64,000 nt of DNA from Lichina pygmaea. Lineage: Eukaryota > Ascomycota > Lichinomycetes > Lichinales > Lichinaceae. The notes beneath the pieces are model-generated. The model was not told the origin of the DNA. It searched no databases and saw only the letters and a program-made list of their open reading frames with translations. Position 1 is the stretch's first letter. Each line of letters begins with the position of its first letter. Made by a program: the position numbers and the translations under genes. The stretch covers positions 3,658,001 to 3,722,000 of the forward strand of contig OY730171.1 of the NCBI GenBank assembly GCA_963422465.1. Reading direction: 5' to 3'. Positions 1 to 64,000 of the stretch are shown piece after piece.

Positions 1-1385
1 GTCGCAGGGCTGAAGTTCTCGGTGGGTTCCCACGAGTTCTCCTCATTGTCATACCCTAACCACTTGACCAGGTATTCGATTTTCCGTCCGCTTCTCCGGC
101 TGTCTAGGATCCTTTCGACATCGTACTCTTCTTTGTCGTCCTCAAAGTGCTATTCTGTTTTGATTGCTGCGTCGCTGGGTGCTGGCTCAAGCAGCAAGAC
201 GTGGAATACTCGGTGTATCCGTGCCTTTTTTGGCAGTCTCAGTCGGTAGTTGACTTCTCCAGTGCGCTTCTCAATCTCAAACAGTCTGATTCGTACATGA
301 TCCAGCTTTTTGCTCGGTCGCTTCAAGCGCAGGTTTTTTGTTGACAAATAGACCTTATCCCCCCTCTCCAGGGTTGGTCCCTTCAACCTTTTGCTGTTTA
401 GGTGGTGGCTTGTTGTCTTTTGTGCGGATTCAATTGCAGTCTTCATTTCCTCATGCATAGCAGTGAGTTTTTCGATGTTCGTTGAAGTGCCACTTCCAGC
501 CGCCATCGCTTCCCAGCGGGGGTTTCTGCCGTAGTTCGCAAAGAACAGCGTCATGCCCGTCACGCTGTGTTGCTGATCGTTGTACGCAAACTGAGCCATT
601 GGTAGCAGTTCTACCCAATCATCCTGTCGGTGGTTGACGTAGTGGTGTAGGTACTGTTCCATCGTCTGGTTTGTTCTCTCAGTTTGTCTGTCTGTTTGTG
701 GATGGTAGGCAGTAGACATCCTTGTGTCTATCCCTAGCTGTCTTGTCCACGTGTTCCAGAATTTTGAGGTGAAGAGTTTGTCTTGATCCGAGATAATCTT
801 CGTGGGTAGCCCTCGCTGGCTAACCAATTCTTTGAGCAGGACATTGGCGAGTTCGCTCGCTGTTCCTGTCTCTCGCCACAGGATCAGGTGAGCGTATTTG
901 GTGAGTTTGTCAACAACCACCAAGATACTGTCATATTTCACCTTTGTTACCGGGTCCTCTGACCTCGGCAGCTTCACCACAAAATCCATTGTGATGGTAT
1001 CCCAAGCCGCTTCTGGGAGGTCCATTTGTTGACTCTCTCCATAGGGTTTGTGGCGTGACAGTTTGTTTTTCGCACACTCTTCGCAGTTGCGAATAAATTC
1101 TGTCACTTTCCGCTTCATTCCGTTGAAGTGGTAACATCTCCGGATCTTTTCCAGGGTCTTGTCTTGCCCAGGATGTCCGTGTAGAGGTCCATCGTGATGT
1201 TGTCAAATCACGTCCTCTTGTGCGCTCTCTGGCACTTCTTCCTTGTTCGTGGCCGCAACGTTGTGGCCTAGGGTCAGGAGTGCACCCATTTCTTCAGTTT
1301 TCGCTAACTGAGGTTGAGCATAGACCAGAGTTTGTCCTTTTGTCACTAGGATTGGGTGCTCTTCTGTCGTGTTGTCTGTCGTCAT
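1..1385 (-). pseudogene. G1a integrase and chromodomain (fossil)
   Basis: 3' part of pol. The integrase core is visible in 150-1118 (minus): TITMDFVVKLPRSEDP, then IISDQDKLFTSKFW and HPQTDRQTERTNQ, the usual spacing of the Ty3/Gypsy D,D,E core, followed by the GDKVYLSTKNLR stretch of the integrase C-terminus. A chromodomain closes the protein at about 10-130, recognisable by [19 protein letters not shown]; in chromoviruses this domain guides integration to marked chromatin. The zinc-binding N-terminus lies near 1100-1300. Fossil; parts of the frame are broken. Confidence 0.9.
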
Positions 1386-1399
1386 ATCAGGCTGTCTGC

Positions 1400-2900
1400 T
1401 AAGCGTGTCCGCTCGTGTGTTTTCTGATCCTTTTCAATAGAAGATCTGGAAGTTGTATGAAGCTAAAAGCTCCGCCCATCAGACTTGTTGTCTGTTTAGC
1501 TTCTTCGTCGTCGTGAAGTAAGCCAAATTCTTGTGGTCTGAGTACACGTCCACTGTGTACTTTGCTCCTTCCAGGTAAGGTCTCCACTCCTGGAATACGT
1601 CGACAATCGCTAACAACTCCTTGTCGTGAACATCATACCTGAGTTCTGGGCCAGAGAACTTTCTTGATCAGTATGCGACAGGGTGTAGGCGGTTTTCGGC
1701 GTCTGGTTGACACAAGCAAGATCCAAGTGCTTGGTCTGAGGCATCTGTCTCCATGATGATCCACCGTCCGGGATCAAATGATGCCAGTATGGGTGCGGAG
1801 GTGAACTTCTCTTTCAGCTCCTGGAACGCTCTCTCTTGGCTGTTCCCCCATGTGAAGGTTTCTTCCTTCTTTGTTAGTTCAGTCAAGGGTGCTGCTGTCC
1901 TCGAGTACTCCTTGATGAATCATCAGTAGAAGTTCGCAAATCCCAGGAAGGATTGGACTTCTTTGAGGTTTTTGGGTGTTGGCCAGTCTTGTACTGCCGT
2001 GATCTTTGTATCGTCCATACAGATTCCTTCCGTCGTCAGGATCAATCCCAAATATTCCACTTCTTTCATGTGGAAGACGCTCTTATCAAGGCGTAACCTC
2101 ATTCCTGCTTCTTGGAGTGCATGTAGAATCTTCTTGACATGCTGTTTGTGCTCCTCCAGGGTTCCATTGGTGTAAACCAAGACATCGTCGATATAAGCGG
2201 TAACAAATATATCCAGGTATTGTCGGAGGATGGTGTTAATGAGCGATTGGAACATCGCCGGTGCATTCGTAAGGCCGAATGGCATAACAGTATACTCGTA
2301 ATGCCCGTACCTTGTATGAAAGGCTGTCTTCCATTCTTCGCCATCTTTCATCCTAACCAGGTTGAAAGCGCCTCGGATGTTGAACTTGGTAAACCACTTG
2401 GCTCCTTGGATTCAGTCCTGGATTTCCGATATTAACGGTAGTGGGTAGCGATTCTTAATCGTGATCGCATTAAGCTGCCGGTAGTCGACACACAGTCGTA
2501 ATTTGCTGTCTTTCTTTGGCACAAACAATATCGGGTATCCAGCCGGTGATGTTGAAGGTCTTATGAACCCTTTCGCTAGGTTCTCGTCCAGGTAATCTCT
2601 TAAGGCCTCAAGCTCCTTTGCTGATAGGGCGTAAATAGGGCTGTGTGTGGGTTTCTTTCCGTCTTCCAGCGGAATTTCGTGGTCCCACTCTTGGTGTTCT
2701 GGTAGCGTCGCGACTGCTTCCTCACCAAACATCTCCTGGTAGTCTTTATACTCACTTGGCAGCTGCGGTGCCTGAGTCTCGCCCACGGCGTCATGCGTGG
2801 TGCAAAGTTGATGGTTTCGGGGCTTCATCCAAGCCACATAGGCTCGCCCTTGCCGGTGGTGCTTCTTCCACCCTGCATATAAGATCTCTTTGATTCTCAC
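1400..2900 (-). pseudogene. G1a reverse transcriptase and RNase H (fossil)
   Basis: Central pol. RT is recognised at 1923-2900 (minus) by [24 protein letters not shown], the FGLTNAPAMFQ block, TAYIDDVLVYTNG (the YxDD catalytic box) and VQSFLGFANFY. RNase H follows at about 1400-1886 with IIMETDASDQALGSCLCQ and DHKNLAYF-type sequence. These domains copy the element RNA into DNA and remove the RNA strand. Broken in several places; the same region in copy G1b is at 53300-54800. Confidence 0.9.
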
Positions 2901-2915
2901 TTTCTCTGGCTCTGC

Positions 2916-3476
2916 TCAAGTTGCCAGACTCCTCTTCGGAAAGACTAGGTGCCTTCTTTTCCAGTCGATCCTTGGGTTTTGACTTTCCAACCACGGAAGA
3001 CCCAATATAACTTCATGTGGTATCTGGACCAAGTCGAATTCTTCTGATCTGATTGTCGTACTGTCGACACACAGTCGTAGGTTCTTGGTCTCCTTCGTCA
3101 CTTGTCCTTGGTTGTTGGAGAGTGGTGTCCTGTCCACTACCGTTAGTTGGTATGGATTCCTCTTTTCCTGAGTCAGGATCTTGTGCTTCCTGGCGAAACT
3201 TTCTGACATGAAGTTGCCAGTAGCTCCAGAGTCGATCATGGCGTTTGTCAGGTGCCTGTTGACTCTCATCCTGATGCGAAAATGCGGACTGCAGGCTGTC
3301 GCGTCAAGGCTCTGCTCGACCCCTTCTCTCCGGAGTGTTGTCTTGCCTGCTCTTCCGACTCCGGATTTGAAGAGCACTGCTAGTTTTTTGAACAACCAAG
3401 GCCCTGAGCCTGGCGTTCTGCCACGTGTCTTTCGCATTTTTCGGTGAAGCATAGCTCCCATGCGTCTTCTCCGCAA
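2916..3476 (-). pseudogene. G1a aspartic protease (fossil)
   Basis: Retropepsin-type region between Gag and RT. The active-site box reads TNAMIDSGATGNFMSESF, and downstream LVQIPHEVILGLPWLESQNP is the flap/ILG-type C-terminal half typical of Gypsy proteases. It would cleave the Gag-Pol polyprotein. Open over 186 codons here. Part of a broken element. Confidence 0.85.
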
Positions 3477-4924
3477 TCATCGCGTTCTTTCCCTTGCTGG
3501 CTTAGCTGGTGCTTGATGCTCCAGGCTTTCTTGTGGTATTCTGGGCCAGGGAAGTAGTGCCTTCTCCTTTTCTCTAGGAGATGTTCCTTGCAGTGGTGGT
3601 CCTCGCATCCTTTCCAATAAGGACGTCTGCAGGCCGGTGTCGTAGCCTGGTGATGGTCCACTTGCGCTGCGATGTCTCGGGGCTGTGAGATGCTGATGGT
3701 GTCGTCCACCCATCACGTCACTCTTGCTTCGCCGTCCTCCGACAAGGTCGCATCCTGTCGTCAGAGTAGTGGTGTCTCGGGAACTGGTGGCATGCCAGTT
3801 ATGTCAATCTCGTAGTCTGTTGTGTCGAATTCGGAGATCAGGTCATCCTCCCAATGAACCTTATCGATCTGGTCTTGGATTGCGTGCAGGTCCTCCAGTG
3901 ACCTCTGCAGATCGTTCTCCAGTCTTTCAATGTGCTGTCTGAGATTGTCCTCCTGTCTGAGGAGTGTTGCTTCTGACTGGTTCATGGGTAGCGTGCCTCT
4001 GGGAGCCCTCGGTGGCTCCTGAATACCCTTGCCTTTCCAGGCACCAGTGGCATTCAACTGCTTACCCTTGCCTTCTTTCTTCCTCTTGCTTTGGCAGTTG
4101 GCTGCGAGGTGTCCTACCTTCTGGCAATTGTAACACTTCCGTGTTTCCTTCTTCTTTGTTGCCTGTGGTGTTGTTGCATCAATCTCCATGGGTGTCAAGC
4201 CGTACTTGTCTTGTGCTGGCGCTGTCTTTTTGCCCCATGGCCTTGCATGCTTGCCTCACTTCTCAAGTTCTTGTTCGAATTGTCGGTCGTCGATGCGTAC
4301 CGCTGTGTCAATCATATCCTCAAGGTCGGTGGGTCAGTCTCCTCGTGCGATGTCATCCTTGACTTGTTCCTTGAGAGCTTGGTAGAATAGTGCTGTCAAG
4401 GCACTGTCTCCCCATTGCGTCCTCACTGACAACTGTTGGAACTTCGCCGCAAAGTCTGATGCTGACCCTGTCTGCCGTAGTGCTTGGAGCTTTCGTTCCG
4501 CATCTTGTTCTTCATCAATGACTCCGAAGGTCTTCTTCATCTGGGTCTTGAAGGTAGAGAATCTCCCAATGATCTGCCGTGTCATGGTCTCCATGCTAGA
4601 GGGATCTTCCTTGTTGTCGAGGAAGTCTTGTAGGTAGACATTGAACCAGGCAAATGTCAGTCCGTCCAGGTAGGAGGCTGCGAACAGCACCTTCTCCTGT
4701 TCCGTAGGGAATTGTGCGGTGTTGAATCTGTAGTAAAGCTCAAGCTGAGAGAAGAATAATTCCAATCCCCCTCGTGATCCATCGTACCTCTTCGGCGTAC
4801 CTACCTTCAACGGCTTTGGAGGTAAGGTGAGGGTGGTAGGGACAGGTGGTTCCTGGACTTGCGCCTGAGGCGCAGCCCGAACTTGGCCTGCCTGCGAAGG
4901 GGTAGGGCTGCGTGGATCTGCCAT
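3380..4924 (-). pseudogene. G1a Gag with CCHC knuckle and Cys/His-rich linker (fossil)
   Basis: Gag begins at 4924 (minus), just inside the 5' LTR. The capsid-like part is at 4334-4924 (KRYDGSRGGLELFFSQLELYYRF, retrotrans_gag-like). A zinc knuckle CYNCQKVGHLAANC lies in 3761-4198. Between the knuckle and protease, 3425-3607 holds two copies of a C-x4-C-x2-H motif (CEDHHCKEH and CFTEKCERH) separated by a YFPGPEYHKKAW stretch. The same motif recurs in family G2, so it is a shared domain of unknown role. Broken. Confidence 0.85.
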
Positions 4925-4962
4925 TGTATTGAGCCGGTGTTCTATGTGTTAGAGGCTGAAAC

Positions 4963-5375
4963 TGTTAAAGGCCAGTCCACGTTCACACAGAATGTGGGTG
5001 GTCCTGTCTTTGACTGAGGAGGGCAGGGACTCAATAGATGAATAGCAAGTGGAGTAACTCTCTTGCTATTGTCGCTCGTAATGTGCGTTCAGCCTGGAGA
5101 GCTATTCTCTCCGGCTATCTGGGTTCTTATATACAGGAGCCTGAGGGGGGGGGGTCCTCCCAAGGGGTATCAGCTTTCTGCGTGGACAAGCTGGACGAGC
5201 TGGTTACACATCGTCCACCTTGTCCACCGGGTCGGGTGAACATTGTTCCCGTGGACGAGCTGGACGAGCTGGTTACACATCGTCCACCTCGTCCACCGGG
5301 TCGGGTGAACATTGTTCCGTGTACCTCTGTACACTCGCTTCGGTCGGCTCAGCCGTTCCGGCCTGGGCCTTAACA
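4963..5375 (-). repeat. G1a 5' LTR
   Basis: 413 bp bounded by TGTTAAAGG...CCTTAACA (TG...CA with matching inverted ends). A sense TATA box lies on the minus strand (complement of CTTATATAC, 5126-5134). A tandem inverted-repeat block at 5182-5296 carries GTGGACGAG facing CTCGTCCAC; this copy has a longer unit than the two 392-bp LTRs of G1b, hence the extra 21 bp. Confidence 0.92.
5182..5296. repeat. U3 tandem inverted-repeat block in G1a LTR
   Basis: Two copies of a unit in which GTGGAC(A/G)AG...CTGG(A)C(A/G)AGCTGGTTACACATC is followed by CGTCCACC(T/C)(T/C)GTCCAC, so each unit can fold on itself. It lies between the sense TATA box and the outer LTR edge, the position of an upstream activating or operator array. 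Confidence 0.7.
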
Positions 5376-5376
5376 A

Positions 5377-6720
5377 CAAGCTGCCAAATGGATTTCTGAA
5401 AGCTCTGGGGCCCAGGTTCTGCCAAGCTCTAGCCACTCTGATCTCAACATGCTGGAAACTGGAGTACTTCCCAGAACAGTTCAAGAGTGCAAAAACAGTC
5501 TGCTTAAGGAAACCTGGCAAAGAAACCTACAACCAAGCTAAAGCCTGGTGCCCTATAGCTCTGCTGAACACAACAGGTAAACTGATGGAAGCTATTGCTG
5601 CAGCCAGACTAAGCAAAGTAGCAGAAGAAGCTAGTCTATTACCAGAAATCCAGATGGGCTTTAGGAAAGGAAGATCAACAGAGTCAGCGCTTTTCCTTCT
5701 GACCTCCCAAGTGGAGAAAGTCTGGAAGGAAGGTATAGTTGTATCTCTCCTCTCTCTGGATATCTCAGAAGCCTATGACAGAGTTCTACCTGAGATTCTA
5801 CAGCAAATTCTAGAAAGAAAAAGTATCTCTTCCTGGCTAACTTCTTGGATCTACAGTTTCTGCACCAAGCACTCTACCACTCTTGTTTTTGATAACTCTG
5901 AGTCTTTCCCTATTTCTATTCACTGTGGAGTTCCCCAAGGTTCTTCTCTATCCCCTATTCTTTTTCTATTTTATATTTCTGAACTGCATGAAACAGTGCA
6001 TACTCTCTCTTCTGGTGTTTCTGCTCTGGGATTTGCAGATGATACAAATCTGCTTGCTTTTGGTCACTCTCTGAAAAGCAACCTTCTGAAGTTGAAGAAC
6101 ACACATCTCAAATGTCTGTCCTGGACTGCAAGACATAGGATAGTCTTCTCTTCTGAGAAATATAAAATACTTTATTTTTCCAGAAGAAGATCAGACAATC
6201 TTCAGCTTCAGCTAAGACAAACACCAGAGGATTATTCTTCAAAAAGTACAGAAAGCACTTTCCTCTCTCTCTAGAACTTCCTACTCAACTTGGGACTTCC
6301 CAGTTCTCACATTATGTCTTGTGTACACTGCTATACTCAGATCTCTTCTGAGCTATGCAGTGGGGATCTGGTTCAACCCTCTAAGAAAATCTTCTAATAT
6401 CTCTTCTCTTGTTTCATTCCAAAACAGATGTCTAAGACTTATTAGAGGTGCTTTCAAAGCCACTCCCTTTTTTCTATTAGAGAGTGAGCTTTTTCTTTTA
6501 CCTCTAGATCTTTATTTCAAATTCTGCACAGTCTGTTTTCTCTCTTCCATCCAAACCTCCTCTTGAAAACTCTTCTTGACAGTACCTCTTCTACTATTTC
6601 TTCTTATACTTCTTCACTGAGGAAACCTTTAAAGGAATCATCAACTATCTCTCCAAATTGGAAATTCACTTGGTTAAGTCAAATAACCACTAACCAGGCT
6701 AGTTCAAAGAAAGAACTACA
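5377..6720 (+). mobile_element. LINE L0, first part: ORF2 reverse transcriptase fragment
   Basis: Tad-like non-LTR retrotransposon, plus strand, entering mid ORF2 at the G1a LTR edge. Readable RT motifs in 5381-6210: MGFRKGRSTESALFLL, LDISEAYDRVLP, GVPQGSSLSPILFLFYI and the catalytic GFADDTNLLAF. Compared with L4 it has lost about 85 bp near 6213, which shifts the frame, and reading resumes with YTAILRSLLSYAVGIWFNP (6321-6566). At 6720 it is interrupted by L1 and continues at 7863. The 5' part is missing, replaced by G1a; whether it resumes left of the window cannot be seen. Confidence 0.9.
6709..6720. repeat. Target-site duplication of L1, left copy
   Basis: GAAAGAACTACA, repeated exactly at 7851-7862 on the other side of L1. 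A 12-bp duplication is normal for target-primed reverse transcription and proves L1 inserted into L0. Confidence 0.9.
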
Positions 6721-7850
6721 ATTTTTGATTTGATTCTTACACTGTTTGTAGTTTTACAGCCATGCAGATCTTCCAGCTAATAGTGAACTTCTTCAGAAAA
6801 CCTTTAAAGGAATAAAAACTGAAGACAGGGAGGTGACTAGAAAGTGTAGCAAAAGGAAATCTTGTAGTGTCTGGTAGGAAAAGCTTCTAGATGTTGGAGT
6901 GTGAATAGTGAAGTTTGAAAGCCAGATTAAATTGGTTTAGTCTTTTCAAAGACATAAACCAGTACAGAAACTTCTGTAGAAGCTCTGGGTTTGAAATAAT
7001 AGTAGTGAAATCTTGGGGGTTAAAGAGAGCATGTTGTCTTTGACTTGAGTAGAGAGAGTATGAAGAGGTAATATACTTTACTGTCTTTTCTGCTTGACCA
7101 CACATACATAGGGGGGTAGGAAAGTCAGGGACTCCAGCTCTGAAAAGAAAACTTGCTAGACCAATTCTCCCAGTTCTGGTTTGCAGTAGTAGACTTGCCT
7201 CAGCTTTCTGTAGCTCTTTGTAGAGCTTTAGGTTGTTGTAGTGAGGTTTTTGGCAAAACACCTGCTATCCAGCATAGCTTTTTCTTTTCTTCTCCTCCCA
7301 TTGGTTTTCCCACTCTTTGGTAAAGAGTATTTGTAGTTCTTTCTTTGAACTAGCCTGGTTAGTAGTTATTTGACTTAACCAAGTGAACTTCCAATTAGGA
7401 GAGATAGTTGAGGATTTCTTTAAAGGTTTCCTCAGTGAAGAAGCATAAGAAGAAATAGTAGAAAAAGTACTGTCAAGAAAGTCTTTCAGAGAGGAGGTTT
7501 GGATAGAAGATAGAAAACAAGCTGTGCGAAATTTAAAATAGAGATCTAGAGGTAAAAGAAAAAGCTCACTCTCTAATAGAAAAGAAGGAGTGGCTTTGAA
7601 AGCACCCCCAATAAGTCTCAGACATTTGTTTTGGAATATGATAAGAGAGGAAATATTAGAGGATTTTCTGAGTGGGTTGAACCAAATTCCCACTGTATAG
7701 CTCAGTACAGATCTGAGTATTGCAGTGTACACAAGGCGTGCTGTGAGAACTGGAAAGCCCCAGGTGGAGTAAGAGGTTCTAGAAAGAGAAGATAGTGCTT
7801 TTTGTACTTTTTGAAGAATAATTCTCTGGTGTTTGTGCCAGTGGAGTTTG
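6721..7850 (-). mobile_element. LINE L1, 5'-truncated copy inserted in L0
   Basis: 1130 bp on the minus strand with the A-rich 3' end at left (complement reads AGTGTAAGAATCAAATC). It codes only the C-terminal part of ORF2: YTAILRSVLSYTVGIWFNP (7265-7732) and, in a second frame, LCMCGQAEKTVKYITSS (6887-7261), the post-RT C-x-C...H...C knuckle. The two stretches are in different frames, so one indel lies near 7262. 5' truncation is the usual fate of LINE inserts. The same family as L0, L4, L5, L6 and L7. Confidence 0.9.
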
Positions 7851-7862
7851 GAAAGAACTACA

Positions 7863-8485
7863 AAAGCTTTTTACTAAAGAGTGGGAAAACCAATAGGAAG
7901 AGAAGAAAAGAAGAAGCCACCCAGGTTGGCAGACTTTCTGCCCAAAGCCACACAAAGATAATCTGGAGCTCTACAAAAAGCTACAGAAAGCTGAGGCAAG
8001 TCTACTACTACAAATCAGAACTGGGAGAATTGGTCTGGCAAGTTTTCTATTCAGAGCTGGAGTTCCTGATTTTGCTACCCCTTTATGCATGTGTGGCCAA
8101 GCAGAGGAAACTGCAAAACACATCACTTCTTCATGTTCTTTTTATTCAAGACAAAGACAACAAGCTTTTTTTAATCCCCAAGACTTCACCACTATTATTT
8201 CAAACCCAGAGCTTCTACAGAAGTTTCTGTACTGGTTTATGTCTTTGAAAAGACTAAACCAGTTTAACCTGGCTTTCAAACTCCACTATTCCCAATCTAA
8301 TACCTAGATCTTTTTTCTTCTACCAGACACTTCAAGATCTTTTTTGTTATATTCTCTAGTCACACCCTGCCTTCAGTTTTTATTTCTTTAAAGGTTTTCT
8401 GAAGGAGTTCACTACTAACTAGAAGATCTGCATGGCTGTAAAGCTACTATCAGTGTAAGAATCAAATAAAATAAAATAAAATAAA
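7863..8485 (+). mobile_element. LINE L0, second part: ORF2 C-terminus, 3' UTR and tail
   Basis: Continues L0 after the L1 insertion. The C-terminal knuckle CGQAEETAKHITSSC reads at 8089-8307 and the protein end is LNQFNLAFKLHYSQSNT. The N-terminal stretch (7802-8248) is in another frame, so an indel lies between them. The 3' UTR ends in AGTGTAAGAATCAAATAAAA repeats of the pentamer ATAAA up to about 8485, the simple tail shared by all LINEs here. Confidence 0.9.
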
Positions 8486-8918
8486 TACTAGGCACATAGA
8501 CTATTATAGAGCACTACATGCTTTTCTGTGCTTCTCCACCCAGGCCCTGCCAGTAGGGCTAGCCCTACTGCTCTTCACATTATAGATGTGCTGTCTATAG
8601 ATTACTGTCAGGTGTACACCCTAGTGAGACACCTGCAGTGTGGAATGTAGTCTCTCTTGTAGGACTATTACAGGCCTACCACAGCATAATCTGTAGTCTA
8701 TTGCAGGCTCAGTACTGTAGGAACATTCTATTGCTGTGTGCAGTGATGTGTGTTGTTTGTGGAGTTTCCCAATTGGGTTTAGTGTGAGCTGCCTCTTTTA
8801 AAAGAACATCACAGAGCCCTGAAGCTCCAAATTCACTTCTTCCACAACATCAACAACAGCAAAATTTGCTGTTTTGCATGTACAACAACAGCAACAACAG
8901 CACTGCTCTTGTTGATGA
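8486..8918. other. CpG-free stretch, probable 3' terminal part of Gypsy G3
   Basis: No coding signal seen. It holds a perfect 20-bp palindrome at 8551-8570 (CAGTAGGGCTAGCCCTACTG), a short GGTGTACACC palindrome near 8611, and a TTTTAAAA motif near 8796. It lies downstream of the G3 chromodomain where the G3 3' LTR is expected, and palindromes match the U3 style of G1 and G2, but I could not fix LTR ends, so the assignment is an inference. Confidence 0.35.
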
Positions 8919-9688
8919 TCTTCTTGCCCAGTACAAACAATACCACAAAGTGGCTGGAAAGAGCAGTCCACCCCTGCAGCTGAAGGCTTGACAGGGGTGG
9001 GCCCAGCCCTGAAAGGACTATTGCATAAGTGTGGTGCTGCAGGGGCCACACTAAATCCATGCAAGCTGTCATCCAGCTCCCTGTCTGATCCACCAACTGA
9101 CCTGCCCTCAGATGACAAAATCACACTGAAGCCACCACCACCAGCCACATCAAAGTGCAGGTGTGAAGCTGAGAGTGAGGACAAGAACAAGAACAAGAAC
9201 AACAAGAGTGAAGGGGAGCTGGAGCCACCCCACCACCACTGCCACAAGCATTCAAAAGCAACATACATTCTGACTGACCACCTGTGTGCTTGCTGCATGA
9301 AGTGACTGAGTGTTGAGCCACACCTTGTTTGTAAGAAGGTGACAGAGTTGGTGTGGTGTGAGCATTGCACTGAATTGCAGTCACAATGTGACAAGGTATA
9401 AGCTCTGCTTCTCACTGCTGCCTTTGCTCACAGTTGCAGATTCCCACACTGCAGTACAGTCTCTGTGACACTGCCTTGCAAGCCACCACTGATTTCCTTG
9501 CTGCACCCACCCCTATAGCTGCCAAGTGCAAGATGCTCAAGGTGTCCATCAAGAGTTTTCATGTTGTTGTCAAGAAAAAGCAGTGTGTTCAGAAGAAGAG
9601 TGCCCACAGATTTGAGGTGATAGTACAGCTCTGTCCCACCTGCTTAATGTCTACTGCTAATAGACACAGAGTGAGCTTGTCAACATAG
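8919..9688 (+). pseudogene. Unidentified Cys-rich coding-like region, antisense to G3
   Basis: Two open plus-strand stretches, 8919-9304 and 9434-9688. The first is Ser/Pro-rich (LSSSSLSDPPTDLPSDD), then Lys/Asn-rich (DKNKNKNNKSEGELEPP), then His/Cys-rich (HHHCHKHSKATY, LCACCMK). The second has CKMLKVSIKSFHVVVKKKQ and LCPTCLMSTANRH. A GT...AG-bounded gap with a pyrimidine-rich end lies at about 9394-9433, so splicing is possible. I do not recognise the protein. Its place, on the opposite strand just beyond a Gypsy chromodomain, is the same as the antisense zinc-cluster genes of G1 and G2, but no sequence similarity is visible. A decayed host gene is the alternative. Confidence 0.4.
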
Positions 9689-10099
9689 TGTGCAAGCTAG
9701 TCACAACACAGTGTCTGGTGGTGACACTTATATGCAACCTGGTAAGTTATTCTTTGCTATTATTGTCAGCTTTGCTAAGGTGTCTTAGGTGCATGTTGAA
9801 CAGCTGATGTTCACTTCACTGAAGAGTGCCAACAAGGATAAGAAGTACAAGTTTGCTACAGCAGGTTGCCAGGCCTTGCCTCATCACTAAATTGATAGAT
9901 CAGAATTGAGAGAGTTTTTTTGTTACTTTCTAGTTCTGCTGTAATAGTTTTCCTAGTCAGTGTTTCAGCTTTTCTTGCAAGAGTCTTTTGGATATTCTTT
10001 TTTCTGTTTCCTCTTTGTAGCTACTATTTCCTCTTCATATACAGGGGGGCAGAGTTCTTCTGCAAACTCTCTTGAAGAGTAATTTTGGCAACCTTCCTG

Positions 10100-10320
10100 G
10101 AGTAGCACCTCAGGTCTTCAGCTGTCAGCTTGGGCTTGTGGGAGTAGTTCTTATAGTAGGCTTCAGTAGCCTTGTTATCCTATAGATAGTCATCAGGTTC
10201 CCAGCTATTGCTGTTCTCTGGGTAGTCTTCCCACTTGACCAGGTACTGCAAGCACCTATAACAGCAGTGACTATTAAGAACTTACTTTACCACCTATTCC
10301 TTTTTGTCTTCAACAATGAT
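10100..10320 (-). pseudogene. G3 chromodomain (fossil)
   Basis: On the minus strand around 10188-10255 the reading LQYLVKWEDYPENSNSWEP is a clear chromodomain, here the C-terminal end of a chromovirus integrase. Its sequence differs from the G1 ([17 protein letters not shown]) and G2 (YLVKWKDYPDSENTWEP) versions, which is why G3 is treated as a separate family. It is cut at 10320 by L6 and the integrase resumes beyond 13345. Confidence 0.8.
10307..10320. repeat. Target-site duplication of the L6 chimera, left copy
   Basis: TCTTCAACAATGAT, repeated exactly at 13332-13345. One duplication encloses both the LINE part and the passenger, so both entered in a single event. Confidence 0.92.
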
Positions 10321-10506
10321 TTTTTATTTTTTTTATTTTTATTTTTTATTTGATTCTTACACTGGTAGTAGCTTTACAGCCATGCAGATCTTCTAGCTAA
10401 TAGTGAACTCCTTCAGAAAACCTTTGAAGGGATAAAAACTGAAGGCAGGGTGTGACTAGGGAATGTAACAAAAGGAATCTTGAAGTTTCTGGTAAGAGAA
10501 GAGAAT

Positions 10507-12203
10507 CTAGGTATTGGATTGGGAATAGTGGAGTTTGAAAGCTAGATTAAACTGGTTTAGTCTTTTCAAAGATATAAACCAGTACAAGAACTTCTGTAGT
10601 AGCTCTGGGTTTGAAATAATAGTGGTGAAGTCTTGGGGATTAAAAGAGACTTGTTGTCTTTGTCTTGAATAAAGAGAGCATGAAGAGGTGATATGTTTTG
10701 CAGTTTCTTCTGCTTGGCCACACACACATAGTGGGGTAGGGAATTCAGGAACTCCAGCTCTGAAAAGAAAACTTGCCAGACCAATTCTTCCAGTCCTGAT
10801 TTGCAGTAGTAGACTTGCCTCAGCTTTCTGTAACTCTTTGTAGAGCTTCAGATTGTTTTTGTGTGGCTTTTGACAGAAAGTCTGCCAGCCTGGATAGCTT
10901 CTTCTTTTCTTCTCTTCCCATTGGTCTTCCCACTCTTTAGTAAAGAGCTTTCGTAGTTCTTTCTTTGAACTAGCCTGGTTAGTAGTTATTTGACTTAACC
11001 AAGTGAATTTCCACTTAGGAGAGATAGTTGAGGATTCCTTTAAAGGTTTCTTCAAGAGAGAGGCATAGCTGGAAATAGTGGAAAAGATACTGTCAAGAAA
11101 GTATTTGAGAGGGGAGTTTTGAATAGAAGAAAGAAAACAGGCAGTGCAAAATTTAAAGTATAGGTCTAGAGGTAGAAGAAAAAGCTCACTCTCTAATAGA
11201 AAAGAAGGAGTGGCTTTGAAGGCACCCCCAATAAGTCTTAGGCATCTGTTTTGAAATGAAACAAGAGAAGAGATATTGGAGGATTTTCTTAGAAGGTTAA
11301 ACCAGATCCCCACTGCATAGCTCAGTAGAGATCTCAGTATAGCAGTGTACACCAGACGTGATGTGTGAACTGGAAAGCCCCAAGTAGAATAGGAAGTTCT
11401 AGAAAGAGAAGAGAGTGCTTTCTGTGCTTTTTGAAGAATAATCCTCTGGTGTTTGTGCCAGTGGAGCTTTGCATCTAGGTACACTCCAAGTACTCACACT
11501 TCTTCTTTTGGTTTGAGAATCACATTCCCCAGTCTGAGCTTGAGCTGAAGATTGTCTGATCTTCTTCTGGAAAAATGAAGTATTTCATATTTCTCAGGAG
11601 AGAAGACTATTCCATGTCTTGCAGCCCATGATAGACATTTGAGGTGTGTGTTCTTTAACTTCAGAAGGTTACTTTTCAAGAAGTGACTAAAAGCAAGCAG
11701 ATTTGTATCATCTGCAAACCCCAGGGCAGATACACCAGAAGAGGGAGTATGCACAGTCTCATGCAATTCAGAAATGTAGAATAGAAAAAGAATAGGGGAT
11801 AATGGAGAACCTTGAGGAACTCCACAATGAATAGAAATTGAACAAGACTCAGAATCATCAAAGACAAGAGTGGTAGAGCGCTTATCACAGAAGGAGTAGA
11901 TCCAGGAAGCTAGCCAGGCAGGTATTCCTTTTCTTTTCAGAATTTGCTGTAGTATCTTGGGGAGAACTCTGTCATAGGCTTCTGAGATATCCAGTGAGAG
12001 TAGGGATGCAACCATGCCTTCCTTCCAGAATTTTTCCACTTGGGAGGTTAGAAGGAAAAGTGCTGCTTCTGTGGATCTTCCTTTCCTAAAGCCCATCTGG
12101 ATATCTGGCAATAGTCCAGCTTCTTCTGCTATCTTGCTTAGTCTGGCTGCAGCAATAGCTTCCATCAGCTTGCCTGTTGTGTTTAGCAGAGCTATAGGGC
12201 GCC
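10507..12203 (-). pseudogene. L6 LINE ORF2, C-terminal part
   Basis: RT through C-terminus. N-terminal open stretch (11494-12203): ALLNTTGKLMEAIAAARLSK, MGFRKGRSTEAALFLL, LDISEAYDRVLP, GVPQGSPLSPILFLFYI, GFADDTNLLAF. C-terminal open stretch (10507-11484, 325 codons): YTAILRSLLSYAVGIWFN and the knuckle CVCGQAEETAKHITSSC. Both are in one frame, separated by a single TGA at 11491-11493 where L4 has CGA (Arg), the signature of CpG deamination. Otherwise intact, so L6 is fairly young. No RNase H DGS motif is seen between RT and knuckle. Confidence 0.9.
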
Positions 12204-13331
12204 AGGCCCACAGTTGAGCTATGCCGAGGCATAGCGCAGAGTCGACATCCTGTGCAGGGTCTCTGCCACGCTTCCCCGCAGTCCTGAGGTCTTTTGCGCT
12301 CCGCCATGTACGCTCACCCCTAGGTCCTGCTTCGGAGTGCCGGGTTGCCAGCCCGGAGCCCACACTCCAACTGCAGTTTGCTCCTTGAGCCTGCTATTTG
12401 CAGCCTGAGCCTGCACTCTGTACGGACCGGCATGCGCTTCTGTCCTCTCAGGCCATATAGACAGTCTTGTAGTAGGCCCAGACCCTACTGCCGTCACTGC
12501 CATTATATACCACACCCCGCAGCTCTCGCTGTTTCACGTTATCTCTGTAGATCTCTTGTACAGAGGCCGACCATGCCTCGCAGGCTCTACAGACCCTGCA
12601 GGCTATGCCAGCACCTGCAGGACTGCCTTTCCAGCCCACTAACCAAGTAGGGAGAAGTCTCCGTCTGCCCGCTGTTGCCTGTGGGACCCCGGATGTACGT
12701 GGTGGCCCACTGGAGAACCTCCAGTGCCCTAGCCCCAGTCTGTAGGTGGCCCGAAGAGAATCTGTGGCAAGACCTTAGGCAAAACCATCAAGCCAGCACT
12801 TTGACTATCACACAACCCTTAGGTACTAGAGTGGCGGAAACCCTTTGTGCCACCTGCTCACCTTCTTTAACATGTAGTCCCTGTTCGATTAACAACACCA
12901 TGGTACAGACATCACTCCCCTCCTAGAACAAGATCCTCGATGCATCAGCTGCTGGAGACTCTGCCAGAAGGGGGGTGTGCGATAGGAACTCCTCTTGTCT
13001 ACTCCAGAGGTGCCCTGTCGGGTGTCTAGACTTCACATCCACCAGTTGCAAGGCTGGCTTCGGGCTGTAGCGTACACGGTAGACATCCGTCGGGTGGTTT
13101 TCATAACCAGTTTGGTCAAAGTTCTCTGTTCTGCTGATGTCACTTCACGGGGGTGTCCAGGGTGCCTGCACAACACCTCCGGTGGCCCGTCGCTCCACAG
13201 GCACCAGCAGCTCGACCGGTGACTCAATTAGCTCTCGGTGCAGCGACTACAAGCAGCTTGGGAGACTGCCTGCCATCGCTGCCCCGAGGTTCCCAGCCTG
13301 CACCGCGTGGAGGTTTGAGTCTTCGCAGGCC
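12204..13331 (-). other. Passenger of L6: CpG-rich sequence resembling the 3' end of another LTR element
   Basis: Unlike its surroundings it is rich in CG. Read on the minus strand, a purine tract AGGAGGGGAG (about 12921-12930) is followed directly by TGATGTCTGTACC, and later by GTGGTATATAATGG (near 12510), that is a polypurine tract, an LTR-like start and a TATA box in the right order. No convincing open frame precedes it. This fits an LTR-retrotransposon transcript end captured by template switching, but no second copy is in the window and the family is unknown. Confidence 0.4.
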
Positions 13332-13402
13332 TCTTCAACAATGATAGGTGGGGGCTGAGAGTTCTTGTAGTTGGCACTGCAAAAAAGCTTAAGCAGTGAT
13401 AT

Positions 13403-13862
13403 TTTTATTTTTTATTTTTTTTATTTGATTCTTACACTGATAGTAGCTTTACAGCCATGCAGATCTTCTAGTTAGTAGTGAACTCCTTCAGAAAACCTTT
13501 AAAGAAATAAAAACTGAAGGCAGGGTGTGACTAGAGGATATAACAAAAAAGATCTTGAAGTGTCTGGTAGAAGAAAAAAGATCTAGGTATTAGATTGGGA
13601 ATAGTGGAGTTTGAAAGCCAGGTTAAACTGGTTTAGTCTTTTCAAAAACATAAACCAGTACAAGAACTTCTGTAGTAGCTCTGGGTTTGAAATAATAGTG
13701 GTGAAGTCTTGGGGATTAAAAAAGACTTGTTGTCTTTGTCTTGAATAAAGAGAGCATGAAGAGGTGATATGTTTTGCAGTTTCTTCTGCTTGGCCACACA
13801 CACATAGTGGGGTAGGGAAGTCAGGAACTCCAGCTCTGAAAAGAAAACTTGCCAGACCAATC
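13403..13862 (-). mobile_element. LINE L7, short 5'-truncated copy
   Basis: 460 bp, minus strand, with T-rich tail at left (complement AGTGTAAGAATCAAATAAAA). Codes only the end of ORF2: CGQAEETAKHITSSC and LNQFNLAFKLHYSQSNT (13583-13801). Flanked by a 13-bp TSD TAAGCAGTGATAT at 13390-13402 and 13863-13875, inside G3. Confidence 0.93.
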
Positions 13863-13875
13863 TAAGCAGTGATAT

Positions 13876-14897
13876 ATAGAAGACTGGGTGTACTTTTATT
13901 GTCAGTGGAAGACACAGTCTGTAAGCCTGCTTCCCAACTTTTTGCAGAATCTTGAAAAGTCTATAGTACTTATTATCCAGCTTCTTGCTTGGTTATACTA
14001 TCTTCAGGTTCTTGCCTGACAGCCACACTTGGTCACCCACTGCAAACTCCTATAGAGATGTCTTCACTTGCTTGAAGATCTCTTGCACTTGTCAGACTTT
14101 CACCTATTACTCCTGGAGTGTGGTGTACATTTTCAGCAAGGTGTCTGCCCAGTCCCTGGCAGCTAGCACCTTATAAAGGTACTTCTCTAATACTCTAACA
14201 TCCTTATAGATTTCAGAGTTCTGCCCCATGAGTGCATAGAACAGCAAACAGCCAATAGTCAGGTTCCAGCTGTTGTTGTAGGCAAATTCAGCTATCAACA
14301 GCCACTTCTTCCAGTTATCCCGCTGATACACTATGTAGGTGTGCAGGTACTGTTCCAAGATCTGGTTTTACCTCTCTGTCTGCCTATCTGTTTGAGGATG
14401 GAAAGCTGTGGAGAGGCTGTACCAGATCTGCAGGTGAAAGCACAAGGCTGAACCAGAACTTCAAGGTGAAGACTGGCTCCTAATCAGATACAATAGTCTG
14501 GGGGAGGCCTGCTCTCTGCAGTACATGCTTATGCACAACCAGTTCAGCAAGCTCTGCCATATCAATATTCTTTCTGGTCACTATATAGCATGCTATCTTG
14601 GTGTACTGATCAACAATAATAAGTATCAAGTTGTAGGCTTACTTCTTCCTTGGGACCTCTGGAAGATTAGTGATGAAGTCTATTGTAATATCTGTGAAAG
14701 AGCCTGCAGGTATAGGCAGTGTCTGCATTTCACCAAAAAGTTTGTGACAAGCTGATTTTGTTTTTTGGCAGACTGTACACTTTGTTACATAGTTCTTCAT
14801 GTCTCAGGCTATGCCCAGCCAGATATATTTATACCAGATAAGCTCCAGTGTTTGTGCAAATCCAAAATGTCTGGCTAGGGGGTTATTGTGGTGTGTC
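13876..14897 (-). pseudogene. G3 integrase (fossil)
   Basis: Minus strand. N-terminal zinc-binding region near 14780-14897 (HFGFAQTLELIW, CTVCQKTKSACHK), catalytic core near 14360-14760 (TDITIDFITNLPEVPRKK), and the segment after the core at 14107-14358 (MEQYLHTYIVYQRDNWKKWL, AEFAYNNSWN). The C-terminal beta-barrel lies near 13900-14060. Strongly decayed. Upstream pol domains are absent because L2 follows directly. Confidence 0.8.
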
Positions 14898-15562
14898 ATC
14901 GTCAAAGGACCATCACTTTTGACAATCTGCGAATTTGGTCATAAGTCCTGGAAACCAGTCGCGAAGCTTGTTGAAACCACCCACTTCCCAAGAGTGAAAA
15001 CCCATCACTTTTCTGAATCAGGCCTATTGGTCAAAAGTTGTGATCCCAGAACTCACGTCTTCTTGCTTCAACTACTAACCACCCAGCCACAACAAGAGTG
15101 AGAGGGACCAGAGGTATTCTGAAGGACTGGGCAAAGCCCTACCTACCTTGGAACAATCAGCCCTGAGACTAAAACTCAGGATTAAGCCAGCACTCCCAGT
15201 CTATCAGAGATAAAACACCAAACCTCTCCTAAAAGTGAGAAACACCCACCAACAAGGAGATCAGAGCTCCCAGGATAAGAGGAATAGTTTAGAGCTTGCC
15301 TCTAGTGCTGGTAGAGTTGAAAAACTCTAGGAAAGCTCAGGCAGGGGGTGTGGTCCCTAGCTTGAGTTAATACAACCAGATTTCTCTAGAGTCTAGTTGG
15401 AAAAGACTGCCCAGGAAAGTACAGTCTTGGGGAGTGGTCCCAGGATTGTGCAACTACTGCTAGGAACCAGGTGACCCTTTGCAAACAACTGGAAGAAGCC
15501 TCCAAAAGAGCCTCACCAATCCCAGCCAAAAAGAACTGCTGGAAGACACCTAAAATCACATA
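14898..15562 (+). other. L2 5' untranslated region
   Basis: About 665 bp before the ORF1 start. Conserved with the 5' UTR of L4 (26175-26678) in several blocks, including the GTCAAAAGTTGTGATC block and the TCTAGTTGGAAAAGACTGCCCAGGAAAG-type block. In LINEs this region carries the internal promoter; no specific promoter motif was recognised. Confidence 0.7.
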
Positions 15563-16965
15563 ATGTCAAAGAAAAAACCAGAGAAAGAGAAAGAAAACCA
15601 GTCTTCTCCAAGCTCCCAGCAACCCCCAGTGGCTAACTCCCTGACAGACCAATCCCAGACTCAAGAAAAAGAAGAAGAGAAGGGGCTGACACCTCCCCAG
15701 CTAGTGGAAGAATAGCTTATCCACACAGAAGCTCCCCAACATATCAAAAAAGTATAGGATAGTATTCTGTCCAAAGTGGCAGAAGCTCTGGACAAAGATG
15801 TCTCCACTCACCCACCTAACTCCCAGAGTCTCCAGAAGATACTTGAGAGACTGGACAGTATTGAGAAACAAGTCCAAAAACAAAACACCAAGCCAACATA
15901 TCCCAGGCAGCCCAGAAAACAGCAGGACAGGAAATCTCTGTTCCAACCAGAATCCACAGTGAAATCACTATCAGACCTGGAACTCAGACTGGCCAGCTAG
16001 CAAACAGAACACCAGCCCAGCTTATGGAAGCTCTCAAGAAGAAAACACCACTCTCCTGCCAAAAAGAAATAAGAGCAGCCAGAAAACTACCCTCAGGAGA
16101 TATTATAATCTCTCTGGAAACTTCTCAAGCCAAGACTCAGCTAGAGGAAAACAAGGACTGGATCCCAGCTGTCTTTACAGCAGAGGCCAAGATATCACCC
16201 AGAATCTTTCCAGTGCTAGTCCATGGGGTGCAGACAAAAGACTTCAAGCCAGAAAACCTGGAGGAAACAAAAAAGGCAATCTTCTCCCAAAACTCTGGGA
16301 TGGAAAGTAAAGTCAATATCCTAAGAACCTACTAGTCCAGAAAAGCCAAACTCCTCCAGAAGCCAGTCACATCTCTACATCTGGATCTAGCTACCCCAGA
16401 GCAAGCAAACCTCCTAATTGAGAAAGGAGTAGTTCTAGGATACACTCTACATGAAGTAGAACCAGCCCTGCTAGCAACATCAGTCACCCAGTGCTACAAA
16501 TATGCTAGGTTTGGACACCAAGCACGCACTTGCCAAGTCCAAGCCCAGTGCACAGCCTGTGGAGGAAAGTATGCCAGAAAAGACTGCCAGACTTCTCCAG
16601 AAACTCTAACACCAAAATGTGCAAACTGCAAGGGAAACCACCCAGCCTGGTCAAAGTCCTGCCAGAAAAAACAGGAAGTAATCCAGAAAGCAAGAGAGGT
16701 ATGGCTAGCAAGACCATGGAGGTACACAACAGCTCCCAGACTAGCTCTACCTCAGACTCCCTCAACACAAGAAAAAGGGCCAAGTCTACAAGACAGACAA
16801 GAAGCTAAGAAAAGAAAACAAGGGGAAGTACTAAGAGCATGCTCAAGCTCAAGACTGAACACTCAGCTCCCCACTTTCCCACTTGCACAGAACTCAGAGT
16901 TCCAAATCAACATACCCAGAAAAAAAGCTACTGAGATCTTGGAAGACTCTAGCCAAGAGGATTAA
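15563..16965 (+). pseudogene. L2 ORF1, Gag-like RNA-binding protein
   Basis: ATG at 15563 begins MSKKKPEKEKENQSS. Middle domain (16024-16335): RKLPSGDIIISLETSQAK, FPVLVHGVQTKDF. The C-terminal part from 16336 to the TAA at 16963-16965 is open and carries knuckles YKYARFGHQARTC (first Cys pair altered relative to L4 CFKCFGYGHQAHFC), CTACGGKYARKDC and CANCKGNHPAWSKSC. It would coat LINE RNA. Broken by stops (about 15713, 15758, 15998), a frame change near 16000, and a TAG at 16333-16335 that is shared with L3 and L4. ORF1 stop and ORF2 start overlap as TAATG. Confidence 0.85.
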
Positions 16966-19900
16966 TGAGTTACTCCACACTTAACCTTCTCTAGTACAAT
17001 GTCCAGAAAAGCCAGACATGCCAAGAACTTCTACTGGCAAACCCTAGACTACAGGAAGTGGATATCATCACTCTGCAAGAACCCTGGAAAAACCTCCACC
17101 AAGAATCAAGCATCTCTACATCATTCTCAGCCTTCTACCCTTTACAAAGCCAGAAGCTAGGGAGAACACTTGTTCTTGTTAAGAGAAGAATTTTGCTGTC
17201 ATCTATAAGTCTAATTTTCTGGAGTAAAGATCTAGTCTTCTTGGAGATAAGAGTTCAAACAAAGTCATTCTGGATCCACAACCTCTATTTCACACCCACA
17301 AGCTAAAGGAACTATAGAGAGTCAGCTCAGACTCTTCTAGACCTACTGGAACAAGCTATCCAAAAAGAGGGTGAACATATTCTCCTGACAGACTCAAATC
17401 TCCACCACCCAAGTTAGTCAAAGTCAAGCCAGCTATACTCAGAACTGGCCTTATCCTTGAAGGACCTAACAGACAAATGGGGACTAGAGCTGGCAATAGC
17501 TCCCTACACACCAACAAGAGCAAGAACTCTTCTAGAACCACCTTCATCAGCAATTGATCTTTCTTTTATTTCAAGTTCTTTACTTAATTCTCTTATTTAC
17601 TCACAAATTAACATGAGATTCCACACAGGATCAGACCACAGACCAGTGCACACAATTCTCAGTCTGGAGACTCCAAGAAAAACCAGAACAGACAAAAAGA
17701 ACTGGAGAACTCTGGATGCTAGTCAAGCAAGACAAGAAGCTGATAACCTACCACCTATTCCATCTCTAACTAGCAAGAAAGAAGTAGATGATTACCTGGA
17801 AAGACTGGACAAAACTCTCCAAGAAATTGCAAACAAGACAACCCAATCTTGCAAAGAGTCCAGGTATGCAGTACCATGGTGGAACCAGGAAATCAAAGAA
17901 ATAATCCAGGAGGCAAGAAAAGTAAGAAGAAAAGTACTCCAAGACCAAGAGGAAACCACCAGACTAGAGGAGATAACTAAAAAGAAAAAGAGTCTGATCA
18001 GACAAGCCAAAAGAAAGACATTCAGAACACATCTCCACCAGCTAGCAGAAACCCAGGACTACTGGAGAATTGCCAAATAGAGAAAAGAAAAAGCTGGCAA
18101 AGTTCCTGACCCACCAATAGTCCCAGAACTTATAGGACAACAAGGACAGCTGGCAAAGTCTTTTGAAGAGAAAACAGAAGCTTTCAGAACTCAATTCTTC
18201 CCTCTTCCCCTACAGCCAGAGCCAGAGGAACAGGACCTGCCAGAAGAAACTCAGGAATAGCAACTATCCCAAGAAGTCTCCAAGGAAGAAGTACAAGAGG
18301 TTCTAAAGAAGAAAAAACCTCTCTCAGCACCAGGCCAAGATACTCTACCAAATAGATTTCTAAGAGCACTGGGAGACCTTTTCAACAAAAGAATTGCTAA
18401 GGTTTTGGAGGCTTACTGGAGACTGGAATACTTTCCAGACAGGTACAAGTCAGCTAAGACAATCTGCCTAAGGAAACCTGGCAAGGGATCCTACTGTCAA
18501 GCAAAAGCATGGCACCCTATAGCTCTCCTGAATACAATTGGGAAGCTAATGGAAGCTATTGCAGCTGCAAGACTAAGTGAACTAGCTGAGAAAGAAAATC
18601 TCTTGCCAGAAATCCAGATAGGATTCAGAAAAGGAAGATCAACAGAATCAGCACTTTTTCTTCTGATCTCCCAGGTAGAAAAGATCTGGAAAGAAGGAAT
18701 GGTTGCTAGTCTTCTCTCTCTAGACATCTCTGGAGCCTATGACAGAGTCTTGCCAGAAGTTCTCAGAAAGATCCTGATTAAGAGAAAGATTTCTAAGTGG
18801 TTTGTATCCTGGATCTTTTTCTTCACTACTTCACATACTACCTCTCTGGTGTTTGATGACTCAGAATCCCCCCAGTTCCCTATATACTGTGGAGTCTCTC
18901 AAGGATCACCTTTCTCTCCTATTCTATTTCTTTTCTATATCTTAGAACTGCACAATACTGTACACACCCCTGAGAAAGAAGTTTCAGCACTTGGTTTTGC
19001 AGATGACACTAATCTTCTTGCATTCTCCTCTTTCTTGAAAAGCAACCTTCTCAAGTTGAAGTCTACATATTCCAAATGTCAGGACTGGGTAAGAAAACAT
19101 GGTATGAAGTTTGCACCTGAAAAGTATGAACTTCTCTATTTTTCTAGAAGAAGAAGAGATAATCTTCAGCTCAGTCTAAGACTTGGAGAAGTGGTACTTC
19201 AACCAAAAGAAGAAGTGTGCATCTTGGGACTTTACTTTGACTCAAAACTTGTCTGGAAAAAACACCAAAAAATCATGTTACAGAAAGCCTCCAAATATTT
19301 CTCAGCTTTATCCAGAACAACCTACTCTACTTGGGGACTACTAGTCCTAACAGCACGTCATGTCTACACTGCTATACTAAGATCTCTTCTTAGTTATGCA
19401 GTAGGAGTCTGGTTCAATCCCCAAAAGAAACTCTCTAATATTATTTCATGATCTACTTTCCAAAATAAATGTTTAAGAACTATAGGAGGTGTCTTTAAAG
19501 CCACTCCTATTTTCCTACTTGAATCAGAACTATTTCTACCCCCTCTAGACTTATACTTCAAGCTGAGAACAGCATGTTTTCTTTCATCTTTCTATTCAAA
19601 CACACTACCCAACTCTCCTTCTACACTTCTCCACAAACTACACAGTCAAATTTCTCTCCATGTTTCTTCTCTCAGAACTACACCAAAGTCTCTGACAACT
19701 ATTTCTCTAAACTGGAGAACAGTCTGGCTGGAACAACTAACTACTAACCAAGACTTCTCAAAGAAAAGTCTACAGGAGATTTTCCACAAAGAATGGGAAG
19801 CCAGATAGCAGGTAAGCAGAGGAAATTGTTCTGCTATTTGGGACATGTTCACCAGAAGGCCACAGAAGAAAAACCTCAATATCTTCAAAGATTTGAGAAA

Positions 19901-20204
19901 AGCTGAGTCTAGTCTATTTCTTCAAATTCTGTCAGCAAGAATAGGACTGGCCAGTTTTCTTTTCAGAGCAAATGTTCCAGACTTTAACTCCCCTCTATGC
20001 ACCTGTGGTTTTGGAGAAGAAACAGCCCAACACATCACTTTTTTCTGTAACAAATTTTCAAACCAAGGACAACAAGTCCAATTCCCTCTACAAGATTTCC
20101 TATCTATCTTATTCTCCTCCAAGCTACTTCCTAAACTTCTTTTCTGGCTTATGTCTTTGAAAAGACTTGACCAGTTCAACCTAGCCCACCAACTCTCTTT
20201 CTAA
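16965..20204 (+). pseudogene. L2 ORF2: AP endonuclease, reverse transcriptase, C-terminal knuckle
   Basis: 1080 codons, exactly one reading frame from ATG 16965 to stop 20204, broken only by about seven in-frame stops. Endonuclease: EVDIITLQEPWKN, LTDSNLHHP, SDHRPVHT. RT: MGFRK-type IGFRKGRSTESALFLL, LDISGAYDRVLPEV, GVSQGSPFSPILFLFYI, GFADDTNLLAF (18405-19451). C-terminus: CTCGFGEETAQHITFFC. Compared with L4, at least three stops are TGG to TAG (HHPDWSK, LAKWGK and QWEEK positions) and two are CAA/CAG to TAA/TAG, all CpA-to-TpA changes on one strand or the other, as in RIP. No RNase H domain is apparent. Confidence 0.9.
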
Positions 20205-20419
20205 GCTCTACCAAGTCAACTGTTTGTTTTAACAAATAGCTACATGTACAAATTTCCTTAGCTACTGTATATTCCACAAGATTTTCCCTAGTCTCTCCCA
20301 AGCTCCAGTTTTTATTCCTCCAAAGGTTTTCTGGAGAAACAAACATGTACCTAGAAGTTCTGCAAAGCTCTACAGCTAAATCAGTGTAAGAATAAAATAA
20401 AATAAAATAAAATAAAAAA
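20205..20419 (+). other. L2 3' UTR and simple tail
   Basis: Non-coding end of L2. The last 60 bases before the tail (AGAAGTTCTGC...TCAGTGTAAGAAT) match the 3' end of the SINE at 47121-47562 and are the probable recognition site of the LINE reverse transcriptase. Ends in repeated ATAAA. Confidence 0.85.
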
Positions 20420-20843
20420 TGTCCACCTCTTGAAGAGCTGAAGTTGCTAGAAGTAGCTCTTGGACTGATTAAATTTTTTGTGCATTATACTGGAGAAGTG
20501 TGAGCTTTAAGTCTTTTATGTAGATATCTCATCTTCAAAGATCTTGAAAGAGTTGGCTGATACTTTTCCTTTATTATTTGTTGATCTTGCCCCAAGAATT
20601 TAGACTTCTGGACAGCTTCCCCTGATTCTCTCTGAGCTTCTGGTTAGCTCAGCTGTTTTATGTTTTTTCTCCCCTGGGAGTGGCTGGGAAAAAGAGAAAG
20701 ATGTAGCTGGAGATTGGAGTACTGGTGTCAGAGATGTAGAGATTGGGATCTCATACTTCCCTGAGTGTGAAATCCAAGCTTCCCTGGCTCTCTTGGCTGC
20801 TTCCTGGTGTACTGGGCATATGCTAGCCCAGACTGGGTGAGAT
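20420..20843 (-). mobile_element. LINE L3, left part (ORF2 start and ORF1 C-terminus)
   Basis: Minus-strand LINE entering mid ORF2: complement near 20420-20500 matches L4 28070-28165 (QELLLATSALQEVDII region). ORF1 C-terminus reads at 20600-20843 as VHQEAAKRAREAWISHSGKYEIP...PLPGEKKHKTAELTRSSERIRG, without the frame change seen in L4. ORF2 start codon is lost and stops are present. The remainder of ORF2 and the 3' end are missing at left, where L2 sits. At 20843 G2c interrupts; L3 resumes at 45630. Confidence 0.85.
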
Positions 20844-21306
20844 TGTTGCGGTCTGTACTGTACTGTCCTACCCAAGTATAGGATTAGGGTGAGATGTGGA
20901 AGGCAGGTTGGTTCTCACAGGAGAGGAGTGTCAAGAAGTGTGAAGGGGTTTGGTGGAACATGGTGGTGATAACACCTGATCAGTGGCTTTGTTACAAGAT
21001 TGTATTGAAGTAGATCTAGTTATCTAGATCACAACATGAGTTGAAGATGATCATTCCATAAGGGAACTATCACTGGACTATATAGTACTGGTCTGTCAAG
21101 ACAATCAAGATTGTCTTGACAGTCTTGACGTCAAGACTGGTGAGATTGTCTTAATACTTCATGCATGCTGCGTCAAGCCACCTGTGTTTGTCTCAACAGT
21201 CATGTGACTCTCTGTTGGTTGGTCACTTGACTCCACAGTGGTCTCTTGCCTGGCCCAAGACCTGATGCCTATAAATAAGTGGCTTCTTTTTCCAGGGATT
21301 GTAACA
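20844..21306 (-). repeat. G2c 3' LTR
   Basis: 463 bp, TGTTGCGG...TTGTAACA. Contains the sense TATA palindrome (GGACTATATAGT near 21074-21085), a 28-bp inverted repeat with 13-bp arms at 21094-21121 (TGTCAAGACAATC facing GATTGTCTTGACA), TTGACGTCAA, and the outward TATAAATAA at 21270-21278. It has fewer U3 repeat units than the matching 5' LTR. Confidence 0.9.
21270..21278 (+). promoter_or_regulatory. Candidate antisense TATA box, G2c 3' LTR
   Basis: TATAAATAA pointing into the element against gag-pol, about 80 bp before the ATG at 21351 that opens the antisense zinc-cluster region. The same spacing occurs in G2a, G2b and G2e. Confidence 0.6.
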
Positions 21307-21473
21307 CTACCTTCCTTCTCTTCATTTATCATCTTGATGAATTCTTGACTATGTCTGCAAAATCATGTGCCTCTGTTTACTGAAAGCAGCTGGCAGTCCA
21401 GATTTGTGATCACAACTTCCTGTCACTTGCTCTGTGTGACTTCTGTGCTTTGAATCACAAGCCCTGTTTCTGA

Positions 21474-21851
21474 ATGTCTGACAACAACAATAAATTGAAG
21501 TGTGCTGAATGCACTTGTTGTGGGAAGTCCTGTGTGTCACTTTCTTGGGAGTTGCTGAACATGACCCAGGATAACCTTTGTGATGATCTGGCTGCTGATA
21601 AAGCCAAGCAGGATACTCTTGTTAAGCAGATTACCAAGCTGCAGACTTGTGTGTCCTGGAAGTGGAAGGTTCTTGAAGGGGCTGAGGTTCAGGTGAAGAA
21701 GAAGCTCCAATACCTTGTTGCTGAGATAGAGGTGGATGGCAAGAACTTGTCAGTGACAGTTATTGATGTGTCCGCACTGCAGGCCAAGCTTTTCAGTCCT
21801 ACTCCTGTTGGAACTGTCACAGAAGAAGTTGGCAGTTCACAAGGTTCTTGA
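21474..21851 (+). pseudogene. Antisense Zn2Cys6-type protein, G2c copy (fossil)
   Basis: Opposite strand to gag-pol, between the chromodomain end and the 3' LTR. The open stretch carries the second half of the zinc cluster (CAECTCCGKSC, C-x2-C-x6-C), then a helical region (DNLCDDLAADKAKQDTLVKQITKLQ) and the family tail LQAKLFSPTPVGT. The first half of the cluster (CDFCALNHKPC) is coded just upstream on the same strand. Type I version, like G2a. Part of a broken element. Confidence 0.65.
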
Positions 21852-22912
21852 GTGGTTCCCAGGTATTTTCCAAGTCTGGGTAATCTTTCCACTTGACAAG
21901 GTATTGCTGACCTCTCTTCTTCAGAATTTGTTCAAACTTGAATTCCTGTTCTTCCTCTGGTTGATAATGAAATATTTCCTGCAAGAGTGTCTCTGGGTCT
22001 GCCAGTTTGATTATTGAGATATGAAAGTTTGGGTGTATCTGAGTGTCTCTCAGTAGTCGCAGTCTAACATTGACTGGTCCAGTTCTCTCTTTGACTGAAA
22101 ATAGTCTGACCTTAACATGGTCCAGTTTCTTTGTTCTCAGTCTCTTGACCTTCTAATTTTTTGTGAGGAGGTAGACTTTATCCCCCTTCTTTAGCTGAGG
22201 TGCCATTTTCAATTTTTTATGTATTTGACACTGCATTTTTTCTGAGGTTTCTTGAAGGTAGTGCCTTATCATCATGTGTGTTTGTTGTAGGAGCTTGTCA
22301 TGTTGGAGTGCTTTCTCCACACTTGGTGAAGTTCTGCTTGGTATTCTGATATTTGCATGTTGTCCAAAATTGGCAAAGAATAGTGATTTCTTTGTTGAGT
22401 CTGATCTGTGCTGGTTAATTGCCAGCTGTGCCACTGGTAATAACTGTACCTAATTACTGTGGGTCTGATTGATGTAATGCCACAAGTAAGTCTCCAGGAC
22501 TTGGTTTGCTCACTCTGTCTGGCTGTCAGTTTGTGGATGATAGACTGTAGATATTTTGAGTTTTGTTCCCATGGCTACACTGATTGTCTTCCAGTAGTTG
22601 GATGTGAAGAGTTTGTCTCTGTCTGTAATGATTGTGAGTGGAACTCTGTGGTCTCTGACCAATCTGTCCAGTAAGAGGTGTCCCAACTGTTCTACTGTAT
22701 GGGTTTTCTTGAATAGTACTGTTATTAGATATTTTGTGAATCTGTCCACTATCACCATAATCAAGTTGTAGGTGATTCCTGTGATCAGCTCTTTGGACTT
22801 GGGTAGCTTGGTGATGAAGTCTATTGACACATCTTCCCACAGGCCTCTCAGTATTGTGTTCAGGTGTTCTTCTCCATATAGCTTGTGTCTTCCATGTTTG
22901 TTTTTCTAGCAT
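21840..22912 (-). pseudogene. G2c integrase and chromodomain (fossil)
   Basis: Minus strand. Core at 22510-22912: MSIDFITKLPKSKELITG, IVDRFTKYLI, IITDRDKLFTSNYWKT, STVYHPQTDSQTE. Post-core and C-terminal parts at 22153-22434 (MAQLAINQHRSDSTKKS, KKGDKVYLLTKN). Chromodomain near 21850-21930. Same family as G2a and G2b but much more decayed. Confidence 0.85.
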
Positions 22913-23059
22913 AGTAGATATTTGCTAATGTAGCTTGTGATATGTTGTCAGAGATTGATGATATTATTCCCTGCCTGTTGGATAAGGTCTGTGGTTTTGG
23001 TGATTCCTGGGTGACTATGTGCTGGGTTATCATGGTAGTTCCTTATTAATTCTTCAGTA

Positions 23060-25062
23060 TCTTCTGCTGTGAGCTTGTTGATCTGTAGTCAAGGTACCAG
23101 GTTTCCTTGCTGGTCCTACTGTAAGATTGTTCCTTGGTGTTCATTATCTTCCATGTGGTCTTTTCATCAGCTTAGTGTGTCTACTCTCCTATTGTCTTGT
23201 CTGGGAATGTACAAGATCTTGAACTTGTGTTACTCTAGGAGTTCAGCCTATCTGACTTGTTGTCAGTTCAGCTTCTTGGTTGTTGTGAACATTGTCAGAT
23301 TCTTGTGGTCTGTGAGAATAGTGAGTTCAGAACTGCTTTCTGTGTACACTCTCCAGTGTTCAAGTGTGTTAATGACTACCAGTAGCTCTTTGTTGTGGAT
23401 ATCATAGTTCTGTTCCACTTGAGTTATTTTGTGTGAGTAGTAGGTAACTGGGTGCCACTTATCATCTGCCTGTTGGCATAAACATGCTCCTACTGCTTGG
23501 TCTGAAGTGTCTGTTTTGATTTGTGTTGGTTGGCCTGTCTTGAAGTTGAGGAGAACTGGTTTCTTGGTGTAAGTATTCTTGAGCTACTGGAATACTTTTT
23601 GTTATCTCTCTGTCCACCAGTACTCCATATCCTTCTTTGTGAGTTCTGTCAGTGGTGTTGCTGTCTGTGAGTAGTTCTTGATGAACTGTTGGTTGAAGTT
23701 AGTAAATCCTCAGAAGGCTTGTACTTCCTTAACTAATATCAGTGTTGGCTATTGCTAAATCACTTTGATTTTCTCAGGGTTGATCTTGATCTTTTTGATT
23801 CCTATGATATATCTGAGGAATTCAACTTCTAGTTTGTTGAACTTGTATTTCTTCAGGTTGAGCTTAAGCTCTACCTCTTGTAGATATTGTAGAACATCCT
23901 TCACATATTTGGTATGTTCTTGTTATGTGTTCAAGTAGACAAGAATGTCATCCAAGTAGGTGATAGCTGTTTGGTCCAGGTGTGCTCTGATAATGTTGTT
24001 GATCAATGCTTGACATATTGCTGGTATGTTTATAAGTCTGAATAGTATAACTAGATACTTGTAGTGTCTATATCAAGTTCTGAAGGCTGTCTTCTATTCT
24101 TCTCCTTCTTTTATATATATCAGGTTGTATACTTCTTTCAAGTCCAGCTTGGTAAAGATTGTAGCTTGACTGATCCTGTCTCACAATTTGTTTGCATTTA
24201 GCAACAGATATCAGTTTTTGATAGTAATGTTGTTGAGTTTCCTGTAGTCCACATAAAGTTGAAGACTTCTGTTTTTCTTTAGTGCAAATAGTATCAGGTA
24301 TCCTGCTGGTGATTGAGATTCTTGAATAAAACTCTTTTTCAGGTTTTCCTCCAGGTACTCACAAAGTACTTGGAGCTCTTTCTCTGATAACTGGTAAATT
24401 GGTCCAAATCCTGGCTCTATCCCTGGTTGCAACTTGATCTTATAATCCTAGGGTTAGTGCTTAGGCAACACTGCTATTGTTGTCTCTTCCTGAGAGAGGT
24501 TATCATACCCAGGTCAGTACTCTTCAGGAATCTCCAGAGAGTTAACAACTTCCTCTCCCTTCATCTCTGACTGTTTGGTCACCTAGTTCTGGGGTATGCC
24601 TGTCAAGGCAGACCTCTTCTCTTGAGAGTTGTCCTTTCTGTCTGTGAGGTTCTACTGAGGACTTCTTCCCTTATCTGTCCACACCTTCTACAGCTGGTAA
24701 CAGGTCTGAGCTGTGTTATTAGTGCAGTTTCTAAACATAAGTACTCCTGTCCTCCAGTTAACAACTGGGTTGTGCTTCTTTAGCCAAGGCATCCCCAAAT
24801 AGATATCCTGAGTGGCCAACTTGATGATATCAAGGTGGATTGTTTCAGTATAGTGTCTGGTAACTATTTTCATTGGCTGTGTCTTATAGCAGACTAGCTC
24901 TGTCTGTCTATTTGCTATTGTGAGCTGGTAGAGCTGCCACTTGTGTCTTCTTCCAGTGCCAAGGGTATTGTAAAGTTGTCTTGAAATGTAGTTCCCACTA
25001 GCTCCAGAATCAACAAGCACATATATCTGTACTGGCATGTTGGTGTGTAGTGACACAGGCAA
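23060..25062 (-). pseudogene. G2c protease, reverse transcriptase and RNase H (fossil)
   Basis: Minus strand. Protease at 24688-25062 (YVLVDSGASGNYISRQLYNTL, LGMPWLKKHNP). RT from about 24432 down to 23700 ([36 protein letters not shown]). RNase H around 23150-23650. Strongly decayed, many breaks. Confidence 0.85.
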
Positions 25063-25399
25063 TCACAGGTGCTTTACATTGCTAGAGGTCATGTTGTTAA
25101 GCTCCTGATGTCACCTCTTGACAAGGGAGTTCAGTCTTTTCCTGATCAAAGTGTTTTTCCACTGACTGGGCAATAGGTCTAGCTATTCCCATCAGTCCTG
25201 AGAAATCTATTCATGAATTTGTCTTGCTGATGCTTGTCACATCTGGGTTCAAGGCAGTACTGCCAATTGTTGACATAGCAGTTGTGGTTGTTGCCTTGCT
25301 GTAGGAACATGAGGTGTTTGTGCTAATCATGTGTGTGCTCGGAGAATGTGGTGTGTTGGTGTTTGTCCCAGAGATAGATCTCACACACATCCTTCTTAC

Positions 25400-26174
25400 A
25401 ATTAACTTAATACTTGTGGCAGGTGGTGTGGTAGGGTGAATATTCTCTATATCTTTGTAGCTGTTTGTGGTAGGTGTAGTAGTGCTTTGTGCAAAACCTC
25501 CACTGTAGTTTGCTGTGCTGTAGGTTTTGTGAGTCTATACTGTAAGTATAGCTTCCTTGTGGTATTTCTTCTTTGATAGACACAGGTTTGTCTTGGTCTC
25601 TATCAGAGTTGGTTAAGGACTTCTATCTCTTGTCCTGACCTGTCTGTTCTGGTAGGTTCTTGCCTCCTGATGTTGCCAGTTGGTGGGCTGCTTCTAATGT
25701 CTGATCGTAGTTGTCCTATTGTTCAAGGGATAGCTGAGCCTCTTCTGGTAAGTCCTCCAGCTTGATGATGTTCCAGTCTCTGTCAAGTGTATTAAGTTAC
25801 TGTCAGTGCACCTTGTTCTTTGAACAACAGTCTTTTACTATGTGGCCTAGCTTGCTACAGGTATAGCACTTCAGTACTTTCCTTTTTTTGTTGTTTCTTC
25901 TCTTCATGAACCTTCCCTTGTGGTGGACTGCATCCAGTTCTATGAGTGCATAACTATATAGATCATGTGGTGGTGTCTTGTTAGGCAGCTTGTAGTGGTT
26001 GCTCACATGCCATGTAGGGCAGCTGTATCCTCTGTTGTAGTGTTTCTCCATCACTTGCTTGAATAGCTTGTCATCAATGTTGATTGCTTGTGTGATGAGT
26101 TCATCCAGTGTGTTGACTACTTGTCTGTCAAAGGTGATTTTGTCCTTCATGTTTTCTTTAAGTCCACATCAGTA
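25400..26174 (-). pseudogene. G2c Gag, distal part with CCHC knuckle (fossil)
   Basis: Minus strand. 25803-26150 reads MKDKITFDRQVVNTLDELITQ, ELDAVHHKGRFMKRRNNKKRK and the knuckle CYTCSKLGHIVKDC. Upstream gag continues beyond the L4 insertion at 31485-31967. Between knuckle and protease (25100-25780) lies the Cys/His-rich linker region seen better in G2a. Confidence 0.85.
26166..26174. repeat. Target-site duplication of L4, left copy
   Basis: ACATCAGTA, repeated at 31485-31493 just after the L4 tail; the uninterrupted gag sequence of other G2 copies reads across this point. Confidence 0.88.
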
Positions 26175-26678
26175 TCACGCAACTCTTCCCAGAACCACGT
26201 TCTTCAAGGACCATCATTTTTGACAAACACCACAATTTGTCATATGTTCTGGAAAACAGCCGAGTTCCTCTCTGAAACCACCCAAACCTTAAGGTGAAAA
26301 CCCATCACCTTTGAGAATCACACCTGTTTGTCAAAAGTTGTGATCTTGAATCCATGATCTTCTTCTTCAACAACCAGCAATCTACCCACAACCAGAGAGA
26401 GAGAGTCTTAGGATAAGAGGAATGGTTAGAGTCTGACTGACTCTGGAGCTAGCAGAGTCTTTGGCTCAAGGAAAGTCTAGATAGGGGGTCTGGTCCCTAG
26501 TCTAGGTTAATACTTCTAGCTTTGCCCAGAGCTTAGTTGGAAAAAGCTGCCCAGGAAAGTCTAGTCTTGGGGATTGGTCCCAGGACTAGATTATTACTGC
26601 TGGGAAACCAGGTGACTCTTCTTTCTGGGAGTACTCTGCAGACAGGAAACACCCAACCAGTGCCAAACAATCTCTAAC

Positions 26679-28069
26679 ATAGCTCCCAAGAAGAAAAAAC
26701 CCACCTTTTCAGAAAGTAACACCAGAGCTACACCAGCTATACTCTCCCAACCAGCTCCGAGTCTGGCTAGCACCCAGTCCAGCTCTCCTACCCCCCAACC
26801 AGCTCTCCAGAGTGACTACAAACTAGTAGACTCCTGGATCAAAACTCAACCAGTCCCAGAATCCATTCTGAAAAGCTGGGAAAATATCAAAAAGAACTTC
26901 TTCCCTACAGAAGCCCAGTCTAGCTCTACTGGCCTCACCAACAGAATCTTCCAGGAGCTGGAGAATATCAACAAGCGGCTGGACAAACAAGAAGCCAAGC
27001 CATCATATGCCCAGGCTGTCCAAAAATCTATTCCAGCACAAATCCCTCTACCTGCAAGAATTCTCAAAGAAGTTCTTGTACATCCTGGTATCCAGCCACC
27101 TGACATGGCTAATAGAACTCACATCCAGCTTTTCCAGGCTCTTCAAGACAGACTACCCAGCCCCTACAACAAGCAGGTCAGAGCAGTAAGGAAACTTCCT
27201 TCAGGGGATATCCTTATTAACACAGAAAGCCAAGAGACTAAAGTCTTCCTAGAGAAAAACCCTGCCTGGGTATCAGCTATCTTCACAAAGAAAGCAACCA
27301 TCCAGCCAAAAAGATTTCCAGTTCTGATCCATGGAGTCAGAACAGAAGATATCCAACCTGAAGACCTGGAGAAAACCTGCCAGATAATCCAGAACAGCAA
27401 CCCATCTCTGAGCAAACAAATCACTATCCTGAGAGCCTACTAGTCTAAGAAGGCTATAGCTCAAAAGAAGCCAGTTACCTCTCTCCACCTGGATCTGGCT
27501 ACCCCTGAACAAGCCAATCTTTTGATTGAGAGTGGGCTAGTGCTGGGACACAGGATGCATGAAGCAGAACCTTTTCTGGCAGACACAGTTATTGCACAAT
27601 GTTTCAAGTGCTTTGGCTATGGGCACCAAGCACACTTCTGCAAGAACAAAGCTGTGTGTGGTGCCTGTGGAGGCCAGCATGAAAGGAGAGCCTGCCAAGT
27701 TCCTGAACAGCTTCTCAAGCCAAAATGCTGCAACTGCAGAGGAGCTCACCCAGCCTGGGCCAGTGTCTGTCCAGTACGCCAGGAAGCAGCCAAGAAGGCA
27801 AGAGAAGCATGGAACACACACCCAGGAAAATATGAGATCCCAACAGCTACCTCTGTTCCAGCTCCACAACCCCCCCCAGTTATGTCTTGCCCTCTCTCTC
27901 AGTCTCTACCAGGGGGGAAAAACATAAAACAGCTGAGCCAAGCAGAAGCTCAGAGAGACTCAGAGGTGCACTCCCAGAAGTGCAAATTCTTTCCTCAAGA
28001 TCAGCCAACTCTGGAGGAAAGCTACCAGCTAACTCCTTCAAGATCTTTGATGCTGAGATGTCTGCATGA
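26679..28069 (+). pseudogene. L4 ORF1, Gag-like RNA-binding protein
   Basis: Expected start at 26679 reads ATA where ATG is expected before APKKKKPTFSESN, so the start is lost or another codon is used. Open in one frame to 27440: coiled stretch LTNRIFQELENINKRLDKQ, then AVRKLPSGDILINTESQE and FPVLIHGVRTEDIQPEDLE. A TAG at 27441-27443 is shared with L2 and L3. Beyond it the same frame is open through three zinc knuckles (CFKCFGYGHQAHFC, CGACGGQHERRAC, CCNCRGAHPAWASVC), and a frame change falls at the G/A run near 27910. The last stretch (27887-28069) ends with TGA overlapping the ORF2 ATG as ATGA. Confidence 0.88.
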
Positions 28070-31000
28070 AAGACACAAAGCTGACACTTCTCCAGTATAA
28101 TGTGCAAAAAAGCCAATCAGTCCAAGAGCTACTGCTAGCAACCTCAGCTCTCCAAGAGGTGGACATTATTGCACTTCAAGAGCCCTGGAAAAACCCTCAC
28201 CTAGAAACAAGCACTTCAACTGTTTTCTCTTCCTTTCTTTCTCTCTACTGTTCAGAGATTGGCAGAACACTTTTTCTTATTAATAAAAATCTGAAACTCT
28301 CTTCTCTTCATCCTACCTTCTGGAATAAAGACTTTGTTTCTCTTGAAATCTACTTGGAAAACTCTTCTACTTCTCTTTGGGTACATAATCTCTACTTCAC
28401 CCCATCAAGTCAAGAAAACTACACAGAGGCATCAGAAACTCTTCTCTGTTTACTCCAAAATGCTTTACAAGAACAAGGACAACATATTCTTCTCACAGAC
28501 TCAAATCTTCACCACCCAGACTGGTCAAAGAAAAGAAGACTGTACTCTGAGACTGCAAACAAGTTTCAAGACCTAATGAAAGATTTAAATCTGGATTTAG
28601 CTATTGCACCTTTCACCCCTACCAGAGCAAGATCTTTTTCTGAAAAACCATGTTCTTCTATTGATCTGTCTTTTATTTCTTCTTCTCTTTCTAACTCTCT
28701 GATTTTCTCTAAAGTGGCTCTTCAGTTCTTTCATGGGTCTGACCACAGACCTGTACTAACCTGCCTGGACCTGGATCCTCCAAGGAAAATCTGGAAACCA
28801 GAAAGAAACTGGAGAACACTGGACTCAAACCTTGCAAGAGTAGAGTGTGAGAAGCTACACCTGCCCTTCCACTTCCAAGACAAATATGAAGTGGATGAGT
28901 ACTTGGAGTATCTTGACAACTTTCTCCAAGAAATAGCAAGCAAATCCACACAGCTCCAGAAGCAATCTGGCCACTCAGTTCCCTGGTGGAATCAAGAGAT
29001 CCAAAACAAGGTTAAAGAGGAAAGAAGAGTAAGAAGAAAAGTACAAAAAGGCAAGCAAGTCAAGAGGAACTTGAGCAAGCAACTAAGCTCAAGAAAAAGG
29101 CAGTCAGAGATGGAAAACAGAACACTTTCAGACACCAAATCCATGAGCTGGCCAGCTCTTCAAAGTTCTGGAAGCTTGCAAAGTGGGGAAAGTCCAAAGC
29201 CAACAAGACTCCTGATCTTCCTCTGGTTCCTGACCTGGAAACACAAGAAGGAATAGCCAAAACCTTTGAGGAAAAGACTAAAGCCTTCTCACAGCAGTTC
29301 TTTCCAAAAGCTCTAGTTCCAGAACCAGGCTCAGAAAGCTCCCAGACTATCTCTGAGATACAGCTCTCCCAGGAGGTAACATGTGAAGAAGTGGAGCAAC
29401 TTCTGGCCAAGAAGAAACCTTTCACAGCAGGAGGGAGAGATAAGCTGCCAAATGGATTTCTGAGAGCTCTGGGGCCTAGGTTCTGCCAAGCTCTAGCTAT
29501 TCTGACTTCAACATGCTGGAAACTGGAGTACTTCCCTGAAAGATTTAAGAGTGCAAAAACAGTCTGCTTGAGGAAACCTGGCAAGGGAACCTACAATCAA
29601 GCTAAAGCCTGGCGCCCTATAGCTCTGCTAAACACAACAGGCAAGCTGATGGAAGCTATTACTGCAGCCAGACTAAGCAAGATAGCAGAAGAAGCTGGAC
29701 TATTGCCAGATATCCAGATGGGCTTTAGGAAAGGAAGATCCACAGAAGCAGCACTTTTCCTTCTAACCTCCCAAGTGGAAAAAGTCTGGAAGGAAGGCAT
29801 GGTTGCATCCCTACTCTCACTGGATATCTCAGAAGCCTATGACAGAGTTCTCCCCAAGATACTACAGCAAATTCTGAAAAGAAAAGGAATACCTGCCTGG
29901 CTAGCTTCCTGGATCTACTCCTTCTGTGATAAGCGCTCTACCACTCTTGTCTTTGATGATTCTGAGTCTTGTTCAATTCCTATTCATTGTGGAGTTTCTC
30001 AAGGTTCTCCATTATCCCCTATTCTTTTTCTATTCTACATTTCTGAATTGCATGAGACTGTGCATACTCCCTCTTCTGGTGTATCTGCCCTGGGGTTTGC
30101 AGATGATACAAATCTGCTTGCTTTTAGTCACTTCTTGAAAAGTAACCTTCTGAAGTTAAAGAACACACACCTCAAATGTCTATCATGGGCTGCAAGACAT
30201 GGAATAGTCTTCTCTCCTGAGAAATATGAAATACTTCATTTTTCCAGAAGAAGATCAGACAATCTTCAGCTCAAGCTCAGACTGGGGAATGTGATTCTCA
30301 AACCAAAAGAAGAAGTGCGAGTACTTGGAGTGTACCTAGATGCAAAGCTCCACTGGCACAAACACCAGAGGATTATTTTTCAAAAAGCACAGAAAGCACT
30401 CTCTTCTCTTTCTAGAACTTCCTATTCTACTTGGGGCTTTCCAGTTCACACATCATGTCTGGTGTACACTGCTATACTGAGATCTCTACTGAGCTATGCA
30501 GTGGGGATCTGGTTTAACCCTCTAAGAAAATCCTCCAATATCTCTTCTCTTGTTTCATTTCAAAACAGATGCCTAAGACTTATTGGGGGTGCCTTCAAAG
30601 CCACTCCTTCTTTTCTATTAGAGAGTGAGCTTTTTCTTCTACCTCTAGACCTATACTTTAAATTTCGCACTGCCTGTTTTCTTTCTTCTATTCAAAACTC
30701 CCCTCTCAAATACTTTCTTGACAGTATCTTTTCCACTATTTCCAGCTATGCCTCTCTCTTGAAGAAACCTTTAAAGGAATCCTCAACTATCTCTTCTAAG
30801 TGGAAATTCACTTGGTTAAGTCAAATAACTACTAACCAGGCTAGTTCAAAGAAAGAACTACAAAAGCTCTTTACTAAAGAGTGGGAAGACCAATGGGAAG
30901 AGAAGAAAAGAAGAAGCTATCCAGGCTGGCAGACTTTCTGTCAAAAGCCACACAAAAACAATCTGAAGCTCTACAAAGAGTTACAGAAAGCTGAGGCAAG

Positions 31001-31307
31001 TCTGCTACTGCAAATCAGGACTGGAAGAATTAGTCTGGCAAGTTTTCTTTTCAGAGCTGGAGTTCCTGACTTCCCTACCCCACTATGTGTGTGTGGCCAA
31101 GCAGAAGAAACTGCAAAACATATCACCTCTTCATGCTCTCTTTATTCAAGACAAAGACAACAAGTCTCTTTTAATCCCCAAGACTTCACCACTATTATTT
31201 CAAACTCAGAGCTACTACAGAAGTTCTTGTACTGGTTTATGTCTTTGAAAAGACTAAACCAGTTTAATCTAGCTTTCAAACTCCACTATTCCCAATCCAA
31301 TACCTAG
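28066..31307 (+). pseudogene. L4 ORF2: AP endonuclease, reverse transcriptase, C-terminal knuckle
   Basis: Start ATG at 28066 overlaps the ORF1 stop (ATGA), pointing to coupled re-initiation. Endonuclease 28066-28800: TLLQYNVQKSQS, EVDIIALQEPWKNPH, LTDSNLHHPDWSK, SDHRPVLTC. One single-base frame change near 29050 (KVQKGKQ stretch) divides it; the second frame is then open to 31307. RT: KLPNGFLRALGPRF, MGFRKGRSTEAALFLL, LDISEAYDRVLP, GVSQGSPLSPILFLFYI, catalytic GFADDTNLLAF. C-terminus: WQTFCQKPHKNNLKL, CVCGQAEETAKHITSSC. About 1080 residues in all. I see no RNase H domain between RT and the knuckle, where many fungal Tad elements have one. It nicks the target and copies LINE RNA there. Confidence 0.93.
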
Positions 31308-31484
31308 ATTCTCTTCTCTTACCAGAAACTTCAAGATTCTTTTTGTTACATTCCCTAGTCACACTCTGCCTTCAGTTTTTATCCCTTCAAAGGTTTTCTG
31401 AAGGAGTTCACTATTAGCTAGAAGATCTGCATAGCTGTAAAGCTACTACCAGTGTAAGAATCAAATAAAATAAATAAAATAAAA
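31308..31484 (+). other. L4 3' UTR and tail
   Basis: Non-coding end with AAAGCTACTACC, AGTGTAAGAATCAAATAAAA and a short AATAAA-rich tail. The subfamily A version differs from L2 just before the shared AGTGTAAGAAT block. Confidence 0.88.
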
Positions 31485-31967
31485 ACATCAGTATATGACT
31501 ATCAGGGTGTTGTTGTCCCAGTCAGTCAGTACTGAGTATTGTTTGAACTGCGTGGTGTACTCTGTGGCTGAGTGTTATTGTTTGATACACTGGATTATTC
31601 ATATAGCTACTTTATTCTTGTTAGATAGTCCAAGAATTCTTTTGATCTTGTCCTTGGATTATATCTATTTTGTTATCTATTCCATTGTGCTGTTGTGGTC
31701 TCTGTTTCCTGAGAGATGTCTGTTGACATAGGGCTTGATCTATCAATAAGCATTACCTCTTATGTAAGTGGTTGCAAAGAGAGGCCACTTTTCTTTAGGC
31801 AGCTTCATCTCTGGTTGGAATTGAAAGTAGACTTGGAGTTGCATAAGCCAGTCATCAACCTTGTTTCTTTCACTGTAGAACAGGTCTGGCTTGGTGACAC
31901 TAATCTTTCCATCTGGGAATCTAGGGTTGGTTGCTCCTGAGGTACTTATTCTTGAGAGTCTTCAAAG
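31485..31967 (-). pseudogene. G2c Gag, proximal part (fossil)
   Basis: Minus strand, directly inside the G2c 5' LTR. Complement reads as the start of Gag in G2a (TNPNFPDGKISIAKPDLFY region, then LQVYFQFQPETKLPK and ATTYMRGNAYQW). Cut at 31485 by L4. Confidence 0.85.
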
Positions 31968-32177
31968 TGTTGCAGTCTGTACTGTACTGTCCTACCTGAG
32001 TATAGGATTAGGGCAAGATGTGGAAGGTGGGTTGGTTCTTGCAGGAGAGGAGTGTAAAGAAGTGTGAAGGGGTTTGGTGGAACATGGTGGTGATGACACC
32101 TGATCAGTGGCTTTGTTACAATATTGTATTGAAGTAGATCTAGTTGTCTGGATCACAACATGAGTTGAAGACAATTG
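31968..32177 (-). repeat. G2c 5' LTR, part 1
   Basis: R-U5 side of the 5' LTR beginning TGTTGCAGTC; cut at the AATTG duplication (32173-32177) by G2b and resumed at 45293-45629. Confidence 0.9.
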
Positions 32178-32432
32178 TGTTGCGGTCTGTACTGTACTGT
32201 CCTATCTGAGTATAGGATTAGGGTGAGAGGCGGAAGGCGGGTTGGTTCTCGCAGGAGAGGAGTGTCAAGGAGTGCGAAGGAGTTTGGTGGAACATGGTGG
32301 TGGTGACACCTGATCAACGGCTTCGTACAAAAGGATTGTATTGAAGTAGATCTAGTTGTCTGGATCACAACATGAGTTGAAGATGATCATTCCATAGGGG
32401 AACTATCACCAGACTATATAGTGCCCAGTTCA

Positions 32433-32650
32433 TGAGCAGAGTGAGCTCTGCTCACTTTGCTCACTTGGTGAGATAAGTGAGCTCTGCTCACTTTGCTCAC
32501 TTTTCATGCACACTGCAGTGAGCTGGGTGAGCTCTGCTCACTTTGCTCACTTTTCATGCATGCTGCGGCGAGCTGGGTGAGCTCTGCTCACTTTGCTCAC
32601 TTTTCATGCACGCTGCGGCGAGCTGGGTGAGCTCTGCTCACTTTGCTCAC
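32433..32650. repeat. U3 inverted-repeat array, type II (G2b 3' LTR)
   Basis: Five copies of GTGAGCTCTGCTCACTTTGCTCAC (GTGAGC facing GCTCAC around a TCT centre), spaced by TTTTCATGCA(C/T)(G/A)CTGC(A/G)G(T/C)GAGCTGG, preceded by GTGAGCAGA. It can form long hairpins and lies between two divergent TATA boxes. Confidence 0.85.
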
Positions 32651-32770
32651 TTGTTTGTGTATATGCATACTGCGGTGAGCACCCCCTGGTTTGTCTCACC
32701 AGTCACGTGACTGGTTCCCGTGTCACACTGTCTGGTACTTCTGTCCAGTATCCTGTCTGCTGCTTTCTGT

Positions 32771-32782
32771 GAGTATATAAAG
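32771..32782 (+). promoter_or_regulatory. Candidate antisense TATA box, G2b 3' LTR
   Basis: GAGTATATAAAG close to the outer LTR edge, reading into the element 3' region against gag-pol. The antisense ATG follows about 77 bp later (32851), the usual distance for a fungal TATA promoter with a short leader. Confidence 0.65.
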
Positions 32783-32807
32783 ACTGTGTTCCTCCTGGGT
32801 TGTAACA

Positions 32808-32830
32808 CTATCCTCCTCTCCATCTTTCAT
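32808..32830 (-). other. Polypurine tract of G2b
   Basis: Minus strand GATGGAGAGGAGGATAG immediately before the TGTTAC start of the 3' LTR; the plus-strand DNA primer site of LTR elements. Confidence 0.75.
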
Positions 32831-32850
32831 CATCTTGATGAAATCTGGTC

Positions 32851-33165
32851 ATGCCTCCAAAGTCATGTGCGACTGTTAGCCGAACTCAGCTGGCTGCTCA
32901 AATCCGCGATCAGGGTTTTGTTTTGCGTACACCCTGCGACTTTTGTGTTCTCTGTGGTTGTCTGTGCTTCCAGATGCTGGGAGAAGATGATAAGTTGAAA
33001 TGTGCTGCGTGCACTTGGCGTGGAAGGTCTTGTGTCTCTGTGTCCTGGGAATCTTTGAACATGTCCCGGGACAACCTCTGTGAGGATGTTGCCACTGACA
33101 AGACAACACACGATGCACTCTTTGAACAACTTGCCACAGTGCGGGCTTGTCTGTCTCGGAAGTGA
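32851..33165 (+). pseudogene. Antisense Zn2Cys6-type protein, G2b copy (fossil)
   Basis: Opposite strand to gag-pol, starting 44 bp inside the 3' LTR at ATG 32851 (MPPKSCATVSRTQLAAQ). Full six-cysteine pattern: CDFCVLCGCLC, then an 11-residue loop with GEDDKLK, then CAACTWRGRSC, i.e. C-x2-C-x6-C-x11-C-x2-C-x6-C, the fungal binuclear zinc cluster. A helical region follows (DNLCEDVATDKTTHDALFEQLAT). Type II version, nearly identical to G2e. The stretch beyond 33165 shows the family tail in decayed form. Confidence 0.72.
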
Positions 33166-33292
33166 AAGGTGTTGGAGGGCGCCGAGGTCTGTGCGAGGCA
33201 GAAGCTTCAGTGCTTGGTGAAAGAGATGGAGTCAGATGGTGAGGATTTGACTTGATCAGTCATTGACGTGTTCCTCCTGCAGGCCGAGCTGT

Positions 33293-34654
33293 TCAGTCCT
33301 GCTCCTGCTGAAACTGTTGTAGAAGAAGCTGGCAGTTTGCGAGGTTCTTGAGTGGTTCCCAGGTATTTTCTGAGTCTGGGTATCCTTTCCACTTGACAAG
33401 GTATTGCTGACCTTTTCTAGCCAGGATCTGTTCAACCTCAAACTCTTGTTCTTCTTTGGGTTGGTAATGGAATGTTTCCTGCAAGGGTGTGCTCTGGTCG
33501 GCTGGTTCAATCATTGATATATGAAAGTTTGGATGGACTCTGGCATCCCTTGGTAGTTGTATCTTGATGTTGACTGGTCCTGTTTTTTCTTCGACTGAAA
33601 ATAGTCTGACCTTGATGTTGTCAAGTTTCTTTGTCTTTGGTTTCTTTGTTTTCCAATTTCTTGTAAGAAGGTAGACTTTATCCCCCTTCTTTAGCTGAGG
33701 TACCATTTTTGATTTCTTGTCCATTTGACGTTGTATTCTTTCTGAGGTCTCTTGAAGGTAGTGCCTCATCATTGTGTGTGTTTGTTGTAGGAGCTTGTCA
33801 TGTTGGAGTGCTTTCTCCGTGTTTGGTGAAGCTCTGCTTGGCATCCCAATGTTCGCATGTTGTCCAAAATTGGCAAAAAATAGCGATTCCTTTGTTGAGT
33901 CTGATCTGTGCTGGTTGATTGCCAGCTGTGCCACCAGTAATAACTGTACCCAATTGCTGTGGGTCTGGTTGATGTAATACCATAAGTAAGTCTCCAGAAC
34001 TTGGTTTGCTCACTCTGTCTGCCTGTCAGTTTGTGGGTGATAGACCGCAGACATTTTGGGTTTTGTTCCCATGGCTGCACTGATTGTCTTCCAGTAGTTG
34101 GATGTGAAGAGTTTGTCTCTGTCTGTAATGATCATGATCAGAACTCCGTGGTCTCTGACCAATCTGTCCAGTAAAAGGTGTCCTAACTGTTCTGCTGTGT
34201 GGGTCTCCTTGAATAGTACCACTATTAGATATTTTGTGAATCTGTCCACTATCACCATAATCAAGTTGTAGGTGATTCCTGTGACTGGGTCTTTGGACTT
34301 GGGTAGCTTTGTGATGAAGTCTATTGACATGTCTTCCCACAGGCCTCTCAGTATTGTGTTCGGGTGTCCTTCTCTGTATGGCTTATGTCTTCCATGTTTG
34401 TTTTTCTGGCATAGTAGACACTTGCTGATGTAGTTTGTGACATGTTGTCAGAGGTTAATGACATTGTTCCCTGCCTGTTGGATAAGGTCTGTGGTCTTGG
34501 AGATTCCTGGGTGACTATGTGCTGGATTATCATAGTAGTTCCTTATTAGTTCTTCAGTGTCTTCTGCCGTGAGCTTGTTGATCTGTGGTTGAGGCACTAG
34601 GTTTCCTTGCTGGTCCTGCTGTAAGATCATTCCTTGGTGTTCATCATCTTCCAT
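33293..34654 (-). pseudogene. G2b integrase and chromodomain (fossil)
   Basis: Minus strand. Zinc-binding N-terminus near 34448-34654 (NPAHSHPGISKTTDLIQQ), core 34010-34330 (MSIDFITKLPKSKDPVTG, IITDRDKLFTSNYWK, YHPQTDRQTE), then 33293-33934 with KKGDKVYLLTRNWK, VHPNFHISMIEPAD and the chromodomain QQYLVKWKGYPDSENTWEP. Moderately decayed. Confidence 0.9.
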
Positions 34655-34666
34655 GTGGTTTTTTCG

Positions 34667-36562
34667 TCAGCTTAGTGTGTCTGCTCTCCTGTTGTCTTGT
34701 CCAGGGGTGTACAAGATCTTGAACTTGTGTTGCTCTAGGAGTTCAGCCCATCTGACTTGCTGTCTGTTCAGCTTCTTGGTTGTTGTGAACGTTGTCAGAT
34801 TCTTGTAGTCTGTGAGAACAGTGAGTTCAGAACTGCTTTCTGTGTACACTCTCCAGTGTTCGAGTGTGTTGACAACTGCCAGTAGCTCTTTATTGTGGAT
34901 ATCATAGTTTCGTTCCACTTGTGTTATTTTTCGTGAGTAGTAGGCAACTGGGTGCCACTTGCCGTCTGCCTGTTGGCATAGACATGCTCCCACTGCCTGA
35001 TCTGAAGTGTCCGTCTTGATTTGTGTTGGTTGGCCTGTCTTGAAGTTGAGGAGAACTGGTTCCTTGGCGCAAGTGTCCTTGAGCTGTTGGAATGCTTTTT
35101 GTTGTCTCTCCATCCACCAGTACTCCACGTCCTTCTTCGTGAGTTCTGTTAGTGGTGTTGCCATCTGTGAGTAGTTCTTAATGAACTGTCAGTTGAAGTT
35201 GGCAAATCCTAGGAAGGCTTGTACTTCCTTAACTGACATCAGTGTTGGCCATTGCTGAATCACTTTGATTTTCTCAGGGTCAATCTTGATCCCTTCAATC
35301 CCTATGACATATCCAAGGAATTCAACTTCCGGTTTGTTGAACTTGTATTTCTTTGGGTTGAGCTTGAGCCCTGCCTGTTGTAGACATCGTAGAACATCCT
35401 TCACATGTTTGGTATGTTCCTGTTGTGTGTTCAAGTAGACAAGAATGTTGTCCAGGTAGGCAATAGCTGTTTGGTCCAGGTGTGCTCTGATGATGTTGTT
35501 GATCAATGCTTGACATGTTGCTGGTGTGTTTGTGAGTCTGAATAGCATAACCAGATACTTGTAGTGTCTGTATCAGGTTCTGAAGGCTGTCTTCCATTCT
35601 TCTCCTTCTTTCATGTGTATCAGGTTGTATGCTCCTTTCAAGTCCAGCTTGGTAAAGATTGTAGCTTGGCTGATCCTGTCTCACAATTTGTTCGCATTTG
35701 GCAACAGATATCAGTTCTTGATGGTAATGTTGTTGAGTTTCCTGTAATCCACACAAAGTCGAAGACTTCTGTCTTTCTTTGGTGCAAATAGTATCAGGTA
35801 TTCTGCTGGCGATTGAGATTCTCGAATGAAACTCTTTTTCAGGTTTTCCTCCAGGTACTCGCGAAGTACTTGGAGCTCTTTCTCTGATAACTGGTAAATT
35901 GGTCCAAATTCTGGCTCTGTCCCTGGTTGCAACTTGATCTCATAATCCCAAGGTTGGTGCTTAGGCAACACTGCTGTTGTTGTCTCTTCCTGAAAGAGGT
36001 TATCATACCCAGGTCAGTACTCTTCAGGGATCTCCAGAGGGTTAACAACTTCCTCTCTCTTCATCTCTGACTGTTTGGCCACCTGGTTCTGGGGTGTGCC
36101 TGTCAAGGCAGACCTCTTCTCTTGAGAGTTGTCCTTTCTGTCAGTGAGGTTCCACTGAGGACTCCTTCCCTTATCTGTCCACACCTTCTGCGGCTGGTAA
36201 CAGGTCTGAGCTGTGTTGTTAGTGCAGTTCCTAAATGTGAGTACTTCTGTCTTCCAGTTAACAACTGGGTTGTGCTTCTTTAGCCAAGGCATCCCCAAAT
36301 AGATATCCTGAGTGGCCAACTTGACAATATCAAGGTAGATCCTTTCAGCATGGTGTCTGGTAACTATTTCCATTGGCTGCGTCTTATGGCAGACTAGCTC
36401 TGTCTGTCCATTTGCTATCGTGAGCTGATAGGGCTGCTGCTTGCGTCTCCTTCCAGTGCCAAGGGTATCGTAAAGTTGTCTCAAGATGTAGTTTCCACTG
36501 GCTCCAGAGTCAACAAGTGCGTATGTCTGTACTGGCGTGTTGGCGTGTAGTGACACAGGCAA
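34667..36562 (-). pseudogene. G2b protease, reverse transcriptase and RNase H (fossil)
   Basis: Minus strand. Protease 36014-36562 (YALVDSGASGNYILRQLYDTL, LGMPWLKKHNPVVNWK). RT 35189-35971 ([64 protein letters not shown]). RNase H 34667-35164 (IKTDTSDQAVGACLCQQ, NYDIHNKELLAVVNTLEHW). Several breaks. Confidence 0.9.
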
Positions 36563-36819
36563 TCACAGGTGCTTTGCATTGCTAGGGGTTATGTTGTTGA
36601 GCTCCTGATGTCACCCCTTGACAAGGGAGTTCAGTCTTTTCCTGATCAAAGTGTCTTACCACTGACTGGGCAATAGGTCCAGCCATTCCCATCAGTTCTG
36701 AGGAATCTGTTCATGAATTTGTCTTGCTGATGCTTGTCACATCCAGGCTTGAGGCAGTACTGCCAATTGTCAATGTAGCAGTTGTAGTTGTTGCCTTGCT
36801 GTAGGAACATGAGGTGTTC
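36563..36819 (-). pseudogene. G2b Gag-protease linker, C-terminal piece (fossil)
   Basis: Cys/His-rich segment CYIDNWQYCLKPGCDKHQQD...WTYCPVSG (36646-36849 on the minus strand, its beginning already in the G2a LTR). Contains the C-x4-C-x2-H motif as CLKPGCDKH. Cut at 36819 by G2a. Confidence 0.8.
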
Positions 36820-36949
36820 TGTTACGACCCAGGGATGGGAGCCACTCATTTATAGGCAATCAGGCCGCGGGCCAGGCAAGAGGACACCATGGAAGTCAAG
36901 TGACCAACCAACAAGGGGTCACGTGACTGTCGAGACACACACGGGAGTC

Positions 36950-37167
36950 TCGACGCATGATGCATGAAGCATCAAGACAATCTCACCAGTCTCGACGCAG
37001 AGTGCATGAAGTATCAAGACAATCTCACCCGTCTCGACGCAGGATGCATGAAGCATCAAGACAATCTCACCCGTCTCGACGCAGGGTGCATAACATGGTG
37101 GGACTGTCAAGACAATCTCACCTGTCTCGACGTCAAGACTGTCAAGACAATCTTGATTGTCTTGACA
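36950..37167. repeat. U3 repeat array, type I (G2a 5' LTR)
   Basis: Three near-identical units of about 42 bp (GCATGAAGCATCAAGACAATCTCAC(C)...GTCTCGACGCAG), then TCTCGACGTCAAGAC and the long palindrome TGTCAAGACAATC/GATTGTCTTGACA. Different in sequence from the type II array of G2b and G2e, although R-U5 is shared. Confidence 0.85.
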
Positions 37168-37174
37168 GGCCAGC

Positions 37175-37184
37175 ACTATATAGT
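37175..37184 (+). promoter_or_regulatory. Sense TATA box, G2a 5' LTR
   Basis: ACTATATAGT, conserved in every G2 LTR at the inner end of the U3 repeats; it would start the gag-pol transcript. The motif is palindromic. Confidence 0.6.
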
Positions 37185-37436
37185 CCGGTGATAGTTCCCT
37201 TATGGAACAATCGTCTTCAGCTCATGTTGTGATCCAGACAACTAGATCTACTTCAATACAATTCTTTGTACAAAGCCATTGATCAGGTGTCACCACCACC
37301 ACGTTCCACCAAACCCCTTTGCGCTCCTTGACACTCCTCTCCTGCGAGAACCAACCCGCCTTCCACCTCTCGCCCTAATCCTATACTCGGTTAGGACAGC
37401 ACGGTACAGACCGCAACACTTTGAAGACCCTCAAGG

Positions 37437-38890
37437 ATGAGTACCTCAGGAGCAACCAACCCCAACTTCCCAGATGGAAAGATTAGCATCGCCAAGCCAG
37501 ACCTGTTCTACGGCGAAAGAAACAAGGTTGACGACTGGCTCATGCAACTCCAAGTCTACTTTCAATTCCAACCAGAGACAAAGCTGCCTAAGGAAAAGTG
37601 GCCCCTCTTTGCAACCACTTACATGAGAGGCAATGCTTATCAATGGATCAAACCCTACGTCAACAAACACCTCTCAGGGAACAGAGACCACAACAGCACA
37701 ACAGAATGGATGACGAAATGGACGTGATTCAAGGATGAGATCAAAAGGATCCTTGGACTATCTAACAAAGATAAAGTGGCTATACGAATGATCCAGCACA
37801 TCAAACAACAACGCTCAGCCGCAGAGTACACCACGCAGTTCAAACAATACTCAGTACTGACTGACTGGGACGATGACGCCCTGATAGTCATGTACCGACG
37901 TGGACTCAAGGAAAACATGAAGGATGAAATCACCTTTGACAGATGAGCAGTCAACACACTGGACAAACTCATCGCACAAGCAATCGACATTGATGACAAA
38001 CTATTCGAGCGAGCGATGGAGAAACACCATGACAGAGGATACAGCCACCCCGCATGGCATGTGAGCAACCACTACAAGCCGCCTAACAAGGCACCACCAC
38101 ATGATCCATATGGCTATGCACCCATGGAACTGGATGCAGTCCACCACAAGGGAAGGTTCACGAAGGGAAGGAACAACAAAAAGGGGAAAGCACTGAAGTG
38201 CTATGCCTGTGGCAAGCTAGGCCACATGGCGAAAGACTGTCGTTCAAAGAACAAGGTGCACCGACAGCAACTTAATACACTTGACAGAGACTGGAATGTC
38301 ATTGAGCCAGAGGACCCACCAGGAGAGGCTCAGCTATCCCTCGAACAATGGGACAACTACGATCAGATATTGGAAGCAGCCCACCAACTGGCAACATCAG
38401 GAGGCAAGGACCTACCAGAACTAACAGGTCAGGACAAGGGACAGGAGCCCTTAACCACCTCTGATGGGGACCAAGACGAACCCGTGTCTATCAAAGAAGA
38501 AATACCACAAGGAAGCTATGCTTACAGCATGGACCCACGAAATCTACAGCACAGCGAACTACAGTGGAGGTTTTGCACGAGGCACTACTGCACCTACCAC
38601 GAACAACTACGAAGGTACGGAGGACATTCACCCTACCACGCCACCTGCCACAAACATTAGGTCAATTGCGAGAAAGATGCGTGTGAGATCCATCTTTGGG
38701 ACAAACACCAACACACCGCATTCCCCGGGCACACACATGATTGGCACGAACGCCTCATGTTCCTACAGCAAGGCAACAACTACAACTGCTACATCGACAA
38801 TTGGCAGTACTACCTCAAGCCTGGATGTGACAAGCATCAGCAAGACAAATTCATGAACAGATTCCTCAGAACTGATGGGAATGGCTGGAC
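37437..38890 (+). pseudogene. G2a Gag with CCHC knuckle and Cys/His-rich linker (fossil)
   Basis: Starts MSTSGATNPNFPDGKIS at 37437. Capsid-like region NKVDDWLMQLQVYFQFQ, ATTYMRGNAYQW. Basic stretch GRFTKGRNNKKGKA and knuckle CYACGKLGHMAKDC near 38200-38240. From 38574 a Cys/His-rich linker with C-x4-C-x2-H motifs (CTRHYCTYH at 38574, then CEKDACEIH and a CDKH end) runs to the protease; the FPGHTHDWHERL stretch resembles YFPGPEYHKKAW of G1. Role unknown; possibly zinc-binding. Broken. Confidence 0.88.
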
Positions 38891-38917
38891 TCATTGCCCA
38901 GTCAGTGGTAAGACACT

Positions 38918-39397
38918 TTGATCAGGAAAAGACTGAACTCCCTTGTCAAGGGGCGACATCGGGAGCTCAACAACATGACCCCTAGCAACGCAAAGCACCT
39001 GCGATTGCCTGTGTCACTACATGCCAACACGCCGATACGGACATACGCACTTGTTGACTCTGGAGCCAGTGGAAACTACATTTCAAGACAACTTTACGAT
39101 ACCCTCGGCACTGGAAGGAGACGCAAGCAGCAGCCCTATCAGCTCACGATGGCAAATGGACAGACAGAGCTAGTCTGCCATGAGACGCAGCCAATGGAAA
39201 TGGTTACCGGACACCATGCTGAAAGGATCCACCTTGATATTGTTGAGTTGGCCACTCAGGATATCTATTTGGGGATGCCTTGGCTAAAGAAGCACAACCC
39301 AGTTATTAACTGGAAGACAGGAGTACTCACGTTTAGGAACTGCACTAACAACGCAGCTTGGACCTGTTACCAGCCGCAGAAGGCGTGGACAGATTAG
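38918..39397 (+). pseudogene. G2a aspartic protease (fossil)
   Basis: Open for 159 codons. Active-site box YALVDSGASGNYISRQLYDTL, flap-side stretch and LATQDIYLGMPWLKKHNP. Matures the polyprotein in the family. Preceded by KHLRLPVSLHANTP. Confidence 0.87.
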
Positions 39398-39539
39398 GGA
39401 AGGAGTCCTCAGTGGAACCTCACTGACAGAAAGGACAACTCTCAAGAGAAGAGGTCCACCTTGACAGGCACACCCCGGAACCAGGTGGCCAAACAGTCAG
39501 AGATGAAGAGAGAGGAAGTTGTTAACCCTCTGGAGATCC

Positions 39540-41100
39540 CTGAAGAGTACCGACCTGGGTATGATAACCTCTTTCAGGAAGAGACAACAACAGCAGTGTT
39601 GCCTAAGCACCAACCTTGAGATCATGAGATCAAGTTGCAACCAGGGACAGAGCCAGGATTTGGACCAATTTACCAGTTATCAGAGAAAGAGCTCCAAGTA
39701 CTTCGCGAGTACCTGGAGGAAAACCTGAAAAAGGGTTTCATTCAAGAATCTCAATCGCCAGCAGGATACCTGATACTATTTGCACCAAAGAAAGACGGAA
39801 GTCTTCGACTTTGTGTGGATTACAGGAAACTCAACAACATTACCATCAAGAACTGATATCTGTTGCCAAATGCGAACAAATTGCGAGACAGGATCAGTCA
39901 AGCTACAACCTTTACCAAGCTGGACTTGAAAGGAGCATACAACCTGATACGTATGAAAAAAGGAGAAGAATGGAAGACAGCCTTCAGAACCTGATACGGA
40001 CACTACGAGTATCTGGTTATGCTATTCAGACTCACGAATGCACCAGCAACATGTCAAGCATTGATCAACAATATCATCAGAGCACACCTGGACCAAACAG
40101 CTATCGCCTACTTGGACAACATTCTTGTCTACTCGAACACGCAACAGGAACATACCAAACATGTGAAGGATGTTCTACGATGCCTACAAAAGGCAGGGCT
40201 CAAGCTCAACCTGAAGAAATATGAGTTCAACAAACCGGAAGTTGAATTCCTCGGATACATCATAGGGATTGAAGAGATCAAGATTGACCCTGAGAAAATC
40301 AAAGTGATTCAGCAATAGCCAACACCGACATCAGTTAAGGAAGTACAAGCCTTCCTAGGATTTGCCAACTTCAACTGACAGTTCATCAAGAACTACTCAC
40401 AGATGGCAACACCACTGACAGAACTCACGAAGAAGAACATGGAGTACTGGTGGACGGAGAGACAACAAAAAGCATTCCAACAGCTCAAGGATGCTTGCAC
40501 CAAGGAACCAGTTCTCCTCAACTTCAAGACAGGCCAACCAACGCGAATCAAGACGGACGCTTCAGATCAGGCAGTGGGAGCATGTCTATGCCAACAGGCA
40601 GACAGCAAGTGGCACCCAGTTGCCTACTACTCACGAAAAATGACACAAGCAGAACAAAACTATGATATCCACGATAAAGAGCTACTGGCAGTTGTCAACG
40701 CACTCAAACACTGGAGAGTGTACGCGGAAAGCAGTTCTGAACTCACTATTCTCACAGACCACAAGAATCTGACAACGTTCATGACAACCAAGAAGCTGAA
40801 CAGACGGCAAGTCAGATAGGCTGAACTCCTAGGGCAACACAAGTTCAAGATCTTGTACACCCCTGGACAAGACAATAGGAGAGCAGACACACTAAGCCGA
40901 CGAAAAGACCACATGGAAGATGATGAACACCAAGGAACGATCTTACAGCAGGACCAGCAAGGAAACCTGGTGCCTCAACCACAGATCAACAAGCTCACAG
41001 CAGAAGACACTGAAGAACTAATAAGGAACTACCACGATAATCCAGCACATAGTCACCCAGGAATCACCAAAACCACAGACCTGATCCAACAGGCAGGGAA
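39540..41100 (+). pseudogene. G2a reverse transcriptase and RNase H (fossil)
   Basis: RT 39635-40318: [73 protein letters not shown]. RNase H 40403-40819: RIKTDASDQAVGACLCQQ, YYSRKMTQAEQNYDIHDKE, LTDHKNLTTF. Tether to integrase at 40853-41100. Several breaks. Confidence 0.9.
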
Positions 41101-42268
41101 CAATGTCATCAATCTCTGACAACACGTCACAAGCTACATCAACAAATGTCTACTATGCCAGAAAAACAAGCATGGAAGACACAAGCCATATGGAGAAGGA
41201 CACCCGAACACGATACTGAGAGGCCTGTGGGAAGATGTGTCAATGGACTTCATCACAAAACTACCCAAGTCCAAAGACCCAGTCACAGGAATCACCTACG
41301 ACTCAATTATGGTGATTGTGGACAGATTCACAAAATACCTAATAGCGGTACCATTCAAGGAAACCCACACAGCAGAGCAGTTGGGACACCTCCTACTGGA
41401 CAGATTGGTCAGGGACCACAGAGTTCCAATCACGGTCATTACTGACAGAGACAAACTCTTCACATCCAACTACTGGAAAACAATCAGTGCAGCCATGGGA
41501 ACAAAACCCAAGATGTCTACGGCCTACCACCCACGAACTGATGGCCAGACAGAGTGAGCAAACCAAGTCCTGGAGACTTATTTGCGGCATCACATCAACC
41601 AGACCCACAGCAATTGGGTACAATTATTACCAGTGGCACAGCTGGCAATCAACCAGCACAGATCAGACTCAACAAAGGAATCGCCATTCTTTGCCAATTT
41701 TGGACAACACGCAAACATCGGAATGCCAAGCAGAGCTTCACCAAACACGGAGAAAGCACTCCAACATGACAAGCTCCTACAACAAACGCACACGATGATG
41801 AGGCATTACCTTCAAGAGACCTCAGAAAAGATACAACGCCAAATGGACAAAAAATCGAAAATGGCACCTCAGCTGAAGAAGGAGGATAAAGTCTACCTCC
41901 TCACAAAAAATTGGAAAGTCAAGAAACCAAGAACAAAGAAACTGGACTATGTCAAGGTCAGACTATTTTCAGTCGAAGAAAGAACTGGACCAGTCAACGT
42001 CAGACTGCGACTACCGAGAGACGCTTGGGTACACCCAAACTTTCACATCTCAATGATCGAATTAGCCGACCAGAGCACACCCTTGCAGGAAACATTTCAT
42101 TACCAACCAGAGGAAGAACAGGAATTCGAGGCTGAACAGATCCTGAAGAGAAAAGGTCAGCGATACCTTGTCAAGTGGAAAGACTACCCAGACTCAGAAA
42201 ATACCTGGGAGCCACTCAGGAACCTTGCGAACTGCCAGCTCCTCCTGCAGCAGTTCCGGCAGGAGTAG
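40853..42268 (+). pseudogene. G2a integrase and chromodomain (fossil)
   Basis: N-terminal zinc region around 41030-41170 (NPAHSHPGITKTTDLIQQ), core 41237-41557 (MSMDFITKLPKSKDPVTG, VITDRDKLFTSNYWKT, AYHPRTDGQTE). 41582-42268 is open for 228 codons: QLAINQHRSDSTKESPFF, EDKVYLLTKNWKVK, VHPNFHISMIELAD and a chromodomain QRYLVKWKDYPDSENTWEP. Its 3' end overlaps the antisense gene tail to tail by about 50 bp. Confidence 0.92.
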
Positions 42269-42647
42269 GACTGAACAGCTCAGCCTGCAGCGCAGACGCG
42301 TCAATGACCGTCGCCGACAAATCTTCACCATCCGCCTCCATTTCAGCAACAAGGCACTGGAGCTTCTTCTTTGCTCGACCCTCAGCACCCTCAAGAACCT
42401 TTCGCTTTCGGGACACACGAGCCTGCAGCTTGGCAAGCTGCTCGACAAGAGCATCCCGCTTGGCCTCATCAACAGCCAAATCCTTGTGAAGGTTATCCCG
42501 AGTCATGTTCAGCGACTCCCAAGAAAGTGACACACAGGACTTTCCCCGACGAGTGCACTCAGCGCACTTCAACTTATCGTTGTTGTCAGACATTCGGAAG
42601 CAGGGCTTGTGGTTCAAAACACAGAAGTCACACGGAGCAAGCGACAC
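42216..42647 (-). CDS. Antisense Zn2Cys6-type protein, G2a copy
   Basis: 143 codons, opposite strand to gag-pol. Residues 6-38 are a complete fungal binuclear zinc cluster: C6-x2-C9-x6-C16-x11-C28-x2-C31-x6-C38 (CDFCVLNHKPC ... CAECTRRGKSC), with the basic residues usual in its loops. Residues 55-95 form a heptad-like helix (AVDEAKRDALVEQLAKLQARVSRKRKVLEGAEGRAKKKLQ region), then a tail ELFSPTPAGTAAGGAG. Such proteins are fungal DNA-binding regulators that dimerise by coiled coil. The family start probably lies slightly upstream (an ATG near 42715). As part of a fossil element it may no longer act. Confidence 0.75.
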   Translation of the reverse strand: MSLAPCDFCVLNHKPCFRMSDNNDKLKCAECTRRGKSCVSLSWESLNMTRDNLHKDLAVDEAKRDALVEQLAKLQARVSRKRKVLEGAEGRAKKKLQCLVAEMEADGEDLSATVIDASALQAELFSPTPAGTAAGGAGSSQGS

Positions 42648-42740
42648 GAAGTTATGATCACGGATCTGGGCTGCCAGTTGGTTTCAGTAAGCAGAGGCAC
42701 GTGATTTTGCAGACATACTCAAGAATTCATCAGGATGATG

Positions 42741-42760
42741 AATGAAGGAGAGGAGGGTAG
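42741..42760 (+). other. Polypurine tract of G2a
   Basis: AATGAAGGAGAGGAGGGTAG directly before the TGTTAC start of the 3' LTR. Confidence 0.8.
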
Positions 42761-43359
42761 TGTTACGACCCAGGGATAGGAGCCACTTATTTATAGGCAA
42801 TCAGGCTGCGGGCCAGGCAAGAGGACACCATGGAAGTCAAGTGACCAACCAACAAGGGGTCACGTGACTGTCAAGACACACACGGGAGTCTTGACGCATG
42901 ATGCATGAAGCATCGAGACAATCTCACCAGTCTCAACGCAGGGTGCATGAAGCATCAAGACAATCTCACCCGTCTTGACGCAGGATGCATGAAGCATCAA
43001 GACAATCTCACCCGTCTTGACGCAGGGTGCATAACATGGTGGGACTGTCGAGACAATCTCACCTGTCTTGACGTCGAGACTGTCAAGACAATCTCGATCA
43101 TCTTGACAGGCCAGCACTATATAGTCTGGTGATAGTTCCCTTATGGAACAATCGTCTTCAGCTCATGTTGTGATCCAGACAACTAGATCTACTTCAATAC
43201 AATCCTTTGTACGAAGCCATTGATCAGGTGTCACCACCACCACGTTCCACCAAACCCCTTCGCACTCCTTGACACTCCTCTCCTGCGAGAACCAACCCGC
43301 CTTCCGCCTCTCGCCCTAATCCTATACTCGGTTAGGACAGCACGGTACGGACCGCAACA
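42761..43359 (+). repeat. G2a 3' LTR
   Basis: 599 bp, same layout as the 5' LTR. The outward TATA (complement of TTATTTATAGG, about 42787-42797) faces the antisense zinc-cluster gene, about 80 bp from the upstream ATG. Confidence 0.95.
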
Positions 43360-43364
43360 TGTTC

Positions 43365-44675
43365 GTGCCAATCATGTGTGTGCCTGGGGAATGTGGTGTG
43401 TTGGTGTTTGTCCCAAAGATAGATCTCACACGCATCCTTCTTGCAATTGACCCAATACTTGTGGCAGGTGGTGTGGTAGGGTGAATATCCTCTGTACCTT
43501 CGTAGTTGTTCATGGTAGGTGCAGTAGAGCTTTGTGCAAAACCTCCACTGTAGTTTGCTGTACTGTAGATTTTGTGGGTCCATGCTGTAAGCATAGCTTC
43601 CTTGTGGTATTTCTTCTTTGATAGATGCGGGTTTGTCTCAGTCCCCATCAGAGGTGGTTAAGGGCTCCTGTCCCTTGTCCTGACCTGTCTGTTCTGGTAG
43701 GTCCTTGCCTCCTGATGTTGCCAGTTGGTGGGCTGCTTCCAATGTCTGATCGTAGTTGTCCTATTGTTCAAGGGATAGCTGAGCCTCTCCTGGTGGGTCC
43801 TCTGGCTTGATGATATTCCAGTCTCTGTCAAGCGTATTAAGTTGCTGTCAGTGCACCTTGTTCTTTGAACAACAGTCTTTCGCCCTGTGGCCTAGCTTGC
43901 CACAGGCATAGCACTTCAGTGCTTTCCCCTTTTTGTTGTTCCTTCCCTTCGTGAACCTTCTCTTGTGGTGGACTGCATCCAGTTCCATGGGTGCATAGCC
44001 ATATAGGTTATGTGGTGGTGCCTTGTTAGACAGCTTGTAGTGGTTGCTCACATGCCATGCGGGGTGGCTGTATCCTCTGTCGTGGTGTTTCTCCATCACT
44101 CGCTTGAATAGCTTGTCATCGATGTTGATTGCTTGTGCGATGAGTTTGTCCAGTGTGTTGACTGCTCATCCGTCAAAGGTGATCTCATCCTTCATGTTTT
44201 CCTTGAGTCCACGTCAGTACATGACCATCAGGGCATCGTCGTCCCAGTCAGTCAGTACTGAGTATTGTTTGAACTGCGTGGTGTACTCTGCGGCTGAGCG
44301 TTGTTGTTTGATGTGCTGGATCATTCGTATAGCCACTTTGTCTTTGTTAGATAGTCCAAGAATCCTTTTGATCTTGTCCTTGAATCATGTCTATTTTGTC
44401 ATCCATTCTGTTGTGCTGTCGTGGTCTCTGTTTCCTGAGAGATGTTTGTTGACATAGGGCTTGATCCATCAATAAGCATTGCCTCTCATGTAAGTGGTTG
44501 CGAAGAGAGGCCACTTCTCCTTAGGCAGCTTTGTCTCTGGTTGGAATTGAAAGTAGACTTGGAGTTGCATGAGCCAGTCGTCAACCTTGTTCCTTTCACT
44601 GTAGAACAGGTCTGGCTTGGCGATACTAATCTTTCCATCTGGGAAGTTGGGGTTGGTTACTCCTGAGGTACTCAT
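43365..44675 (-). pseudogene. G2b Gag and linker, proximal part (fossil)
   Basis: Minus strand from 44675 (MSTSGVTNPNFPDGKIS), capsid-like KVDDWLMQLQVYFQFQ, knuckle CYACGKLGHRAKDC near 43880-43920, then linker with CTKLYCTYHEQLRRY and the DKHQHTTFPRHTHDWHEH stretch ending at the G2a insertion. Several breaks. Confidence 0.88.
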
Positions 44676-44693
44676 CTTTGAGGGTCTTCAAAG

Positions 44694-45287
44694 TGTTGCC
44701 GTCTGTACTGTACTGTCCTATCCGAGTATAGGATTAGGGTGAGAGGTGGAAGGCAGGTTGGTTCTCGCAGGAGAGGAGTGTCAAGGAGTGCGAAGGGGTT
44801 TGGTGGAACATGGTGGTGGTGACACCTGATCAACAGCTTCATACAAAAGGATTGTATTGAAGTAGATCTAGTTGTCTGGATCACAACATGAGTTGAAGAC
44901 AATTGTTCCATAGGGGAACTATCGCCAGACTATATAGTGCCCAGTTCGTGAGCAGAGTGAGCTCTGCTCACTTTGCTCACTTTTCATGCACGCTGCAGTG
45001 AGCTGGGTGAGCTCTGCTCACTTTGCTCACTTTTCATACACGCTGCGGTGAGCTGGGTGAGCTCTGCTCACTTTGCTCACTTTTCATGCACGCTGCAGTG
45101 AGCTGGGTGAGCTCTGCTCACTTTGCTCACTTGTTCGTGCATATGCATGCTGCGGCGAGCACCCCCTGGTTTGTCTCACCGGTCATGTGACCAGTTCCCG
45201 TGTCACGCTGTCTGGTACTTCCATCCAGTATCCTGTCTGCTGCTTTCTGTGAGTATATAAAGACTGTGTTCCTCCTGGGTCATAACA
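44694..45287 (-). repeat. G2b 5' LTR
   Basis: 594 bp, TGTTGCCGTC...GGTCATAACA. Sense TATA 44929-44938, type II array 44949-45130 with four units, outward TATA 45251-45262. One unit shorter than the 3' LTR. Confidence 0.92.
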
Positions 45288-45292
45288 AATTG

Positions 45293-45629
45293 TTCTATAA
45301 GAGAACTATCACCAGACTATATAGTGCTAGTCTGTCAAGACAATTGAGATTGTCTTGACAGTCTTGATGTCAAGACTAGTAAGATTGTCTTGACAGTTCA
45401 TGCACTCTGCATCAAGACTGGTGAGATTGTCTTAATACTTCATGCATTGTGTATCAAGACTGGTGAGATTGTCTTGATACTTCATACACACTGCGTCAAG
45501 CCACCTGTGTTTGTCTCAACAGTCACATGACTCTCTGTTGGTTGGTCACTTGACTCCACGGTGGTCTCTTGCCTGGCCCAAAGCCTGATGCCTATAAATA
45601 AGTGGCTTCCTTTTCCAGAGATCATAACA
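45293..45629 (-). repeat. G2c 5' LTR, part 2
   Basis: U3 part of the older 5' LTR after the G2b insertion: TATA palindrome near 45317, inverted repeat TGTCAAGACAAT/ATTGTCTTGACA near 45334-45361, tandem TCAAGACTGGTGAGATTGTCTTGA-like units (several copies, 45370-45500), ending CATAACA at 45629. Confidence 0.88.
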
Positions 45630-46341
45630 GAGATCTCTGGCAATTGCAGTATTTTGGTTTCAGCAAGTTTTCAGGAATTAGGTATGCTCTCCTCTTATAT
45701 TATCCACCACATGCTCCACAGGCAGTTCTGTTTTTGCAGGCATAAGCTTGGTGTCTATAGCTAAAGTACTTGAAGTATTGTGTAATAACTGTGTTTGCCA
45801 GGAAGAGTTCCACTTCATGTAGTCTGTGTCCCAGCACTAGTCTGTTCTCAATAAGAACATTGGCCTGTTGGGGAGTAGAGAGATCCAGGTGGAGAGAGGT
45901 GACCTGTTTCTTTTGAGCTATGGATTTCTTGGACTAATATACTCTCAGAATAGTGATCTGTTTGCCAAGAGAAAGGTTACTAGTCTGGATTTTTTTGCAG
46001 GTGTTCTCCAGATTCTCTGGCTGGACATCTGCTGTTCTGACTCCATGAACCAGAACTGGGAATCTCTTGGGCTAGGCTATTGCCTTTGTGTTGAAGATAG
46101 CTGCAGTCCAGGAGAAATTCTTTTCTAGAAAAAGCTTGGTTTCCTGGCTCTCTGTGTGAATAAGAATATTCTCTGATAGGAGTTTTCTTATTTGCTCTTA
46201 TCTACCCAACCTGCACAGCCACTTGCAGTCTGTACAGGGATGTTGAAAGTGACACCTGAAGTGTCTGAGAGTCCAGCAATCTTGTCTTGTGACAGTCAGA
46301 TTGCCAGGTGACCTGTGGGCCTTCCTGCAGGAGCTGTGTTG
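45630..46341 (-). mobile_element. LINE L3, right part (ORF1)
   Basis: Resumes after G2c with the duplicated GAGAT. Minus strand ORF1: knuckle region at 45640-45790, VTSLHLDLSTPQQAN and IENRLVLGHRLHE near 45810-45920, the shared TAG at 45934-45936, RFPVLVHGVRTADVQ-like sequence near 46010-46060, and GAKPSFSRKEFLL-type sequence near 46110. Beyond 46200 it no longer matches L4, so the N-terminal part belongs to a divergent subfamily or a different sequence. Cut at 46341 by G2d. Confidence 0.8.
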
Positions 46342-46943
46342 TGTTATGATCCCTGGGACAGGAGCCACTTATTTATAGGCAATCAGGCCACAGGCCAGGC
46401 AAGAGGACACTATGGAAGTCAAGTGACCAACCAACAAGGGGTCACGTGACTGTTGAGACACACACAGGTGGCTTGACACAGCATGCACAAAGCATCAAGA
46501 CAATCTCACCAGTCTTGATGCATGATGCAGGAAGCATCAAGACAGCCTCACCAGTCTTGACACAGCATGCATGAAGCATCAAGACAATCTCACCAGTCTT
46601 GACACAGGGTGCATAACATAGTGGGACAGTCAAGACAATCTAACCTGTCTTGATGTCAAGACTGTCAAGACAATCTTGATCATCTTGACAGGCCACCACT
46701 ATATAGTCTGGTGATAGTTCTCTTATAGAACAATTGTCTTCAACTCATGTTGTGATCCAGACAACTAGATCTACTTCAATACAATCCTTTTATACAAAGC
46801 TATTGATCAGGTGTCACCACCACCACATTCCACCAAACCCCTTCACACTCCTTGACACTCCTCTCCTGCAAGAACCAACCTGCCTTCCACATCTCACCCT
46901 TAATCCTATACTTGGTTAGGATAGCATGGTACAGACTGCAACA
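46342..46943 (+). repeat. G2d 5' LTR
   Basis: 602 bp, TGTTATGATC...GACTGCAACA. Type I U3 array (46480-46690) with units GCATCAAGACAATCTCACCAGTCTTGACAC and a TGTCAAGACAATC inverted repeat; sense TATA ACTATATAGT near 46699. Nearly all CG of the G2a version are TG or CA here. Confidence 0.9.
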
Positions 46944-47108
46944 CTTTGAAGACCCTCAAGGATGAGTACCTTAGGAGCAACCAACCCCAACTTCCCAGAT
47001 GGAAAGATTAGTGTCACCAAGCCACACCTGTTCTACAGTGAAAGAAACAAGGTCAATGACTGGCTTATGCAACTCCAAGTCTACTTCCAATTCCAACCAG
47101 AGACAAAG

Positions 47109-47120
47109 CTGCCTAAGGAG
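47109..47120. repeat. Target-site duplication of the SINE, left copy
   Basis: CTGCCTAAGGAG, repeated exactly at 47563-47574. Confidence 0.92.
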
Positions 47121-47562
47121 ATTTTTGATTTTATTTGATTTGATTCTTACACTGATTCGGCTGTTAAGCTATGCAGAACTTCTTGAAGGAATTTTTGTCT
47201 CTGGTAGACTTGACTCAGGAGCCTCACGTATTTACTGTACACCCTGTGGTTTGTAGTGTACGTACTGTGGGAAAACCCCAAACCCTGTAGGGGAAATAGG
47301 AAAACCACAGTAATGAGAGTTTGTGGATCTTGACAGATATTGGGTGAGCTATTTCTTGAGGGCTTTCATACATCTTGCGAGGAGTACATCTTAGACAAGT
47401 TCTATGAATCTCGGGGGTTTTTTGTGGCAGAATGTGGGGTGGGTCAGATTCGAACTGACGACTAGTTTAGTCAGGTTCTCCAGGCCTGACACCACTAGTT
47501 CCGGGTCATGGGTGCCACGTAGTGGGAAACTCTCACCAGCTTCCCACTACACCATGCCGCCC
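47121..47562 (-). mobile_element. tRNA-derived SINE with LINE-like 3' end
   Basis: 442 bp on the minus strand between perfect 12-bp TSDs. 5' head GGGCGGCATGGTGTAGTGGG holds a pol III A box TGGTGTAGTGG (complement at 47543-47554) and, about 90 bp on, a B box AGTTCGAATCT (complement 47446-47456) inside a GTCAG/CTGAC T-arm, so it derives from a tRNA. The last 60 bases (AGAAGTTCTGCATAGC, AATCAGTGTAAGAATCAAAT) copy the 3' end of LINE L2, which would supply the reverse transcriptase. It keeps CG sites that its host G2d has lost, so it is younger. Confidence 0.9.
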
Positions 47563-48249
47563 CTGCCTAAGGAGAAGTGGCCCCTCTTTGCAACCACTAA
47601 CATGAGAGGTAATGCTTATCAATAGATCAAGCCCTACGTCAACAAACATCTCTCAGGAAATGGAGACCATGATGGCACATCAGAATAGATAACAAAATAG
47701 ACATGATTCAAGGACAAGATCAAGAGGATTCTTGGACTATCTAACAAAGACAAAGTGGCTATACAAATGATCCAGCACATCAAACAACAACACTCAGCCG
47801 CAGAGTACACCACACAGTTCAAACAATACTCAGTACTGACTGATTGGGACAACAACACCCTGATAGTCATGTACCAACGTAGACTCAAGGAAAACATGAA
47901 GGATGAAATCACCTTTGACAGACAAGTGGTCAACACACTGGATGAGCTCATCACACAAGCAATCAACATTGATAACAAACTATTCAAGCGAGTGATGGAG
48001 AAACATCACAACAGAGGATACAGCCACCCTGCATGGCATGTGAGCAACTACTACAAGCCACCTAACAAGGCACCACCACATGATCCATATAGCTATGCAC
48101 CCATGGAACTGGATGCAGTCCACCACAAGAGAAGGTTCACAAAGGGAAGGAACAACAAAAAGAGGAAAGCACTGAAGTGCTATACCTGTGGCAAGCTAGG
48201 CCACATGGCGAGAGACTGTTGTTCAAAGAACAAAGTGCACTGACAGCAA

Positions 48250-50472
48250 CTTAATACACTTGACAGAGACTGGAATGTCATCAAGCCAGAGGACTCACCA
48301 GAAGAGGCTCAGCTATCCCTCAAACAATAGAACAACTACAATCAGATATTGGAAGCAGCCCACCAACTGGCAACATCAGAAGGCAAGGACCTACCAGAAC
48401 AGATAGGTCAGGACAAGGGACAGGAGCCCTTAACCACCTCTGATGGGGACTGAGACAAACCCATGTCTACCAAAGAAGAAATACCACAAGGAAGCTATGC
48501 TTACAGCATGGACTCACAAAACCTACAGCACAGTGAACTACAGTGGAGGTTTTGCATGAAGCACTACTGCATCTACCATGAACAACTACAAAGGTACAGA
48601 GGACATTCACCCTACTGCGCCACCTGCCACAAACATTGAGTCAATTGCAAGAAGGATGTGTGCGAGATCCACCTCTGGAACAAACACCAACACACCACAT
48701 TCCCCAGGCACACACATGATTAGCACAAACACCTCATGTTCCTACAGCAAGGCAACAACCACAACTGCTACATTAACAACTGGCAGTACTGCCTCAAGCC
48801 TGGATGTGACAAGTATCAGCAAGACAAATTCATAAACAGATTCCTCAGGACTGATGGGAATAGCTAGACCTATTGCCCAGTCAGTGGAAAGACACTTCAA
48901 TCAGGAAAAGACTGAACTCCCTTGTCAAGGGGTGATATTGGGAGCTCAACAACATGACCCCTAGCAATGTAAAGCACCTGTGATTACCTGTGTCACTACA
49001 CACCAACACACCAGTACAGACATACGCACTTGTTGACTCTGGAGCCAGTGGAAACTACATTTCAAGACAACTTTACGATACCCTCAGCACCAGAAAGAGA
49101 TGCAAGCGATAGCTCTATCAGCTCACAATAGCAAATAGACAGACAGAGCTAGTCTGCCATAAGACACAGCCAATGGAAATAGTTACTAGACACTATACTG
49201 AAAGGATCCACCTTGATATCATCAAGTTGGCTACTCAGGATATCTATTTAGGGATGCCTTGGCTAAAGAAGTACGACCCAGTTGTTAACTGGAGGACAGG
49301 AGTACTCATGTTTAGGAACTGCACTAACAACACAGCTCAGACCTGTTACCAGCCACAGAAGGTGTGGACAGATAAGGGAAGAAGTCCTCAGTGGAACCTC
49401 ACCAACAGAAAGGACAACTCTCAAGAGAAGAGGTCCACCTTGACAGGCACACCCTGGAACCAGGTGGCCAAACAGTCAGAGATGAAGAGAGAGGAAGTTG
49501 TTAACTCTCTGGAGATCTCTGAAGAGTACTGACCTGGGTATGATAACCTCTTTCAGGAAGAGACAACAACAGCAGTGTTGTCTAAGCACCAACCTTGGGA
49601 TCATGAGATCAAGTTGCAACCAGGGACAGAGCCAGGATTTGGACCAATTTACCAGTTATCAGAGAAAGAGCTCCAAGTACTTTGCAAGTACCTGGAGGAA
49701 AACCTGAAAAAGGGTTTCATTCAAGAATCTCAATCACCAGCAGGATACCTGATACTATTTACACTAAAGAAAGACAGAAGTCTTTGACTTTGTGTGGATC
49801 ACAGAAAACTCAACAATATTACCATCAAAAACTGATATCTGTTACCAAATGCGAACAAATTGTGAGACAGGATCAGCCAAGCTACAATCTTTACCAAGCT
49901 GGACTTGAAAGGAGCATACAACCTGATACACATGAAAGAAGAAGAAGAATGGAAGACAGTCTTCAGAACCTGATACAGACACTACAAGTATCTGGTTATG
50001 CTATTCAGACTCACGAATGCACCAGCAACATGTCAAGCATTGATCAATAACATCATCAGAGCACACCTGGACCAAACAGCTATCACCTACTTGGACAACA
50101 TTCTTGTCTACTCGAACACGCAACAGGAACATACCAAACATGTGAAGGATGTTCTACGATGCCTACAAAAGGTAGAGCTCAAGCTTAACCCAAAGAAATA
50201 CAAGTTTAACAAACCAGAAGTTGAATTCCTCAGATACATCATAGAAATCAAAGGGATCAAGATCAACTCTGAGAAAATCAAAGTGATTCAACAATAGCCA
50301 ACACTGACATCAGTTAAGGAAGTACAAGCCTTCCTAGGATTTGCCAACTTCAACTGACAGTTTATCAAGAACTACTCACAGACAGCAACACCACTGACAG
50401 AACTCATGAAGAAGGATGTGGAGTACCGGTGGATGGAGAGATAACAAAAAGTATTCCAGCAGCTCAAGAACA
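48250..50472 (+). pseudogene. G2d linker, protease and reverse transcriptase (fossil)
   Basis: Cys/His linker near 48540-48900 (CLKPGCDKYQQDKF end), protease near 49000-49400 (ALVDSGASGNYISRQLY, LGMPWLKKYDPVVNW), RT 49575-50300 ([35 protein letters not shown]), then VQAFLGFANFN and the start of RNase H, cut at about 50473 by L5. Many breaks. Confidence 0.88.
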
Positions 50473-50886
50473 CTTTTTATTTTTTTTTATTTATTTTATT
50501 TGATTCTTACACTGGTAGTAGCTTTACAGCCATGCAGATCTTCTAGCTAATAGTGAACTCCTTCAGAAAACCTTTGAAGGGATAAAAACTGAAGGCAGGG
50601 TGTGACTAGGGAATGTAACAAAAAGAATCTTGAAGTTTCTGGTAAGAGAAGAGAATCTAGGTATTGGATTGGGAATAGTGGAGTTTGAAAGCTAGATTAA
50701 ACTGGTTTAGTCTTTTCAAAGACATAAACCAGTACAAGAACTTCTGTAGTAGCTCTGAGTTTGAAATAATAGTGGTGAAGTCTTGGGGATTAAAAGAGAC
50801 TTGTTGTCTTTGTCTTGAATAAAGAGAGCATGAAGAGGTGATATGTTTTGCAGTTTCTTCTGCTTGGCCACACACACATAGTGGGG
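50473..50886 (-). mobile_element. LINE L5, left part (3' tail and ORF2 end)
   Basis: Minus strand, T-rich tail at left, AGTGTAAGAATCAAATAAAA complement, ORF2 end CGQAEETAKHITSSC and LNQFNLAFKLHYSQSNT at 50657-50875. Interrupted at 50886 by G2e and continued at 63778. Confidence 0.93.
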
Positions 50887-50938
50887 TGTTGCGGTCCGTA
50901 CTGTACTGTCCTATCCAAGTATAGGATTAGGGTGAGAG

Positions 50939-51330
50939 TGTTAAAGGCCAGTCCATGTTCACACAGAATGTGGGTGGTCCTGTCTTCGACTGAGGAGGGC
51001 AGGGACTCAATAGATGAATAGCAAGTGGGGTAACTCTCTTGCTATTGTCACTCGTAATATGCGTTCAGCCTGGAGAGCTATTCTCTCCGGCTATCTGGGT
51101 TCTTATATACAGGAGCCTGAGGGGGGGGGGTCCTCCCGAGGGGTATCAGCTTTCTGCGTGGACAAGCTGGACAAGCTGGTTACACGTCGTCCACCTCGTC
51201 CACCATGGACAAGCTGGACAAGCTGGTTACACATCGTCCACCTTGTCCACCGGGTCAGGTGAACATTTGTTCTGTGTACCTCTGTACACTCGCTTCGGTT
51301 GGCTCAGCTGTTCCGGCCTGGGCCTTAACA
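50939..51330 (-). repeat. G1b 3' LTR
   Basis: 392 bp, TGTTAAAGG...CCTTAACA. Sense TATA (complement of CTTATATAC, 51102-51110), a run of ten G at 51121-51130, and two inverted-repeat units at 51158-51250 (GTGGACAAG facing CTTGTCCAC). Confidence 0.95.
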
Positions 51331-51355
51331 CCATCCCCTCCCTCCAAAGGTTCTG
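51331..51355 (-). other. Polypurine tract of G1b
   Basis: Minus strand AACCTTTGGAGGGAGGGGATGG immediately before the 3' LTR start, shortened here: the GGAGGGAGGGGATGG core abuts TGTTAAGG. Confidence 0.82.
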
Positions 51356-51382
51356 TCCCCAGATCCTCTCACTTCTCTTACC

Positions 51383-51913
51383 ATGACCCAGACATCTCGT
51401 GTTAATTATCGTGGAGTCCTCGGTTCTCGTGTTGGCAAGATGGGCAAGGTATCCAAAGTTTCATGCAGCGCATGTTGTCGTGACCGTGCCAAGTGTGTCG
51501 TCAGTTCAGAGTCCACATTTTGCGGTCGGTGCCTTGAGAAGAGTCGCCGTTGTGATCTCCATCTTGCGGAGTCAGAGTGGGAGAAGATGGAGCTTGAGTG
51601 CACTCAGCTCAAGGCTCAACTGAAGGAGATCGAGGAGCAGGAGTCTGTTCTCCTTCCTCGCAAACTTTGTCTCCATCGTCAGTTGGGTGTGTTGTCCAAG
51701 AAGGAGGGTGAGGCCATCAAGCGTGAGCTTGCTGTGATCAAGGATCAGGAGGATCTCGAGCAGGAGGCTACGTGTGTGGAGTCCCCACCGCCTTTGGAGG
51801 ACTTCTTCTCTTCAGAGGCTTTGGCTTCTCTTGAGCCTTTGTCTCCATCGATCCTGGCTTCTGCGGGTTTTGTCAGTGGAAACTCCGCAGTTTCTTGTTT
51901 GTCACAGGGCTGA
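51383..51913 (+). CDS. Antisense Zn2Cys6 zinc-cluster protein of element G1b
   Basis: Open 176-codon gene on the strand opposite to gag-pol, starting 53 bp inside the 3' LTR with a good context (ACCATGACC) and ending at the chromodomain end. Residues 28-57 form a perfect GAL4-type cluster: C28-x2-C31-x6-C38-x8-C47-x2-C50-x6-C57 (CSACCRDRAKC ... CGRCLEKSRRC), basic before and inside. Residues about 63-130 are a long charged helix (WEKMELECTQLKAQLKEIEEQ, KKEGEAIKRELAVIKDQEDLEQ), then an acidic/Ser-rich tail (PPPLEDFFSSEALASLEPLSPS) like an activation region. Zn2Cys6 proteins are fungal transcription regulators. Codon third positions are GC-rich. Function in the element is inferred, not shown. 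Confidence 0.82.
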   Translation: MTQTSRVNYRGVLGSRVGKMGKVSKVSCSACCRDRAKCVVSSESTFCGRCLEKSRRCDLHLAESEWEKMELECTQLKAQLKEIEEQESVLLPRKLCLHRQLGVLSKKEGEAIKRELAVIKDQEDLEQEATCVESPPPLEDFFSSEALASLEPLSPSILASAGFVSGNSAVSCLSQG

Positions 51914-53290
51914 AGTTCTCAGTGGGTTCCCACGAGTTCTCCTCATTGTCATACCCTAACCACTTGACCAGGTATTTGATTTTCTATCCACTTCTCCGGC
52001 TGTCTAGGATCCTTTCAAAATCATACTCTTCTTTGTCGTCCTCGAAGTGCCATTCTGTTTTGATTGCTGCGTCGCTGGGTGCTGGCTCAAGCAGTGAGAC
52101 ATGGAATACTCGGTGTATCCGTGCCTTTTTTGGCGGTCTCAGTCAGTAGTTGACTTCTCCAGTGCACTTCTCAATCTCAAACAGTCTGATTCGTACATGA
52201 TCCAGCTTTTTGCTCAGTCGCTTCGAGCGCAGGTTTTTTGTTGACAAATAGACTTTATCCCCCCTCTCCAGGGTTGGTCTCTTCAACCTTTTGCTGTTTA
52301 GGTGGTGGCTTGTTGTCTTTTGTGCAGATTCAATTGCAGTCTTCATTTCCTCATGCATAGCAGTGAGTTTTTCGACGTTTGTTGAAGTGCCACTTCCAGC
52401 TGCCATCACTTCCCAGCGGGGGTTTCTGCTGTAGTTTGCAAAGAACAGTGTCATGCCTGTCACGCTGTGTTGCTGATCATTGTACACAAACTGAGCCATT
52501 GGTAGCAGTTCTACCCAATCGTCCTGTCAGTGGTTGACGTAGTGGCGTAGGTACTGTTCCATTGTCTGGTTTGTTCTCTCAGTTTGTCTGTCTGTTTGTG
52601 GATGGTAGGCGGTAGACATCCTCGTGTCTATCCCTAGCTGTCTTGTCCACGTGTTCCAGAATTTTGAGGTGAAGAGTTTATCTTGATCTGAGATAATCTT
52701 CGTGGGTAGCCCTCACTGGCTAACCAATTCTTTGAGCAGGACATTGGTGAGTTCGCTCGCTGTTCCTGTCTCTCGCCACAGGATCAGGTGAGTGTATTTG
52801 GTGAGTTTGTCGACAACCACCAAGATACTGTCATATTTCACCTTTGTTACCAGGTCCTCTGACCTCAGCAGCTTCACCACAAAATCTATTGTGATGGCAT
52901 CCCAAGCCACTTCTGGGAGGTCTATTTGTTGACTCTCTCCATAGGGTTTGTGGTGTGACGGTTTGTTTTTTGCACACTCTTCGCAGTTGCGAATAAATTC
53001 TGTCACTTTCCACTTCATTCCGTTGAAGTGGTAACATCTCCAGATCTTTTCCAGGGTCTTGTCTCACCCAGGATGTCTGTGTAGAGGTCCATCATGATGT
53101 TGTCGAATCACGTCCTCTTGTGCACTCTCTGGCACTTCTTCCTTGTTCGTGGCCGCAACATTGTGGTCTAGGGTCAGGAGTGCACCCATTTCTTCAGTTC
53201 TCGCTAACTGAGGTTGAGCATAGACCAGAGTTTATCCTTTTGTCACCAGGATTGGGCGCTCTTCTGTCGTGTCGTCTGTCGTTATATCAG
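51904..53290 (-). pseudogene. G1b integrase and chromodomain (fossil)
   Basis: Chromodomain at about 51910-52030, integrase C-terminus 52143-52499 (MAQFVYNDQQHSVTG, GDKVYLSTKNLRSK), core 52713-53018 (ITIDFVVKLLRSEDLVTK, VVVDKLTKYTHLILW), zinc-binding region near 53000-53200. Same as G1a at offset 51900 but with separate decay. Confidence 0.9.
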
Positions 53291-53299
53291 GCCACCTGC

Positions 53300-54800
53300 T
53301 AAGCGTGTCCGCTTGTGTGTTTTCTGATCCTTTTCGATAGAAGATCTGGAAGTTGTATGAAGCTAAAAGCTCCACCCATCAGACTTGTCGTCTGTTTAGC
53401 TTCTTCGTTGTCGTGAAGTAAGCCAAATTCTTGTGGTCTGAGTACATGTCCACTGTGTACTTTGCTCCTTCCAGGTAAGGTCTCCACTCCTGGAATATGT
53501 TGACAATCGCTAACAACTCCTTGTCGTGAACATCGTACCTGAGTTCTGGGCCAGAGAACTTTCTTGATCAGTATGCGACAGGGTGTAGGCAGTTTTCAGC
53601 GTCTGGTTGACACAAGCAAGATCCAAGTGCTTGGTCCGAGGCATCTGTCTCTATGATGATCCACTATCCGGGATCAAATGATGCCAGTATGGGTGTGGAG
53701 GTGAACTTCTTTTTCAGCTCCTGGAACACTCTCTCTTGGCTGTTCCCCCATGTGAAGGTTTCTTCCTTCTTTGTTAGTTCAGTCAAGGGTGCTGCTGTCC
53801 TCAAGTACTCCTTGATGAATTGTCGGTAGAAGTTCGCAAATCCCAGGAAGGATTGGACTTCTTTGAGGTTTTTGGGTGTTGGCCAGTCTCGTACTGCCGT
53901 GATCTTTGTATCGTCCATACAGATTCCTTCTGTCGTCAGGATCAATCCCAAATATTCCACTTCTTTCACGTGGAAGACACTCTTATCAAAGTGTAACCTC
54001 ATTCCTGCTTCTTGGAGTGCATGTAGGATCTTCTTGACATGCTGTCTGTACTCCTCCAGGGTTCCATTGGTGTAAACCAAGACATCATCAATATAAGTGG
54101 TAACAAATATATCCAGGTATTGTCAGAGGATGGTGTTAATAAGTGATTGGAACATCGCCAGTGCATTCATAAGGCTGAATGGCATAACAGTATACTCGTA
54201 ATGCCCGTACCTCGTACGAAAGGCTGTCTTCCATTCTTCGCCATCTTTCATCCTAACCAGGTTGAAAGCGCCTTGGATATTAAACTTGGTAAACCACTTG
54301 GCTTCTTGGATTCAGTCCTGGATTTCTGATATTAACAGTAGTGGGTAGCAATTCTTAATCGTGATCACATTAAGCTGCCAGTAGTCGATGCACAGTCGTA
54401 GTTTGCTGTCCTTCTTTGGCACAAACAATATCAGATATCCGGCCGGTGATGTTGAAGGTCTTATGAACTCTTTCGCTAGGTTCTTGTCCAGGTAATCTCT
54501 TAAGGCCTCAAGCTCCTTTGCTGATAGAGTGTAAATAGGGCTGTGTGTGGGTTTCTTTCTGTCTTCCAGCAGAATTTCATGATCCCACTCTTGGTGTTCT
54601 GGTAGCGTCACGACCACTTCCTCACCAAACATCTCCTGGTAGTCTTTATACTCACTTGGCAGCTGCGGTGCCTGAGTCTCGCCCACGGCGTCATGCGTGG
54701 TGCAAAGTTGATGGTTTTGGGGCTTCATCCAAGCCACATAGGCTTGCCCTCGCTGGTGGTGCTTCTTCCACCCTGCATATAAGATCTCTTTGATTCTCAC
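53300..54800 (-). pseudogene. G1b reverse transcriptase and RNase H (fossil)
   Basis: RT 54312-54800 ([36 protein letters not shown]) and 53664-54080 (LEEYRQHVKKILHALQEAGM, VQSFLGFANFYRQFIKEYL, TAAPLTELTKKEETFTWG); RNase H continues to about 53300. Several breaks. Confidence 0.9.
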
Positions 54801-54815
54801 TTTCTCTGGCTCTGC

Positions 54816-56824
54816 TCAAGTTGCCAGACTCCTCTTCGGAAAGACTAGGTGCCTTCTTTTCCAGTCGATCCTTGGGTTTTGACTTTCCAACCACGGAAGA
54901 CCCAATATAACTTCATGTAGTATCTGGACCAAGTCGAATTCTTCTGATCCAATTGTCGTACTGTCGACACACAGTCGTAGGTTCTTGGTCTCCTTCATCA
55001 CTCATCCTTGGTTGTTGGAGAGTGGTGTCCTGTCCACTACTGTTAGTTGGTATGGATTCCTCTTTTCCTGAGTCAGGATCTTGTGCTTCCTGGTGAAACT
55101 TTCTGACATGAAGTTGCCAGTAGCTCCAGAGTCAATCATGGCGTTTGTCAGATGCCTGTTGACTCTCATCTTGATGCGAAAATGCGGACTGCAGGCTGTT
55201 GCGTCAAGACTCTGCTTGACCCCTTCTCTCCGGAGTGTTGTCTTGCCTGCTCTTCCGACTCCGGATTTGAAGAGCACTGCTAGTTTTTTGAACAACCAAG
55301 GCCCTGAGCCTGGTGTTCTGCCACGTGTCTTTCGCATTTTTCAGTGAAGCATAGCTCCCATGCGTCTTCTCCACAATCATCGTGTTCTTTCCCTTGCTGG
55401 CTTAGCTGGTGCTTGATGCTCCAGGCTTTCTTGTGGTATTCTGGGCCAGGGAAGTAGTGCCTTCTCCTTTTCTCTAGGAGATGTTCCTTGCAGTGGTGGT
55501 CCTCGCATCCTTTCCAATAAGGATGTCCGCAGACTGGTGTTGTAGCCTGGTGAAGGTCCACTTGCGCTGCGATGTCTCGGGACTGTGAGATGCTGATGGT
55601 GTCATCCACCCATCATGTCACTCTTGCTTCGCTGTCCTCCGACAAGGTCACATCCTGTCGTCAGAGTAGTGGTGTCTCGGGAACTGGTGGCATGCCGGTT
55701 ATGTCAATCTTGTAGTCTGTTGTGTCGAATTCGGAGATCAGGTCATCCTCCCAATGAACCTTATTGATCTGGTCTTGGGTTGCGTGCAGGTCCTCCAGTG
55801 ACCTCTGCAGATCGTTCTCCAGTCTTTCGATGTGCTGTCTGAGATTGTCCTCCTGTCCGAGGAGTGTTGCTTCTGACCGGTTCATGGGTAGCGTGCCTCT
55901 GGGAGCCCTTGGTGGCTCCTGAATGCCCTTGCCTTTCCAGGCACTGGTGGCATTCAACTGCTTACCCTTGCCTTCTTTCTTCCTCTTGCTTTGGCAGTTG
56001 GCTGCGAGGTGTCCTACCTTCTGGCAATTGTAACACTTCCGTGTTTCTTTCTTCTTTGTTGCCTGTGGTGTTGTTGCATCAATCTCCATGGGTGTCAAGC
56101 TGTACTTGTCTTGTGCTGGCGCTGTCTTTTTGCCCCATGGCCTTGCATGCTTGCCTCACTTCTCGAGTTCTTGTTCGAACTGTCGGTCGTTGATGCGTAC
56201 TGCTGTGTCAATCATATCCTCAAGGTCAGTGGGTCGGTCTCCTCGTGCGATGTCATCCTTGACTTGTTCCTTGAGAGCTTGGTAGAATAGTGCTGTCAAG
56301 GCACTGTCTCCCCATTGTGTCCTCACTGACAACTGTTGGAACTTTGCCGCAAAGTCTGATGCTGACCCTGTCTGCCGTAGTGCTTGGAGCTTTTGTTCTG
56401 CATCTTGTTCTTCATCAATGACCCCGAAGGTCTTCTTCATCCGGGTCTTGAAGGTAGAGAATCTCCCAATGATCTGCTGTGTCATGGTCTCCATGCTAGA
56501 GGGATCTTCCTTGTTGTCGAGGAAGTCTTGTAGGTAGATATTGAACCAGGCAAATATCAGTCTGTCCAGGTAGGAAGCTGCGAACAGCACCTTCTCCTGT
56601 TCCGTAGGGAATTGTGTGGCGTTGAATCTGTAGTAAAGCTCAAGCTGAGAGAAGAATAATTCCAATCCCCCTTGTGATCCATCGTACCTCTTCGGTGTAC
56701 CTACCTTCAACAGCTTTGGAGGTAAGGTGAGGGTGGTAGGGACAGGTGGTTCCTGGGCTTGCGCCTGAGGCGCAGCCCAAGCTTGGCCTACCTGCGAAGG
56801 GGTAGGGCTGCGTGGATCTGCCAT
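54816..56824 (-). pseudogene. G1b Gag, Cys/His linker and protease (fossil)
   Basis: Gag 56156-56824 is open for 222 codons (MADPRSPTPSQVGQAW, KRYDGSQGGLELFFSQLEL, DLEDMIDTAVRINDRQFEQE). Knuckle CYNCQKVGHLAANC in 55661-56098. Linker with CEDHHCKEH and CFTEKCERH in 55280-55609. Protease 54816-55337 (TNAMIDSGATGNFMSESF, LGLPWLESQNP). Broken. Confidence 0.9.
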
Positions 56825-56862
56825 CGTATTAAGCCAGTGTCCTATGTGTTAGAGTCTGAAAC

Positions 56863-57254
56863 TGTTAAAGGCCAGTCTATGTTCACACAGAATGTGGGTG
56901 GTCCTGTCTTCGACTGAGGAGGGCAGGGACTCAATAGATGAATAGCAAGTGGGGTAACTCTCTTGCTATTGTCGCTTGTAATGTGTGTTCAGCCTGGAGA
57001 GCTATTCTCTCCGGCTATCTGGGTTCTTATATACAGGAGCCTGAGGGGGGGGGGTCCTCCCAAGGGGTATCAGCTTTCTGCGTGGACGAGCTGGACAAGC
57101 TGGTTACATGTCGTCCACCTTGTCTACCGTGGACAAGCTGGACAAGCTGGTTACACATCGTCCACCTTGTCCACCGGGTCGGGTGAACATTTGTTCCGTG
57201 TACCTCTGTACACTCGCTTCAGTCAGCTCAGCTGTTCCAGCCTGGGCCTTAACA
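56863..57254 (-). repeat. G1b 5' LTR
   Basis: 392 bp, TGTTAAAGG...CCTTAACA; sense TATA complement at 57026-57034; inverted-repeat units 57082-57174. Confidence 0.95.
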
Positions 57255-57259
57255 GAGAG

Positions 57260-57837
57260 GTGGAAGGCAGGTTGGTTCTCGCAGGAGAGGAGTGTCAAGG
57301 AGTGTGAAGGGGTTTGGTGGAACATGGTGGTGGTGACACCTGATCAACAGCTTCATACAAAAGGATTGTATTGAAGTAGATCTAGTTGTCTGGATCACAA
57401 CATGAGTTGAAGATGATTGTTCCATAGGGGAACTATCGCCAGACTATATAGTGCCCAGTTTGTGAGCAGAGTGAGCTCTGCTCACTTTGCTCACTCGGTG
57501 AGATAAGTGAGCTCTGCTCACTTTGCTCACTTTTCATGCACACTGCAGTGAGCTGGGTGAGCTCTGCTCACTTTGCTCACTTTTCATGCACACTGCGGTG
57601 AGCTGGGTGAGCTCTGCTCACTTTGCTCACTTTTCATGCACACTGTGGTGAGCTGGGTGAGCTCTGCTCACTTTGCTCACTTGTTCATGCATATGCATGC
57701 TGCGGTGAGCACCCCCTGGTTTGTCTCACCAGTCACATGACTGGTTCCTGTGTCACACTGTCTGGTACTTCTGTCCAGTATCCTGTCTGCTGCTTTCTGT
57801 GAGTATATAAAGACTGTGTTCCTCCTGGGTTGTAACA
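57260..57837 (-). repeat. G2e 3' LTR, larger part
   Basis: Continues from 50938 after G1b. Sense TATA ACTATATAGT 57443-57452, type II array 57462-57680 with five units, outward TATA GAGTATATAAAG 57801-57812, end TTGTAACA. Carries the same extra unit as the G2b 3' LTR. Confidence 0.93.
57801..57812 (+). promoter_or_regulatory. Candidate antisense TATA box, G2e 3' LTR
   Basis: GAGTATATAAAG, 77 bp upstream of the antisense ATG at 57881; sequence and distance are the same as in G2b. Confidence 0.65.
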
Positions 57838-57880
57838 CTATCCTCCTCTCCATCTTTCATTATCTTGATGAAATCTGGTC

Positions 57881-58195
57881 ATGCCTCCAAAGTCATGTGC
57901 GACTGTTAGCCGAACTCAGCTGGCTGCTCAAATCCGCGATCAGGGTTTTGTTTCACGTACGCCCTGCGACTTTTGTGTTCTCCATGGTTGTCTGTGCTTC
58001 CAGATGCCAGGAGAAGACGATAAGTTGAAATGTGCTGTGTGCACTTGGCGTGGAAGGTCTTGTGTCTCTGTGTCCTGGGAATCTTTGAACATATCCCGGG
58101 ACAACTTCTGTGAGGATGTTGCCACTGACAAGGCAACACACGATGCACTCTTTGAACAACTTGCCACGGTGCAGGCTTGTCTGTCTTGGAAGTGA
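57881..58195 (+). pseudogene. Antisense Zn2Cys6-type protein, G2e copy (fossil)
   Basis: Begins MPPKSCATVSRTQLAAQ at 57881. Cluster CDFCVLHGCLC, 11-residue loop with GEDDKLK, CAVCTWRGRSC; spacing C-x2-C-x6-C-x11-C-x2-C-x6-C. Helical region DNFCEDVATDKATHDALFEQLAT follows. Type II, as in G2b. The downstream tail (58196-58380) is decayed. Confidence 0.72.
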
Positions 58196-58322
58196 AAGGT
58201 GTTGGAGGGCGCCGAGGTCTGTGCGAGGCAGAAGCTTCAGTGCTTGGTGAAAGAGATAGAGTCGGATGGTGAGGATTTGACTTGATCAGTCATTGACACA
58301 TCCCTCCTGCAGGCTGAGCTGT

Positions 58323-59600
58323 TCAGTCCTGCTCCTGCCAAAACTGTCGCAGAAGAAGCTGGCAGTTCGCAAGGTTCTTGAGTGGTTCCCAGGTATTTTC
58401 TGAGTCTGGGTATCCTTTCCACTTGACAAGGTATTGCTGACCTTTTCTAGCCAGGATCTGTTCAACCTCAAACTCTTGTTCTTCTTCGGGTTGGTAATGG
58501 AATGTTTCCTGCAAGGGTGTGCTCTGGTCAGCTGGTTCAATCATTGATATATGAAAGTTTGGATGGACTCTGGCATCCCTTGGTAGTTGTATCGTGATGT
58601 TGACTGGTCCTGTTTTTTCTTCGACTGAAAATAGTCTGACCTTGATGTTGTCAAGTTTCTTTGTCTTTGGTTTCTTTGTTTTCCAATTTCTTGTAAGGAG
58701 GTAGACTTTATCCCCCTTCTTTAGCTGAGGTGCCATTTTTGATTTCTTGTCTATTTGATGTTGCATTCTTTCTGAGGTCTCTTGAAGGTAGTGCCTCATC
58801 ATTGTGTGTGTTTGTCGTAGGAGCTTGTCATGTTGGAGTGCTTTCTCTGTGTTTGGTGAAGCTCTGCTTGGCATCCTGATGTTCACATGTTGTCCAAAAT
58901 TGACAAAAAATAGTGATTCCTTTATTGAGTCTGATCTGTGCTGGTTGATTGCCAGCTGTGCCACTGGTAATAACTGTACCTAATTGCTGTGGGTCTGGTT
59001 GATGTAATGCTGTAAGTAAGTCTCCAGGACTTGGTTTGCTTGCTCTGTCTGGCTGTCAGTTCGTGGGTGATAGGCTGTAGACATTTTGGGTTTTGTTCCC
59101 ATGGCTGCACTGATTGTCTTCCAGTAGTTGGATGTGAAGAGTTTGTCTCTGTCTGTAATGATCATGATCAGAACTCCGTGGTCTCTGACCAATCTGTCCA
59201 GTAAAAGGTGTCCCAACTGTTCTGCTGTGTGGGTCTCCTTGAATGGTACCACTATTAGATATTTTGTGAATCTGTCCACTATCACCATAATCAAGTCGTA
59301 GGTGATTCCTGTGACTGGGTCTTTGGACTTGGGTAGCTTTGTGATGAAGTCCATTGACACGTCTTCCCACAGGCCTCTCGGTATCCTGTTTGGGTGTCCT
59401 TCTCCGTATGGCTTGTGTCTTCCATGTTTGTTTTTCTAGCATAGTAGACACTTGCTGATGTAGTTTGTGACATGTTGTCAGAGGTTAATGACATTGTTCC
59501 CTGCCTATTGGATAAGGTCTGTAGTCTTGGAGATTCCTGGGTGACCATGTGCTGGATTATCGTGGTAGTTCCTTATTAGTTCTTCAGTGTCTTCTGCCAT
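58323..59600 (-). pseudogene. G2e integrase and chromodomain (fossil)
   Basis: Core 58980-59360 (MSMDFITKLPKSKDPVTG, IITDRDKLFTSNYWK, AYHPRTDSQTEQANQ). 58323-58964 open for 213 codons: KKGDKVYLLTRNWKTK, VHPNFHISMIEPAD, chromodomain QQYLVKWKGYPDSENTWEP. Zinc-binding N-terminus near 59450-59600. Confidence 0.92.
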
Positions 59601-59699
59601 GAGCTTGTTGATCTGTGGTTGAGGTACCAGGTTTCCTTGCTAGTCCTACTGTAAGATCGTTCCTTGGTGTTCATCATCTTCCATGTGGTCTTTTTGTCA

Positions 59700-61592
59700 G
59701 CTTAGTGCGTCTGCTCTCCTGTTGTCTTATCCAGGGGTGTACAAGATCTTGAACTTGTGTTGCCCTAGGAGTTCAGTCTATCTGACTTGCCGTCTGTTCA
59801 GCTTCTTGGTTGTCGTGAATGTTGTCAGATTCTTGTGGTCTGTGAGAACAGTGAGTTCAGAACTGCTTTCTGTGTACACTCTCCAGTGTTCGAGTGTGTT
59901 GACGACTGCCAGTAGCTCTTTATCATGGATATCATAGTTTTGTTCTGCTTGTGTTATTTTTCGTGAGTAGTAGGCAACTGGGTGCCACTTGCCGTCTGCC
60001 TGTTGGTATAGACATACTCCCACTGCCTGATCTGAAGTGTCTGTCTTGATTTGTGTTGGTTGGCCTGTCTTGAAGTTGAGGAGAACTGGTTCCTTGGCGC
60101 AAGTGTCCTTGAGCTGTTGGAATGCTTTTTGTTGTCTCTCCATCCACCAGTACTCCATGTCCTTCTTCGTGAGTTCTGTTAGTGGTGTTGCCATCTGTGA
60201 GTAGTTCTTAATGAACTGTCAGTTGAAGTTGGCAAATCCTAGGAAGACTTGTACTTCCTTAACTGACATCAGTGTTGGCCATTGCTGAATCACTTTGATT
60301 TTCTCAGAGTCAATCTTGATCCCTTCAATCCCTATAACATATCCAAGAAATTCAACTTCTGGTTTGTTGAACTCACATTTCTTTGGGTTGAGCTTGAGCC
60401 CTGCCTGTTGTAGGCATCGTAGAACATCCTTCACATGTTTGGTATGTTCCTGTTGCGTGTTTGAGTAGACAAGAATGTTGTCCAGGTAGGTGATAGCTGT
60501 TTGGTCCAGGTGTGCTCTGATAACATTGTTGATTAATGCTTGACATGTTGCTGGTGTGTTTGTGAGTCTGAATAGCATAACCAGATACTTGTAGTGTCTG
60601 TATCAGGTTCTGAAGGCTGTCTTCCATTCTTCTCCTTCTTTTATGTGTATCAGGTTGTATGCTCCTTTCAAGTCCAGCTTGGTAAAGATTGTAGCTTGGC
60701 TGATCCTGTCTCGCAATTTGTTCACATTTGGCAACGGATATCAGTTCTTGATAGTAATGTTGTTGAGTTTCCTGTAATCCACACAAAGTCAAAGACTTCT
60801 GTCTTTCTTTGGTGCAAATAGTATCGGGTATCCTGCTGGCGATTGAGATTCTCGAATGAAACCCTTTTTCAGGTTTTCCTCCAGGTACTCGCGAAGTACT
60901 TGGAGCTCTTTCTCTGATAACTGGTAAATTGGTCCAAATCCTGGCTCCGTCCTTGGTTGCAACTTGATCTCATGATCCCAAGGTTGGTGCTTAGGCAACG
61001 CTGCTGTTGTTGTCTCTTCCTGAAAGAGGTTATCATACCCAGGTCAGTACTCTTCAGGGATCTCCAGAGAGTTAACAACTTCCTCTCTCTTCATCTCTGA
61101 CTGTTTGGCCACCTGGTTCCAGGGTGTGCCTGTTGAGGCAGACCTCTTCTCTTGAGAGTTGTCCTTTCTGTCAGTGAGGTTCCACTGAGGACTCCTTCCC
61201 TCATCTGTCCATGCCTTCTGCGGCTGGTAACAGGTCCGAGCTGTGTTGTTAGTGCAGTTCCTAAATGTGAGTACTCCTGTCTTCCAGTTAACAACTGGGT
61301 TGTGCTTCTTTAGCCAAGGCATCCCCAAATAGATATCCTGAGTGGCCAACTTGACAATATCAAGGTGGATCCTTTCAGCATGGTGTCCAGTAACTATTTC
61401 CATTGGCTGTGTCTTATAGCAGACTAGCTCTGTCTGTCTATTTGCCATCGTGAGCTGATAGGGCTGCTGCTTGCGTCTCCTTCCAGTGCTGAGGGTATCG
61501 TAAAGTTGTCTCAAGATATAGTTTCCACTGGCTCCAGAGTCAACAAGTGTGTATGTCCGTACTGGCATGTTGGCGTGTAGTGACACAGGCAA
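59700..61592 (-). pseudogene. G2e protease, reverse transcriptase and RNase H (fossil)
   Basis: Protease 61044-61592 (YTLVDSGASGNYILRQLYDTL). RT 60219-60998 ([50 protein letters not shown]). RNase H 59778-60194 (IKTDTSDQAVGVCLYQQ, LTDHKNLTTFTT). Several breaks. Confidence 0.9.
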
Positions 61593-61699
61593 TCACAGGT
61601 GCTTTGTGTTGCTAGGGGTCATGTTGTTGAGCTCCCGATGTCGCCCCTTGACAAGGGAGTTCAGTCTTTTCCTGATCAAAGTGTCTTACCACTGACTGG

Positions 61700-63160
61700 G
61701 CAATAGGTCCAGCCATTCCCATCAGTTCTGAGGAATCTGTTCATGAATTTGTCTTGCTGATGCTTGTCACATCCAGACTTGAGGCAGTACTGCCAATTGT
61801 TGACGTAGCAGTTGTAGTTGTTGCCTTGCTGTAGGAACATGAGGTGTTCGTGCCAATCATGTGTGTGCCCGGAGAATGCGGTGTGTTGGTGTTTGTCCTA
61901 AAGATGGATCTCACACACATCCTTCTCGCAATTGACCCAATGCTTGTGGCAGGTGGCGTGGTAGGGTGAATGTCCTCTGTACCTTTGTAGTTGTTTGTGG
62001 TAGGTGCAGTAGTGCTTTGTGCAAAACCTCCACTGTAGTTCGCCGTGCTGTAGATTTTGTGGGTCCATGCTGTAAGCATAGCTTCCTTGTGGTATTTCTT
62101 CTTTGATAGACGCGGGTTTGTCTCGGTCCCCATCAGAGGTGGTTAAGGGCTCCTGTCTCTTGTCCTGACCTGTCTGTTCTGGTAGGTCCTTGCCTCCTGA
62201 TGTTGCCAGTTGGTGGGCTGCTTCCAATGTCTGATTGTAGTTGTCCCATTGTTCAAGGGATAGCTAAGCCTCTCCTGGTGGGTCCTCTGGCTTGATGACA
62301 TTCCAGTCTCCGTCAAGTGTATTAAGTTGCTGTCAGTGCACCTTGTTCTTTGAACAACAGTCTTTCACCATGTGGCCTAGCTTGCCACAGGCATAGCACT
62401 TCAGTGCTTTCCCCTTTTTGTTGTTCCTTCCCTTCGTGAACCTTCCCTTGTGGTGGACTGCATCCAGTTCCATGGGTGCATAGCCATATGGGTCATGTGG
62501 TGGTGCCTTTTTAGGTGGCTTGTAGTGGTTGCTCACATGCCATGCGGGGTGGCTGTATCCTCTGTCATGGTGTTTCTCCATCGCTCACTCAAATAGCTTG
62601 TCATTGATGTTGATTGCTTGTACGATGAGTTTGTCCAGTGTGTCAACTGCTTGTCTGTCAAAGGTGATCTTATCCTTCATGTTTTCCTTGAGTCCACGTC
62701 AGTACATGACCATCAGGGTGTTGTCATCCCAGTCAGTCAGTACTGAGTATTGTTTGAACTGCGTGGTGTACTCTGTGGCTGAGTGTTGTTGTTTGATGTG
62801 CTGGATCATTCGTATAGCCACTTTGTCTTTATTAGATAGTCCAAGGATTCTTTTGATCTTGTCCTTGAATCATGTCTATTTTGTCATCTATTCTGTTGTG
62901 CTGTTGTGGTCTCTGTTTCCTGAGAGATGTTTGTTGACGTAGGGCTTGATCTATCAATAAGCATTGCCTCTTATGTAAGTGGTTAAGAAGAGGGGCCACT
63001 TCTCCTTAGGCAGCTTTGTCTCTGGTTAGAATTGAAAGTAGACTTGGAGTTGCATGAGCCAGTCGTCAACCTTGTTCCTTTCGCCGTAGAACAGGTCTGG
63101 CTTGGCAACGCTAATCTTTCCATCTGGGAAGTTGGGGTTGGTTGCTCCTGAGGTACTCAT
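61700..63160 (-). pseudogene. G2e Gag and Cys/His-rich linker (fossil)
   Basis: Gag starts at 63160 (minus), 18 bp from the 5' LTR. Knuckle CYACGKLGHMVKDC in 62333-62581. Linker 61741-62227 with CTKHYCTYHKQLQRY and NCEKDVCEIHL (C-x4-C-x2-H motifs). Several breaks. Confidence 0.88.
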
Positions 63161-63178
63161 CCTTGAGGGTCTTCAAAG

Positions 63179-63772
63179 TGTTGCGGTCTGTACTGTACTG
63201 TCCTATCCGAGTATAGGATTAGGGCGAGAGGTGGAAGGCGGGTTGGTTCTCGCAGGAGAGGAGTGTCAAGGAGTGCGAAGAGGTTTGGTGGAATGTGGTG
63301 GTGGTAACACCTGATCAACAGCTTTGTACAAAAGAATTGTATTGAAGTAGATCTAGTTGTCTGGATCACAACATGAGTTGAAGATGATCATTCCATAGGG
63401 GAACTATCACCAGACTATATAGTGCCCAGTTCGTGAGCAGAGTGAGCTCTGCTCACTTTGCTCACTTTTCATGCACGCTGCGGTGAGCTGGGTGAGCTCT
63501 GCTCACTTTGCTCACTTTTCATGCACGCTGGGGTGAGCTGGGTGAGCTCTGCTCACTTTGCTCACTTTTCATGCACGCTGCGGTGAGCTGGGTGAGCTCT
63601 GCTCACTTTGCTCACTTGTTCGTGCATATGCATGCTGCGGCAAGCGCCCCCTCGTTTGTCTCACCAGTCATGTGACTGGTTCCCGTGTCACACTGTCTGG
63701 TACTTCTGTCCAGTATCCTGTCTGCTGCTTTCTGTGAGTATATAAAGACTGTGTTCCTCCTGGGTCGTAACA
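63179..63772 (-). repeat. G2e 5' LTR
   Basis: 594 bp, TGTTGCGGTC...GGTCGTAACA. Sense TATA 63414-63423, type II array 63433-63615 with four units, outward TATA 63736-63747 pointing into L5. Confidence 0.93.
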
Positions 63773-63777
63773 TAGGG

Positions 63778-64000
63778 TAAGGAAGTCAGGAACTCCAGCT
63801 CTGAAAAGAAAACTTGCCAGACTAATTCTTCCAGTCCTGATTTGCAGTAGCAGACTTGCCTCAGCTTTCTGTAACTCTTTGTAGAGCTTCAGATTGTTTT
63901 TGTGTGGCTTTTGACAGAAAGTCTGCCAGCCTGGATAGCTTCTTCTTTTCTTCTCTTCCTATTGGTCTTCCCACTCTTTAGTAAAGAGCTTTTGTAGTTC
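63778..64000 (-). mobile_element. LINE L5, right part (ORF2), runs off the window
   Basis: Resumes after G2e with AGGAAGTCAGGAACTCCAGC. Minus-strand ORF2 reads WQTFCQKPHKNNLKLYKELQ and LASFLFRAGVPDF, matching L4 30880-31070. The 5' part lies beyond the window. Confidence 0.92.

Follow-up and report, generated by a model that had tools for sequence, protein, structure and literature searches.

Host element and antisense ORF

Does a Gypsy retrotransposon carry, on the strand opposite to gag-pol, a regulatory gene of its own? The question is raised by one locus in the window (the whole 64-kb stretch of DNA analysed here), for which an earlier note, made from the letters alone, had described an intact zinc-cluster gene antisense to a Gypsy element and had proposed an element-borne regulator. 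On re-check, the coordinates, strand, 176-codon length and exact six-cysteine spacing given for this gene were all correct. The element and its parts are as follows.

50934-50938 and 57255-57259: target duplication CTCTC, 5 bp
50939..57254, minus strand: Gypsy (chromovirus) element, A type (from LTR pair, ends, duplication and protein domains)
50939..51330, minus strand: 3' LTR, the U3 of which adjoins the start of the antisense ORF
51159..51251, no strand: U3 tandem repeats of 47 bp carrying the inverted half-sites GGAC(G/A)AG / CT(C/T)GTCC (found by TRF)
51331..51345, minus strand: polypurine tract adjoining the 3' LTR (read from the sequence)
51383..51913, plus strand: antisense ORF, 176 aa, with zinc cluster, coiled-coil-like region and tail
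51464..51553, plus strand: six-cysteine zinc-cluster signature, CX2CX6CX8CX2CX6C, residues 28-57
51566..51766, plus strand: coiled-coil-like region, residues 62-128 (seen by eye; Spc24 and other families match weakly, below threshold)
51768..51913, no strand: tail-to-tail overlap of the antisense ORF with pol, for the pol end found in 8 of 21 copies
51876..51983, minus strand: chromodomain piece of pol (Pfam Chromo, 4e-10)
53664..54122, minus strand: reverse transcriptase piece (RVT_1), used for counting relatives
56156..56848, minus strand: gag piece (Retrotrans_gag)
56863..57254, minus strand: 5' LTR

We found that the element has the features of a Ty3/Gypsy chromovirus, namely gag, protease, reverse transcriptase (RT), RNase H, integrase and chromodomain in that order, LTRs (392 bp each, with 95.7% identity to each other) and the 5-bp duplication. 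When nine separate pieces were scanned against Pfam, gag, the CCHC knuckle, RT, RNase H, the integrase zinc-binding domain (the only part by which the integrase was recognised) and the chromodomain scored above the cut-offs, protease fell just below them, a Tf2-1-type SH3 domain was also below, and one piece had no match. Among 21 A-type copies, the pol frame ended at the equivalent of 51768-51770 in eight, at a stop at 51873-51875 in five and elsewhere in eight. Since pol reaches 51768-51770 in the first eight, the ends of pol and the antisense ORF share about 146 nt in a tail-to-tail arrangement, and the earlier placing of the ORF, after the chromodomain and before the 3' LTR, needs a small correction; in the window copy, the stop at 51873-51875 shortens this overlap to 41 nt.

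By eye, the A element is apparently nested in the LTR of an element of a second lineage, type G2b (50916-50945, 57246-57268 and 43300-43360), and the sequences on its two sides look like a single R-U5 split in two. The window begins within the last part of a further A-type antisense ORF (G000:C3:3657483-3658010), and the remainder of this first A-type element follows at window positions 1-5375, with an LTR at 4953-5375. Open frames of LINE-like type, with the appearance of endonuclease and reverse transcriptase, were seen by eye at several places in 5312-31307, for example 28066-31307.

A zinc-cluster-like product

Zn(II)2Cys6 proteins have the pattern CX2CX6CX5-12CX2CX6-8C. The six-cysteine pattern of the ORF is not due to chance: with 100,000 residue shuffles per copy, it never arose from two less decayed copies and arose seven times from the window copy. 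The window has 403 open stretches of 60 codons or more, and four hold it, namely the ORF at 51383-51913 and three others, all antisense and beside pol of another Gypsy lineage.

A search with the Zn_clus profile (PF00172), which the earlier note had proposed, had a divided outcome. Zn_clus was the top Pfam match in four of four less decayed copies (15.7-16.4 bits, E about 0.01-0.02), all of them short of the gathering score of 21 bits, whereas the Pfam scan of the window copy gave no Zn_clus match; what it did give, a sub-threshold match to Spc24 (E 0.0056), was rejected as a generic coiled coil. At E values up to 10, Zn_clus was matched by 14 of 18 aligned members, and unrelated families scored as weakly in this member scan (Spc24 0.0056, DNA_pol3_finger 0.0079, Zn_clus 0.0088). 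No second Pfam domain exceeded the cut-off in the antisense proteins scanned. Profile comparison of the A/B family with PDB gave ten weak matches, none significant, among which were LEU3 and CYP1/HAP1 (E 1.5-3.7), as well as a RING finger and others.

The N terminus of the antisense protein is small, basic and cysteine-rich, and in the coiled-coil-like region the A and B types of the ORF have many residues in common. The tail had been called acidic; residues 129-176, with no K or R and five D or E, are mildly but not strongly so. Residue 32, which is Cys in the window copy, is Arg in other copies, a CpG-type change. The start codon stands in the sequence ACCATG, a good context for ATG, in 29 of 30 A copies.

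The product thus resembles GAL4-type Zn(II)2Cys6 regulators in the spacing of its cysteines, its basic residues and the coiled-coil-like region after the cluster, but is unlike them in its sub-threshold PF00172 score, its lack of a second Pfam domain, its location in a retrotransposon and the half-sites beside it, which are not the CGG triplets that such regulators usually bind. By its signature, the product is zinc-cluster-like, and we regard it as quite probably a zinc-cluster DNA binder.

Coding status and selection

The earlier note had pointed out that the ORF is open while gag-pol of the same copy is broken. This is true for the window copy but is weak evidence, the contrast being largely one of codon composition. 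In a set of 21 copies (the window copy and the 20 next best ORF matches, and so biased towards good ORFs), no copy had a stop in the ORF, and one was free of stops in a pol stretch of 799 codons. Codon CGA, however, occurred 0.2 times per 1000 codons in the ORF versus 20.5 in the pol stretch, and accounted for one of 453 Arg codons in the A-type ORF (30 copies) versus 327 of 1163 in the pol stretch (20 copies); in the B-type ORF it was 16 of 311 (17 loci). Because the prevailing CpG-to-TpG decay turns CGA into TGA, stops hardly ever arise in an ORF almost without this codon, and we therefore rejected openness next to a broken gag-pol as proof of function; moreover, open pol frames of up to 1196 codons are present in some of the listed RT copies. 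The rarity of CGA in the A-type ORF may reflect selection against stops generated by CpG decay, or may be a by-product.

A spurious ORF was instead rejected by codon-level tests between types. The dN/dS check that had been proposed was favourable, with an NG86 mean of 0.273 (range 0.21-0.59) over 510 A-B pairs. Specifically, four chosen A/B pairs had dN/dS of 0.22-0.26 in the ORF frame versus 0.34-2.30 in the other five frames, which contained stops in at least one partner, and in one A/B pair, with 27% of sites differing, the changes were distributed 39/29/75 over the codon positions, mostly at the third. Neutral simulations, in which the same substitutions were placed randomly with their CpG class kept, gave 84-92 amino-acid differences between A and B as against 55-65 observed, a value reached by none of the 2000 simulations in any of six runs on four pairs. 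The result was again 0 of 2000 in four of four A/B pairs for codons 1-128, which lie outside the pol overlap, whereas the part of the ORF overlapping pol gave no selection signal in A/B pairs (218-370 of 2000 simulations). Within B, one pair gave 3 of 2000, one gave 0 and one, a B1-B2 pair, was without signal (759 of 2000). Among the regions compared, the zinc-cluster codons had the least change at positions 1 and 2 (0.144). The dN/dS values within families were set aside as evidence, the A-A value of 0.76 (435 pairs) being dominated by decay after insertion; that for B-B was 0.34 (136 pairs). Values for A-C and B-C (0.485 and 0.517) are unreliable, as locus L065 entered incomplete. These tests leave hardly any doubt that the antisense ORF is coding and selected.

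Presence across the lineage

A search of the host genome with the ORF (best 150 of 308 candidates scored) yielded 61 A-type loci (at least 86% identity), of which 53 were stop-free, and 89 others, of which 39 were stop-free. A search with the RT piece (best 150 of 981 candidates) yielded 94 copies at 89% identity or more, designated RT1, and 56 at 79-83%, designated RT2. Among the matches listed, the antisense ORF was found at the expected distance and on the opposite strand in 93 of the 94 RT1 copies (61 A-type and 32 B-type), and a B-type ORF in at least 25 of the 56 RT2 copies; 32 of the best 150 ORF loci had no partner among the RT matches listed. Since 93 of the 94 closest RT copies listed have the ORF, the gene is constitutive in the RT1 lineage. 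The earlier note missed this lineage-wide presence, as well as the three further ORFs of the window and the apparent joint exchange of gene and U3 described below.

The pattern CX2CX6CX5-12CX2CX6-8C was retained in 27 of 30 A copies, in 16 of 20 B/C loci (read in the locus frame) and in the three stretches of the second lineage in the window. Relatives in the protein database numbered 16 for the A type and at least 80 for the B type (best 8000 candidates scored), and all were ENA records without precomputed domains. In the host genome, the taxon markers DUF6533, Pheromone and Hydrophobin were uninformative, being unmatched there and in 14 control genomes alike, whereas HET had 6 matches. At one site, G000:C3:1360173-1362031, two A-type ORFs lie on opposite strands about 800 bp apart, perhaps representing two elements end to end.

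A second Gypsy lineage

The three other six-cysteine stretches of the window belong to a second lineage, G2, with two types of ORF and U3.

42216..42683, minus strand: antisense six-cysteine ORF, type G2a, 155 codons, an open stretch without start codon
42887..43032, no strand: G2a U3 tandem repeats, 42 bp, TCAAGAC / GTCTTGA
57872..58195, plus strand: antisense six-cysteine ORF, type G2b, 107 open codons, then interrupted
57488..57691, no strand: G2b U3 tandem repeats, 50 bp, GTGAGC / GCTCAC
32842..33165, plus strand: antisense six-cysteine ORF, second copy of type G2b, 107 open codons, then interrupted

G2 is a chromovirus lineage too, as indicated by a chromodomain match, and a genome search with G2a gave matches at all 150 loci scored (best 150 of 520 candidates). 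Comparison of G2a and G2b by tiles showed identities of mostly 91-98% in pol, 86-89% at the pol end, 70-75% in the ORF and 95-97% in R-U5, a mosaic like that of A and B. In the two G2a/G2b comparisons, dN/dS was 0.155-0.156, and none of 2000 simulations reached the observed conservation in either. Zn_clus was matched by six of 14 aligned G2 members (best E 0.0019), while the Pfam scan of the three window stretches gave no Zn_clus match; GAL4 was among five weak PDB matches of the G2 family (E 3.6). Profile comparison of G2 with the A/B family gave an E value of 1.2e-4 and a probability of 54%, with the cysteines aligned, and common descent of the two groups of antisense ORFs appears likely, although not certain. 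Public records from elsewhere also contain relatives of the G2 type, including one under the name Watsoniomyces obsoletus. One relative (P0131) has PF27583 as a precomputed domain.

U3 repeats and apparent exchange of the U3-ORF segment

Tandem repeats with inverted half-sites were found in the U3 of all four cassette types, the half-sites being GGACGAG/CTCGTCC in both A and B, TCAAGAC/GTCTTGA in G2a and GTGAGC/GCTCAC in G2b. One unit of each type (for A, from locus L013) was compared with 3000 dinucleotide shuffles. The longest inverted pair had P values of 0.009 (A), 0.17 (B), 0.09 (G2a) and 0.21 (G2b), a clear excess for A and a weak one for the others, and the count of 6-mer pairs had P values of <0.001, 0.011, 0.085 and 0.003, respectively; inverted pairing within the units is thus suggestive, but not proof.

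The repeat units match the type of the ORF. In loci L001-L030 and L051-L070, the A unit was present within the own LTR in all 30 A loci and none of the 17 B loci, and the B unit in all 17 B loci and none of the 30 A loci, the number of matched units per copy varying from one to four for A and from one to six for B. These 47 loci, together with three old C-type loci containing neither unit, make up 50 of the 150 ORF loci listed. Outside the own LTR, B units were found in four A loci.

Tile comparison of an A element with one B1 element (RT1 with a B-type ORF) showed 95-100% identity over R-U5 and again from about 600 nt past the ATG through gag, versus 75-85%, where alignable, in U3 and the ORF. 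With CpG sites left out, the differences in pol were 0.007 for A-B1, 0.006 for A-A and 0.125 for B1-B2 (one B1 and one B2 element), versus differences in the ORF of 0.214 for A-B1 and 0.007 and 0.034 for B1-B2. Because A and B1 are nearly identical in pol and B1 and B2 nearly identical in the ORF, B1 combines an RT1 backbone with a cassette common to RT2. The data suggest that U3 and the antisense ORF have been exchanged as a cassette in both lineages. The two are, however, adjacent and copied in one run, so that their linkage can arise mechanically and is by itself no proof of recognition. In one RT2 element, L072, the gag side could not be aligned with the A element at the nucleotide level over about 1.8 kb, reflecting either a different gag or an insertion.

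Possible functions

We assign a probability of about 0.5 to the reading that the ORF is an accessory gene of a fungal chromovirus lineage, the product of which would, as a zinc-cluster dimer, regulate the element's own U3 in trans, gene and U3 forming an exchangeable cassette. In this model, transcription of the convergent gene probably starts in the U3 of the 3' LTR and proceeds towards pol, and the small product consists of an N-terminal Zn(II)2Cys6-like DNA-binding cluster, a dimerising coiled coil and a short tail. The dimer would most likely bind the tandem inverted half-sites in the element's own U3, located between a TATA-like sense promoter (seen by eye) and the antisense ATG, and such binding would set transcription of the element family in trans, by either activation or repression. 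Once the first strand is transferred to a co-packaged RNA, copying would pass through U3 and on into the antisense ORF without a break, and a later switch back would restore pol. With gene and target side by side, template switching in reverse transcription would move both as one specificity cassette, which would explain the mosaics and keep the regulator with its target; this one genome would show two separate instances of such a switch, one between A and B and one between G2a and G2b.

That the protein dimerises and binds zinc and DNA, where its promoter lies and what its target is, we infer. What stands of the element-borne regulator proposed earlier is a coding, selected, element-borne gene with a zinc-cluster signature, and its regulatory activity is a prediction. 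Action of the antisense protein on the element's own U3 has roughly even odds, a point against it being that the half-sites are not CGG triplets. The fuller idea of a self-recognition cassette, in which an antisense zinc-cluster regulator lies beside the very U3 array that it recognises and is exchangeable with it among fungal chromoviruses, may hold, but is more tentative than either.

Action on U3 is to be weighed against action on the host, which we consider the less likely of the two but the most credible alternative: the selected protein might, for example, be an anti-silencing, chromatin guidance or nuclear localisation factor, its zinc cluster attaching to host DNA or to other proteins. 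A large share of the changes that separate the copies are CpG changes and may reflect methylation of the elements by the host, the U3 half-sites are unlike typical Zn2Cys6 sites, and the antisense protein encoded at the same place in the plant element Grande is described as nuclear (PMC7264820). A host-acting factor does not, however, predict the joint change of U3 and ORF type seen in two lineages, although adjacency alone could explain it. More doubtful still is a product acting on the RNA or particle of the element, as a chaperone or as a trans-inhibitor of retrotransposition resembling Ty1 p22 in effect, with a zinc cluster that binds RNA or protein. The small, basic, cysteine-rich N terminus could bind RNA, and a copy-number control factor is described for yeast Ty1 (PMC4599808), but the spacing is that of Zn2Cys6 rather than of a CCHC knuckle, and gag already has such a knuckle.

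It is very improbable that the antisense transcript matters, through double-stranded RNA control, and that the frame is incidental. A regulatory role of antisense RNA has been considered for several retroelements (PMC7264820), but a transcript alone does not account for the excess of third-position changes, for a dN/dS near 0.2 in the ORF frame as against 0.34 or more in the other frames (with stops in at least one partner, four pairs), or for the repetition of this selection pattern in the second lineage. Recent capture of a host zinc-cluster gene by one element copy can be dismissed even though the host genome has Zn_clus genes (34 of 38 matches above the cut-off), because 93 of the 94 listed lineage members carry the ORF, a much diverged ORF is present in the second lineage and G2-type relatives occur in other records, including that of W. 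obsoletus. Ancient capture from a host is possible as the origin of the gene.

Relation to known antisense genes

The gene brtn is an antisense gene of the Boty-like chromoviruses of Botrytis cinerea and, as described in passages of papers citing it, resembles the gene reported here in being an antisense ORF between pol and the 3' LTR of a fungal Gypsy element with a chromodomain; the same passages do not say whether BRTN has a zinc cluster, is under selection or is exchanged in a cassette (PMC7264820, PMC8365987, PMC4227169, PMC5987419). This likeness between BRTN and our ORF is one of described position and orientation, and none of the related proteins listed, nearly all of which are nameless, is labelled BRTN. 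The paper on brtn is reportedly that of Zhao et al. 2011, Virology 417:248. None of the best-ranked literature matches, whose coverage left out most subscription texts (the brtn paper included), reports a zinc-cluster gene lying antisense in a Gypsy element of fungi, and a word search of PMC3248453 and PMC2864245 found neither antisense nor zinc. The novelty claimed earlier is thus reduced: no zinc-cluster antisense gene was found in print within this coverage, but an antisense gene at this place is on record (brtn; PMC7264820, PMC8365987, as far as their accessible passages go). Antisense accessory genes at this place are known, and the zinc-cluster variety appears to be the new part.

Among plants, antisense ORFs with a TRP28 domain are described for Retand elements (PMC11963269), and Grande, RIRE2 and PvRetro13 also carry antisense ORFs (PMC7264820). 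According to the parts of these two papers available, they have the same position and orientation as the fungal ORF and are constant in their lineages; in addition, they have predicted DNA binding (TRP28) and a putative regulatory role, and roughly half of the elements contain tandem repeats. They differ in having TRP28 and SMC domains and in belonging to another host kingdom, and Retand is not a chromovirus (PMC11963269, PMC7264820). Within the aORF-3R class, comprising antisense additional ORFs between pol and the 3' LTR, the fungal ORF is a constant and selected member that reaches into the pol end by about 146 nt.

HTLV-1 HBZ is an antisense gene near the 3' LTR and encodes a dimeric, DNA-interacting bZIP regulator of its own LTR. 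It is a functional analogy to the proposed self-regulator, the evidence here being limited to matched U3 and ORF types, and its sequence is presumably unrelated to that of the antisense zinc-cluster protein. An antisense promoter in the 3' LTR is among the features noted for HTLV (PMC7264820).

The ORF described here combines a recognisable DNA-binding signature with a candidate target next door, and the natural swaps offer ready-made tests of specificity, in which the A protein could be tried on A and B U3 and the G2a protein on G2a and G2b U3. If the proposed model is true, retrotransposons would regulate themselves in trans by means of a transcription factor and would trade regulator and target as a unit. 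One recombination would then switch the regulatory identity of an element and let it escape cross-regulation by resident families while its pol is kept, which would help to explain the coexistence of closely related families in one genome.
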